A program made the position numbers and the translations under genes. 64,000 nucleotides of DNA from Telopea speciosissima (taxonomy: Eukaryota > Streptophyta > Magnoliopsida > Proteales > Proteaceae): positions 49,364,010 through 49,428,009 of the forward strand of contig NC_057925.1 in NCBI RefSeq assembly GCF_018873765.1, written 5' to 3'. Under the pieces are notes generated by a model. That model made no database searches, was not told the DNA's origin, and saw only the letters and a list, made by a program, of their open reading frames with translations. Positions 1 through 64,000 of the stretch are shown one piece after another (positions within the stretch are counted from its first letter, which is position 1; each line of letters begins with the position of its first letter).

Positions 1-186
1 TAAATTATCTAGGAAACAGAAAATCAATGACTTATATGTCATAATATTAAGTACAATAACAGGATGACATCAATATCCTAATACAAGTCAACTAGTCATC
101 AAGTGATGCAAATGTCTACTAATCATAATTACTACGCCATCCAGGATCGACCCCACTCATAGTCCGATGGAGCCGACACAGAAAAA

Positions 187-372
187 AATAGTGGAAAGGC
201 TTCACTGATGTGCTAAGAAGGTGAGGTTGTAGATCGGCCTCCGGTGTCTGACATATAATTTATTCATAACTAACCAACATGTATTGATCATATTTTTTTT
301 CAAAAAAACATTTTTGGAGAAAATGGTTTTACCTGAAATAGTGGAAAGGCTTCACTGATGTGCTAAGAAGGT
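187..372. repeat. 36-bp direct repeat, 150 bp apart
   Basis: The same 36-bp word, starting AATAGTGGAAAGGCTTCACT, occurs at 187-222 and 337-372 with no mismatch that I can see. It may be the mark of a local slippage or insertion event; no known element ends are evident. Confidence 0.8.
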
Positions 373-1442
373 TCAGTATTGTGTTTCCTAAGTGATTCCG
401 GCGTAGATGTGGCGAAGATTCGAAGAAGAAGTCACAGATCACAAAAAACAAGTGAAAGAGGAAGAAATGGGGGGAAAAAACTGGTCTTGTGAGCTCATTT
501 TGACCGAGACTAACGAGACCCTGTACTTTTATAAAGTGAGTTTGTAACATCGTGCCAAAATTTTGGCGAGATGTTACAAATAGTCGAAATTTCGACATAT
601 GTCCAAAATTGTGACCGAAATTATGACTTTTTTCAATTCAAAGTGTCATCTCGTTTCGGCTCGACCGAAATACTCGAAATTTCTGAGATATCGACTGAGA
701 CGAAACAAGATTTTGTACTATGGATAAAACCCATTTCATTTTTAATTTCTTGTTGCAGTTTTATTCATCAAATAAAACACAATATCTGTAATCGACTTCA
801 GGAGTTTTTCCATATAAAATGACCTTGCTTTTGATTAGTCTTTGAAGTATAGATTTGTGCATTGAATATCTCACTGGTTGTATTTGTTTCAAGGGTTTGA
901 GTGTTAACATTCTGCTGGCTGTATTGAAAAGTAAAGACCTTACTAGGTTCTATTAGAGGTTGCGTTTGATGAATATTGTTCTAAATACTGCTTGATCCAG
1001 GATATGCAGCTTCTATGGGATTCCTGAATCTGTCTAGTCTTTAGCTAATTTCATGGGCAAGGGAAATTTTTTCCTTGCTGCTGTATTTTGTCCAGCTTTT
1101 ACACTCAATGAGTTAGATTTCAATGTCACATATGACCAAAATCAGAATATTTTGGGTTATTCAGGTCAATATTTCATGGGCTGTGGTTGAAATTACTGGC
1201 CTTCTCTTAATTATGACGGGTCAATTTCGATGAAATCACTGAATTATTTCTCGTTCAAGGCTCCATCGGATCTGACTTTTAGTTGGTGGGTGTTTTGAAG
1301 TGAGATCTGCGGACATCTGAACTGGCTATGGAGATACCAATATCAGTTGTTTTACTTCAGATATGTTAGAACTTAGAAGTTGAACATAAGTTGAAAAGTT
1401 ATGTGGGTACTGTCAACTATTTGGTCAGCTTCTGTCGCTTAT

Positions 1443-2565
1443 TAATGTAGCCCTAGATCTGTAGGAGACCAACTAGGAGCCAAATCAACCAGGATTTGTT
1501 ATGAACAGGTGATTCGGCTAGGTCAAAAAATAGGTTTTTGGTGAAATTAGGGTTAGGGTTTGATGTATGGGTTATTTCAAGTTATGGTAGGGGAGTCTAT
1601 CAGTGAAGGTCCTAAGATGTTTTGATGGATGGAAGTGGGTATACTTGAATTAATAGCAATATAGGTTTAGGGTTTCAGGTTTTGGAAAAGAGGAAAATAA
1701 TGGAATTTAGGGTTTTGGCTGGTCAGAAGTGGACCTGCTTTGGATCGAGTGTGTAGGGGAGGAAGAGGGATACTGGTCCTAGTATGGGCTGAATGGATGG
1801 ATGGTTAGGTCTGGGAAATTTAGGATATGAGAAACTTGAAAATAACAAGGGAGAAAGCTAGGATTGGGGTTGTAGAGGATTAGGAGAAGAAGAATGGGGA
1901 TGGGGATTCTTCCAACTTACTTGTAATTGCAGAAACTCTCCGGCAGCAGCTTGTTGGAAGTTGAAACTTGAAGATTAGATCAAACACCAATTCCACCAAC
2001 GAACCACCTGGGCTTCCCACTGCAAGGTGTCAATCGGATCAAAGTCAAACACATATCCCGCCAGCCTTGATCAAACACAAGACAAAAATCTTCAATGGAG
2101 AAGAAGAGCAGCAAAAGCTTTTCATTAATATCAAAATTCGTGTTTCAAATTTGCCCCCCATACAACCTTATATAAAAGACTCAAAAATAGACTCCTACAC
2201 AAAAAAGGAAAGGCCTAATTCAATCTTTAACTTATTAAGTAACTTAAACTGACTAGGAAACTGAAATAGATTCAAAACATAGTACTAATTCAGCCCCACT
2301 AAACACTTCAAAGAAAACTACTAAAATCACTTAAATTGAACTATTGGTTGAACCGGTTCAATTTATGAACAAAAACACCAAAATAAAACTAAGTATGGAG
2401 CTAAAACAACTAATCCCGTATGCAACCTAATTACCCATATTTTAGGCCCATAAAAGTGGCTTATTACATAGAAAACCCATAGGATCAAAGTCCCGACATG
2501 TATATAACCCAACCTTAAACTTATTCCTAAGCAAAGAAGTCCAGTTTGGTGATAAATCTGCATCA
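1443..2565 (-). mobile_element. Solo LTR-like element, TGATG/CATTA family (copy F)
   Basis: On the minus strand it starts TGATGCAG and ends CTACATTA, 1123 bp, flanked by the 5-bp duplication CTTAT (1438-1442 and 2566-2570). A TATA-like word (TTATATAAGG on the minus strand, near 2170) and an AT-rich poly(A)-signal region near 2120 suggest U3/R. The downstream half is rich in AACCCTA words. Close relative of the copy at 50493-52810. No internal retroelement genes. Confidence 0.85.
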
Positions 2566-2736
2566 CTTATGCTTTTATTGTTGCTTACAGGATAGGAAGG
2601 TGGCTCAATTGTAGGGATTAGGGGAACATAGTAATGCTTTTAAAAGATTTGATGTCAACGAACAAGTGTAGTGATGATTAGATATATAATTGAATTCATG
2701 AAGTTGTGGGGGGATGTAATAATTTTGACAGGAAAA

Positions 2737-2820
2737 GAAGTGAGATTTAGGATGGTTTTGTCCTTGAAATTTAAAATTGAAGTGAGATTTAGGATGGTTT
2801 TGTCCTTGGAATTTAAAATT
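2737..2820 (+). repeat. Tandem duplication, two 42-bp units
   Basis: Units 2737-2778 and 2779-2820 begin GAAGTGAGATTTAGGATGG and differ by one base near the end. Local tandem duplication in intron sequence. Confidence 0.9.
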
Positions 2821-3025
2821 ATAAGGCATTCATTTGTTGGTTATGACCATGTGATGCAGATATTGCATTTTTACATTTCATAATGTCCTATTATCCGAGT
2901 CATGTGGAGTTTATGCTTAAACTTTCCTTTCAATTATGGTTTTCTGTGATGTACTGTTATTTTGTATTTTTCTTTTCCATTTGTTCAATTGGTTGATATT
3001 CCTCTACTTCTTTATTTTCTTGTAG

Positions 3026-6000
3026 AATCTGAACAACAGAGACGCTTCAGATTCTAGATGGAAACCAGGCTTGCAGGGGAGAGCGGGTAGGGGTGGTCGT
3101 GGAAACTATTCTCCCCGTTATGTTTCACATGGTATGAATCTAACTTCAACTTTACTTTGTCAAGCAATTGCAGCACTTCATTACTACTGGCACGTTATCG
3201 ATTTTTCACGCCCAAATATTTACTTCTACACTTCAAACCATTTCTTGCAAGTCTTTCAAGGGTAACAATGGTACTATTTAACTATGTGACTATTGTGTCT
3301 CGTGTATTTGTTCAAGCTGTGTATTTGCCTTGAGACCCTTACCAAGGCAGTGATAAAAGGTTCAAACCTTGAAGTATTGTTCTCATCTTAAGGCTCTTGT
3401 TACCCTTCTGTGGTTGGTGTTTCGTAGGAGGTTATTGTCTAGCAATTGGCTTCAAGGTCGTTCTTCTGATATCTTTTTCTTTTGGTGTGTTTTTTGTTTT
3501 ATACTTTATTCAAACTACCAGTTTCTGTTGTGCTTTACATACATACATGGTGTTTCTAAAACACTAGATGGAGGGTTTGGATTCAAGCTTACATGTTGCA
3601 CATTAGGTGGACGGCAAGTAACCACATGTTTGTTGCATCATCTCCTATTCAGCTTGGTGCCTATTCAGTTGGTGGTCTGGATATTAATCTGGACAAACTA
3701 GTTAAAAACCTTTGTCCTATCTGTGTGAACACATGTTCTAATCTGATTCCAACACAAGGGAAATAGAATGGCGCAAAACCAAAGTGATATTGGGAAACAG
3801 GAGCCAAGACTCGGGAAGTTACCACACGGAGTGGAAGCAGAGCCTTCTATTAGGTGTTGGGTTGTCTCTTCTATTTTCATTAAAAGAGCATCCCAGTGCA
3901 CAAGGCTCCCACTACTGCAGAGTCCAAGTCTCTAAGAGGGGGCAAATGTACGCAGCCTTACCCCCTGCCTCTACTATTTTTATTGTCTCAACAAAATTTT
4001 TATTCAGTTTCCCATGTGTTTAAATGACTGAGTTTGAAGTTTAAGCTTTAGGCCTTATGGCCTACTCTTTATGCATCAGAAGCTACGTGCCTCATCTCAT
4101 CTTTGTTCCTTTGTTCTTCATAGCACAGCAAGTTTTATATTCCTAAAGGGTCTGGATATTTAAATTGATGGTGATGTTGGAAACCTGCCTCACTACACTT
4201 ATTACAAATGTTTTTATGATGCACTTTCAGTGTTTGTTATGTATAATATTAAATTGTTCACTTTTTTTTTCTGCCTTGTCTGTCTTGGCAGATGCTGGTG
4301 GTGGGAGGAATACTGTGGCCGGAAAAGAAAATGGAGTCAATCAAGGCACTGAGAGAGGTGTGACACCTTCTTCTTTGCCAGCATCTCAGGATACAGAAAA
4401 TAAAGCAACGGCTCCTGTGTCAAGGTGACTTGTTGTTCACTTAATATTTTGTTGCTTCCTTGTACTCCAATCCTATTGTGTTGTGTTTTATGGATTTTAC
4501 TGACATATTTTTTTTTCCAGCTCTGTAACTGTTGTGGCCAATGGCCCCTCAACTGTGGCTACTGGGAGTTGCAGTCATGGGCGTGCCTCGCAATTGCCCA
4601 CACCTGAAGAAGGTTCAGGTTTTGATGCTGTTCATCTGGGAAGTGGACCTCCACATCCAAATGTCAATGCAAAGAGCAATGTTCCTTCACCTGCGCCTGG
4701 AGTCTCACGTGGGCAACCCACACCAAGCTCTGATCGCTTCCTGGCATCCATGACTCCTGCATCTGTGTCTGGTGTATATTCCTCGGCTTTAGATCCTGTC
4801 CTGGTGCCTTCTATGGATTCACGGCTTCCAGGTGTGGTGGGCACAATTAAACGTCAAGTAGGGAGCCAACGAATGGCTGTTGAACCAAATGCTATCATCT
4901 CTGCTGATAGCACATCAACAGCTCCTCAGGACTCCTCCAATCGTCTGAACAAAACTATAGCTTTTGATGTAACTGAATCTGAGTTGTCATCATTGATGAA
5001 TGAGAAAACTGTTTCAGAAATTGGTAACACCACGCATGGAAGGATGCTAGGCAAATCACTGGGGGTTGACAGGAATCAAATCTCTGAGCCGTCACAACCT
5101 CCATCTTCTATTCACGGCGGCTCTACAGCTAGTAGGCCTTCATCTAATTATGGCAATCGGTCACAACAACTTGTTGGTCCTCAGAAGGGTAATATACTGT
5201 GCTGAACCCCGAAACTTCATTTTTTTTTAAAAATTTTGAAAAACTGACATGGTATGTTTAGTTTTGGATTAGTATGTTAAGATATCTATGGTTAAAAAGG
5301 GTAATAGTGATATTGGAATTTTGATTTTCTTGATGGACTTTTTCTGTTTGGGAGGTGGGGGGGGGTGTTAGAAAGGAATCAATAAAATGTAGTTAATGAA
5401 ATGTGTATTTGAAGTATGAGATTTAACTAAGGTATGGTTTCTTTGATCTTAGTGCTTTGAAGTCCTTTATAACCTTTCGAAATAACAAGTAGGAGGAAAT
5501 GATAAACTATTGACATTCATTTGTCAAAGCAAGACCACAAAGTTAAGTGACTACATCTGGAAAGTGCAAATATGTGGGCTCAAATTGTAATCAAATAATC
5601 ACTCTTGAAGAAATTATGCTTGTTAAGAATAGAATTTGCTATATGTTTAGGACTATAATAAAGAATAGTAAACAACACCTTAACTAAGTTATGGTCCCTC
5701 AATTTCCATTTTTGATTTTAGTGCTTTGAAGTCCTTTGTAACCTTTCAAAATAACAAGTAGGAGGAAATGATAAACTATTGACATTCATATGTCAAAGCA
5801 AGACCACAAAGTTGAGTGAAAACATCATCAGGAAAGTGCAAACATGTGGGCTCAAACTATAATCAAATAATTTCTTCTATTCTGTTAAGAATAGAATTTG
5901 CTATATGTCTAGGAATATAATGAAGAATAGGAAACACCATTTCTCACACTGATTATTCTGTAGCTAATGTATTATTGAATAATCAGCATGACATGATGAA

Positions 6001-8887
6001 TAATCTGGGTTGCACACCGTATGTCCTGATAATGCTTGTGAAGCACATTAACTGGAGCGTTCTTTGACAGATATAGGTTAGATAATGACATTTCTTTTTA
6101 CTTCTCTTTGTGACTTTATATAATAATTAAAAAAAGTGTGTTATATGTTGGTGACTTACATCTATATGTTTCCCAGACTAATTTAGCACTTATCATAAAA
6201 TTTATGATTTGACATGTGTAGATGAGGGGTTGCATGCATGGTTGAAGCTTCATGGAGTTGGGATTTCAACTTCATACTGTATCTGTGTACCATGCACATT
6301 CTTTTCGCCTCTTTCTTGTATTCAACTCAACTAATTCGTGGATCAAGAAGCCATATTTAATGTCTTACTGGTCATAATCTAGATTTTAGATTTCTTGTGC
6401 TCATGAAAACTACCTTAAACTATTTTTGTTGTTTTGTTCTTCTTTACTTTGGGGGGATTATGTAGTTTGTACTGGAGAACTGCAAGTGAGTTTGAGAGAG
6501 TTTTCGTTTCACTCATTTTTCACACTTTTTGTACTTATATATTTGTTATTTTTATAATGCTGGAACTCCAGGACTATCTCAGTGCTGTGCACAACTTTGA
6601 TCATACTCTTTGCTCTTCTGGGGCTTTTGTCATAGATCTTAAATGACAGTTATGCTTTATTACCTATATGCAAATTTGATAATTTACATTTCAATGGAAA
6701 AAATTCAGTATAGGAAAAAGTGAATGATTAGGATATTAAGTTTGCCGGTGGTTTGCATCTTTTATGAATTTGAGTAGTTATAACTGTCTAGATTACTCAA
6801 ATTCTTTGTGGTTAACATTATTAATGGATACAAATAATGGGGTGAATTGTTTCCCCTCAGGCCCTAGCAAGGAATGGAAACCAAAGCCTACAAGCAATAA
6901 TACTTCCCAGGCTAGCGGAGCCATTGGGATATCTGATGGTGCATCTATCTCTGTCGAAGCTGGTGCTCGGTTACAACCTTCATTGAGTGCATCATCTTCA
7001 GAAGAAGCAACTTCAAAGTTGCCGAAGAAGCTGGAAGATTTACATTTCTCAGATGGTCAACATGTTATTATTCCTGACCATCTCCATGTCCCTGAAGCAG
7101 AAAGATCTGGATTGAGTTTTGGAAGCTTTGATGCTAGTTTTGAGGTCAGCATGAGCTATACAAATGGTCCTGATAGTGACAAGAGCTCTACACCTCTGTC
7201 TGAATACTCGCAGGGGATTGAAGAAACTGCTGAGGAAGCTTCCTCAAGGTTCGTAACAGAAAACACTTCCTTGTTTTTCTGTTAGTCTTTAATTAAAATA
7301 ATGTCTTAGTTCTATTAGAAACCATGCATCTTCCCCCTCTCCCCACCCCCATTTCCCAGTTGTCATCCTCTGTTCCTGGCATGAAAATTATGCAATTGCC
7401 AATACCTGTTACATGATTATTTGTCAGAGGTCATCAAACCCATAGGGTGGATAATATGATTATGACTTCGCATTGTACTAGTTACAGACATAATACATGC
7501 TGATACTATGATTCAAGAAAATTATTCCTACATAGGAGTTATGTGCCAATGTCCAAGCATCTGTTGATGCTTAGTGCTAAATCTGATGGAGGGATCTGGA
7601 CAAAAAGCCTACACATGATATGCTTCTGGTTATTTCGTTGGATTGATTTCAGAGAATCTCCCAACCAAATATATATCTTATAGTTCTCCAGCTCCTGTAG
7701 ATCTATGTTTCCTGCTAGGCTTTTTGCATACTGTTTCAAATTTTAGTACTGTGTTCTGGATTTATAATACTTTTATGCCTGCAGTTGTATCTGTTTCCGT
7801 TATGTTCCACAATTTCTGATCTTCTACTTGTTTTACAATTGGTGCAGCAATCAAAATGCATCCCCTACTGCTCAGGAAGAAGGGTATCCTGATCATCCAC
7901 CATCACCTACGCAAATGCCAGAAAATCTGCCAGCCGAAGAGGCTGATGTCTCGTCCAGTCAAGTCACGGAGTATGATCAGTCCAAGCCAGAGATTGCTCT
8001 GCCATCTGGTGGTCCTCAGTACTCGGTTGTTCATACTGCCCCAAATTTCAATTTTGGATTCATGCCAGTAGGAGGCCAGCTGGCACCCTTTGAAAACTCG
8101 GAGCCTCAGGCACGTGATGTCTCTAGCTTTTCAACATTTGTCATAAGCCTTCAATTATTCTGCTCTTTATGTCCTCTATCAATTGTACATCCCCATATTT
8201 AGTGTTGGCCCTCCCTATATGGCAGTACTCTTGGTAATATCTTCGTTCGGGGGACACTGTACCGCATCATATGGTTCATTGGATCAGGACCCATCAGTGT
8301 CTCCTATTTAAGATATTAACCTGACCAAGAATCAACTTAAAGCCTTAAACCAAATTATCACCACTGTTTTATTTTTTGGGTGATTGTTACAAGTTGGAAA
8401 AAAGTAGTAAAGATTCAGAAAGTTTCAATTAATGTGTCGGTTAGATGCTCAAACCATTTTATCTTGTTTATAATTTACGGAGAGGATCTGTTAGCTTGAG
8501 CCTATCCATTTGTGGTCCTGATCATCTGAATAAGAAGCACTTAGCTAGAATGGAGGCTTCTCATTAATTTATGGGTCCTTTGGATCCAGAACCGTGAGTC
8601 CAAGACTCATACAGTCCAGATATATAGCATTACTGTAAATTCATTTTGAAGTTGCAAGGCGATACTCTTAGCTATCTCTGATTGTTTCAGATGTAATAAC
8701 TGGTGTAAATCGACCTTTGTACTTGTTGAACTTTTGTTTCCAAATTATTGGCTTTTTCTTCATTTATGCTGTTGAGTTGTGCTCTGAAATGACAAGACCT
8801 GATTTTTTTGTTACTTTTTTATGTAGTTCATGAACTGGACTTGTCCATTTAGTACTTAAATCATACTGCTGAAGAAGTCTCCTCTTG

Positions 8888-8924
<37 letters not shown>

Positions 8925-11900
8925 TACACGCACACACCAGTCTCTCTGGACTATCATTTTCCTGGGTTACTTACGTAGAACTATTGATTTTTTCCCCTGA
9001 AATTAGGTTCAGCAATCATTTGATCCCTCCGCAAGCTATTATACTCAGTTTTACCGGCCTGGTGCTGATGGTGATGGCCGCTTCTCTCCTTTCCTTGCTC
9101 CTGGAACTGCCACGAAATACAATGGGAATATTACAGTGCTGCCCCCTCAGACTGGCCAGTCTCCTCAAGAGGTTTGTATCAATCACTTTAACCTTTTTGT
9201 TTGGTACATCTTAGCAAAAGGGACTGCTGTGCTTGGTTTCTGGCACAAATGCTTATCAATCTGAATGATTCATATGTCAGGCAGCCACTTGGGTTGGTAA
9301 CTACCCAAAACCTATCCATTCTTACTAGCTTCTATTTTTATCAAGGTTCTTTCTTTTTCGAAGCCTATTAATAAAAAAATTACTCATTTGCGTGATTCTA
9401 AGCATCCAAGTGGTTTTTGTTTTCGGTGGGCCAACTTACATGACACAAAAGGAAGTGACTTTGCCCCGACATTTAGATGCTTCGGATTGGGTACATGCAT
9501 TTATGGTTTCTGTGTCTCAATGAGGTTGATTTTGATGGATATACATCCTCCACACGAAAACGCACTTGAAAGATTATTTTCTGCCACTATTTAGCTGATA
9601 AAGTGCCATTATTGCTTGGATACTTCATACTTTTGCATGCGATGGTTGATGTCACTCATCCAAAATGGTTCAATTTTGAACACTATGATGGGATTCTCTG
9701 GCTGCTTGGTTGAGGTGTTGCATGCTTCTGAAAATAGTAGAAAAATTGGGAAGAGAGAAAAATGGGAAGAACTATAGGTCAGTTACTTGATTGCTAGAGC
9801 CTGGAGGAATTCACTGTCACAACTGTGGATTGGCACTGACAGAAGAATTTGAGCCGCTAATATCTTCATTCAATCATTTATTTTTGATGGTTTTATTGGG
9901 AGGGGAAGGAGAGATTGAAGGAGGGACTTGATCCTAGGTCTGTGTTGTGATAGGCAACTGACTAAGGGTTTAAATCTGTTTGTTTCTGGCTAAAAGGATT
10001 GGGTTTTGTTCGGTTTGAGATGAAGTAGGTATAAACCAAAACCGAACCAATTATTAGTATTCAGTTTCAGTTTCCCCAACCAAAACCAAATCGTACTCAG
10101 TTTGGTCAATCGGTTCCTATTTGGTTTACACATCAACCATTGGAACTGCTAGAATGCAACACCTTAATGTCCTAACCCTATGATACCTCCAACTATACAC
10201 TCAAAGACAATCAAACCATAGATGATCTGCGCAAATTGTTAGATGAAAAACAAAAGAAGGTTATGAAGAGGAAACCCGAAATTTTGGTGATCGGGATCAA
10301 AGCCTCACATAAAAAGATTATTTATATAAAAAAATGGAGAAATGACGGCACGCGGGTTGGAGAAAGTTAAACCCTTAGCTTACCCTTGAGCATCATAGAT
10401 CCCTCCCCTCGACAGTCTGACTAAACCCTTGAGCCTTGAGCATCATAGTATCAGATTCCTCAGTGACATTCTATGGAGTCCACAAAATAAGGGCTATTAC
10501 CCAGTGCTGGTCTTGCCTATGCGGGGTCCTGGGAGGGGGTGTGGGTTTGGAGTCGGTGCTAACCTTTGACATTTTCGCACAAAGTGGCCACCCTGAAGAT
10601 TCAAACCTGGCAGCCCAAGCCTAAGCTCTTCACAATTTGCTGAGTTTTGCGGCCATGACTCATCATCTCCGTCAATGGTCGCCGCCATGATTCCTCCTTT
10701 CCTTACTGTTCTGATTTTGGTTCCCTTTGTCTAGTCTAACCCTCTAAGGTGTTGATTTGATAAACTAGGGTTTTAAAGAGTGCAGTAGGTACAGAGATGG
10801 AAAATAAAATCAGGAAATGAAGCAAGAAGCCGACCACTATTTTTTGTCTCTTCCTTTTTTTTTTCTTTTTCTTCCAATAGTCAGTCTGCAATTCCACCAT
10901 TTCTGAACTCCCTTTTAGACCTTTCCAGCCAAGATGCCTGTCTGCTTGAGGCTTGAAGCCCTAGAAGTTAGAACCTCTACAGTCTTAATGTAAGATTAGA
11001 ACCTGAATAGGTCTAATCCCAGGTAGGATCAAATTGGGATAACCTCCAGTGAACAAGAAAGAAAACAATGGGATCTCAAATTGGTAACCACAAGTGAACA
11101 AGAGAAATAAATAATAGAATCGCACAAATCAGTGACCTGTTGAAACTGCAAATAGCGTTGAATGAACCTTATAGATGTAGGATGAAACCCCAAATAGAAG
11201 AACATGATCAGAATAGAGAGAAAAGGAGATCGCTCAGCCTGTTAGGGTTTTGAAACCCTAGATTTCTCCCAAAATCGATGGTAGGGGATTGTCTCCTGCT
11301 GTGGTGATTGATCTTCAACTTGGCAGCAACTTGAAATTGATAAGAATGCCCAGGGCGAACAATTGGCAGAGAAATTCCAGCAACTTTGAAGAGTTTCTTG
11401 AGATCATCTAGGGTAGTTTCAAGAGTTGAAAAACCTAAAACCTTGCAACCGATGGAAAGGAATGGGTATCTCACCCTAGGCCTGTCAGATATCCTATCTC
11501 AGGATTTCAACATTGCATAAGCAAAGTTTTCTATTCATTCAAATCGTGGGAGCTCACAAGAGCTGATTACATGTTTATATAGCCTAATGGCTGAAACAAA
11601 AATAGAAAGTATTGTCCAACTAGGATTCCCAATTAGGAGTACAACTCAAACATAACTAGGAAACTAAAAGTCTAATAATAAAAAGAAATAAAATAAAACC
11701 TCAACATCAGCCCACGATTTTTACTGCTGATGTAGGGTAATCCCTACACCTACAGTGTTGCTGGTGTAGGGGAATCCCTACACTTGCGGCTGTACTTTTT
11801 GGCATACAGCCTAAATACATCAAGTCTTCTACTCCAAGTTTTCCATCGAGGAGTGTGAAAGTGAAAAAAAGGATGCCAAGGCCTAGTTTCATTTTCTAGC

Positions 11901-14900
11901 TTAGCCACAGCAGAGCAGATCTGAGAAAAGTGTCTTGAAGACATCTCTAGTGTCGAACTAATATATAAATCGGTTTACTCAGTTTGTATTCGGAACCATC
12001 ATGTTCTGGTTCAAAATCGAACCAACCCAACATCTAAAACAAGAACTGAACCGAACTGTAACAGGTGGTTCGGTTCATTATTGACACCCTTACAACATAC
12101 TTTATCAGCAGGACAAGCTGCCAAAGAGATCAGCAGACTCGATACTCCAACCAGTCCTCCTACCACCAAAATTTATTCACCAGTCAAGTACAGTCAAACA
12201 AGGAAAGAAAGTCCTTGTACAGCAATAAAACTCTAATTAGAAGTCTAGCCTAATTAGGAAGTAGAGATCTAGTCTAACTAGGGAAAAGAAAAAACTAAAA
12301 CAAGTAAACAATATCTAGCCACGATAGGGACACACCTCCTATTGTGTGGTTCACATGAAATCTGTACCCCCATGGTACTTAGGGTCCATTCTTTAACACT
12401 AACAAACTGACTGTCTCACCGAATTACTTCAGCTGCCTTCAACACTAACTATGAGCTTCAAAACAATGTGAGAACCAGACCTCCCTAGTTTTTTTATAAT
12501 GAGGAGAGGATTGATCCATTGGATCCCACAAATGGGCCCCACCTAGAGAGAAACTTATGTTTAACAAAAATAATCTGCAGCTCATGCAGAAGACAGTTTT
12601 TCCTGCTCCTTCTGTGGCTCCCCACAAAGAAATTTTTTTTTTAACAAAAAGAATATGCTGTTCATGCAGAATACAGTTTTTTGCTGCTTCTTATACTACT
12701 TTTGCTTCTCTGATTTGACTCATTTATTTAGGGCTTTGGAGTATGTCCCTGGTGATTGGGAATGTGTTATGTACTGCTAAAAACATCCTCAGAACTTTTT
12801 TTTTTGAAAATTTTGCAATGTTAAGAATCCTCAATTTATTAAAAGGGTTAGTGTTTGATACTGAGCTGTACATGCCTCCATGTGAGTCCTGCATACTGGT
12901 TGGTTTTTTATTAGCTCATGGTGAGTTGCCATTGGTCCGTCGTGTATTCTACAGTGTTACTTTTGGTTCCTGAAGCTCCAAGAACGCGTGTACTAATCAG
13001 AAATACTTTATGATACTCTATGGACCTTTTATTTTGTTAGTTAATCCATGTGTTTTTCCTGTCCTTATGCTTTGCGTCCAATTGCAGAGTGGCAACTCCT
13101 TGGTCCTTTCTACAGCGGCTCCAACTCCAATAGTGACTCAAGCTTCAGGAGTCATGCAGAGCTCTATAGCTGTAACTCAGCAACCGGTTCCTGTTTTCAG
13201 GCAGCCTGCTGGGGTACATATATCTCATTATCCTCCTAACTACATACCATATAGCCAATATTTCTCCCCATTCTATGTACAACCCCCAACTATTCACCAT
13301 TTTCTTAGCAACACTGCGTACCCTCAACAACCTCCAACTGGCAATGTGTATCCACCTGCAGCAGCTGCTGCCACAGGTGTCAAATACTCTCTTTCACAAT
13401 ACAAACCTGGAATTAATACCAACAACTCAACCCACATAGGAATGGCGGCTGGTTATGGACCATACAGCTCCTCCCCTGCTGTTTACAGTCCCAGTCCTGC
13501 AACAACCACAGGAAACTCTACAGGAAACGAGGATCTTGCAGCCTCTCCTTTCAAGGAAAATAATATCTACATCACTGGCCAGCAGGTTTGTCTTCCTCTC
13601 TCTCTCTCGCTCTTTTAAGATTTGTATCTGTTAATTCTACTATAGTATAAAGAAAATACCTCATGGTTCAGAGTTGTTTTAGTCCTTTATTAGAGTTCTT
13701 TTTCCTTAGGCTCTGTCTGGAAGCACAAAAAATGCAATGGTCAGAGTAAAGTAGAAAACTAGTTGTGTAATGGTTTATTTAGAATCTGGTTGAATGGAAA
13801 ATAAATCTTCAATGGAGTTTCTTTTGCCATCTTTCTCTGTAAATTATATGTCTAGAATACATGGAAATAAACCTAGCGAGGGAAAAAGAAATCTGCTGTA
13901 TTCGGAGTTCACTTTCTATTTTCTCTCTGAGGCAAATGCAAAGAGTGTGTTCTTTCACTTCAATTTCTCTACAACCAAGGGGAGTCTAGAAAAGATTGTG
14001 GATGGATGGTGACTGTATTGGAATATAGTCTAAAGCTTGTCTGTACTATTCATTAATTCTGCATCACCTGATATATGAATCAAATGGTGGATCCTGTAAC
14101 ACACTATTTCCTGGGTTATGAACCTTTGGGTTGATTTATCCTACATAGCCATATATACACATGTAGTTATATTTTTGTTGGACAGTTTCATGCTTCTAAT
14201 GTAGTTCTAGTTTGATAGTAATCAAACTAGAAACCGATACCAGAATCTGACTCAAAAGGATGACTGGATTAGGGTTTAAACTAAGGGAAATGCTAAACTA
14301 GGTTTAGGGTTTTATGGAAGTTAGGGTTAATGTTAGGTTGTTGGATTACTAATTCCAGTAATGAAATAAATTGAAATTAGCAAAACAGTGGGTGTAAACA
14401 GAATCAGCAGCAAGGGTTATGGTGAAACAGGTTAAATTTAGGGTTAGGGTTAGAGAGGAGAGAAAGTGGAGATTCTAGGGTTAGTCTGGGCAGAACCAGC
14501 TGCAATTTGGATCTGAGTGTCCCAATAGGGCAGGGGAGTACTCGATCTCAGTATGGGAGGAATCCCAAGGCTGGTTAGGGCTGGAATGGATATAGAGCTT
14601 AGAACAGAAAAGGGGAAACAGGGAAACTAGGATTTGGGGGATTTAGAGTTGCTGGCAATGAACAAACTTCAAAACAGAATTATTAATGTTGAATGGTCTT
14701 GAGATCAGAACTTGAATGTAAAAAGTAACCAAACGAATCACCCAGGCTTCCCACCGCAAGGTTTCAATCGGATCAAACACCGATTCCGTCAGCCTTGATC
14801 AAACACAAGACAAAGATCTTCTTGGAGAAGACGAGTTGCAGAGCAGCAGCCTTGAGAATAGTTTTTTTTTTTTTTCAAATTGTGAGAGGTAAGAAGTCGC

Positions 14901-17900
14901 TCCCATGAATTGTCTTTATTTATAAGGCCTAAAGGCCAACTCCTATTCAGCCTAGAAGTGGGACCCCCCCTCCCCTCAGCCGACTCTATTACAAGAGCAC
15001 CTCCTCTCTCAAAACCGTGGAGAGGAGTTAATGTAGTCCTAGATAGGTAGGAGACCTACTAGGAGCCAGGTAAATCAGAGTTTTTAACTATGTTGGCCGA
15101 TTGGGACAGAATGGATAAACTAGGGCAGAATTAGGGTTAGGATTAGGGTTTTGAGCTAGGGTTTTATTTGGTAATGATGTGCAGGTTTTTAGGAATCTAT
15201 TAATGTAGGTTTGGTTTGATTTGGACGAAGTTGGAAATCTAGGGTTTCGGGTTAGGGGCCTTGTAAAAATTGGGTGTTTTTAGAATCTAGGGTTTAGAGA
15301 TGGAATCTGGGGAAAGTGAGCTGGTCAAGTGTTAATGGCAGTATGGGGAGTGAGATGAAAATAAAAAGATCAGATTTTGATGGGTGGTTAGGTCTAGGTT
15401 GAAGTTAGGGCTTAATTAGGGTTTAAGGGATTATAAGGCTGCAATGGAGAATTGAAATTAGGGTTGTTGCCGAGTCAAGTATGAAGGCTGTGGATGAAGT
15501 TTAATGATGATTGATGGAGGGAATAAGGATGCTGGTTTGATGATCTAAATTGGATCGATGGGGAAGGTAGGTTTAGGTTAGAGGATGAGAAGTAGAAGGG
15601 AATAACTGAAATTAAAATAGCTTACTGGTTTGAAGAGATTCCCAACAACAGCAGCTTGAGCAATTGTGAGAAAACCTCCCAATCTTCACGATGCAAGGAG
15701 TCACAGGAGTCCACCCACCCTATCCACCTTGAGATCCACAAGGATATAATACTCTGAGAGCAATGGCAGCAAGCTTGAAAGCAGAAATTTGAATAATTGA
15801 ACTGTGGGGGAGCCTCCCACGTTTAAGCTTTATTTAATCAAAACTGAACAAAAAATCCTACTCAGATTAGGAGTTGTAATCCTAATCTGAATCCTAATTA
15901 CAAACATAACAATCAGACTTATAATCCAAATCTGATTTTAAAAACAAAGCAGTCCTCCTAAAAGAAATCGTGGAGGGGACATAAAAGTCAAATAAAACAG
16001 CTGAAATAATTAAGGGCCAAAAGACTAATTTGCCCTTAATTAAAGTACTTGAAAAAACTAAGTATAGAAGGCTCCAACGAAAAAACAAAACAACTGCCTA
16101 GGTCAAGGCTTCTTCTTCCTAGTGCTTGGACCTGCATCAGGAGTGGGACACTTAAGTTGTCACATGACCAGTAAAACAAATAAAAGAAATCTACTTATTT
16201 CACTTAAATTGAACCGCTGGTTCAAACCAGTTTTGGACCTGTTCAATTTAAAACAAAAAAGCATGAAAATAAAACTAAGTATAGAAAACTACTAGATACG
16301 AAACAACTACTTGGACTTCTTCGTCTTACGGATATAAGTCTTCAGATCTGCTTGGAAACCATTATTCTGGCATCGTCTTCCTCCTGCGAGCATACTTGTG
16401 CTGGAACCTTGATCCTGCAGCACCTTCTAAAAATTTTCAGAATTCAAACAAAAATAAAGAACAGTTTTCCAGACTTGGTTTTTCAATTGTAGGCTGGAGT
16501 TGTTCACATCCTGCAGTCCAAGAATCATGGGCTGGAGGTGTTCACAATCTGCAGTCCAAGTCAATTGTAGGCTGGAAGTCTTTAGACTATAAGTCGAAAT
16601 TGTGGGCTAGAAGTTTTCAAACTATTAAGTCCAAATTGTACCTTGGAGGTTTTCAGATTACAAGTCAAACTGTAGGCTGAGTTTTTAGGTTGCAAGTTAA
16701 ATTATAGGCTAGATGTTTTCAGACTATAACATAGTTGTCACGGCGTCACGGCGATCCAAGTCGGTGGAGGGGTGTCACGTCGATATATCGACATGTCGCC
16801 CGCCATGGCGAGCATGTCGACCATGTTTTATTTTTTATTTTATCTATTTTTTATGTGTTAATAGATGTATACTCAAGCCATGTTTTATTTTTTCTCTATT
16901 GTTTCTCAAGTTTTAAGAAGAAAATTCAGAAATCGAAGAGGGAAAGAAGAAATCGACAGAAATCGAAGAGGGAAAGAAGACAGGAAGAAGAAATCGAAGA
17001 GGGAAAGAAGAAATCGAAAGAAATTGAAGAGGGAAAGAAGAAATCGAAGAGGGAAGAAGAAATTGAAGACAGGAAGAAGAAATCGAAGAGGGAAAGAGAG
17101 ACACGAAGAAGACAGGAAGAAGAAATCGAAGAGGGAAAGAGAGACAGGAAGAAGCAATCAAAGAGGGTCGCCATGGCGTAGGTCGCCATGCAACCCTCTC
17201 CAGCGCCAGGACACCATGGCGATGCCATGACAACTATGGACTATAAGCAATCCAATTGTGGTTTTTAGGAGAAGCTATAAATGCACGTATTGACAATAGG
17301 CCCAAAACATGTTTTGATGAATGGAATTGGCTTTCAGCTCTTTAGTTCTGTGAGATTCAGAGCACCTATTTGTCGTGAGATGCATAAAAACATTGGTGGG
17401 ATGCCAAGTTTGTGATTCAGGTGGGACTCCTGAATCAGTTATCTTTCTTTCTTAATTTTCTCATATTTTCTTATCTTTCTATGCAGGTTACATGTCAGTT
17501 CATCCTGCACATTACTTTCTATTGAGTTTTCTAGTTCCCGTTTTCCAATAGGAAACTGTATTATTTGAGTTTGTGGCTGTTGGATCCCTTTCAAATTTTA
17601 TTATTATATTCTGTCTAGTTTGAATCTCTACTGCTAGTAGCTATTTCTCATCACTGTGGTCCAGGTTTATTGTTGGTTTCTAAATCCTAGTTCTTGATGA
17701 TTTAGAATGATAATATTTAAGAAGAAAAAATCAAGCTCTGGAAGTAGGTGGGAGATACTTAGCCTTCAACTCCTCCTTTATATCATCCTAGGTGGTAGGT
17801 TCTATGCTATGAACTTGCAAATGTTGTTCATATGATCTCCACCACCATTCCCTGACCGGTCCAATCAACTTGATGCTAGCAAACTTGGGTTCCCTGGGCT

Positions 17901-20900
17901 GTGTCAAGTCATACCAATCTAAGCATTCATCCAAAGCGGTTAGCCAATCATAGAATACTCGTAGATCGAGTTTCCCATTATACTGTTTGAGTTCTCGCTT
18001 GACCTTTTGGGCATCATCAGTCCTCCAATTAGTAAAACCAGACTCTACTATGGTGTGCAGGGCATTCTCTATAGACCTATGTGTGCGGAGTCTCCATGGG
18101 GCTCGTCTTAAATCCCAAAAATGGTTGTTTGCAATGGATTGGGATGGTAATCCTTCCTCAAGTTTGTGGTGTTCAGGATTTTCAGGTGTGGGGGTTTGGA
18201 TTACGAAACCTTTTGTTACTCTAAGGCAGCAAACTTATCAAACAACACATTGACCTAGGCTGGCCTCTTCTGGGTTCCTTGCATCACTCCGGACATGGCT
18301 CGAATATCAAATATTGTTGTTTTAATCACCTAAAAATAGGTTTTAGAACGAACAGTAAACTAGTATTGCAGTAATGGGAATTAGGTTCTAGCCATAGTTA
18401 TCAAGGCGGCAAGGCGACCACGGCGTGTGAGGGCCTTCCAAAGCGCCTTGGCGATAGGGCGGCCGCAAGGTGTCTCGCCAAGGCGTTCTAGTGTTCTTTT
18501 TTTATATAACCATTTTATTTGGCACAAATAGCATATTAAAAATGATATAACTCTACTTTGCTAAATAAATATTAAAGAGTTAAACCAATGCAAGATATTC
18601 ATCAGAAAAACAAATTAACAAACTAAGTTAATCATATTATCATAGCAATATAGCATATAAATATGAAACAACATTATAAATTATTAAATATAAAGAATAA
18701 AGGGTTGGTAAATTATTATACTTACCTTTGTGTTGCCAAAATGTGAAAAAAAGAGGAAAAGAAAGAAAGAAAGACAAGATTGAATGAAGTCAAAGGAAAT
18801 GTTTGTTACTCAACACTCCACAGTCCTCTTTAGAAACAAACAAAAGAACATACAAGGCTGGAGATGTCGATGGAGAAGCTGGACTGTAGAAGGGGAAAAA
18901 AAAGTGTCGAGGGTTCACCGCAGGTTTTAGAAGGGAAAAAAAAAAGCGCACAATACTTACCATGGAAGCTGGACTGCTAAAGATGTCGCCGGTGGGGGTG
19001 GAGGCTGGAGGAGCAGCAGCAGCATGAGAAAAAAAACCCGTAAAATAGAAGAGAAGAAGAACAATAGAAGGTTAGTTACCTCGCTGGAGACGTGGTAGCT
19101 GGAGGAAGCTTCGTCGGAGTCAACGCCGGCCGACAGGAGAAGAAGAAAAGTCGAGGGTTCACCGTAGGTTTTTGTTCACTACAGTTCACTGCAGTTTTTT
19201 CTCCCAATCCCAAATAACGAAGAAGAAAAGTCGAGGGTTTTAGTTTTGGGTTTTCAGTTTTGGACTTCAGTTGAAAAGGAACAAAAAGTCTTTTATACCC
19301 TTGATAACATGTATCTCAGTGTATATAATACACATACACCAGCCAATGAAAAGTTAATAAATAGAATAAAACAATAAAATCAAATAAATGGGGTTTTTAT
19401 AGGCTTGATCCAATGTATCTCAGTGTAGATATTCCATATACACTTTCCAATAATAAATTACGAAATAGAATAAAAAAGTAAGTACATAAATAAATTAAGC
19501 AACAAAAAGCGACCGCCTTGGTCGCCTAGGAGACGCCTTGGTAACCTCCTTGGTAACCAAGGCGGTCCGCCTTTCGTACACACCATAAGGGGCCCCACCG
19601 CCATGTGCCCATAATTCCGCCTGGTCGCCTTGGCCACGCCTTGATAACTATGGTTCTAGCAGTAGAGATTCAAATTAAAACAGAAGAAAGACTGGTCTGA
19701 TGCGGACAATTTTTTGGTTGAGTACTTATTCAGACAACAAAATATAGTAATAAAATTTGGAAGGGATCCAATGGCCAGATGATGCAGGTGCACTACCTTG
19801 GACCGGCCCAAACCCTTTTGGTAAGGGTGTCAATTTGGAACCAAAACCGCCCGCGTAAAACCGTACCAAACTGTACCGTTGCAAAAACGGTATGGTATGG
19901 TCAAATGGTATTGATCACGGTACGGTATGGTATCAGTATTGGGTACAATAACGATGGTATGTACCGAAACCGTACCGTTATACCGAAACTGTACCGAAAT
20001 CATACCGTGTTGGGGAGCGTAAGAACATGTATTAAAGTAATAAAAAGCTTCTTGACTTCAAGTAGAAAAAATAGGAGAAAATTAAGAGGTGTGTGCGTCT
20101 GACGTTGTAAACAACGAGTAAAACAAGACAACTTTTGACTTCTTTTAACTTTTCCATATTGGAAACCGTGACAAGTGTGGCATTTCTGGTAAATAAATAA
20201 AAGAAATAGGAGAAAATTACTAGGGGTGAGTGTGTGACACGATAAACAACGAGTAAAACAAGACAACTTTTGACTTTTTCATATCGGAGACCGTGACATC
20301 TGACACACTTTCCTATTAACTAGAAAGTTGTCCCAAATGGCATGTCAAGTCATGCATGGGATGGGATCATGGTGACATGGTGGGAGTCTCATACATCATG
20401 CATGAAATGTCAAATGTGATTTTCTAAACTGTTTCTATACCGTTTTTATACCGTACCGAAACCGTATTGAAACGGTACGGTATCGGTATTGAAAATATGA
20501 TTTTTAAATGGTACGGTATCGGTATTGGGTACTTGTTTTTGGTACCGTACCAAAACCGTACCGTAATACCGAAACCGTACCGGTTGACACCCTTACCTTT
20601 TGGGAACCTAGACGGAGATGTACCGGGTCTAAATCTGGGATTTAGTCTAGTAGGATATTAGTAGTCTATATATTTAGTCTATTTATTTATTTGGATTTAT
20701 TGTATTTAGTCTTTCATTTTATTTTGAATACAGTATAAGCAGCGATAGAGTTTCATTATGTTTCAATTTTGTAGTTAGAATAGGAGTGCTTTGATTTCTT
20801 TTATTTATACCATGTAATCATGCAATTAGAACTCATATTTAGAGAATGGAATGGTAAGTGTTGTGAGTACCTGCGTGGCTAAAGTGATTGTGCGGTCTTC

Positions 20901-23900
20901 TCCTCCCCTTCTTATGCGATTTCTCCTTTCTCCTGCAAATATTCCATTTCTCCTGCAAATATTCCCTTCTTCCCTACTGGTCCTCCACCACCAGATACTC
21001 AAGTAATGAAGTTTCCTATCCGAAAGAAGGGGAATCAGAAAGTATGCGTAGGATGAACTGACATGTTATCTGATTTAGAAGAATAACAAAAATAAGAAGG
21101 GAAGATAACTGATTAATGTTGGACTCCTGAATCATAGACTTGGCATCCCACCGAAGTTGTCCTTGGCATATGATGCAGTTGCATTACACCATAAGGCCTA
21201 GGTGCATGCTTGGGAAGGCCCACACGGTGCTGGTGGCAGTCCAAAGGGCTGAAAACATGCTTTGGGTAGTTATATTATTGGTCGGGCCTTTTATTTTCTT
21301 GGGTTTCATTATCAAGGGTTTCAGTAAAGTGGGGGGTGAATTTAGTACACGGGATTAGTAGTTAAGTTTTAAAGTTGTACGTTAGGATGTTTAATAGCTT
21401 TTAAGAGTTCTTTTTTGAGTTTATTTACTTTAATTTAGTGTGTGAGAGTGATTAAGAGTCTTTTATGAGTCAGGATAGGAATTTTTAAAGGTATTATATC
21501 AATTGGACATGTATTGAGTAAAGAAATTTGAGTCTTTTTCAAGAGTTTGGTGATGTTGAGCTGTGCACATGGGATTGGATTTCCAGATCTGATCTCTCTC
21601 CTAGTTCTTTTCATCTCTGAGATCAGGTGCATATTTCTTCTCTTTGTTTTTCTCATTCTCTCGATTCTTCTAATTCTCCTCTCTTCATACCAATTTCTTG
21701 TTCTGATTTTTTTTTTTTCTGGAACTCAAAGTAGTAATTTTTGAAACTTCAAATCTAACCATTTGATTTCAATACTGCTTTCATACTTAGCAATTGGTTT
21801 TTGTTCTGAACCTTCTTTGGAACTGATTTCCTATTTTCTTACTCCAAATATGATTTCAATTTAATCGATTTTTCAAGTTCTTTTTTCTAAATCTGATCAC
21901 AGATTTCTGACTGTCATTAGGCTTGTTATTTGGCACTGAAATCAATCTCTAATCTGTTTTGTCTGAACCTTCCATCGATTCTCATGTTTAGGAATTCCTT
22001 CTTCAAGTAGTAGTCTTTAGAACTTAGGAATCTATCATTGTACCAAGCTTGATTTATAATATAATAATAATATTCTCCCTTCAAGAGGGTGGGCCTTGGC
22101 GCTATGGTAAGGTTGATCCATTGTGACCAAGTGGTCGCGAGTTCGAGTCTGGAAGCAGCCTTAGAGAGGCTGCGTACATTATGACCCTCCCCAGACCCTG
22201 CTGTGGTGGGAGCCTTGTGCACTGGGAACGCCTTTTTTTCCCAATATTCTCCCATCCAATTAGAGCTTTTGGCTGAAAAAAACCCAGCCAAACCCTTTTA
22301 CATGGATTCTACAATCTTATTTTATAAACTTTATGCTAGGGCGTTCCCCGAAACCCCATTTAGTTGGGATAAGGCTGAGTTGTTGTTGGCCAGAATTTTG
22401 GATGGATCTGATCCCTTGATTTTCTGTTATTAAAATTCTTTGGAAAACTAGTTTCATTCCTTAACTGAGATCCTATTGCAAGCGGATCTCACTGGTTCGA
22501 GATTAGCATTGCATTAGCAACCCACCAAAGTTTTCATACATCTCACAGCAAATAGGTGCTCTGAATCTCATATAACTAAAAGGTTGAAAGCCAATTCCAT
22601 TCATCAAAGTTCGTTTTGGGCCTATGGCCAATACATGTATTTATAGCTTCTTTTAGAAACCACAATTTGATTGCTTATAGTCTTTTAACCTCTTGCATAC
22701 AATTTGACTTACGATCTGAAAACCTCCAGCCTACAATTTGACTTCAAATCTGAAAACCTCCAACTTACAATTTGGATTAGTCTGAAAGCTTTCGCCCAAC
22801 TATTTGGGCTTATAAGTCTGAAACTTCCAGCCTACAATTGACTTGGACTGCAGAATGTGAACACCTCTGGGCCACAATTGAATTGGATTGCAATGTGAAC
22901 ATCTCCAGCCAACTATTGAAAAACCCAAATCTAAACCAGATTTGGTCTACAGTGAACTAGAAAACTGCTGTAAACCGAATCCAAAGGTGAACCGCAAGCC
23001 ATTATTCTGGGCTGGTCTTCCTTATGTGAGCATACTTGTGCTGAAACCTTGATTATGCATCAAAGGTGCCAATAGCTTTTATGTGCATACAGAGGTGCCT
23101 AGCTTTCATATTATCAATAGACACGGCATTTATGTACATTGACACATGCTCTGCATTCTGTTTGTCTCCAACATTTGATGTACTCTAGCTTTGCCCCACT
23201 TCATCACTGATGAATGGAGGAAATTGCATACATTGAACTGCAGGCAAGTAGGCAACACAAATGAATGGAGATGCTTAACATGTTTTTCAATCTAATCATG
23301 TTGCGGATTTCTCATAAAATATTTGCCAAGATTTTAGCATTCTTAGGCCTGATTTGGTATGATTTCTATTTTAGTTTCAGATTGATTTTATGAAATAGTC
23401 AATAAATAGATTTTTGGTCAAGAAATTGAAATTGTTTTGGTTGCATAAATCTGAAATATTTCAAAAATAAGATATTTATTTTGTTAGTTTAATTCGTGGG
23501 AATAGATTCTTTCTTTTCCATTGTGATGGAGTTCTCCACATTGTTGCCCTGACGCTGCTGCCTTGCCACTTCTGCAAGCCCTGCGCAAGTGCATCGTCGC
23601 ACCAGCACACCTGCAACCTTCATGAAAGCACCCCTCATCCCCCCGCAAACCCCAAAAAATATTACTACTAAGTATTGGGATGGCCAAAATGAATGTCGGC
23701 AACCCAAGTACACAAGGACTCTGCCAATGTTAGTGTTAGCTACATTTGCCGCCTATATATCAGCGTAGACCATGCCTCAAAACTGCTCTATTGTGTAAAA
23801 TAGCTGCATGTATGCACCGATTTTTTTTATTATAGTTTCAAGACTTTTGAACAGTAGTGGATTGAGAAAGGCAAATATGGTTACAGCTACTGGACAGAGA

Positions 23901-25920
23901 GCATACAACACCAGACACTACTTTGCTTGGATTGTGTTTCGCAAAATCGAAATTGGAGAACATTCTTTCGGTTCAGATAATCTATACATTGCTATACGGG
24001 GGAAAACAAGAAGCATCTAATAGATCTTCCAATTTTACAGAAAACCTCTTGTCAAGTAAATACTATTCCATGTTTCTAAACTTCCAAACACTGGCCTTAA
24101 CATAAATAAAGTTACAAAATTACAACTACTACTCAAACTTCATTAACAAGAGAAATTGATACTATATTACAAGGATAGATAAATCATGTTTTCAATTATT
24201 GGAAGGGGCAAAGGTGAGGAGTTGCTTGAACTGAACCCACGGCTTCACAACCACAACATTGTATGTCTTTGGAACTCCACCCTGAGAAGCAGAGACGGTG
24301 AGATAATACTTTAACCCTGACACATCAGCCTCCACGCACCGACATCTCCGCCACACTCACTCACCACATCAGCCTCACCACAGCCCCCGTGCAACAATAC
24401 CCTGCACATCAGCCTCCATGCACTGCACCACAAGTGTTGCCCAGCCCCCATCGTTGCAACCGAGCCCAGCATCTCCCAAACCCCATCGCTGCAACCGTCT
24501 TCAACCGCTGCTACCCCTGCCCATCGACCCCCTGAAACTCACATACAGCCGCTCTGCATAGCAGCAGGATCTTTTTCTCCCCACCGCCGATGGCAATAAC
24601 CAGAGAGAGAGAGGGGCAAACCTTCCGCCTCCACTGCGTTTCACAGTTGAAACTCGAAATACTCTCTTGCATAGCAGTAGGGTGTTTTAAAATGTAAAAT
24701 GACAAGCATACCCATGTTTTTAGTCGTTGTTTACCACGTGTTAATTAGAGTAGCGCGAAATTAGTATGAGACAATTTCAATTTTGAAATTGAAAGGGGTC
24801 TTCAGCTGTTTCACAATTTCAGTTTCAAATGATTTTACTTTCTCATAAATAAGGTAAATAAAGCATACCAAACACCTCAATTTCAATTTATGAGGTCATG
24901 AAATTGAAATAGAGATCATACCAAAACAGCCCTTAGCTAGAATTCTTACTTTTAAAATTGGAATTTACATGAACATTTTGTTAATCTGGTTTAGTATGTT
25001 CTTGCTATGATACTCAGCTCAGCCTTCTCCCTATATGGGATTGGTAATGAATTCCGATTTGCCATTATTCTCTGACAAAAGCTATGTTAGTTGTCGGTAC
25101 AAAATCATTCACTTCTTCCCAAGTCTATCAGTCCCTTGGATTTTTACTCTAATCTGTGCATCATGTCTCCTTTCCTCTAGTCTGCATTATGTTCTCTATT
25201 TCAGATGCCAATGCCACATCTATATATATATATATATATCTGTGGGTGTGGGGGGAAAAGAACGATGCCTGGTTGCATAACCTCTGCACCCAGACATATG
25301 AGTGCCCAAAATTACCACCTCCGCCCCTCTCAAATAAAAAATCCCTTCCATACACACACACACACACATGTATGGAAAATAACGATGCCTGGTTGCGTAA
25401 CCCCTGCACCCAGACACATGAGTGCCCAAAATTACCACCCCGCCCCTCTCAAATATAAAATCCCATCCATGCATATGCCCCTGTGCGCGCTCTCATTGGC
25501 TCCCGCACTGGTGCAGGGACTACTCAACCAGGCAGCGATCTCTTGCCCATATATATTGATATTGCGAGTTTACTCTCAGAAACTAGATTTTGCTGATAGA
25601 TAATTGTGTAAACATTTTTGCAGAGTGAAGGATCAGCTGTCTGGATTCCTGCACCTGGAAGAGACATCTCTGGCTTACAGGCTAGTTCTTTCTACAACCT
25701 GCCTCCTCAGGGGCAGCATGTGGCATTTGCCCCCACACAGGCTGGCCATGGTGCATTTGCTGGAATCTATCACCCTGCGCAGACAGTGGCAGCAGCAACT
25801 GTTCATCCACTGCTGCAACAGTCTCAGACTATGGCTGGAGCTGTTGAAATGGTAGGACCCCCAGCTGGTATCTATCAGCAACCTCAGCGTGCGCAGATGA
25901 GTTGGGCCAATAATTACTGA
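3026..25920 (+). CDS. GBF-interacting protein 1-like (GIP1/DUF1296 family), last 8 exons
   Basis: Exons: 3026-3131, 4292-4424, 4521-5188, 6861-7248, 7848-8139, 9007-9171, 13088-13585, 25624-25920 (TGA at 25918-25920). Phases join exactly to 849 codons (848 residues). The first visible exon reads NLNNRDASDSRWKPG and then an RGG-like stretch (GRAGRGGRGN), which in GIP1 proteins directly follows the N-terminal GIP1_N helical domain; those upstream exons are outside the window. The rest is long, disordered, rich in S/P/Q/G, and ends with the conserved block SEGSAVWIPAPGRD, FYNLPPQGQH, AFAPTQAGHG and a WANNY C-terminus. Arabidopsis GIP1 is known to bind G-box-binding bZIP factors and raise their DNA binding, with a chaperone-like role; a nuclear/cytoplasmic regulatory role here is inferred. 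The donor at 8140 (GTCATA) is weak but gives the correct phase and a family-like junction. Intron 7 is 12 kb of nested repeats. Confidence 0.93.
3882..3973 (-). mobile_element. Au-like SINE, 5'-truncated
   Basis: The plus strand reads CCCAGTGCACAAGGCTCCCA, then GTACGCAGCCTTACCCC, the reverse complement of the 3' half of Au SINEs. The tRNA-like head is missing. Flanks are an 11-bp duplication with one mismatch (CTATTTTCATT at 3871-3881, CTATTTTTATT at 3974-3984). It lies in an intron of the GIP1-like gene. Confidence 0.8.
5425..5938 (+). repeat. Tandem duplication, two units of about 257 bp
   Basis: The block starting AACTAAGG at 5425 recurs from 5682 with high similarity through words such as AACAAGTAGGAGGAAATGAT and GAATAGAATTTGCTATATGT. 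It lies in the intron between exons 4521-5188 and 6861-7248. No coding potential. Confidence 0.9.
8889..8921 (+). repeat. (CT)n microsatellite
   Basis: About 16 uninterrupted CT units in the polypyrimidine-rich stretch about 85 bp before the exon at 9007. Confidence 0.95.
10497..10625 (-). mobile_element. Possible tRNA-derived SINE fragment
   Basis: Read on the minus strand it has a box-B-like word (GGTTTGAATCTTC) followed about 90 bases later by CACTGGGTAATAGCCC, an arrangement like the Au SINE but clearly different in sequence. No target duplication was identified. Confidence 0.35.
10986..11822 (-). mobile_element. Solo LTR-like element, TGATG/CATTA family, short copy (L)
   Basis: On the minus strand it begins TGATGTAT and ends TTACATTA, 837 bp, between perfect AGTCT duplications (10981-10985 and 11823-11827). 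A TATA-like word (CTATATAAACATG on the minus strand) lies near 11575. It is about 300 bp shorter than other family copies. Confidence 0.75.
12561..12700 (+). repeat. Imperfect tandem duplication, period 80 bp
   Basis: TTAACAAAAA followed by a CATGCAGAA.ACAGTTTTT block occurs at 12561 and again at 12641. Short intronic duplication. Confidence 0.7.
14197..16422 (-). mobile_element. Solo LTR-like element, TGATG/CATTA family (copy E), interrupted
   Basis: Plus-strand edges are TAATGTAG (14197) and CTGCAGCA (16422). The flanking words GCTTC (14192-14196) and CCTTC (16423-16427) match at 4 of 5. Without the nested copy at 15030-16139 and its duplication it is 1111 bp, the family length. It shares the sense-strand block around CTTGTGTTTGATCAAGGCTG with copies F and A. 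Confidence 0.7.
15030..16139 (-). mobile_element. Solo LTR-like element, TGATG/CATTA family (copy D), nested
   Basis: Plus-strand edges TAATGTAG and CTGCATCA, 1110 bp, perfect GGAGT duplications (15025-15029 and 16140-16144), inserted in copy E. On the minus strand it has an AATAAAGC word near 15830 and a GTGACTCCTTGC block shared with copies B and C. AACCCTA words fill its downstream half. Confidence 0.87.
16730..17238. mobile_element. hAT-type miniature element, 509 bp
   Basis: Terminal inverted repeats CATAGTTGTCACGGCG and CATGACAACTATG lie between perfect 8-bp duplications GACTATAA (16722-16729 and 17239-17246). Near the ends it has repeated GGCG/CGCCATGGCG words, and the centre is a purine minisatellite. 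No transposase. Confidence 0.9.
16914..17166 (+). repeat. Purine minisatellite, unit about GAAATCGAAGAGGGAAAGAA
   Basis: About 250 bp of almost pure purine built from repeats of GAAATCGAAGAGGGAAAGA with shorter variants, inside the hAT element. It opens long K/R/E-rich frames on one strand and F/L/S-rich frames on the other, which are artefacts of the repeat. Confidence 0.9.
17711..18296 (-). mobile_element. Ty3/gypsy gag-region fossil
   Basis: The minus strand encodes a gag-like stretch with RVFYDWLTALDECLDWYD, PREPKFASIKLIG and WWWRSYEQHL, typical of the capsid part of plant gypsy elements. It follows directly after a degenerate Met-tRNA-type primer-binding site at about 18297-18311 and the LTR at 18315. 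Incomplete and clearly dead; pol was not found. Confidence 0.75.
18393..19652. mobile_element. hAT-type element, 1.26 kb, CATAGTTATCAAGGC ends
   Basis: Terminal inverted repeats CATAGTTATCAAGGCGG and CGCCTTGATAACTATG; perfect 8-bp duplications GTTCTAGC (18385-18392 and 19653-19660). Subterminal zones repeat GCCTTGGCG/CGCCAAGGC words. The interior is AT-rich and has no recognisable transposase, so it is non-autonomous. Confidence 0.93.
19780..20990 (+). mobile_element. Possible 429-bp solo LTR, TG...CA ends
   Basis: Begins TGATGCAGGTGCAC and ends CCTCCACCA between CCAGA words (19775-19779 and 20991-20995). Removing the hAT at 19822-20595 leaves about 429 bp with TATA-like and pyrimidine-rich parts. 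The sequence on either side continues the minus-strand gypsy LTR, which supports an insertion. Confidence 0.6.
19822..20595. mobile_element. hAT-type element with ACCGTACC subterminal repeats, 774 bp
   Basis: Ends TAAGGGTGTCAA and TTGACACCCTTA are perfect inverted repeats; the 8-bp duplication CCTTTTGG (19814-19821 and 20596-20603) is perfect. Both flanking 200-bp zones are dense in ACCGTACC/GGTACGGT words, typical of transposase-binding subterminal repeats in hAT elements. Interior has a duplicated AAACAACGAGTAAAACAAGA block. No transposase. Confidence 0.95.
21171..22505 (+). mobile_element. Solo LTR-like element, TGATG/CATTA family (copy K), with SINE
   Basis: Starts TGATGCAGTTGCATTACACC and ends GATTA, flanked by GCATA (21166-21170) and GCATT (22506-22510). 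Net length without the SINE and its duplication is about 1.16 kb, the family length. The 3' end is less conserved than in other copies, so the right edge is tentative. Near 22350-22395 it contains GGGATAAGGCTGAGTTGTTG, reminiscent of another SINE 3' end with a TTG tail. Confidence 0.6.
22080..22242 (+). mobile_element. Au-like SINE, near full length
   Basis: Contains an A-box region (GGCGCTATGGTAAGG), a box B (GAGTTCGAGTCTGG), GCTGCGTACATTATGACCC and a 3' end GTGCACTGGGAACGCC plus T-run, the standard Au SINE order. Flanked by the 11-bp duplication AATATTCTCCC (22069-22079 and 22243-22253). Confidence 0.92.
23346..24932. mobile_element. PIF/Harbinger-like element carrying a cystatin fragment
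   Basis: Ends GGCCTGATTTGGTATGAT and ATCATACCAAAACAGCCC form imperfect inverted repeats, flanked by TTA on both sides (23343-23345 and 24933-24935), the usual 3-bp target of this superfamily. Repeated AATTTCAATTTC/GAAATTGAAAT words fill both subterminal zones. The 1.0-kb core differs in composition and holds a host-gene fragment at 24192-24329. No transposase seen. Confidence 0.8.
24192..24329 (-). pseudogene. Phytocystatin 3' fragment inside a DNA transposon
   Basis: The minus strand reads in one frame ADVSGLKYYLTVSASQGG, then VPKTYNVVVVKPWVQFKQLL and TFAPSNN before TGA at 24192-24194. The YYLTV strand, the VVVVKPW motif (second inhibitory loop, PW) and the short tail are typical of the C-terminal third of plant cysteine-protease inhibitors. 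The N-terminal part with the QxVxG loop is absent; upstream sequence turns into a CATCAGCCTCC-type low-complexity repeat. I infer capture of a host gene end by the surrounding element. Confidence 0.75.
25261..25475 (+). repeat. Tandem duplication, period 120 bp, with (AC)n
   Basis: AACGATGCCTGGTTGC starts at 25261 and 25381, and each unit continues through GAGTGCCCAAAATTACCACC and a CCATCC/CCTTCC end. Unit one ends in a (CA)n run; a (TA)n run precedes at about 25221-25239. The unit resembles the CGCTGCCTGG-type miniature element at 44969-45148. It lies about 150 bp before the last GIP1-like exon. Confidence 0.85.
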
Positions 25921-28900
25921 AGAGATTCTTTTTGGAGACTGAAATCATGAAATATAAATTGATCTCAGGATTCTTGATATATGGAGTATGGATGGAGGGA
26001 AACATCGGGAAGAATGTATGCCATTGGCATGATCTGAGTGTACATATATAGAAGATGGATGGGAAATTGTGGGTGGAATGGTTGGGGATGGAGGAGGAAA
26101 GGTGAGATTCACCTGTGACAGATATTGACCATTTTAAATTAGTTGAGGAGCCATGTGCAAGTGTTTACTTGCTTGCTGCTGGTACTGGTCGATTTTTTAC
26201 CCCCAGTTTTAACCTTTTCCTTTTGAATAGAAATTCTAGCCTGTTTTCATCTTTTAATTACCATGGGTGGTTAGTAGCTTTATTGGTTTTTTTTTTTTTT
26301 TTTTTTCTGTTCTTTCTCTCTTCTTTGAGGTCTATAGGGACTTTTGAAGGTAAGATGAAGTTGGCGGGGTTTTCATTCTTTTTCTTCCAGTCTTACCTGT
26401 AAAGTAAATTTTGATACTAATAGATGTTGATGTATGCCAAACTGTTGTAATTGGTACAAGAGAAGTAGAAATTTATTGTTTTTCCCTTTTCATATGACAT
26501 ACATATTAATTATACATGGGAAGCCATACGCAGGTTCTAAAGGCTTCTCGGAGTTTTAGAGGCGTCCTTCTTGATTTACCTGTATAGACCATCTTTGACT
26601 CATACATCAACTGAGCTTTAGATCCTGGGATCTTTGTGGTCTTCTTTCTTCCATCAGGAACTTCTAGTGTTTTCTTTTTCTTTGGGGGGTGGGGGTGTTC
26701 CTGGATGGAGAGTTTTTCTGTTTGTTTGGTACAGCCCTTGTACATATATCATTCTTTGATAATCTAACATTGACCTGTAGTCTGCCTCAGCTTTCATGTT
26801 TCTATTGTTGCGTGGCCAGCCCCTTTTTGTTTATTTTTTGTGAATGAAATATAATGTCTTCATTGCAATTTTAGATTTCATGTGAATGGTATGGAACTGA
26901 TTCTTCAAATAGGGTGATCTATTGCAGGATAGTTTAGGGTTTTGATTTTGGGTATTAGTTTCCCCAGAAGTCATATTTTTTTGTTCATTTAGGCTTCCTG
27001 ATCAACACTCAATTGACAACACATTGCGGAATGACTTTGACTCTTCTCCTATGTATTATGTGTGGTCATGGCAGGATTGATTAATTTGCTGCATGATGTC
27101 TGTATCTTTGTCCTACATATTGTCTGCATACCTAAGTACATATTGTATCTTTTCTCTTTAACCTTAAATCTACAGCGGCCCAGCAATGATACTTAAGGAG
27201 GAATTGAAAAGCAGATTGATGTTTGATATATGCATTCTCTGTGAACACAGCCTTAATTTCAGAAAGTCCATTATATGTTTTCTTACGTTTTCAAAGTATA
27301 GCTGTATAGTTCATTCTTTTTTAGCCAGAATTTAGAGTTGAGATTTTAGGGGGGGGGGGGGGGGAAGGTGGGGTTGTTGTTGTCCAGGACCTTTGAATGC
27401 ATTATTTGACGTAGAATGCTTTCCATGAAATGAAAGGTTATGTTTGGTATGCGTTTTCAGAATAGATTTGGGGTTGGAGAGTATTTCGAAGCAAAAAAAT
27501 GGAGAAGATTTGAGTTTCAGAATGTGTTTTTAGACCCAAAATCTATTCCCAGAAAACATACCAAACACAGCCAAAGAAATAAGGACAACTTGGCTTGAAT
27601 CCACTGATGTCCACGATAGGAGGGAACAATGATTGGATAAAAGGTACAACTAATGGGAGTTCCTTGATGATAGGGGCACCTGTCTCTTTCATAATGTTCA
27701 TGTCTGTGATTTTGAAGCCAGACCCATCCACAAATAGTTTGCAGTTAAAGGATACAACAACAGAAACTAGTGCATCATCTATACACTGTCAGTTCTGTAT
27801 TTTGGAATCATGGAAAAAGTTCCCCCGTCAGAGATTGAATTCCCCCAAATGTCTTTAAAAGAATACTAGTTGCTCGATCAGGACCTAGCTTTATTGCGAG
27901 AAAAAAAAGAGATTTTTGTCACGCAAGAGGTCTGGTTCCGCCAACGCGGGGGAATGAAGACACAGCCGAGCCAAGGATGTGACTTAAGTGAGACGTCTTA
28001 GCGCACCTCTTTTAGGCATTTGGCCTCCTTGTACAGTCAAATTACATAGATGGTCTTTCATGGCACCATTCCTGGTTATCACCAGGGTGATGGGGAGGCG
28101 ATTCTGCACCTTCCGCACGACCGTGAGGCTTGTAAAAGAGCTGAATAGATGTGTCGAGAGGCATCAAAACCTACAATCTCGTCAAATGGTGGAGCTGGAG
28201 CTTCAGTGTCGTGGAAACCCCTGCCGAGTGCCAAAGCTCTACATCCAGCGAGTGGAGACAATATGAAACTTAGGAGGACTTCTTAAGCAGTGCAGAAAGA
28301 AACAAGAAAAAAAGTTTAGAAGAAAAGAAGACAGGAAGAGATAGCAAGAGCTGATCAATGAATGGTGGTGGTGGGGGTTTGGGGGTGGGGAGTGGGGCAG
28401 GGCGGGGGTTGGAAACCATTTAAAATAGGAAATACCATCTTGGGAGAAAAAAATCCCATGTGGGCGGAGTGGGAATGCTTTCCCATGCCCTCTCACATTG
28501 GTGTGAGAGCAAATAAAACATTAACATATTTTCCTGTGAAGGCTTGATTTGATCCCAAGAACTTGCTACTACCAGCCAAGGTTTTTACCTGTTAACAACT
28601 TAAGGAATTGTAGGATAGATGATAAAAAAGCATTAGCTTCTACAACGTCGGATGATTGATCGAATGAGGTGAAATTTTGTGGACAGGTAGGCCCCAAATG
28701 CCAAGTTTCAATTCAAAAGATAGGCCTCTTTGTAACCTCAAGGGTTTGTTGATCATGTATGTTTCCTTGGGGGCGAAGATTGAAGGCTTCGTAGAGGCAT
28801 AGAGAAGAGAAGAGAAGAAGTTCAAAAGGAGTAATTCATGTGGCAAGCTAAAGGAATGAAAAATTAAAGACTTACCAAAAAGATGTACACAAATATTTGG

Positions 28901-29122
28901 ATGAGTAATGAGGATGCATAGACATACATGGAAAAGTAAATGATTGAATAGTAAGTTCCCAAAACTGTGGAAAGTCATGTCTGTACATGATTTAGTCTTT
29001 ATCCATCACTGAAAGTTTAAATAAGAATATTGACCAAAACAAAATTTTTTTTTGTAAGTTAACAAGAATATAACCAATGGGAAATGGGTTAATTTTCACA
29101 AGTCTCTCTCTAGTCCACAGTT
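25921..29122. other. 3' region of GIP1-like gene and convergent intergenic space
   Basis: 25921 to about 26880 likely contains the GIP1-like 3'UTR (T-rich, several poly(A)-type AT words). A 137-bp miniature element lies at 27436-27572, and a G-run of about 18 at 27349-27365. 27900-28300 is GC-richer with broken open frames I do not recognise. No further gene supported. Confidence 0.5.
27436..27572. mobile_element. Small Tourist-like miniature inverted-repeat element
   Basis: Almost palindromic: GGTTATGTTTGGTATG at the left pairs with CATACCAAACACAGCC at the right, and AATAGATTT pairs with AAATCTATT inside. AAA flanks both ends. Structure and TTTGGTATG ends resemble PIF/Harbinger-type miniature elements. 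Confidence 0.75.
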
Positions 29123-31883
29123 TCAGACAGCTTCCGGGGCATTATTCTTTACATCTTGCTTTTCTGTGGCGCCACCAGCACTGATTTTGGGTGTCAAAGG
29201 AAATGAATTCTGCTTTCTGATCTGCTCATTTGCCTCTTCTACTTCCTGTAAGTTGAGTGAGGTATACACTGCCATTCCACAAAGAGCCGCAACAGCTCCA
29301 CAGATGCTCATAGACCCAGGATCTGAACTGAAAATTAGGTATCCTCCTAGCATGATCACACAAGTCTTGAACTGACCTAAAACAACGTGGGAAGTTGCTG
29401 ATGTTGCACTGCATGTGGATAATTATATTTTGTTATTACAACTCTTAATCACCCTCAAACAGCTATTCTCACACTCAAAATTGTGGAGTTCAGCGAAAAA
29501 CATTCATGAATGGAACAAGTTGTGAAGTTTAATAGCCAACATTATCCTATGAACTTGTTAACTAGATTTCAAATGAAATTAATGATCTGAGGAGACAGTT
29601 GCAGATCCTTTCTTGTAATTGGAAATTGAGGGAAGAGGAAACAGAAAATAATCCTACCCAAGTGCCAAAGCTCCAGACCATTGAAGGAGAAAGCCAAGGA
29701 CAGCTGATATGGTGATAGCAGATGTGCTGTTGAAATCCCACTTGAAGGACAACACTCCAGGTGGGTCTAGCCATGGCATCAAAGCCAGCAAGAAAAAGAT
29801 AGTCACTGGTGTGGTCTTCCACATCAACCTGCATTCAAATATCTCACTTTGCTTTTAACATTTTATGGCTTTGATTTCTATCAAAAGAAATATGATTACT
29901 TACGCTAGAGCAGTCCAGTTGCCTTTCTGTTGCAGATTAGACCAGAGAATTTTATTTATAGCACTTGGGATTATCCATGCTAATGCAACACAGGCACCAA
30001 ACAAGTTGAACTCTAAATCTGTCACAGTGGCCACTGCAACACCGATTGAGACAACAGTAAGAGCCAGAACCTGCATCATCAATCATCATTGAGAAGAGAA
30101 CATGAAATTGATGTCCAACAAACAGCCTATAAGTAAGAACTTTGGGGAATTAAGACATTTATGGAAGTATGAAATGCACATCATCTGCAGGACTTTTGAA
30201 CATTCTCTTCTTCATGCTCTTTCATCAAAAACAAATGTTTACTTCCCCTCCCTTCCCCTTTTAGATACTAGTTTACACTTTACACAGTTAAATGGACAAA
30301 GTTCACTCCCACCTTATTGAAGGAAACCTTTTTCCTGAAGAGAATGAACTCGGACAGGACAATGGTTGGAGTGACCGAAATCTTAGCCATCTGGTAGAAC
30401 CCAACACTGCATGCAGACACATCAATAGGAAAGAAATACTAAATACAAGGAACAGGGGGAAAAAACAGTAGTTGCGGAAACAGAAGAATATATGTTTCTT
30501 CATTATCTTACCTGTTATGCTTTAGGCTGATATTGGCAAGGCCAGTAGAGAAAGACATGACAGCACCCAAGAAAAAGAGAGAAGAGTATGGTGTGGACTT
30601 GGAAGGAGGAGATATGGGAAGCAATGAAAGTGCTTTGAAAATTGCTAGCAGTACCCACGCAGCGGAATAGTGGATCAATGTGAGGAAGATTGGAAAATTA
30701 AATCCAACCTTCCCCATAACCTATAAACAGAATCAAGAATTAGATTGATTAAATATGAAGCAGACAGAGCTCAAATACAAAACCTGACGCTACACAAGAA
30801 AACCAAGGTTGAGCTCGTAACCACCCTGCCCCAAAGTAAAAAGGAGTGAAAGGAAACAGGAAAAAATGAGCAAGATGATTACAAACCAATTTGTTTGCCA
30901 GGATTATTCCAACGGCGACGAAGAAGTTGAAGGTCAGTGCCACAGAAGGTCCACAAAACCGTTGTTGTTGACGCTTAGCTCCTTCTGAGGTTCGAAGCTC
31001 GTTGAAGAGAGAACCTCTCAATTCCTCCAATGCTTGCCCTGGTATTTCGGCATGATGCAACCAAAGAAATTCAGATCAAAAGAAACAGGCACAGTTTACA
31101 CGATTTAAGCTACACCAATTAATGCAAACAATTGGTGACATTATGGAAATCTTTGGCCATGGATTCAGCAGAGAAACTCATTTAGGAATCCAGAAGCACT
31201 TTAGGCTACACCAATTAATGCAAACAACATCCATAAGTGCACTCTACAGATCAATGGAAACGCCCTAAGAATAGAAGTTGAAGTTAATAAATATAAGGAT
31301 TTGTTAAGCACTTGGGCAAAATATCCAGGAGAGAATGACCACAAACAACTCTAGTTGCAGATAAATCCAGACCACATAGCATTAAAGCAGAGACAAGAGA
31401 AATCCAGGAAAGACATCAAGTGCACAAGGAAAAAAATTGCAGAATACAGCAAATTAGCAAATTAGGAATTCTTAATAAAACAAAGGATATTCAAATATAG
31501 TTTTTAAAGCAGCACACACCCATAGGGGATCAGAAGAACTCAACTCAATTGAAAAACTTACTCGAACAACAAAAGCATTAAATATAAGTGTAAATAAAAC
31601 TTTTAAAATTAACCCAATTGAGGAAAACCCAAAAGAATGGATTCATAACGAGAAAATTTAACCCAATTAAACAGAACCTCTAGAACTTGAAAAGGAAAGG
31701 AGGAAGAAGAAAGTAGACAAACAAATAAATCAAACTTTTGGACATGAAAATAAATCCATCAAAAGCAATGCAGGTAAAAAAAAAAAAACAAAAAAACAAA
31801 AAACCTGCTTCGCCTGCGTCGCTGTCTTTGCGTTTGATAAATTTCCTTGCATCTCTCACGATCAATGGATCTAACAAACCCAT
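29123..31883 (-). CDS. Golgi nucleotide-sugar transporter, UGNT1-like (NST-KT/TPT family)
   Basis: Exons in coding order: 31805-31883, 30887-31038, 30512-30720, 30313-30406, 29904-30070, 29658-29828, 29123-29408; 386 codons (385 residues), phases consistent, stop TGA at 29123-29125. Start MGLLDPLIVRDARKF is the first in-frame ATG. The protein has a soluble basic N-terminus (about 55 residues), then multiple hydrophobic segments of the triose-phosphate/nucleotide-sugar translocator fold (VALTFNFFVAVGIILANKLV, GFNFPIFLTLIHYSAAWVLL, LALTVVSIGVAVATVTDL, ISAVLGFLLQWSGALALG) and a cytosolic tail. It closely resembles plant proteins annotated 'nucleotide-sugar uncharacterized transporter'; as I recall, the Arabidopsis member UGNT1 (At4g32272) carries UDP-GlcNAc into the Golgi for N-glycans and sphingolipids. 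The substrate here is inferred. It converges on the GIP1-like gene. Confidence 0.92.
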
Positions 31884-33192
31884 TTGCACGAAAGGAAAGC
31901 ATCAGCTCGCCCACCAACCCATTACGTTTTAAAGTATGAAGATGAAGAGGAACGATAAGAAAAGCTCCCCCCAAGAAGAATAGAAGCAGAGTTAAAGAAG
32001 AATTGTAAGTGGGTTTATATTTTGGTAAGTGGTAGAATCCAAAACCAAACCAAAGTTGTTGGCACCAATCCAATAACAACAAAAACCAGAAGAAAGGGAG
32101 CGTGTCGGTAACGTTAAATTGAATAAAATTTGATATTACAATTAGATTGAATCCAAAACTCTGCGAATGCCGGAGTTTATGTACAAAAATTAATGCAAGT
32201 TTACGGGGAAATTAAGGAAACATCATCGGACCACCCTACTCCTCACTCCTCTCCCAACCTTCTCATTTATGAATTCGTCAAAAGTACTCCAGAAAATCAT
32301 GGCGATACCTTCTATCATAATCATTATAGTTATGGTCCAGCTGGGGTATTTGATGGGTTGATGATTAAAGATAGATTAAAACCCGGAATCCGATTTCTAT
32401 CCGATTTAATCCTAGTTTTTGATTAACTGATTAAAATCAGATTAATTTCGATCCAAATAGACTAATCCGACCGATCTAATCACGATTTTTAAAATAATGG
32501 TGAATTTACATACTAACAGTGTAACCGACACTAATTGGCTTCTTAACATTTTGAGGCTATGGATGTGTGAAAAACTGAAAGTAATTTGTCTCCATTGCCC
32601 AAAATTCCAATGACCAATCTTAGAAAGACATTTCAGAAATTTTTTGTTTTTGGGGTTAATGATTTGCAGAATTCATCCAAATTCTTTTCCCTAATTTGCA
32701 AAAGATCCAATTTCTAAAGTTATTACACTCCAAATTACGATTCAGATTGGGTTTACTTGATTCTGATTCAGTCGAAATTGATTGGGTATTGGCCTGAACC
32801 TTAGAAACCCAGCATGGATCGATTGCTCTAGCTCATTTGACATCGGAATAAAGCTCGGCCAATTCAACCAATCTGATCCGATTCTTGAAACCCTGGTACG
32901 ATGATATAAGAATTCAATCACAAGGTTACATCGCCGGTGGTGAAGGGATTCTTTTTTTTTTTTTCTACATCAATGAAAGAGATTGCTGCCTTGGCCTTTA
33001 GAGCCTGCACACACACGCTGGCCAATGGAAGCCCAAACACAAAGCATCACTTTGGGTGGGATTTTTGCTTTTCCATAAGGGCAACATGGTATTTTTGCAT
33101 GCTTTTGTGTTTAGGCATAGAAGCCTCGCGACCTGGTAGTGTTCTTTTCCCCTTAAATATATCTGGAAAATTTGCATCCCCTATTGTCTCTA

Positions 33193-33370
33193 GGAAAATT
33201 ATCACCTCCAGTTTGCTGACCGGCCCGGTTCCCTAGTTCCTCTAATAGGGGGATGGTGGACTCCACCCGGGCAGGGTGTTTGGGCATGGGTAGAGAGGTC
33301 ATTTCAGCCCCCCTTTGTTAGAGAAACTGGAGAACTGGGCCGGTCAGCAAACTGGAGGTGATAAAGATCC
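33193..33370. mobile_element. MULE-type miniature element with long terminal inverted repeats
   Basis: Left TTATCACCTCCAGTTTGCTG and right CAGCAAACTGGAGGTGATAA pair over more than 30 bp including a CCGGCCC/GGGCCGG core. The 10-bp word ATTGTCTCTA flanks both sides (33183-33192 and 33371-33380), in the 9-11 bp range of Mutator-like elements. 178 bp, no coding content. Confidence 0.9.
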
Positions 33371-33536
33371 ATTGTCTCTATCCTTGTTTTGCGTGCAATC
33401 ATGTATGATAGGTACACAAAACCTTAAAAGACAAAAATAAAGAAGGGGGAAATAAGCATTAAAATCAAAACTCTCCTTTCTCTTTCAAAAACTAGTTTTA
33501 CTTCTCTTCCTTTCACTTGCAAGCAAGCCCAAATTT

Positions 33537-33960
33537 TAGGACTGTAAATGGATAATTGAAAATTTGAATTTGATCTGTATCTGTATTCATTTCGGGACAT
33601 CTCTATTAGTTTAGAGATAATCGGAAAAAAATCCGAATATTCCAATAAAAATCCGTTTAGAAAAAATTTTGAATATTTAATAATACAAAATTAAGTAAAT
33701 AATGATCTTGAGGGTTTTTTAAGATTCAACAAATTCTAGAATATGAGGAAAAGAGAATCATGATCAAAGAGATATGGATTGAGAATGAATTGTATCCGCT
33801 AAAAGGAGGAAGGTCCAAGTTATACAAGGCAAAGATGTAAGCGGATGGTCAAAAATCCAAATTAGATCCGCATCCGAAGCCATTTAGAGGTGTATTCGAC
33901 TAAGAAATATCCGGATCTGATCCGTATCCGAGCCAAATCCAATTCGTTTACATAGGCCTA
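33537..33960. mobile_element. hAT-like miniature element with ATCCG repeats, 424 bp
   Basis: Ends TAGGACTGTAAATGG and TTTACATAGGCCTA are imperfect inverted repeats. The 8-bp flanks CCAAATTT (33529-33536) and CCAAATTC (33961-33968) match at 7 of 8. Interior carries repeated ATCCGNAT/ATTNGGAT words. Confidence 0.65.
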
Positions 33961-34751
33961 CCAAATTCTTTGATCACAAGATAAGAATGAAGAATCGATG
34001 TCAATATGTCTTTTTTTAACCCTTAATTTTCATTTTAATTAAGGCACCCTTTAAGCTTTTCCCCCAAAAATAAAAAAAATAAAAAAAAATGGTGCAGTTA
34101 TAACTTCCATTTAATTGACCATGGTCTACACCTCATCCATAGGGTTTGTTTCTCGCAGTTGGTTATCCCTGATTTTACTAAAGAACAAAAAATCTGGAAT
34201 TAAAATGGGAATTTTTTTGGCAAGAGTATTAAAATGGGATTTGAGAGAGTTGTATTTTTAATATACGTTTTACTATTACCAAAAAAAATAAAAAAAAATT
34301 AGGAGTAGAGATGTTTGAGCAAGCAAGGAAAACCTGGTGCCCCTGGGTGTTGTACTGTTGTTGAAAGCACCATAAAAGTTTAAATCACATTTCAGGGAGG
34401 ATTTACTCCATATGGCTTGAGGTATCAATGCGGATCGCCCATATTGGGCGATCTGTATCGGTATCGATAGCCATTCATCCTGATACCGTATCTACGGAAT
34501 GGTACAGACTAGGGGTAAAACAGTCAAAAAAACCTGATAATTGAGAAAAATTAGGGGCAAATTTATCCGACACAGGCGGCGGATCCATATTGGTATCGTA
34601 TCGATTTAGAAGATGACCCATTTCCAGCCAGGATGGTAGTGGCAGTTTCTTCCGTCTAGAATTGATCTGTGCTCAGTGGAGTGGTGAACTGACTGTGACT
34701 CCTCTCAGTTTCTCATTCTTCCTCCAATCCAAAAGCAAACACTCTCCAGCA

Positions 34752-34964
34752 TGGATTTAGTTCCTGGTATCAGTGGCCACCAATATCGATACCAATACGT
34801 ATCGGATGAATCGGCTTGATTCCGGATCTAAACATCATTTTTCATTAAAGAAACCATATCCATACCGTATTGGCTGATCCATATCGGTCAGGTATCGGTA
34901 TTGGTCATGACCAGTACCGATATGAATTAATCGGCCAATCCGGATACCAATTCCTGAAACTGTG
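34752..34964. mobile_element. Miniature element with GGTATCGATACC-type repeats, 213 bp
   Basis: Perfect 10-bp duplication CTCTCCAGCA (34742-34751 and 34965-34974) flanks GATTTAGTTCCTGGTATC at the left and GATACCAATTCCTGAAAC at the right. Inside are many ATACCGATA/TATCGGTAT words. Related words at 34395-34625, 58830-58985 and 62930-63020 suggest more family members without clear edges. Confidence 0.75.
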
Positions 34965-35350
34965 CTCTCCAGCAATGCATGAGGTTGATATATATATCAT
35001 TAGGAAAGAGATCCTTGGCATTTATGTGGAAGGTGTGCAGCTTTTGCAACTTTGTAACCACATCCCATTTTTTAAGCCTGAAGGGAGGTAATTGAATTCT
35101 CTCTTTACAGGGACCCAAGGCTACACAATAATTGTTAGAACCCCAGCAGAATCTGATTTTCTGTTTATCCCAAAGCCCAGAGTAATTAGGTAGATGAAAG
35201 GGTTATTGAAACTTCTCTTTACATGTCTCAAATGTAAATACCAACAGAAAACAGTAAGAAAAGACAATTGCAAGGGAAATCTAAAACAAACGCATGATTA
35301 TTCTACAAGTGATTAATGAAATATCAAGATCCAATAATGAGGGTATAAAG

Positions 35351-38300
35351 TTAATTATGCTGGAGCTTTTGCTCCAAGAACTCGTTTTCCCTCCTGATGG
35401 CCTCAAGATCTGCTTGTAATTTGTTGATGTCTAAGCTACGGGAGGACATGGTTGTAAGTTTTGCATCCTGCTCAGCTGCTTCCCGTCGTGTTCTGTCAAT
35501 GGAAAGGATCTTCTCAGAGATTTGCTGAAAGCTCTCATGGATGCTGGTGAGGAGCCTGTAGGCCTGCCGCCTCACTGGGTCTTTCTTTGCATCCCTGCAG
35601 AACAAGTCCAGAGCAAAGATTACCCACACTTCCTAATATAAGGTCATCTGAATGCATTTGATCTCCTTCTAGAGGTACATAGGGTCTGACAATGACTGTT
35701 AGAAGAAGGGATCAACATAAAAAAACTAAGCTGTTTTGGACTTGGCAAATGCATATCCCAGTTATTTGACTTCTAAAAGGCAAAAAGGAGAGAAGTCAAT
35801 GAGAGCAGCAAAGTCAAGTTCTCGGTCTTGAAATCATTGTGCTAGCCTGCTAGGCAGGGTTTCATTCCATGGTATTGGACCGAAAGGGAAATCACCCTTA
35901 ATATAATATATGAAATACCGAGTTTGCTACTGATCCTTAGCCGTCCAGTCTACTATAATTTTTCAGGACTGCTGCATATATTTTGTCCCTCTAAATGAAG
36001 ACTAGATAAGTCAAATAATATGATCAGCTCAAATTCTCTGAGACTGGACCGACAGAGGGTAGCCAGGTCCCCCAGCGATTGTGCACCAATCAGAATAGCA
36101 GAGGACCTCAAGCTCCAGTTTTTCTGTCACAAAGAAAGTCCAAGGCAGGTGCAAATTGACAGACCTTAGCTGCAATGTTAATACCTGAAAACCATTTCCT
36201 CAAGCACTGCATAGGACCGATGAAGGCGCTCTTGAATGGAATTACTCTCTAATTGAAGCTCCCGAGTCTCTTGTAAGATCCTCTCAACGTCTGCATCTTG
36301 TTTCCTGCTGTTCTTCGTAATCTCAGTTATTCTCTGGATGTAGGATTTTCTTGAAGCAATTTTGGTTTGGTTCTCAAGCTCAGCAGAAAGTCTAGAATGA
36401 TCCTCCTTCCTAGAAGTAATGAGACAATGGAGAGGAAGTCACAATATATGAAGTTAAAAGTACGTGCATAGAGACATTTATGAACTACTAAGTACCAACA
36501 AAATGCAAGAGAACAAAAATGGAAAATTTATTTTGGTTTCTTGCCAAGTCATGCCTCATGCAAAAGCAATAAACATTAGAAGATGAAATATTAAGACAAG
36601 CCCTTGCTTCACCATCCCCAGTAAACATGTTCACATAGAAAACTATTCCACTGAAAATCTGCCTGACCATTCGAGTGGTAGCTAACATTACAAGGACATA
36701 AATTTAACTGCAGAGTAAATCTGTCAACTCGTAAAAATATATCAAGTTTGAGCCATTGAATAGAAAGGTAATTTCTTTGTTCATGAATTTGGAGTAAAGC
36801 TCTATTCCACCTTTGACAGAATATCCCAGATAGATGTGTGGGTGGATTATATGTACGTAATGGAGACAGGACTCGAGCCACCAAGTGTTTCTTTCTATTA
36901 TTTGTTAAATCATCATATTTTTCCAATTAAAGAAGGCCTCCAAATTCTCATTAATAATTACCCTTAAAATGAATCCAAGAACTTTGTACCTCTGTTGTTC
37001 CTTGGTTGGCTAGAATTTCATATCTATGAAGTAGAGCTATATTGATTTTGAACTTACTAACCAAACAGTATGACAAGGGAGTGATGTAGGAGGCACTGGA
37101 ATATCCAAACCAACACATATTGAGTTATGGTGTGAGGACTATCTTCAAATCACCTGTGGAATGTGGATATAATTGAATTTAGGGAAGCCAGGGAACTTAG
37201 GATCAGATTCCAAGGATAAACAAAGGACTAAATACGACTTGAAAGTGGGGGGAGTTTGTGTAGAATAAATTAAGAAAACGAATTAACTAATGAGTTAAAT
37301 AAGAGAGGTAATTAGTCAAAATAAGCAAAATCTGCAATTCACCAAAAAAAAATTGGGAAATTAAATTCTTATTAGGAATTAGACCAAGGCCTTTAGAAAG
37401 GTCGGTAGTTTTGAAATCTTGGACAGGGTGGTTGAGTTTGAGTTAGTTTCTCCAGATATTTGGATGATGGTGAGAGAGGTACAACCAGAGTCCGTCAAAG
37501 AAACCCCTACTCTAGCTGAATCTATAAATTATGTTGAGCATTTGGAATACTTTAAGGTTTGACGAGTACAGAATTTGAATAATCCATAATGGAGAAAATA
37601 AAAAAATTCAAGTTCCAATATTTAGGAATAATTCAATGTAGAATATAGAAGACCAGAATCTAGGGTACAGAGAAAAGAAAAGGGAGAAGAAACAAGATTA
37701 CAAGGAGTATAGTGAAGAACAGCAAAATCCAAAAAGCAAACAAAACACTCAGGATCTCCCAGAGTTTCAGAAACAGGGTTGCTCCCAACTCAAACTCAAT
37801 ATTTCTAATGACTAAATAACTTATAACCAGGACTCCCATGCTTTCAGCGTGGACAATCTTCATTTGAATTTTTGAGTGACTATTCGAGTTTTCCATTACT
37901 TCTCTTTAAGGTTATTTTTGAAAGGTAAAAAATTATTGTTTGTTTGAAAGTTCAATGAATTGCCTTTCCAACAGAACAAAATCTTACTGTTACAAGCTGG
38001 TCATAGTCAATTTACCACTGAAGTGTCAGTCTGTGATACAATTTCTATTTTAGCACTTTCGATCTGATAAGGAGTATGATTCAAAGTCTACTGTCTTCAA
38101 CAAAGGGATCAAGCATTGACTAAAGTTGACAAAACTGTAATTTACAGTCAAGGGGTCTCACATTATAGTAGGAGGGCTTCAAAGTCTTTGTGCTCTTATT
38201 AGTAAGAGTAGGATTTTACAATAAGGTCTAGAAAAAGATGGGTTCCAAGGTTACTAAAATGTAGCTGAAAAGAAATTGGTGAATCTTGAGGGATATCGCT

Positions 38301-41300
38301 TCTCCTTGGCTGCAAGCTTGTTTTGACTGCTGTTTTCCATTGTTAGATTGCTTTTTTGATTATTTCTACTGTTCTTGCAACTCTTGGTGAGTTCTTTCCA
38401 GTTCTTGAATATCCTTGGCTTGAACTGACCCTAACCCACTGTTTGACGAGAATCTCTAATTTTTTTTTCTTCCAGAAACTATTTTTCTTGAGGCCCCAAT
38501 TGATTGTTAGCATCCAGAGTTTTCAAGGCGCTGGCCAGGGCCTTGGGGCTTGAGTCCTGGACTTGGCAAGGCTTTATTGATCAATTCATGCACAAAACAG
38601 GTTTAGTTTAGAACCTTTCAGGTTATGTTAGTACTTATTGATTACTCATATCCTGACCTAGTTATGTTAAAATTTAGTCTACTTGGTGGTAATAATGTAA
38701 CATAAAGTAGAAACCAAAGAGGAGACATGAAGCATCCACCAATCAATCCATGATCATTCAGCAATCATAAAAACATGCAATAAATGATCAAGGAAGTGTT
38801 TGCTTTTCTACCATGATCTTAGGACTTGGCTAGACTTTGTTTTCCCAATTTTAACCCCCTCAAAGAAATGAAGCTGCAATAAGGTGCAACACAAAAGTAT
38901 ATATACCATACATGATTTTTTTTTTCTTTTTCTTTTTTTTTTTTCACAGTAAAACCTGGGCAGGCAACCAAGGCGACACCTAGACAAGGCCAAGTGGGGG
39001 CCAAGTTGTAAAAGAAACTAGGCAAGTTGTTGAGGAAAGGGGTCTATTTGTGTGTGAAAAAACTATTTTGTTCTTCCAAGTGCTATAACGAGTAACCAGG
39101 TTCCAAGCATTGAGAGTGTGTGTCCTTGAGCCAGGAGCATCAAACTGGAGATATCATGCTGCTCAAGAGACTTTGTCATCAAGTTGAGCAATCCATGAGG
39201 ATTCAAGCAACTCGTGCCAAGATTGGAAGATCTTTTTAGTTTGCTTGAATGTGTTCCTAGGTTTCCTAGGATATGTTTTTCATCTTGTGTTTATTTAGAT
39301 GATCCTAGGATGTAATGATCCCAAGAGCTCAAAGTTCATTTAATCACCTAATGACCTAAATTGGAATACCTAAGATAGGTGGTTATTAGTGTAGACTGAC
39401 TAAGTCAAATGGACCTAATGATTAACACTCATCATGAATCTTGACTTTTCCCTCAAGTAACCTATTAGACCTTATTGTGGTTCACTTGGCATGGTATATG
39501 TATTAACAAGAAGACTGTGGTTGATCATGGTGGTGACCTGGTAAAGGTTGATAGATCCTGGAAAACTATAACTGGTTGATCACAAGGTGATCATTGTGTG
39601 AGGGTGTTATTCCTACTTTGATAAGAAAAGTGGTTTAGTGGATTCCAAGCGGGGTACTTGAAGAGTGGACATAGGACGGTATTGAAGCCATGCCAAACCA
39701 CTATACAGTTGGTGTGTGTAATCTCCATTTCTCTCTATCTCCTACTTTAGTTAAACTGCGTTTTTGTTTACTGATGAGCACATTTATGTGTGAAATCTTA
39801 GGGCATAAAGCATACATTTTACCACATTGGACAGAGTTACTTTGGTGCTTTCTTGTGTTTTTCAGGTTTTGGGCTATTCTGGACTATCGGGAGCTACATG
39901 TCCCAAGTTACACGTAAAGTTACCATTTTTCCTTCCATGGCTATAAAGAGGATTAAATTTGGAGCAAGTTGGACGTGACGGAACGCAAGTACGCATTCGT
40001 CTAGCCCACCGTACAGTTGATTATTCTTTTCAGCCCAAGAAAGGATAATGGGTCAGAAAGAAGCTGCAGTGCAAGCCCATAGTCAGTCTACCACTGCCCA
40101 AGGACATTTTTGACATTATAGAAGATATTTCTAAGCAATGGTGGAGATTTATTGCACGTATAGGGCCGTTTCAGCAATTTTGCATTCTTGAAAAGAGAGA
40201 AGGACTGCTACCCACATGGAGGGACCCACATTACCATTAGATTCCATTAATTTTGAAGGCCCACAAGGTATCTACGATTTTTATGGGCTGCATTTAATGA
40301 CCCACGATTTTTAGAGGACACATTGGGGATTTTGTTATTTGGTTGAGTGGAATCCTAGTCATCACTCTCTCTCCTCCTCCAACTTTTCAAGGGCATTCCT
40401 GGAATTTCACTTGGGATAGATTTATTTTGAAAGATAATTTCTCATCTATGGAAGGTTGAAAAATCAAAGATGCTTTGATTTTATTGCTTGGAGAAGATAT
40501 CTACAAAGAAAAGGAAGCACAAGTTAGAATTAGAAATTTACTTTTCTAGAAATAGAAGGTTTATGTAAACAATATTCTTTTCTCTCCCTCTTTCTATTTT
40601 TTTTCCTTTTTTTCTTGGGATTCAAGGCAATGTAAAGGAGGAAGGAGAAGAGAATATTCTCTTTTTTTAGGGAATATTTCTCCTACACTTCCCTCTTCTC
40701 TCTTCTCCCCTTTCCCCTATAAATACCCCCTACCTCTCTTGTAAATTTTGCTCATTCACTTAGTGAAATTTCTTCTCTTCTTCTCCTTCTAATTTGTGAT
40801 TTTTGGCTTTTCTAAGTTCTAGTTTGCTTTTATGATTTTCATTTAATGGTTATAATAGGTTTAGTTTATGCTTTAATTTCAATTTAAGTCTTCAATTGGG
40901 TTGTAATTTCTTAATTCTAGTTTAGGTTTTAAGTCTTCTAGTCTAAGTTCTTAAGTTGATGACAAGACTTGAAGATTTAGAAGAGGAGGCCATGGTAAGT
41001 ATATGCAAGTATTCAAGATTTTCAATTACATTCATGCAAGCACATCTAGGTTTTACTATCTAAACTCTCAATCTCATTCTCCATCTCCTCTATCTCTCTC
41101 TATCTTCTTCTTCTTCTCCCTCTATTTCTTTTATTTTAATTTTATATGGTTGTGGTTTGTGGATGCATTTTTATTCCCTTATTTCTTTTTATGTGGTTAA
41201 TATGTGTGGCTGCATTTTTATTCCTTTCAATTCGCTTTAGTTTGATAGGTTAGATGCTCATGTGTTAGGACGCCGATTTAATCCCTTAATTTTGTTAGAT

Positions 41301-44300
41301 GCTTATGAGTTAGGATGCATTGATTTTCGTTAGTTTAATTAGTTTAATTTAACACTTTAATTTGGTTCACTTTGCATTATTTTTAAGTCAGTTAAATAGA
41401 GTGGTGTATATCTCCTCGTGTCCGACCCGTAGCTACGATTGACCCGTACGCTTGCGGTTTTATTTTAACTCAAACATTTACTAACAATTTCATTGGAGAT
41501 TTGAGATTGTGTAAAAAGGGTTTTAAAATTTGGGTAAAATTCTGCATTACCCAATTACCCCTCCCCCCTCTTGGGTTGCCTATACGGTCCAACACAAGTG
41601 AAGGCCTTGCCCACTCTAAAGGGCCTTGGGCCCTAGGCGAGGCCATGAAAACTATGATTGTTATTTTTTCTTCAAAGGTTCACTCTTTTCCAATCAAGAA
41701 TCCGTTTTTACTTCCTTATGATTAAGCCCAATCAGTAAAATGCATATTACATGCTAAATTAGTAAACCATTCTTGATTTGGTGAGGATTGTTTGCTTGGG
41801 GAGAATCACTAACTATGCTGAGATCTCCAAACCATCCCATATCATATCTCATAATCCAAAAACAGTACTCATAAGGAATCCAAGACTCTTTAAGCAAAAT
41901 ACCTCTTCTGAATCTCGAATATGACTGCCTCCGTTTCCAGTTCAAATTCTTTAACCTTTTGGAGCTTTTCCAGCATCTCTGGCTTTTCCGCACAAAGTGA
42001 ATCTTCGACGCTTCTTTTTCTTTCCTCCAGAGGTTTTCTGAAAGCATCCCTGCACCAGATATTACCCCAAGTCAATTCTCAAATAACCATGCCAACAAAC
42101 AGCTCTAGTCTTATTAAATTCTGTGGCCATGTTCATAAGTGGTGCTCAAGAATAAACATGATATGGTCATCCATGTCAGCAAATTTGTCAATTTGTCTTA
42201 TGGAAATGAAAAGAACAGAAATTTCCTACCACTGGACCTCCAATTCCACAAGTTTCTGCCTCCCTGCTTCCACCTGCTTATTGAGCTCTTCTACATAGAA
42301 GTCAACAGGATGTTTTTCATCAAATGCCATTTCTTCCACTGCTTTCAACAGCTCGAGTTCATTTTCAAGATGATGATATTCCGAAGCCTGATCAGTCAAC
42401 TGCTCCACCAGCATGTTTTCTTGATTTCGTAAATCTTCAATTTCAGTTCTTAGCTGCAAGAAAGCAAGTAACCAAAATCTTAGCAAGAAAAGGGCAAACA
42501 AATTTCTCACCCCTATGGAATTATTCTTCCTCAATAATGAGATGGCACTAATCATATTCCTCTTTTTTTTTTGCCTTTTGTTTTCAATTTTTCGAAGTTT
42601 TGTCTAAGGTATTACTTATCTCCAGATACTTCTGGATTTTCATCAGAATTATCTTATAATGTCAAGCACCAGCAGTGATTTCAAGATAATCATAAATATT
42701 CTAGAGCTCTTGCGTAAACAGATGTCACTTCACTTCAACCTGATAGGTGACAGCTCAGTAGTACTATGCCCACATCCTTTTGAATCATTTCCAGTATGAA
42801 AATAAAGCAGATACACAACAGATCCATCTGATTAGGTTTACTTAATTTACCTTGGATAATTGTTCTTTACGTGATATGTTCTGTCCAAACTCTGCAACAA
42901 GGGTACCATGTCTCTGGGCTGTATGTTCTTCAGTAACAATTGCATCTGTCCATGAATGCTCAAATTCTTTCATTGGGATTTTGAGATCTTCCACTTCACT
43001 CAGCTCCTCTTTCTCCATGGACTTCAGAGACCTTGTTTCAGGTATGAGGGCAACGGCTGGTTCATTCCCCTGTTCTGAAATCAATTCAGCCTCAAGGGAC
43101 CCATGGAGAAAGGTGTCATCAGTCAGAGGGTCTGATGACACTGGTTCCAGCTTCAGCTCTTTCAATCTACTCATTACAGTCTCATTATTCCGATTCACCC
43201 CTGAATGATCAGCCTCTTCTATCCTATCCTTCAAAGAATCTTTATATTTATCTTCCTCTCCTCTTAATCTAGCCTTGATCTCCTTTCTGTTTGCAGCATT
43301 TCTGCCTTGTGAAGTTTCTGATATTTTCTCCACCAAAAATCTCACCAATTTATGAGAGTCTTCTTCAGAAGGATACAGGAACTGCCGTAAGCAACACATA
43401 AATTCTGCTTAAGAATAATTTCAGAACAATAAGAATAAGATAGCCAAATCATAAGAAGAATGGACTAGAGAACAACTAAATTAATGAGGATTAAAAGAAG
43501 TGGTAACAGAGTCAATATGTTTTAGGATCTGAAAGTGCATCAATCAACAAAAATTCCTATCCTAAGATAACATGAAAGAAACCAGCAAAATTTGGGAGAG
43601 GAACAAACATATAAGCCAGTTAATCATTTCCAGATAGAGTGTCCACAACAACAGAAAACAGAAAACAGGATCTTCTAGTAATATTTTCCATATTTTTCAT
43701 TGGCTTAACAGCCAGGCCTTTTGGTTGTTTCGCGTATAGACCAATGTGTATCAGTTGACCAAGGCATGCCTATTAAGTATAGAGTTGTGCTTATCTGGAA
43801 GGTTAACTTCAGCGATTGTCACTTTGTCAGTATAGCTGGTGCAAGCTCTATATTCGGCAATTCTTTGCCCAGTGCATAGTGCAAAGGCAGAGCAAATTCC
43901 CTGTGTACTACATATTCAGATATACAAATTTCACTCCAATTGTAAATCTATTAACTTTCAATTAAAGGGCTAAAAGAAAATAGAAATTCTAAGATAAAAC
44001 TAGACCCAAAACATGTTAATGCAAGGGGAAAGACCCCTGAACCGTTCTGGCCTGGCAGTGAAGGTCAATGAATGATTCAGAGACAAGGAGAATCTGGGAG
44101 AGAGCGTTTTATGTATCGAGGTGCATTTCTTTTCCCCTTTCATCAGAGGGTCTTCTACTGAACAACTGATCAAATGGAATTTAAATAAAATGGATTCATT
44201 CCGCTTAGAAACAGCAGTTTGAAACTAGTGAGACACCTGATGGAAGCTCAAATCTCCTCTGTAACCCAGACTTTTAATAGCGGCCGAGATTTCGGTACAG

Positions 44301-44494
44301 ATCTTGAATTGCTCTGCCATTGAATCCGGCAACAAAGTTGAAAACGATGAAGACTCGTCGATCAGGTGAAGAGATTGAGAGCAAATAGAAACCAAGGCTG
44401 TAGGAGTCAAGTTTTTGACGGAAGTGATTCCTACGGGAAGAGAAACTCCCCAATTCTCAAGAGAGTTCAACAGAATTTCTTGAGCTTCTTCCAT
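35351..44494 (-). CDS. CCDC22: CCDC22 homologue (Commander/CCC complex subunit)
   Basis: Exons in coding order: 44237-44494, 42851-43381, 42230-42453, 41903-42049, 36185-36409, 35351-35594; 543 codons (542 residues), all phases agree, stop TAA. Residues 1-105 form the NN-CH-type head (MEEAQEILLNSLENWGV, then LGYRGDLSFHQFLYPSEED), which aligns well with animal CCDC22 (its FLYPSE motif is retained). Residues about 105-265 are a charged linker; about 265-542 are predominantly coiled coil (ELELLKAVEEMAF, RITEITKNSRKQDADVERI, NKLQADLEAIRRENEFLEQK). In animals CCDC22 pairs with CCDC93 and COMMD proteins to recycle endosomal cargo with the WASH/Retriever machinery; a similar scaffold role in plants is inferred. 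Intron 4 spans 36410-41902 and contains a hAT element holding a gypsy solo LTR. A hAT-like insertion lies 110 bp upstream of the ATG. Confidence 0.93.
38511..41656. mobile_element. hAT-like element, CATAGTTTTCA ends, 3.1 kb with nested LTR
   Basis: Left end AGAGTTTTCAAGGCGCTGG and right end GGCCATGAAAACTATG are imperfect inverted repeats of the CATAGTTNTCA type. The flanks ATTGTTAG (38503-38510) and ATTGTTAT (41657-41664) match at 7 of 8. GGCCTTG/CAAGGCC words lie near both ends. Interior contains the solo LTR at 39772-41476 and no recognisable transposase. Confidence 0.65.
39772..41476 (+). mobile_element. Solo LTR, 1.7 kb, Ty3/gypsy Athila/Tat-like
   Basis: Starts TGATGAGCACATT and ends AACTCAAACA between perfect TTTAC duplications (39767-39771 and 41477-41481). 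A TATA box sits in CCCTATAAATACCCCC near 40720. The 3' end has the CGTGTCCGACCCGTAGCTAC and GTACGCTTGCGG motifs often seen at the ends of Athila/Tat LTRs. No internal genes remain. Confidence 0.87.
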
Positions 44495-44603
44495 GACTGC
44501 AACACAGACACTACTGGTGTTAGGGTTGGGTTTCCAGTTTCTGCTCTCTTCTGCTATTCAAAGGTTGAAACTTGAAAAATTGAAAACTGGGATAACACAT
44601 GAA

Positions 44604-45272
44604 AGGGTGTTTAAGCGGTCTGGCTTGGTTTGATTCGGTTCAGCATGCTTAGGAATAGAAATTGAAACCAAACCGTTTAAATAAACAATAAAAAAGAGGA
44701 CCTGAACCGTTTACCAACAGTTTTGAGTTAAATGGTTAAATGATTTTATTAATTTTTTTATTCAAAAGGCTTCTTTTCTTTTAAATTATTTTTTTGAAAT
44801 AAATGTAAAATTAATATTGAATTGAATTATTTATTTTTATATGGCTTTTTTTAATAATTGAAGGTTATAGCTCTTTATATGTGTTTTTTTTATAATAATT
44901 GTAAGATTATAGTTGTTTATTATTTATTTTAATCATGAATGATGTAACTTACTATGTATATATTAATTGGGCAAAAGAACGCTGCCTGGGCCTCTAGAGC
45001 ACGCACTGGCCAATGGGAATGTACGTGCAAGCATCGGGTGGGGTTTTCGCTTTTTCATGGGGACAGTATTTTCCATGGAGACATGACAGTTCTGTGTCTA
45101 AGCGCAAGAGCCACGTTGGCCACATGACCAAGTAGCATTCTTTTTTCCATATAATAATTAATTTTAAACGCTTACTTAAATAGATCAGTTCAGTTTAAAC
45201 CATTGTATTGAAACGATCTCAATTTTAAAATAAAAATCGAACTATTTAAACAGTCACTTTGGTTGACACCCT
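44604..45272. mobile_element. hAT-like element upstream of CCDC22, with nested miniature element
   Basis: Ends AGGGTGTTTAAG and TTGACACCCT are weakly inverted; the flanks CACATGAA (44596-44603) and CACCTTAA (45273-45280) match at 6 of 8. Repeated AACCGTTTA/TAAACNGTT words near both ends resemble subterminal repeats. The left edge is 110 bp before the CCDC22 start codon. Confidence 0.55.
44969..45148. mobile_element. Miniature element, CTGCCTGG type, nested
   Basis: Left GGCAAAAGAACGCTGCCTGG pairs with right CCAAGTAGCATTCTTTTTTC. It is flanked by A/T-rich words (ATATTAATT and ATATAATAATT) consistent with a roughly 9-bp duplication. Related copies are seen near 32970-33145 and in the duplication at 25261-25475. 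Confidence 0.6.
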
Positions 45273-45630
45273 CACCTTAATGCTGTAAAAGGAAGGGCAA
45301 AAGGTGTGTACATTACTCCAACACACTCTCTCATCTATGACTATGCATTCATTGACTTGGCGTGGGAGATGTTCTGCTCTTAAGATCCTGTTTGGATACT
45401 GAGGAGTCTGAGTGGGAGAGTTTACTTATGGAGTGAAAAGAGGAGAATCATTGTAGCATCTCACCTTTGAAGAACTTGCTTTCCGTGCATCCTGTAACAT
45501 GAATCACTTCATACAGTTATGAATTGACTTCAGGATTCTCCATTCCTATGGTCTGAAAAGTTGGAAGTGAAATGAAGTCCAATGTGTTTCCAGTTCAAAT
45601 TTTGTTTCTGCATTTTTCATGCATGCTAAC

Positions 45631-46204
45631 TGATATGTCAAGAAACATCAGTCGACCCGAAACTATGTGTATAAGGAACGAGTTGAGGCCATGAAGGGCG
45701 AGTGCGAGATGACCAGATTCATGAAGAGCGAGGTCTGGGTGGACACCAGACCTCACAAAGCGCACACGCGAAGACGGACCTCGTGTCGTTGCAAGGAGTC
45801 GCCAGGCTGACTCTCTTGCGAGGGCAACCTTACCCGTTCAGGAGGGGACAACCTGAACACTTCATTCTGTTAACACAAAGCCTACCATGAACTACCGTGG
45901 CCTGAGATTATCGTCCATATGGCGCCTAATAAGGCACGAAGGAGATCAAGGGATCAATGCTATCCCTAAAATCTCTCACTCCATGCCGAGGACTCTACAT
46001 CCCTATTAGGGCACAATCCTGCCCACCATCATCTATAAATAACGGGGTAAAATCCTTCCATAATCATCGGATTTCTATTATCATTATCTGTTGCTAAGAG
46101 TTCTGACTTAGGCATCGGAGTGGAGATACCGGCACAGCCTGGCCCTCTCTTGCTAATTCTGTTTTGCAAGAACAGATCGCTCCGGCACAATTCATGACGC
46201 AACA
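45631..46204 (+). mobile_element. Solo LTR, 574 bp
   Basis: Begins TGATATGTCAAGAAAC and ends CATGACGCAACA, flanked by perfect CTAAC duplications (45626-45630 and 46205-46209). A TATA-type word (CTATAAATAACGG) near 46031 and a GGCATCGGAGTGGAGATACC block downstream are typical of U3/R of plant gypsy-like LTRs. The same terminal words recur, inverted, at 59389-60083. Confidence 0.88.
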
Positions 46205-46863
46205 CTAACATACATCTAAAGTTCTTTCATCAGTTTGAGTAAGATCTTGATTTCAGTTCTTAACACTGTTTTCGAATAGTGTGTTCGATCATTTGTTTTT
46301 AACAACCAAAAGTTATCCTGAAACCAAAACTCCTGACTGCTACATCAATGATGATACCATTAGAAATTACTTTTATCAGAAATTTCTTCAGGAGTGCATG
46401 AAGTAATACAAATGTTCAGGTTTCAGAGGAACTGAGATTGGGAACCCAAGAAAATTTGTGAGTCTTGTTCTTTCTGGGACTTTATGTACCCAAGGCTTTG
46501 GAGGAACAGATTGATTCGGTATTAAGGAAAAAAAATGAAAAGGGTGGCAAATTAAAGAACTGGCATTAAGAGAAATCATTACTTCGAAGAAGAAAATGGA
46601 AAATGTACATCTTTTCGTATGGAAATGAATATTTCTAATACACAACAGAGTAGTTAGGTGACCTATACGTTCTTGCACTTGAGTTCTTGGAGCCCAGAAC
46701 TGTAGTCACTAGTCACCCAGTGGTCAACTGCCCAAACATTTCACACTAGTACTCCACAGTTCTCATAAACTACAGCGTGAAGCTCTTAGTGGGGTCAAAA
46801 TACAGGAGAGGTTTCACTAAGAATCATTTAATGAGATCGCTTCTAAAATTGGCGAAAACATCT

Positions 46864-49800
46864 TCATGCAGATGGAAGTTGAGGTGTAGACGATGCAGCT
46901 CTGAGTTGGAGCCGACTCATACTTTGTTCCATGCTCCGGTGAACCATGTCACGCAATAACCTCTTGGCAGTTTCAGCAGCTTTGTCTGCACCATCTACTC
47001 TTTTAGCAATATCATAAGCTATGCTCTCCAAAACCGCAGATGCCAATCTCTTTTGTGGAGGAGAATCTCGAAGCAAGTCCAGCAGTGTCCGTGCTCTCTC
47101 CTGTGCTTTCTCTGTGCCTTCTGCAGTTAAGTGCAGAAGACCTGGGATTGCGCCTTCTTTGAGGATGAGTTCTCTGTACTTACTGCGGCAGCTCTGGCAC
47201 AGTGAGAGTAGAGCCCCTACTGCATGCTCTGTGCTGATCAGGGACCCATCTTCTATGGTTTCCACCAGGGTTAGAATTCCACCTTTGGAATTTGATATTG
47301 CTGTTCGACCTTCTTCATAGTTGGACAGCATTTCAAGCAAGGCAGTTGTCTTCTCAGCAAATTTGGAGTATTTTTTGCATTCCTTGAGGAGGGTGAGGAG
47401 GGGAGGAACCGCTTCAGTAGCTAGGACGGGATTAAGGATTGTTGTGCCGGAAGAGAGGTTGTATAGGGCTGTAACTGCATCAACTTTGCCTTGCAGACTT
47501 CCAGAGCTTAGGATCTGAACGAGAAGGGGGGCTGCTCCAGAAGCAGCAATTGCTTGTTTGTTAGAAGCGGAGGCAGAAAGTGTCAGGATTGCTGCCGTGG
47601 CCAGCTCCCTTAAACCGCCATTTTGGAACTTGAGGAGCTCTATAAGTGGGGGTATAGCACCAGATGTCACTATCCTGACCTTGTTTCTGAGAAAGAAGAA
47701 GAAACGATTGAATCAGATAAGCCATCAGTATACTATAAGAAGAAGAAATTATTGGATCAGATAAGGCATCAGTATACTGCAAGAAAAGGCAACATGATGT
47801 AAGGATCAAGACCAAATGCAAAAGAATGAAAAACAGTCGCAGAAGCACATCAGGTATTCAAATAAAAGCCTTGCCCCTGTCAAATGCTTTGCATAGGCCT
47901 ACAATTTTTACTGATTCATTAAGGCTCCTTTTATTTTATTATTATTATTTTAAAATTTTTTTTTTTTGGGGGGGAGTGGGGGAGAGTTAAATATTAAGGT
48001 TCCATTTTTTCTTAAAATTATTGTGAAGGCTGCTGGTTGGATGTGAAATGTTGTGAAATGAATTCCAAACAAAATGGGAACTTTCCAACTAATGCCAACA
48101 ATAATAGTGCCTGAATCAAAACATTAAGTAACGCAACCAAAATTTTCAATTAAATTTCTTAGACTTTTGAGCAAAAATATTTACTCCAATTTCAACCACC
48201 ACCTAAATCTCACTATATCCTGTTCTGCTACTGGTATTTTCTTTTTCGATTATTACACTGAGAAAGTTTTACATGAAACCATACAGAGCCTTCAATAAAG
48301 AACGCAGAGAACATGCAGAATATTTTAAGAAAAGTCTAATAGCTTAAAAACAAATAGTTATTGTTTTAGGTAACAGTTGGAAAGTCAGGTAAAATATTTC
48401 CTTTCCATATTTTCCAACAAAATCTGTAGGATTCAGTTGGAAAGTTAATTACTAAATTTAGTGAATTTTTGGAACTAATTACAATTGTACTGGAATTAGT
48501 TGGAAGATTTCCTCTTCCCCTCCACCCCCAACTTTTTTTTCTGAGGGGGGGAAGGGGGGAGGTTTACCTTACTATCATGATAAGCCTAAAGATTTTCACA
48601 ATAGCTGTAGGCAAAATGAATGATATGAGAATTGGAAAAGGAAATGGGGAGAAAGGAAGATTAAAAAAAGAAAAAGGAAAACCTCTTCGGACAGGAAATG
48701 GGCAATAGGTTCAAGAGATAAGTTGATGATACATTCACGGAGGCTTTTCTGTTTCCTATTGTATCTGACGACGAGTTGGAAGGATTGAGAGAGGTTTTAG
48801 GGAAAGATAATGATTTTATTGAGGAAACCTTGCCTCCATCTCCAAAGAATTTTTTTTGGGATTTTTAACATATCTCTCCATTCATTATCTCAAAATAAAT
48901 AGGGTAAAGGGGCATATCCAGTGCACAAGGCTCCCTCCCGCCACTGTGGGGTTTGGGAGGGTCATAATGTACGCAGCCTTACCCCTGTTTTTGCTGAGAG
49001 GCTATTTCCAGACTTAAACCCATGACCTCTTGGTCACAATGGAGCAACCTTAACTGTTGCACCAAGTCCCACCCTCCTCAAAATAATTAGGGTAATACAA
49101 ATAATTACACCTAACCCATGTACATTACTTACGTAGATGTTAAAATAACCCACAATAACTGATAGGAATAACTACTACTTAATAATTGACAATAACTGGT
49201 AATACGAACCATCTCGCAACAACACCCTACCTTCCACGATTTAGGTGAGGAGGAGGTTAGAATGTATTAGGATTTGGCCTTAGGCCTTTATTATAAATAA
49301 AGTGGATCGTGGGAGGCTCCCCCACATTGAGATTTGAATAAAAAAAAAGACTTTCTGCTGCTGGCCGAGTGCTACTGCTGCTGCTCCTTAGAGTGTTGCC
49401 TTGTGGATCTATCAAGGACGAAGGATGGGTGGATTTCCTGTGATTCCTTACGCCGTGACGGCTGGGAGGTTCTCTTTGTGAAGGTGGTTCTATCCTTCAA
49501 TAGTAGATTTGCTGCGGTGGATATCTGCTGTAAGTCTATATTTAAATATCTGTTTCCATTCTTCTTTCCCCCCCCCCCCTTCGATCCCTCTTGTTTTTCT
49601 ATTTGAATTTCTAAAACCCTAGATCATCTAAGTCTTACCCAGCCATTATCCTACATCTGTTTCACACCAAAATCAGATCACAGCCTCCCCATACCAATCC
49701 CTCCACTCGACCAGACCTGCAGCCCATTCTAATCTGTCCAAACCCTAAAATCCCCCAACTCCATTAAACCCCCAAAACCCTAAATGTCCAGATTCAGCAA

Positions 49801-52800
49801 TTCTAACCATCAAAACCCTTCCTTATTTGGATCGAACCTTCCCCTCTCTATTTAGTAAACTTAATCCTAAGCCCAGCCCTATTCATCCATCTAAACCCTA
49901 GCTTTAGTGATTTCCCTAATTCCTAAAAACCCGAAACCCTATCCCTAATTCTGCAGGAATTTTAAACGGAACCAAATCCTGTTTTCTTTATATCATAATA
50001 GTCCCCTAAACCTGCATATTAAAACCATATAAGACCCATTCCCAAATTCCTATCCTAAACCCTAGAATTAACCTAAAACCTAGGCTGTCCATGTGAACTA
50101 GCAGCCCCTTTTTGCTATTTATTCTGTTATCTGGCTCCTAGTAGGTCTCCTACCTATCTAGGACTACATTACAAGGTCCCATATCTTAATAGAGACAATC
50201 CCAAAAAATGAAGCAAGAAGAGCATGCATGACTGTCTTGGGCAATGGCCATCTCACGACTTGCAGACCCAGGCGTAGGGCATGACATCACCCTTTTTTCT
50301 ATTACGACTCTTTACAGATTTTGTGGCTTTAAACATGTGAACTTTAAAGGAGCGGCGCCTGATTTGCATCGTTTGGACTTCATTTTCTTTTTCTTAGTAT
50401 TTGTCTGCCTCAAGTGCATTATAGTTTTTGCTTCAATTGGTAGCAACTCAATTGTATTGGCTACCACCTTTTCCTTCAATCTCTTAACCTTGTGATGCAG
50501 ATTTATCACCAAACTGGGCTTCTTTGCTTAGGAATAAGTCTAGGGTTGGGTTACATACATGTTGGGCCTTTGATTCCATGGGTTTTCTATGTAATAGGTC
50601 ACTTTTATGGGCCTAAAATATGGGTAATTAGGTTGCATAAGGGATTAGTTGTTTTAGTTCCATACTCAATTTTATTTTGATGTATTTGTTCATAAATTGA
50701 ACCGGTTCAACCAATGATTCAATTTAAGTTATTTTAGTAGTTTTCCTTTAAGTGTTTAGTGGGGCTGGATTAGGACTCTATTTGAGTCTATTTCAGTTTC
50801 CTAATCAGTTTAAGTTACCTAATAGGTTAATGATTGGGTTAGGCCTTTCCTTTTTAGTGTAGGAGCCTATTTTGAGTTTTTTTATATAAGGCTGTAAGGG
50901 GGGGGCAAGTATTGAACACGAATTTTGATATTAATAAAAGCTTTTTGCTGCTCTTCTTCTCCATTGAAGATTTTTGTCTTGTGTTTGATCAATGCTGGTG
51001 GGAATGGTGTTCGATCCAATCAACACCTTGCGATGTGAAGCCCGGGTGGTTTGTTTAAGCTCTCTTTGTTCTTTTGAAACCCTACTTTCAAGTTCAATTC
51101 AAGTTTTAATTTTTATTAAAGATCTACAATTAAACAAGCTGTTGCCAAGGAAATTCTGCAACAACAATGAGTTTGAATCATCCCAATCCCTTCTTCTTTT
51201 AATCCTCTCATAGCCCAACCCTCTTTCCCCCTTTTTGTTTTCGAATTTTCCAAGACCTAAAATCTCCATAGACCAAACCAGCTCAAACTTGGATCGAATT
51301 TCCCTCTTACCCTTGATGCAGCTCCAAGTAGGAAGAAGAAGAAGAAGAAGAAGTCCTGAACTTAGGGTTTAAGTAGGGAGCCATAGGTTAGGTTTATTTT
51401 GCTTGCATTTTCCATACTTAGTTTATTTTCTGTTTTTTAAATTGAACCGGGTTAAATTGGTGGCATCCAATTGGTTCAATTGGTCTAATTTAAGTGAAGT
51501 GTTCCTATTGGCTAATAGGTTCTTAAATCCTATTGGCTAGTATGGAATCTTCTTTTAAATCAGTAGTTTGAAGTTAGAATATTTTAATTTAAGTTAATAG
51601 GGATAACTAAGTCTTTTCAGGGTTTTAAATTAGTAACTTTGTTTTAATTAGGTTCCTTCCACAATTTTAAGTGAGGAGGTAGTTAGATTGTATTAGGATT
51701 TATGAATTGGCCTAAGGCCGTATTATAAATAAATAAAATCGTGGAGGCTTCTCCATAATTGAATTTTGAAAAGAAAAGACTGTTTGCTGGCTGCCGATTG
51801 CTGTTGTTGCTGCTGCTCCTGCTCCTTGCAGTGTTGCCTTGTGGATCTATCAAGGAAGGACAGATGGACTTCCTGTGACTCCTTACGTCGTGACGGCTGG
51901 GAGGTTCTCTCTTTGTGAAGGTGGTTTCATCCTTCATTGATCAAGCTGCTGCCGGTGGAATCCTGTGGTAAGTTTGAATTTAAATTCTGTTTTCCATTCC
52001 TTCTCCTTCCCCATTCGATCCCCCTTTAATTTCTGTTTTAATTTCATAAACCCTAGTTCAATCTAGGTTCTGTCCAGCCCTATCCCCTCACCCAAATCCT
52101 CTCAGATTTCAGGCATATCATCCCTATCCCAGCCCCTATACTCGATCCTAGTTTGAACCCAATCTGATCATCTAAAACGCAACTTCAAACCCCCATCCAA
52201 AACCCTAAGTTTCACCCTAGAACCTGAAACCTAACACCCAAACCCTAACCCTAATTCTGCAGGAATTTTAAACTCATCCAAATCCCAATATTTTTATAAC
52301 AAAATAATCCCCTAGACCTGCTGATCATTACCATATATCACATTCACCCCTAACCCTAGCCTAAACCCTAAATTTGCCCTAAACAACCCCAAATCTGCCC
52401 CAAACAACAGACTCGATCAAAACTTGATTTTACTTGGCTTCTAGTAGGGCCTTACCCTATCTAGAACTACATTAACCCTAAGGAGAACTCGATCCAAATC
52501 CTAATCCAAATCGTCCACTTAAAACCCTAGATTCCCTCATTATTCCCTTTTCAAAAACCCAAAACCATAAACCTAACCTGCTGCTAATTCATTCCAGCAC
52601 ACTTCTAACCATTAAAACTTAACGTACCCTTCACAGATAGACTCACGTACATCAACTTGACCTAACCCTACCATCAAACCCTAGGTCCCATCAAACCCTA
52701 ACCCTAATTTCACAATTTACACATATTTTGACCTAGCCAAAATACCTAGTTGATAGCAAATCCTGGTTATTGGCTTCTAGTTGGTTTCCTACCAATCTAG

Positions 52801-54268
52801 AACTACATTACCTTGCTTGAGGATTCTTCCATTGCAGGGTTGTTGGATGATGTACGCGATCCAAGGTTTTCAAACAACTCGATAAGCTTTTCCATGATTC
52901 CGGTAAACTTCCCCATGATTTGTTGTTGCCCAATGTGAAGTGAACTCACAACGCCTTCCAATTTCTCAACCCTTTGTCTCATTCCTATCTTTGATACCAT
53001 TTGAAATATTCACGGAAGCATTTCTCTTTCCTATTGTATCTGAAGACGAGTTGGAAGGATTGAGAAAGATCTTAAGGAAAGATAATAATTTTATCGACGA
53101 AACATTGCCTCCATCTCCACAGTGGGATTTTAAACAGATATTTCCATTCATTATAAATAGGGTAATACAAATAACTACATCTAACTCGCATCACTTATGT
53201 AGACGTTAAAATAAACCACAATAACTGATAGGAGTACCTACTAATTAATAACCTACAATAACTGGTAACATAAACCATCTCGCAACATCCTACTTTCCCT
53301 ACTACTTCTAACTACAACAAAACTTCATGCACCTTACGTCATGTAACTACTAATGCCTGTGACAGTTGAAACAAAGTAAATGGATAGGAAAGTAAAAGTT
53401 TTATCTTTGTAGAGGGTAGACAGTCAAGAGATGGAAAATAGGTTCTTGAGCAATCTCAAGACAAAATGGGAGACTATCAGAACCCAATTATGGAAAATGG
53501 AAATAATTTCAAGGTATAATCTGAATAGTTATAACCCATCATAAAAACAAACACAGCTTTACAAAAAATTTCAATTGGGTGCCTCTCACTAAGTTCAAGT
53601 GATTTTGTCTCTTTGCTCAATTTAATATAATGATTATCACACTCTCCTTCCCCGGGTGCGCGAGGTGCTCAAAAGAATAATAAGTTCCTTCTGCTACAAC
53701 ACAAATCAAAGTCGGGAGGAACTCCAGAGTGGGCGGGTTAAGTGATCCATCAAACCCTAATTTAGAAAAGTAACTCTTAAAAATAATATATCTAAGTAGG
53801 GGAAATGGAGGACAATGAAATCCAAATTATGGTAAAGAAGCAATAGTAGCAGACTCATATGGCCAACCACAAAACCCAACTAAATCTGTTTCTTAAATAA
53901 GAAGCAAGCAAGAAAAGGAGGAGGAGGGGAGCGACGAACCGTTCGTTACGAACGGCGAGATTGAGGAGAGCAAGGAGAGCAGCTTGTCTGGCATCGAGGT
54001 TGGAAGAGGCGAGCATGGAGACAAGGGGTTCGATGACACCAGCGATAGCAAGGTTGGAGCGGGTCTTGACAGAGGTCTTGGCGAGCTTCCTGACGTCTCT
54101 GGCAGCCTGTATCTTGGACTCAAGGTCACCATTAATGACCTTCCGAGCCAGTTCTTGGATTAGGGTTTGCTTTTTCTGAGTCCATGTCTCTCGACTACTC
54201 TCCTCCTCTTCCCTGTCCGTTGTTAATAGTACCGCCTCCCGTGACTCCACTTCCACGTCCACCCCCAT
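46864..54268 (-). CDS. Armadillo-repeat protein (U-box-less, PUB4-like annotation group)
   Basis: Two exons, 53940-54268 and 46864-47686; 384 codons (383 residues), phase 2 junction giving RNERNKVRIV, stop TGA at 46864-46866. The first 35 residues are acidic and probably disordered. The rest is a string of ARM repeats: AIPPLIELLKFQN, AAPLLVQILSSGS, AVPPLLTLLKECK, GGILTLVETIEDG, AIPGLLHLTAEGT, each followed by helices ending in A-x-x-AL-x-NLS-like words. No U-box is present. The C-terminal tail (RSMEQSMSRLQLRAASS) is basic. Proteins of this group are often auto-annotated as U-box protein 4; ARM folds bind protein partners, so a scaffold or adaptor role is inferred, not shown. The single 6.25-kb intron holds a gypsy remnant and nested solo LTRs. 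A truncated SINE sits 142 bp upstream of the ATG. Confidence 0.92.
48907..49077 (-). mobile_element. Au-like SINE inside a gypsy LTR
   Basis: The minus strand has a GTGCAACAGTTAAGG A-box region, a box-B-like GGGTTTAAGTCTGG and a GTGCACTGG 3' end. A 17-bp duplication (TCAAAATAAATAGGGTA at 48890-48906, one mismatch at 49078-49094) marks the insertion; the uninterrupted site is visible in the sister LTR near 53150-53170. Confidence 0.93.
49232..50171 (+). mobile_element. TGATG/CATTA family LTR, 5'-truncated (copy C)
   Basis: Starts inside U3 (TTTAGGTGAGGAGG), shares ATAAATAAAGTGGATCGTGG and GTGTTGCCTTGTGGATCTAT with copies B and D, and ends GGACTACATTA at 50171. AACCCTA words are dense from 49600 on. 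The missing head abuts the gypsy 3' LTR. Confidence 0.75.
50493..52810 (+). mobile_element. TGATG/CATTA family solo LTR (copy A), split by copy B
   Basis: Starts TGATGCAGATTTATCACC and ends GAACTACATTA, with perfect CCTTG duplications (50488-50492 and 52811-52815). Removing copy B and one duplication leaves 1152 bp. Has TATATAAGG near 50882 and AATAAAAGC near 50934. Closest relative is copy F at 1443-2565, in the other orientation. Confidence 0.9.
51314..52474 (+). mobile_element. TGATG/CATTA family solo LTR (copy B), nested in copy A
   Basis: Starts TGATGCAGCTCCAAGTAGG and ends GAACTACATTA, 1161 bp, perfect ACCCT duplications (51309-51313 and 52475-52479). A TATTATAAATAAATAAAATC region near 51722 gives the TATA/poly(A) zone. 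A GTAAGT word follows at 51968. Downstream half rich in AACCCTA words. Confidence 0.92.
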
Positions 54269-55384
54269 AGTCGATTTTCGTTATTTGCTCTCTCCAAGCT
54301 AGAGGATAAGAGTGTTACTGTCTATATATATACATGAAAAATGATGATGATGTTGCTTCTCGGGTTGGCGGGCACTTGGTACCGCGCAATTTCTGACCCG
54401 GCCCATCCAAACAAAGAGCGTACCCACTGCACGAGACTCCCGTCATCACTGTAGGTCTGGGGAAGGTTATAATGTACGCAGCCTTACCCCTGCTTCGCAG
54501 AGAGGCTGTTGTTTCCAAAGACTCGAACCCATGACCCGGCCCATCCATCTCCCACGAATTGCCTTCCACTCTCAATTCTAAAAGTCTTGATGTCTTGAAC
54601 GGTTGAACCATTGTTTCAAAAATTGGAATTGGATTGATTGAATCGGCTAATCGGAATAGGTAGTGATCAATCCCAATTCTAGACATTTTGGAGAATTGAA
54701 TCTAGGGTTTTGAATCCTGATCGCTGGGTTTTCAAATCTAAGGGGCCAATTCTCAAGTTTTTAAGACTGATTTCGGCTGATTCGACCTTTGATTCCGAGT
54801 TTAAAATTCTTACCTTGTCTCATAAAAACATGATTTCAAAATATTGGATTGGATTTTGCAAATTGATTGACCCCGAACTCCTCTTGATTGGAGCGTGTAC
54901 ACGAACATCCAAGGAAAGGGGTAGGGTGATCATTTCACTGCTTTGTGTGAGAGGACAATCAAAGTCCTTATAAGCATTCACATCTATCGTGGGATATCTG
55001 TCCCTCCATGTAGGGCTGGAGTACTCATGAGAATTAAGAGTTGTTATGTCCAACTCTGATACCACTTGTTGGGACTTGGCTAGAACTCATCTTTAAAAGC
55101 TAACCATTAAGGGGAGGGTGTCCAAATCCTAATAAACCTTTCAGAGATCAGATCTAATATATGGAATCAATGTTTTCCAGTGCAACCCCAACATTTTCCA
55201 CTCAAAAAAAAAAAGCAACCCTTCAAATTGTTGGGTGTTCATACAACTGTGATTAGCATATTAGATTGTTATCATGGCACCACAATCAAAGACAAGTGAT
55301 AATGAAATGGCTCCAACAACAATGTTTAAGGAAGGATACATCATACATGTATGTCTAACAACCACAGAGTACTGTGGGGCTAAA
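54269..55384. other. Promoter side of the ARM gene and downstream side of ABCG26
   Basis: Includes a (TA)-rich stretch at 54321-54333 (possible TATA region for the ARM gene), a SINE at 54410-54531, and 54590-54850 with GATTGAATCGG-like repeated words similar to 32730-32900. No gene seen. Confidence 0.5.
54410..54531 (-). mobile_element. Au-like SINE, 5'-truncated, in the ARM gene promoter region
   Basis: The plus strand shows CCCACTGCACGAGACTCCCG, AATGTACGCAGCCTTACCCC and GACTCGAACCCAT (box B on minus). Perfect 16-bp duplications TGACCCGGCCCATCCA at 54394-54409 and 54532-54547 frame it, so the insertion looks young. It lies 142 bp upstream of the start codon at 54268. Confidence 0.93.
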
Positions 55385-58342
55385 TCAAACATTACAGATG
55401 CTTATTCTCTTACGAAGGCAAATATAGGCACAAAATCGATAAGTTAAGGCCATGGCTAGTAGGATCCAGACTTCTTTCAAGTCACCATTCAAGTTTACTG
55501 TGTCAAAAGATGGTGAGCTCTGCAAACTTCTGCATCCACCTTTTCTTCCACACTCATATAACTGATCTCCTGAGTATTGAACTTTCAATAGAAGCCGAAA
55601 CCCGTAGTACATGAAAGATAGATACTTCAACCATTTTATAAACACTGGAATGTGCTGCAACATATGAACCAAATTGGATTGTCAAAGTTGGGTTTAGACC
55701 TTATAGGAAATTGCAGAGCCATGAAGCTACCTTGAAGGCCTATGAATGAAAAATGGTATATAAATACCTGAACATAATAGCCTCCAGTGAGGAGAAACAA
55801 CATTAGTACCAGAGAGGCAATCATCCCAGCCCTTTTTATGCTTAGAACTGCAGCACCAAAGAGTTCACCAGCTCCCTATATAGAGAAAGAAGAGATCAAA
55901 TTATTGATTGTTTACAAAACTATATGTGCTTAGAATCCATTTTCTCTGCAACTTACTTGGCTTGTTATGGCTACCAACAGTATAGCAAACAATGTCAAAA
56001 AGAAGCAAGGAATTGTTCTCTTGAAGCCAGCCATGAAGTACAAGATGAGCATGAAAAGGGTTGGATAGACAATATGAGCCACCATATCACACAAGGTACT
56101 ACAAACATAGTACACACTAAGCCTGTACATATCTGCTTTCCTTTCTTTCACCAAGTAGACCTTCTCAAATGGAAAGACATAAACAGCCCCGAATATTGAT
56201 GAAGAACTCCAGAAAATACAGATGTAGTACAATAGGCCAATCTGTTACATTATTGAAGTCAAATAATCACTCAACATTGAACAACAATGCTTGCTCTCAG
56301 CAAAGAATTTCAGTGACTCAAGAGGGCTAAATTTGTATACTACCTGGTCTCTGAGTTGAGCCTCAGTTTTCATCTTGGATTTCCACCAAAGAAGGCCTAA
56401 CAAAACTGCAACTCCAAGGGCTTGAGCCAGTCTTAGCTTGTCAAAATAATCTCTTCGTCTTGCTTTGAAAGTTCTCTTTGATAATATAGTGAATTGTTCC
56501 CACCAACTCATGGTCCAATCCTTCTTAACTTGAATAGCTAGTTGAAGATGCTCTGGTGTTTTTCTTGTTCCATGGTTCTCTCCCTTTTCTATCGGTTCCA
56601 CTTCGACTTTGTATTTCCTTTGCAAATACTAATACAGGAATGGATAGATTACACATGGAAAATGTAATTGAACAATTTGAATAAGAAGCATAAAAATATC
56701 TCATTTGAAGAATGGGACTTACCTTAACTACTTCCCTCTCAAATTCAGGAGCGCCTCGAGGTGTTAATAAGTCCTGAGGGACACTAATATCATTCACTTG
56801 TCCGGTAGCTAAATCTAGTATGAACTCTGCAGGGTTCATGGCTATCTCAGGGATGAACCTCAAAGATGAAAAGTACTCCACAGAGTCTTTGGCTTTCCCA
56901 TAATACACTGGATAACCTTCTGATATCAACAGAAGCTTGTCAAACATGTGGAACATCCTGCTTGAGGGTTGGTGGATTGTTGTGATCACTGTTCTTCCTG
57001 CCTATTGAACCATTAAATTCAATTGCAAGAGTATCAATTTTTTGCTGTTGCTGTTGTTGTTACTTTTTGTACTAAAATCAAGATTTGAAACTCACTATTG
57101 AAACCAGATAATAATAATACCTTAGCTACCCTTTGAAGGATTTGGAGGAGTTTATTTGCAGAGGTGGAATCAAGGCCTGAAGTGGGTTCATCAAGCAACA
57201 ATAAAGAAGGATCTACTAGAATTTCATGACCTATGCTAGTTCTTTTTCTTTCACCTCCTGATACTCCTTTCACCAGTGATCCTCCTATTCTTGTATGGCG
57301 ACAACTACAATCAAGTCGCAGTTCAATTAGAACTATCCTAAAGTCTTAATCTTCATTTTCATCTACTAAGGATTTCATTAGCCAAACAGAGGAGAATGTT
57401 ATCTGAACAATAAAAAAGAAAGGAAATGGAAATAAAACAAACTAATCATAACACAACATGAATGAACTTAGCTGCTAGATTGGATTTTGTTCTGGTCTTA
57501 AACAAACCTTTCAAGGCCTAATTCCTTCACAATCATCTCTACTCTTGAATGCTTTTGCTGTTGAGTCATGTTACTAGGAAGCCTTAGAAATGCAGCAAAA
57601 ATCAAAGTTTCTTCAACTGTTAGTTGAGGGAAGAGCAAATCATCCTGAGTGACAAATCCAATCCTGTAAAGCCATAGAAGTATTTAAATATTTTATCAAT
57701 ACAAGCACCTTCTACTATCACAGAGAGAGATTCAGATAAACAGATAACCTTCTCTTAAGAGCTGGATTATATGGAATGTCATTATATGTAATGCTCCCTT
57801 TCACATTCTCATGCAATCTACCTCCTATTATCTGGAGTAAGGTTGTCTTTCCACTACCTGAAGGTCCCATCAAAGCAAGAATTTCTCCAGGGCCAATGCT
57901 ACCTGTTATACCCTTCAAGATGTGCTTATAGTTATCTTGTTCCATGCTCAATTGAGAAGCTACCTTTGAGACCATATCCTTTACAGGGTTCTTAGAGGAA
58001 GCTTGGCTACTTCTTACCTTATATTCCACATCTTCAAACTGTTCAAATGAATAAAAATGAAAGGAACTCATCACAGTCCAACTCCAGACAACAAAGTATT
58101 TTTCTATAACAGTTTTAATGGCTTAGAATGTAAGAGATGGACTGAATATATACCTTAAGAAATATCGGGAGAGGTCGATCCTTGATTTCCACTTCCTCGA
58201 TATCGATCTCTGAAGATCTGCTGTTTCTTTGATATCCTTGAGACATTATGTTGTGATCAAAACCATTACTCCCAGCAATTTGCAGGGTTCCTATGGACAA
58301 TGACATGTCATGATCACCTTCTTCCTCTCTCCCTATTTCCAT
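55385..58342 (-). CDS. ABCG26: ABC transporter G family half-transporter, ABCG26 (WBC27)
   Basis: Exons in coding order: 58154-58342, 57749-58038, 57508-57663, 57121-57304, 56723-57001, 56344-56628, 55957-56241, 55768-55875, 55385-55654; 682 codons (681 residues), phases agree, stop TGA. Nucleotide-binding domain first: Walker [10 protein letters not shown] (about 121-129), VTQDD Q-loop, SGGER signature (227-231), [13 protein letters not shown] Walker B (246-258), IHQPSS H-loop. Then an ABC2 membrane domain with about six spans ([51 protein letters not shown]) and a cysteine-containing last loop before RKRISICNV. Length and sequence match Arabidopsis ABCG26 closely; that protein exports sporopollenin precursors from tapetum for pollen exine. 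An in-frame ATG lies 84 bases upstream (58426), but homology and the TATA position favour 58342. Tapetal expression is inferred. Confidence 0.95.
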
Positions 58343-58445
58343 AATTTCTAGATAAAGCTCAAGTGAGAGGCTCAAAACATTAGCTTTCAGAGCTTTATGA
58401 ACTATATAGTGAAGCAATTCAACCATAATTAACCAATATCTTTCC

Positions 58446-58455
58446 TATATATATC
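58446..58455 (-). promoter_or_regulatory. Probable TATA box of ABCG26
   Basis: TATATATAGG on the minus strand lies about 105 bp upstream of the chosen ATG. A start of transcription about 30 bp downstream would fall near 58424, at or past the upstream in-frame ATG, which supports use of 58342. Confidence 0.6.
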
Positions 58456-59321
58456 CTTCTCTTCTTCCCCTTCCTTGTTTTGTTTGGTTGGTCACATTCT
58501 TTATGTGCTGCATTTTAGGAGCTTCTTTGGGGACTTCAAAGAGGTATGTTCTCATTCTCCTCTTTCCTATGGTAATAACCCTTTTTCTAGCTTTTACACA
58601 CTCTTGGACAATGTTGTGATAGACCAAAGACCGTACTTACTAGCTCAAAGCATGCCCAAAATTCACTTCTTCTCAAGCTATGTTTGGATGCCAAGAAAAG
58701 AAAAGAAAAAACATAATAAGACAAAAATCTCTCTTCAAATTTTATGTTTTTTACATTATTTTTTTACTTTTATTTTCTTGACATCCAAATTAAAGCAAGA
58801 TTGATAGGATGGATCATGCTCTACTCTGTCAAGATACCGATACATCGGGCCAATAAGGGATCAAAGCACCAGTTTTTCAACCAAAAAAAAAAAGTATGTC
58901 AGTACGATACAGCCGATCTGTATCTTTATAGGTCATGGCCAATACCATACGAATTGACCGATCCGATACCAATACCTAGAACTGTAATTACATGCCAATA
59001 TAAAAGTAAAATACCCAAAAAAAAAAAAAAAAGGGAGGGGGGGGAATTGGACACACTGGGCAATGGGTATTTCATAATAAAGCAATTTCAAACCAACTAA
59101 ATTGAACAATTGCAAACAAACTATTACCAATATATACATTATATGGCCTTTTGTCCAATCAATACTTTACTATTAAAACAAACTCATCCCTTTCAATAAA
59201 AAAAACCAAGCTCTGTTATTGAGTGTTATGGTTTGGATATCAATGCTGATCCCAAGGCTCATACTGATTTTTTTTACTCACGACAATGCTTGGGACTTGA
59301 GTTTACTTAGATCTTTCTTAA

Positions 59322-60163
59322 TTATCACCTCCAATTCCTCTAATAGGGGGAGTGGATCCCATCTTGGACAGTGTTTTTAGACAGGGGGTGTTGCGTCAAG
59401 AAATCGTCGAGCGGTCCTGCGAGTGCCGTCACCTGCAAGTGGACCAAAGGGGTCAATCAGAGAGAACCGGTGTGGTCCCGGCCTAGGGCTCTCCGATGCC
59501 AAAGTTAGATCTCCTGGCGCAAATAGATGAATAGTGATTATTCAGTATGAGTTTAGATGTCCCTTATGGGGTTGTGTACCTTTGCCTTTTATAGTAGCAT
59601 ATGGCGGTGTGGAGAGTCCCCGTTTGATTGACGATTGTGCCGTTGAGTGGATAGAGGCCCTGGGTAACGGGGCTCTATCCTGATTGGCCATCTCCCCGCG
59701 GGAGGGAGTGTCCTGGTGGCATCAGGATCCTTGGTGGATAGATATCCGCGTGTGGTGATAACGTCCTTGGTGCTTGAATCCGTCTGGATGACGTGACCTC
59801 TAAGGGTCCAGAGTCCTGGTAGTGACATGAGTCTTAGCGATACGATCGGGGTCGTAGATGGGTGGCCCCCACCTCAGGTGCCTATGATGCTGCGCCTGGG
59901 TGAGGCCGCGCCTTGGTGAGGAGGCCGCGCCTGGGTGAGGCCGCGCCCCGGATGTGTGGCCGCGCCCGAGTAGTGGCCGCCCCCGAATGGTGCTGGGACT
60001 CCGGTTCGTTCCCCTTGGCTATGGGGCGGGTGTCTATGACACGTGGCGGTCGTTGATTGGCCCTGTGAATATTGGATGTATCAGGGGGTAAGGTGGTCAT
60101 TTTTGCCCCCATGTGAGAAGGAATTGAAGGAATTGGAGGAGGTAGCGAATTGGAGGGGATAAC
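59322..60163. mobile_element. MULE-type miniature element split by a solo LTR
   Basis: Left TTATCACCTCCAATTCCTC and right GAATTGGAGGGGATAA resemble the terminal repeats of the element at 33193-33370, and CTCTAATAGGGGGA is shared inside. Removing the LTR leaves about 142 bp. Target duplication not clear. Confidence 0.6.
59389..60083 (-). mobile_element. Solo LTR, 695 bp, GC-rich
   Basis: On the minus strand it begins TGATACATCCAATATTCAC and ends CTTGACGCAACA, between GGGGG words (59384-59388 and 60084-60088). A CTATAAAAGGC TATA-type word lies near 59590 on the minus strand. Around 59890-59990 it has a short tandem GGCCGCGCC/GGTGAG repeat. Its ends resemble those of 45631-46204. Confidence 0.85.
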
Positions 60164-60189
60164 GATTCCTTCTATTATTGAGTCTATAA

Positions 60190-61297
60190 TATCTATTCCT
60201 ATTACTTCAGATTATGACAGGTGAATTTGTTCTTTGGCTAAGAACGAGAAATTCTCTTCTAAACTGGCCTTTAAATTCTTACAATCTTATAAGTTTATTG
60301 ATTTTCCTAAACTGAAATCGTCTTTGTGGTGGTTTCTCTGGAAACCCCCCCCCCCCCAACATTTAAAATGTCTTTTTGGCTTGAAATGCAGGTATCCTGA
60401 TCAAGGCACATATTTCGCAATGGTTACACATTGATTCTCATTGTTTGTTCTGTGGATCCCATGTGGAATTCTATTGATATCTTTTCCTATCATGTGAATG
60501 GATCAAGGCGATATGGACTGCGGGCTCTCTGGGATTGAGAATGGAATTTCTTACTGCATCATCTTTGGAATCTCTCTGCATCCATCTCTTCCATGCAAAG
60601 CTAATGGACAAGCATTCTTTTAAATGGTTTGTTTTCAATTGTTGTTATTACATGTTATTTTATTTGAGAGTCTTAGAAACAAAGTAGTGCATGAAACTCT
60701 TAAACCTGATCCTAAATGGGTTCTAGTTAATGTCTCAAGATGGCCATTGATAATTGTGATGACACTAGTTTATATTGTATTGATTGGAAGATGCAGTTTC
60801 CGTTATTACATTTTTCTATTTTAATTTGTGCAAAAACTACTAACCCGGTCTTAAAAGGATCAGGATGGAGTTATTGTTTTTTGGGTAGATGGAAGAATTT
60901 TGTTGATGGTTGTAGGTCTTTTGGACACAAGAAAACAGGTGGAAGCAACGATGAAAAACATTGAACTAGGATTGAAACTCGCTCAAGATTTGGGAATTCA
61001 ACTTAAAGAAGTTTGGCATGATTGTACAGATGTGTATTACTAGCTTCCAGAACCAACAATGAAACCCTAGCTCCTGCTTCTCATTTCATCCTTAGTTAAT
61101 ATCACCTCCATTTCGCATGGTCTTTTGTTTAAATGTACATCTCACCCGACAATTTCCACCATTTTGAGTGGCTTTGCTCTCAAAGCTTTGAAAGACCATA
61201 CTTTCTTTAAAGTCACTAATCAAGATGTAAATTTATCTTTTGCTTAATGAAGTGTTTCGTTTTACTTGTCAGAAAAACCGAAAAAAAAAAAAAAAAC
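60190..61297 (+). mobile_element. LINE (L1-like) 3' fragment
   Basis: Broken frames encode the C-terminal zinc-knuckle region (LKSSLWWFLWKPP, CLFGLKCRYP, then LFCGSHVE) and an RNase H-like end (NIELGLKLAQDLGIQL, KEVWHDCTDVYY), the usual order at the end of plant L1 ORF2. A 3'UTR follows with TTGCTTAATGAAGTGTTTCG and an A-run at about 61279-61297. The 5' three quarters are missing; several frames and stops show it is a pseudo-copy. Confidence 0.75.
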
Positions 61298-61611
61298 CCT
61301 CATCTTAGCCAAAGCTTAAGCTTATTTCTCTTCAGCAACTATTGCTTGTGTCAGGGGGAATTACAAGATGTCAAACATCCAATTAGAGGAGAGTCTAATA
61401 AGGTGACCTCTCGCTTATATCCTCTCAATTTATAGGATTCCCTCTCTCTCTTCTAGATCTCTCTACTATGGCATATGATCTATCCTTCTACCCAAAAAAA
61501 AAATCGAAGTATACTTACCTAATTTATCAGGAAACTTAATAAAAATATAAAACAATAAACTCATTTTTTAAGGTAATTAGCTCCTGTAATATGATCCTCC
61601 ATTGTCGAGCT

Positions 61612-62330
61612 TAGGGGTGTCAATGGGTCGGGTTGGGCCGGGCCTGCCTAAACCCTGACCCGACCCTAGAGGCCTTAACCCTGACCCTGACCCTGACCCG
61701 ACCCTGTCAGGGTCAAGAAACTCTCAACCCTGACCCGACCCTGCCAGGGTCGGGCCGGGTCGGGTTGGTCTTGATTTATGGCACCATCCACGTGTCTCAT
61801 TAGACCATGTTTTTGTAACATAGGATCTCAACCTATGGGACAACTAATAAATATGTTGAAAAAAATGGCGTGTGTATAAACTCTCTCTCTACAGTTGTAA
61901 CTGTGTCCCCTCAATAGGCCTGGAAGCTTATAGGGGCTACAACTAAATAACAATCATGTCAGTGACTCTTTTTATGGTCCTGATCAAAATAGTAGATGAT
62001 CTACTCTTTTTATGGGTTCCCACTTCATGATGATGACAAAGCTAGTAGTTATCTCTGTACAATTCTCTTTTTTTTTTTGTCAAGAAAATACTTATATTAA
62101 GTATATAATATATATATATATGTAATATTATATACCTATAATTAATACAGGGTCGGGTCGGGCCGGGCCGGGCTAGGCCGAGGATCTAAACCCTGACCCG
62201 ACCCGACCCTACCCTGCCAGGGTCAGACTATAACTAAACCCAAACCCGCCCTCAGGGTCAAAAAATCAGGGTTGGGCCCGGGCCGGGCTCAGGGCGGGTT
62301 CGGGCCAGCCGGGCTTTATTGACACCCCTA
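61612..62330. mobile_element. hAT-type element with GGGTCGGG/CCCTGACCC subterminal repeats, 719 bp
   Basis: Ends TAGGGGTGTCAAT and ATTGACACCCCTA are perfect 13-bp inverted repeats; the 8-bp duplication GTCGAGCT (61604-61611 and 62331-62338) is perfect. About 180 bp at each end is dense in GGGTCGGG, CCGGGC and CCCTGACCC words; the centre is AT-rich with a (TA)n run. No transposase. Confidence 0.97.
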
Positions 62331-63104
62331 GTCGAGCTGTCCAGCACGATCGTGCAACTCAGACACAGTGAGGCACGCAATGACTACTTTACCCCCACTT
62401 GGGCAAGTCGTTTGGGCAGCCTCACTATGTCTGGGGCTACACGGTCCTATCGGGCAGCTCGACAATAGAGGATCTGGATTATTATCTCTTACAATTTTCT
62501 CATTATCTTTTACTATTAAATCCATCCATTATGGTTAAGTTTAGGGGAAATGTTTCACATATGATCGTATAAATTGTATATGTCTTTCACAAAAAATTGA
62601 AAAAAATCATAAATACTCGACCATTAATTAATGCCTTGAAACTCCCACCTTCTCATATATGAAACTTTTCCCCGTAAATTTATTAATATATCCTAAAAAG
62701 TACAAACCCCCCCCCCCCCCCCTCCCCCAAAAAAACAAAAAACAGGAAAGATAATTAAGAGTACATCTACTTTCCAAACCCTTTCTTCATGATCATTTGT
62801 TTTACATGTCTACTAGGCCCAAACTTTGTGGGTACGAAACCCTGAAGTCCCTATTCACATGCCAAGTTCCCAGTCAAGTACAAATGTACCCCTATTCTCT
62901 TTAAAAATGGGTGTTTTGATCATTTTACGTCTTATCCATACCGATGCCATCGATACAGTATCAAGACTTGCAAAATTGATACGTATCGCCCAGTACCAAC
63001 GATACGATACCTCAAATCATGCTGACGTGTGAACTAGTCGACTAGGAGCTGTTGACTCTGAAACTCAAGAACACTCCAACAGAAACTGACCATTTATGAC
63101 TGTG

Positions 63105-63136
63105 GAGAGAGTGAGTGAGTGAGAGAGAGAGAGAGA
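63105..63136 (+). repeat. GAGT/GA microsatellite
   Basis: GAGTGAGTGAGT followed by about eight GA units, roughly 450 bp upstream of the TMEM245-like start codon. Purine-rich GA tracts are common in plant promoters. Confidence 0.85.
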
Positions 63137-63582
63137 TTGACTGGTGACTGAAGCAAAGGAAATTAACGTCATTGTAGAATGTAGACCCAACAAAACCTGC
63201 AATCAATGATTTCTTTGTTCAGTAGAAACCCTAAACCATGAAGAACATGAGGTAAAGCAGATGATGATGAAGTTTCAGGTTTGAACAACGAGACTTCCAT
63301 TTCCAATTTCCACCATTAACATAACTCCACGTTACATGACAACAATTAATTAAATAATTCCAAAATAAAGTTCCCGTAAAAGGACCAGATATTCCGGAAT
63401 TTGCAGATTGTTGCTCATCTTCGTCTTCTTCGTCTTCTTGACTTCTTCGTTCGATCTTCACGAAATACTGCAAATTCAAATCTACTCTCCTACCTTTAGT
63501 CCCTTCACTGTCTGTGTTTCTGTTTCTCTTCAGATTGGAGAGGTTGGAGTGAGAGTCGTTTCTGATTGATCGGCTTCTATCC

Positions 63583-64000
63583 ATGGAGCTGGTCCCTTAT
63601 TCCGACCCAAACTCTATCCCCAGTGATTCTTCCAATGTCCCCTGGCAAGACATGTTCCGATCTGGTTCCATTCGTAAACCTAACCCTTCCCCTCCTCCTT
63701 CTCAATCTCTCCCTCAAGCAACCCAGAACGATAACAATAAGAAGCCCAACATGGAACCAACCACCAACCTCGATCCCTATCAGAAATATCTCTCCGGCGA
63801 CCCTGAGGTCCGCCTTGCTCTCTACATCGCCATGGCCCACGCTGGTCTCGCCTTTTCCATCTTATTGCTCTATGGCGTCTGCAAACTGCTCGACGAATAT
63901 CTCCGCCCCATCTTGTGGGCTGTCCTCTGTTCCATCCCTCTCAGAGGTATTCAGGATGCCCTCGTCGGATTTTGGTCCGAACCCCTGAAATTAGGTCTCA
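63583..64000 (+). CDS. TMEM245-like transmembrane protein, first exon (partial)
   Basis: ATG at 63583 ([18 protein letters not shown]) opens 139 codons that run off the window without a stop. Residues 1-75 are polar and rich in P, S and [24 protein letters not shown] (about 78-100) and [20 protein letters not shown] (about 110-129) look like the first membrane segments. The start and this arrangement match a plant protein family that is, as I recall, related to animal TMEM245/C9orf5 and the bacterial AI-2E/PerM transporter-like family (Arabidopsis At5g55960). Transport substrate is unknown. The start is chosen because it is the first ATG matching family N-termini; several antisense frames overlap and are not genes. 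Confidence 0.85.

Follow-up and report, generated by a model that had tools for sequence, protein, structure and literature searches.

The elements treated here lie close to systems already described in plants. Elements of the CRM clade of chromoviruses, the plant centromeric retrotransposons, have the ends TGATG...(T/C)ATCA and LTRs of 299-1225 bp, according to the available portion of Neumann et al. 2011 (PMC3059260). CRM-derived TR-GAG elements have already been published in Coffea, as given in the accessible text of PMC5818461 and PMC10552921. For plant solo LTRs, in which one LTR is left after recombination, the available part of PMC7251063 gives a regression over fifteen plant species, y = 2.69 + 0.00114x; a literature search for solo LTRs of Proteaceae retrotransposons found none.

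We compared these systems with a group of LTR sequences found in the window (the whole 64-kb stretch of DNA analysed) and with their relatives throughout the genome. Within what the portion of PMC3059260 describes, the group resembles CRM in its TGATG start, variable 5-bp duplications, LTRs within the 299-1225 bp range, tRNA-Met primer binding site (PBS) and purine tract; the chromodomain of CRM group C ends near the 3' LTR, and the chromodomain-like end of one autonomous relative, L081, is placed likewise. The group differs in its 3' end CATTA, one base off T/CATCA, and in having PBS sites spread over the chromosomes. Taken together, the ends, the 5-bp duplication, the LTR size, the PBS and the terminal chromodomain-like match would, on sequence grounds, fit the CRM clade. 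The likeness to TR-GAG elements, as far as the accessible text of PMC5818461 and PMC10552921 goes, lies in two LTRs with gag and no pol, and in a PBS and terminal motifs held in common with autonomous chromovirus-type elements; unlike TR-GAG, many copies of the group have no gag that we could see and carry unassigned ORF segments. Single ends reach up to ~8.6 per complete element, a value to be set beside the PMC7251063 regression (as given in its available part) with the reservation that the methods differ. Apart from one altered letter at the terminus and the large proportion of single ends, the group is of an ordinary kind, and, with reservation against the original prediction, a solo-LTR family like this is nothing out of the ordinary in kind.

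Copies within the window

Eight copies had been listed for the window, and seven of them belong to the group:

50493..52810, + strand: outer solo LTR, net 1152 bp, duplication CCTTG, split by the copy at 51314-52474; ends TGATGCAG...CTACATTA
51314..52474, + strand: nested solo LTR, 1161 bp, duplication ACCCT (5/5)
1443..2565, - strand: solo LTR, 1123 bp, duplication CTTAT (5/5)
10986..11822, - strand: solo LTR, 837 bp, duplication AGTCT (5/5)
14197..16422, - strand: decayed outer copy of 1110 bp net, with GCTTC/CCTTC at its flanks (4/5), split by the copy at 15029-16139
15029..16139, - strand: nested solo LTR, 1111 bp, duplication GGAGT (5/5)
49230..50171, + strand: 5'-truncated LTR, ~323 bp of the start missing, CTACATTA end intact

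The five perfect 5-bp duplications were all found at the copies to which they had been assigned, and five of the eight listed items are complete LTRs with such a duplication; pairs of random 5-mers taken at comparable distances in the window agree 5/5 at a rate of 0.00145 and 4/5 or better at 0.0195. The end of the GGAGT copy had been placed correctly at 16139, but its start is 15029, not 15030. The net lengths of the two outer copies, obtained by subtracting from the span the inserted copy together with the 5-bp duplication that it made, agree with those predicted. The copies' ends are TG...TA, because each of the five copies with a perfect duplication, read on its own strand, has that form (TGATGCAG...CTACATTA in four, TGATGTAT...TTACATTA at 10986-11822), which bears out the claim that the ends depart from TG...CA. 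The two subfamilies proposed gave way to at least three sequence groups.

The outer copy 50493-52810 is related to 1443-2565 through two blocks of 80% and 71% identity, and the decayed copy 14197-16422, with an end mutated to GCAGCA, has blocks in common with both. Genome copies matching 51314-52474 from end to end are 83-94% identical to it, 12 further copies match 1443-2565 over 1-1123, and 9 further copies match 10986-11822 over 1-837. This last copy is in the group, yet it stands closest, at 71.7% over 191 bp and at 75% over 120 bp, to the LTRs of autonomous elements. In the truncated copy, position 49231 aligns to position 324 of the full LTR and the TGATG start is absent. The eighth item, 21171-22505, was rejected as a member; it ends in CGAGATTA, its flanks match 4/5, and it has no match among 39 LTRs (E 1e-6) or 2 autonomous LTRs (E 1e-3). 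The exact PBS 12-mer TTGGTATCAGAG is absent from both strands of the window.

Paired LTRs, primer sites and single ends across the genome

In relatives of the window copies the PBS stands directly after CATTA and the purine tract (PPT) directly before TGATG. The LTR end with PBS occurs at 121 places and the purine tract with LTR start at 67, and backward-pattern controls gave 0 in both cases. The PBS after the LTR is TGGTATCAGAGC, which we take to match the 3' end of plant tRNA-Met. A second LTR less than 1.5 kb downstream, 90.7-98.9% identical to the first, was present in 17 of 30 PBS loci examined, beginning 0.67-1.34 kb on, a distance too short for pol; the same sequence that stands alone in the window is therefore found paired around PBS and PPT. 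TRIM elements are usually limited to very short LTRs and a very short internal region, and the LTRs of this group (0.68-1.22 kb, mostly 1.0-1.2 kb) are too long for them.

Across the whole genome (823 Mb) the exact LTR-end 16-mer occurs 2615 times, and a PBS, with limited variation allowed, follows in 247 cases (controls 0). Single ends consequently exceed complete elements by up to ~8.6:1 for exact 16-mer ends; this is an upper bound, because truncated copies are counted among the single ends and any complete element whose PBS has decayed further is missed. An earlier ratio of 38:1, from a strict PBS pattern (65/2615), was dropped because the PBS variants AGTGGTATC and ATCAAAG occur. A search for the 29-mer that tolerated as many as 3 mismatches at any position counted 657 occurrences, a number that cannot be divided by 2615 since the LTR-end part of the 29-mer is relaxed too. 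Twenty of the 2615 ends, consecutive from the start of contig C1, were read for the PBS, and among these its presence is clear-cut, one being perfect and 19 having at least 6 mismatches; the first 10 listed, all without PBS, were read for duplications, and of the 6 that could be judged 5 had a perfect duplication and 1 no match. Among 21 distinct copies with both ends, 16 had a perfect 5-bp duplication and 4 matched 4/5, and the last forms the 3' LTR in an element with two LTRs and GTTAC flanks. A single LTR directly inside a matching duplication is thus seen at 5 copies in the window, at 16/21 in the genome and at 5/6 unselected ends. The boundaries hold as predicted, the ends stopping there in the 21 both-ended copies with no extension beyond them.

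The density had been called unusual. The window holds 4 exact LTR-end 16-mers, where the count for the whole genome predicts 0.20; the probability of at least 4 is ~6e-5 per 64-kb window, and with ~12,860 such windows this is a locally rich spot but not a unique one.

Elements with and without pol

Four of the 30 PBS loci begin like autonomous elements, and one, L081, was scanned with Pfam. It has gag (PF03732, 3.8e-18), RT (PF00078, 7.7e-26) and RNase H (PF17917, 7.8e-33), the Ty3/gypsy order in the one element scanned, and a Tf2-1-like SH3 domain (PF24626 SH3_Tf2-1, 1.2e-15), all four above the Pfam cut-offs. The matches to the integrase core (PF00665, 8.7e-5, 23.2 of 32.6 bits) and chromodomain (PF00385, 3.1e-5, 24.3 of 25.1 bits) are below cut-off and stand in the expected order. 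Autonomous LTRs start with TGATGTAA in 3 of 4 cases (TTATGTAA in the 3' LTR of L081), end in ATTACATTA and are followed by the Met PBS; the flanks are GCAAG/GCAAG in L081 and GTTAG/GTTGG in L082.

Some PBS loci have gag and zinc knuckle without pol, so that part of the group, and only part, has the two LTRs, gag and missing pol of the TR-GAG type. One (L080, the same locus as L064) has the PBS, gag (PF03732, 1.8e-14) and CCHC (1.7e-6), then a purine tract and the 3' LTR start ~1.8 kb after the PBS; L031 has gag, with 1.6 kb between LTRs. Non-autonomous copies also retain a remnant of the chromodomain ORF end (E 3e-6 and 3e-4). L029 (C1:25117358-25130115), with 5.1 kb of internal sequence, had looked autonomous and was rejected as such, since the frames scanned (7 of 12 listed sense frames of at least 60 aa) held no pol domain, their sole matches being gag and a zinc knuckle toward the 3' end. 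It likely carries an insertion, because gag lies ~4 kb from the PBS as against ~0.5 kb in L059.

In the LTR library, autonomous and non-autonomous LTRs have only short stretches in common (66-96% over 24-128 bp), and between autonomous LTRs and window copies shared stretches reach 191 bp; because of this, a helper relation would rest on the common ends, the PBS and ~42-56% gag and protease similarity.

Origin of the single copies

The copies are very probably solo LTRs of related Ty3/gypsy chromovirus-type retrotransposons (TGATG...CATTA, 5-bp duplication, tRNA-Met primer), many of them non-autonomous, left by LTR-LTR recombination. Many elements of the group are non-autonomous, with two LTRs and 0.67-1.8 kb of internal sequence without pol, some with gag and zinc knuckle only, and were most likely mobilised by the RT and integrase of autonomous relatives that share the PBS and terminal motifs. 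Recombination after insertion between the two long LTRs of one element would remove the internal region and one LTR and, as the anatomy suggests, leave a single LTR within an intact duplication; younger elements presumably entered older LTRs and so gave the nested copies of the window.

Stand-alone mobile units, such as a non-autonomous DNA transposon, might also have 5-bp duplications and ends (TGATG/TAATG) that form a short, imperfect inverted repeat, and the single copies carry nothing more. The same ends, however, flank two-LTR elements with the Met-tRNA PBS and purine tract in exact register (controls 0), some with gag or pol between the LTRs, and on the PBS, purine-tract and paired-LTR evidence the transposon reading was rejected as having almost no chance of being right. 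Two-LTR copies, flanking 5-mers and the PBS-bearing internal region all favour solo LTRs over stand-alone units, and the earlier solo-LTR interpretation is supported. Single LTRs might instead come mainly from truncation, assembly collapse, or recombination between elements and not within them. The copy at 49230-50171 is truncated, several of 40 fetched genome regions hold truncated or interrupted copies, and one of the six judged unselected ends has unmatched flanks (AGACC/CCTTG); nevertheless, the flanks match in most both-ended copies and in five of the six judged, as the original prediction required of other genome copies, and this origin is very unlikely as the main one.

As to the success of the short two-LTR elements, we considered a functional accessory protein, encoded by the 3' ORF (EFVMPPWFFEE...). 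Of the 33 internal sequences, which come from 31 distinct loci, 18 have the 3' segment, it is common to variants with differing 5' segments (gag, protease-like or other), and in L077 an open frame of 369 aa begins at the PBS. The codon test, from which pairs with saturated synonymous sites and L060 (opposite strand) were excluded and in which two loci were entered twice under different names (L064/L080, L029/L054), does not support the idea: median dN/dS is 0.52 for the 3' ORF (position differences 0.185/0.124/0.179) and 0.67, near neutral, for the 5' ORF (0.083/0.086/0.079), as against 0.13-0.29 with third-position excess for gag sets. Neither Pfam, at cut-off, nor the PDB, searched to E 1, gave a match for the ORF segments. 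The 3' ORF may be under weak constraint (dN/dS <1), but an accessory protein is an improbable explanation. We are also doubtful of a modular non-autonomous system, in which one 3' ORF, together with identical ends, would carry differing 5' cargo (gag, protease-like piece, unassigned ORF); some members would provide a selected gag and others pol, and the system would spread by a TG...TA-ended chromovirus integrase.

The true LTR boundaries were found by reading the letters alone, without tools. The finding raises no new question of principle; it adds to a plant genome a large CATTA-ended group, rich in single LTRs and non-autonomous copies, of use in repeat annotation and in the study of element removal by LTR recombination.

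Copies in the window and their flanking duplications

The original prediction placed eight intervals in a solo-LTR family with TGATG...CATTA ends and gave five of them perfect 5-bp duplications. The eight intervals were compared mutually, end-like motifs were listed, the window was searched against 39 LTRs collected from this genome, and flanks were inspected.

Copies in the window
1443-2565: LTR copy, perfect 5-bp duplication CTTAT
10986-11822: LTR copy, perfect 5-bp duplication AGTCT
15029-16139: LTR copy, perfect 5-bp duplication GGAGT
50493-52810: LTR copy, perfect 5-bp duplication CCTTG
51314-52474: LTR copy, perfect 5-bp duplication ACCCT
14197-16422: decayed outer copy, flank match 4/5
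49230-50171: 5'-incomplete copy, first ~323 bases missing

The five duplications, with ends of the type described, were borne out by the flank check (5/5 agreement has a frequency of 0.00145 for random 5-mer pairs within the window), and these five copies are complete. Two insertions are nested in older copies, the outer copies having net lengths of 1152 and 1110. The eighth interval, 21171-22505, matched none of the LTRs tested and was rejected as a member. A distinct short repeat, common to 22085-22239, 48918-49076, 54409-54484 and 3891-3958, overlaps this interval.

A search of the 823 Mb assembly (contigs C1-C11, 57-88 Mb each) with copy 51314-52474 gave at least 49 matches (40 scored of 3138 candidates). 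Forty regions were fetched, three overlapping others, and 21 distinct copies whose alignment spans bases 1-1161 were counted; the remaining fetched regions, being truncated or interrupted copies, were excluded from the duplication count. Among these 21 both-ended copies, selected by similarity, 16 had a perfect 5-bp duplication and four a 4/5 match; the last (L013) forms the 3' LTR in an element with two LTRs, flanked on the outside by GTTAC. A pair of 1443-2565-type LTRs stands in direct tandem, one base apart, at C3:55204176-55206434.

LTR identity and the share of single ends

The primer-binding site (PBS, tRNA-Met), the purine tract and the second LTR prove that these repeats are LTRs. An internal region with PBS, one of the proposed checks, was found: the LTR end is followed by NTTGGTATCAGAG at 121 genome places (backward control 0), and GGNGAGAGT directly precedes one form of LTR start at 67 (control 0), both joins being in exact register with the duplication-defined boundaries. 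Two-LTR copies were also found, a second LTR lying within 1.5 kb downstream in 17 of the first 30 PBS loci (C1 and C2) and being absent there in 13; the 17 LTR pairs are 90.7-98.9% identical over the visible part and enclose 0.67-1.34 kb. One locus (L060, C1 near 65467000), with an inverted LTR start and the internal region's 3' end directly downstream of the PBS, is a composite or rearranged copy. In the two-LTR element at C1:25117358-25130115 (L029/L030) the 5' LTR is split by ~5.4 kb; LTR positions 769-776 occur to either side of the split, apparently as the 8-bp target duplication left by a different element inserted there.

In counts of LTR ends, single ends outnumber complete elements. 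The exact 16-mer ATCTAGRACTACATTA at the LTR end occurs 2615 times genome-wide, 65 times with a strict PBS and 247 with a relaxed PBS (all controls 0). Assuming two such ends per complete element, this gives (2615 - 2x247)/247 = 8.6 single ends per complete element, an upper bound that applies to subfamilies with end ATCTAGRACTACATTA, includes truncated copies among the single ends and leaves autonomous elements (end ATTACATTA) outside the count. Among LTR ends taken without similarity selection (those heading the genome listing of the 16-mer, start of C1), a perfect PBS followed one of 20, the other 19 having at least six mismatches to it. The first 10 of these had no PBS and five perfect duplications, one of which (TGATG) is identical to the LTR start motif; of the rest, one had non-matching flanks (AGACC/CCTTG), one a start at the slice edge and three no start within the 351-base slice. 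Some plant families reach higher solo shares. The ratio here lies above the regression y = 2.69 + 0.00114x over fifteen plants given in PMC7251063, which was obtained by other methods.

Autonomous relatives and non-autonomous copies

Four loci (L051, L068, L076, L078) carry gag directly after the PBS, plus protease where visible. Two of them, extended as L081 and L082, have LTR pairs 97.1% and 98.4% identical, with flanks GCAAG/GCAAG and GTTAG/GTTGG, respectively. In a Pfam scan of L081, gag, RT, RNase H and a Tf2-1-like SH3 domain passed the cut-off; matches to integrase core and chromodomain fell short of it. The reading frames of L082 resemble those of L081. Their LTRs start with TGATGTAA in three of four cases (TTATGTAA in the L081 3' LTR) and end in ATTACATTA, and their purine tract, GAGAAGGGGGGAGT, is somewhat unlike GGGGAGAGT. 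The nearest window copy is 10986-11822; shorter matches lie at the ends of 1443-2565, 14197-16422 and 50493-52810.

Non-autonomous copies have three types of internal region: gag and zinc knuckle without pol, as in L080 (Retrotrans_gag 1.8e-14; purine tract ~1.8 kb past the PBS); a gag start or protease-like piece with a common 3' segment (EFVMPPWFFEE...); and a 5' ORF of no assigned family with that 3' segment (in L077 the open frame runs to 369 aa). This 3' ORF segment accompanies differing 5' segments among the L049-L080 internal regions, and neither Pfam (at cut-off) nor PDB gave a match to it. Non-autonomous and autonomous gag are mostly 42-55% identical (34% for one 90-residue piece), and the protease-like piece is 56% identical to its counterpart. 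Among only 12 sequences searched, L080 (E 3e-6) and L029 (E 3e-4) retained a recognisable end of the chromodomain ORF.

Median dN/dS, from non-independent pairs, was 0.18 for C-terminal gag in 16 non-autonomous pairs (0.09-0.71) and 0.17 in 6 autonomous pairs (0.08-0.82); for N-terminal gag it was 0.29 (14 pairs) and 0.13 (6 pairs), respectively. Several non-autonomous gags contain stops, and the gag signal may be partly older than the loss of pol. The 3' ORF (0.52, 152 pairs) and 5' ORF (0.67, 78 pairs) are nearer neutral than gag. Autonomous relatives would mobilise the non-autonomous copies.

Placement among known elements

TG...TA is one recognised non-canonical LTR terminus. Judged on structural features, the group is most likely of CRM type. 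For CRM elements, Neumann et al. 2011 (PMC3059260) give LTRs of 299-1225 bp, 5-bp duplications and a PBS for tRNA-Met; the LTR ends are TGATG/CATCA, in most elements TGATG with T/CATCA, and group C has a type II chromodomain that terminates near the 3' LTR. Here the 3' end of the LTR is one letter off the published form; LTR size, the TGATG start, the 5-bp duplications, the PBS and the terminal position of the chromodomain-like match fit. Gag-only (TR-GAG) forms of CRM elements are known in Coffea, with rice mentioned (PMC5818461). This kind of element is therefore already known, and the family may be one so far unnamed in this plant. The group is an ordinary one of chromovirus type, rich in solo LTRs and with many non-autonomous copies.
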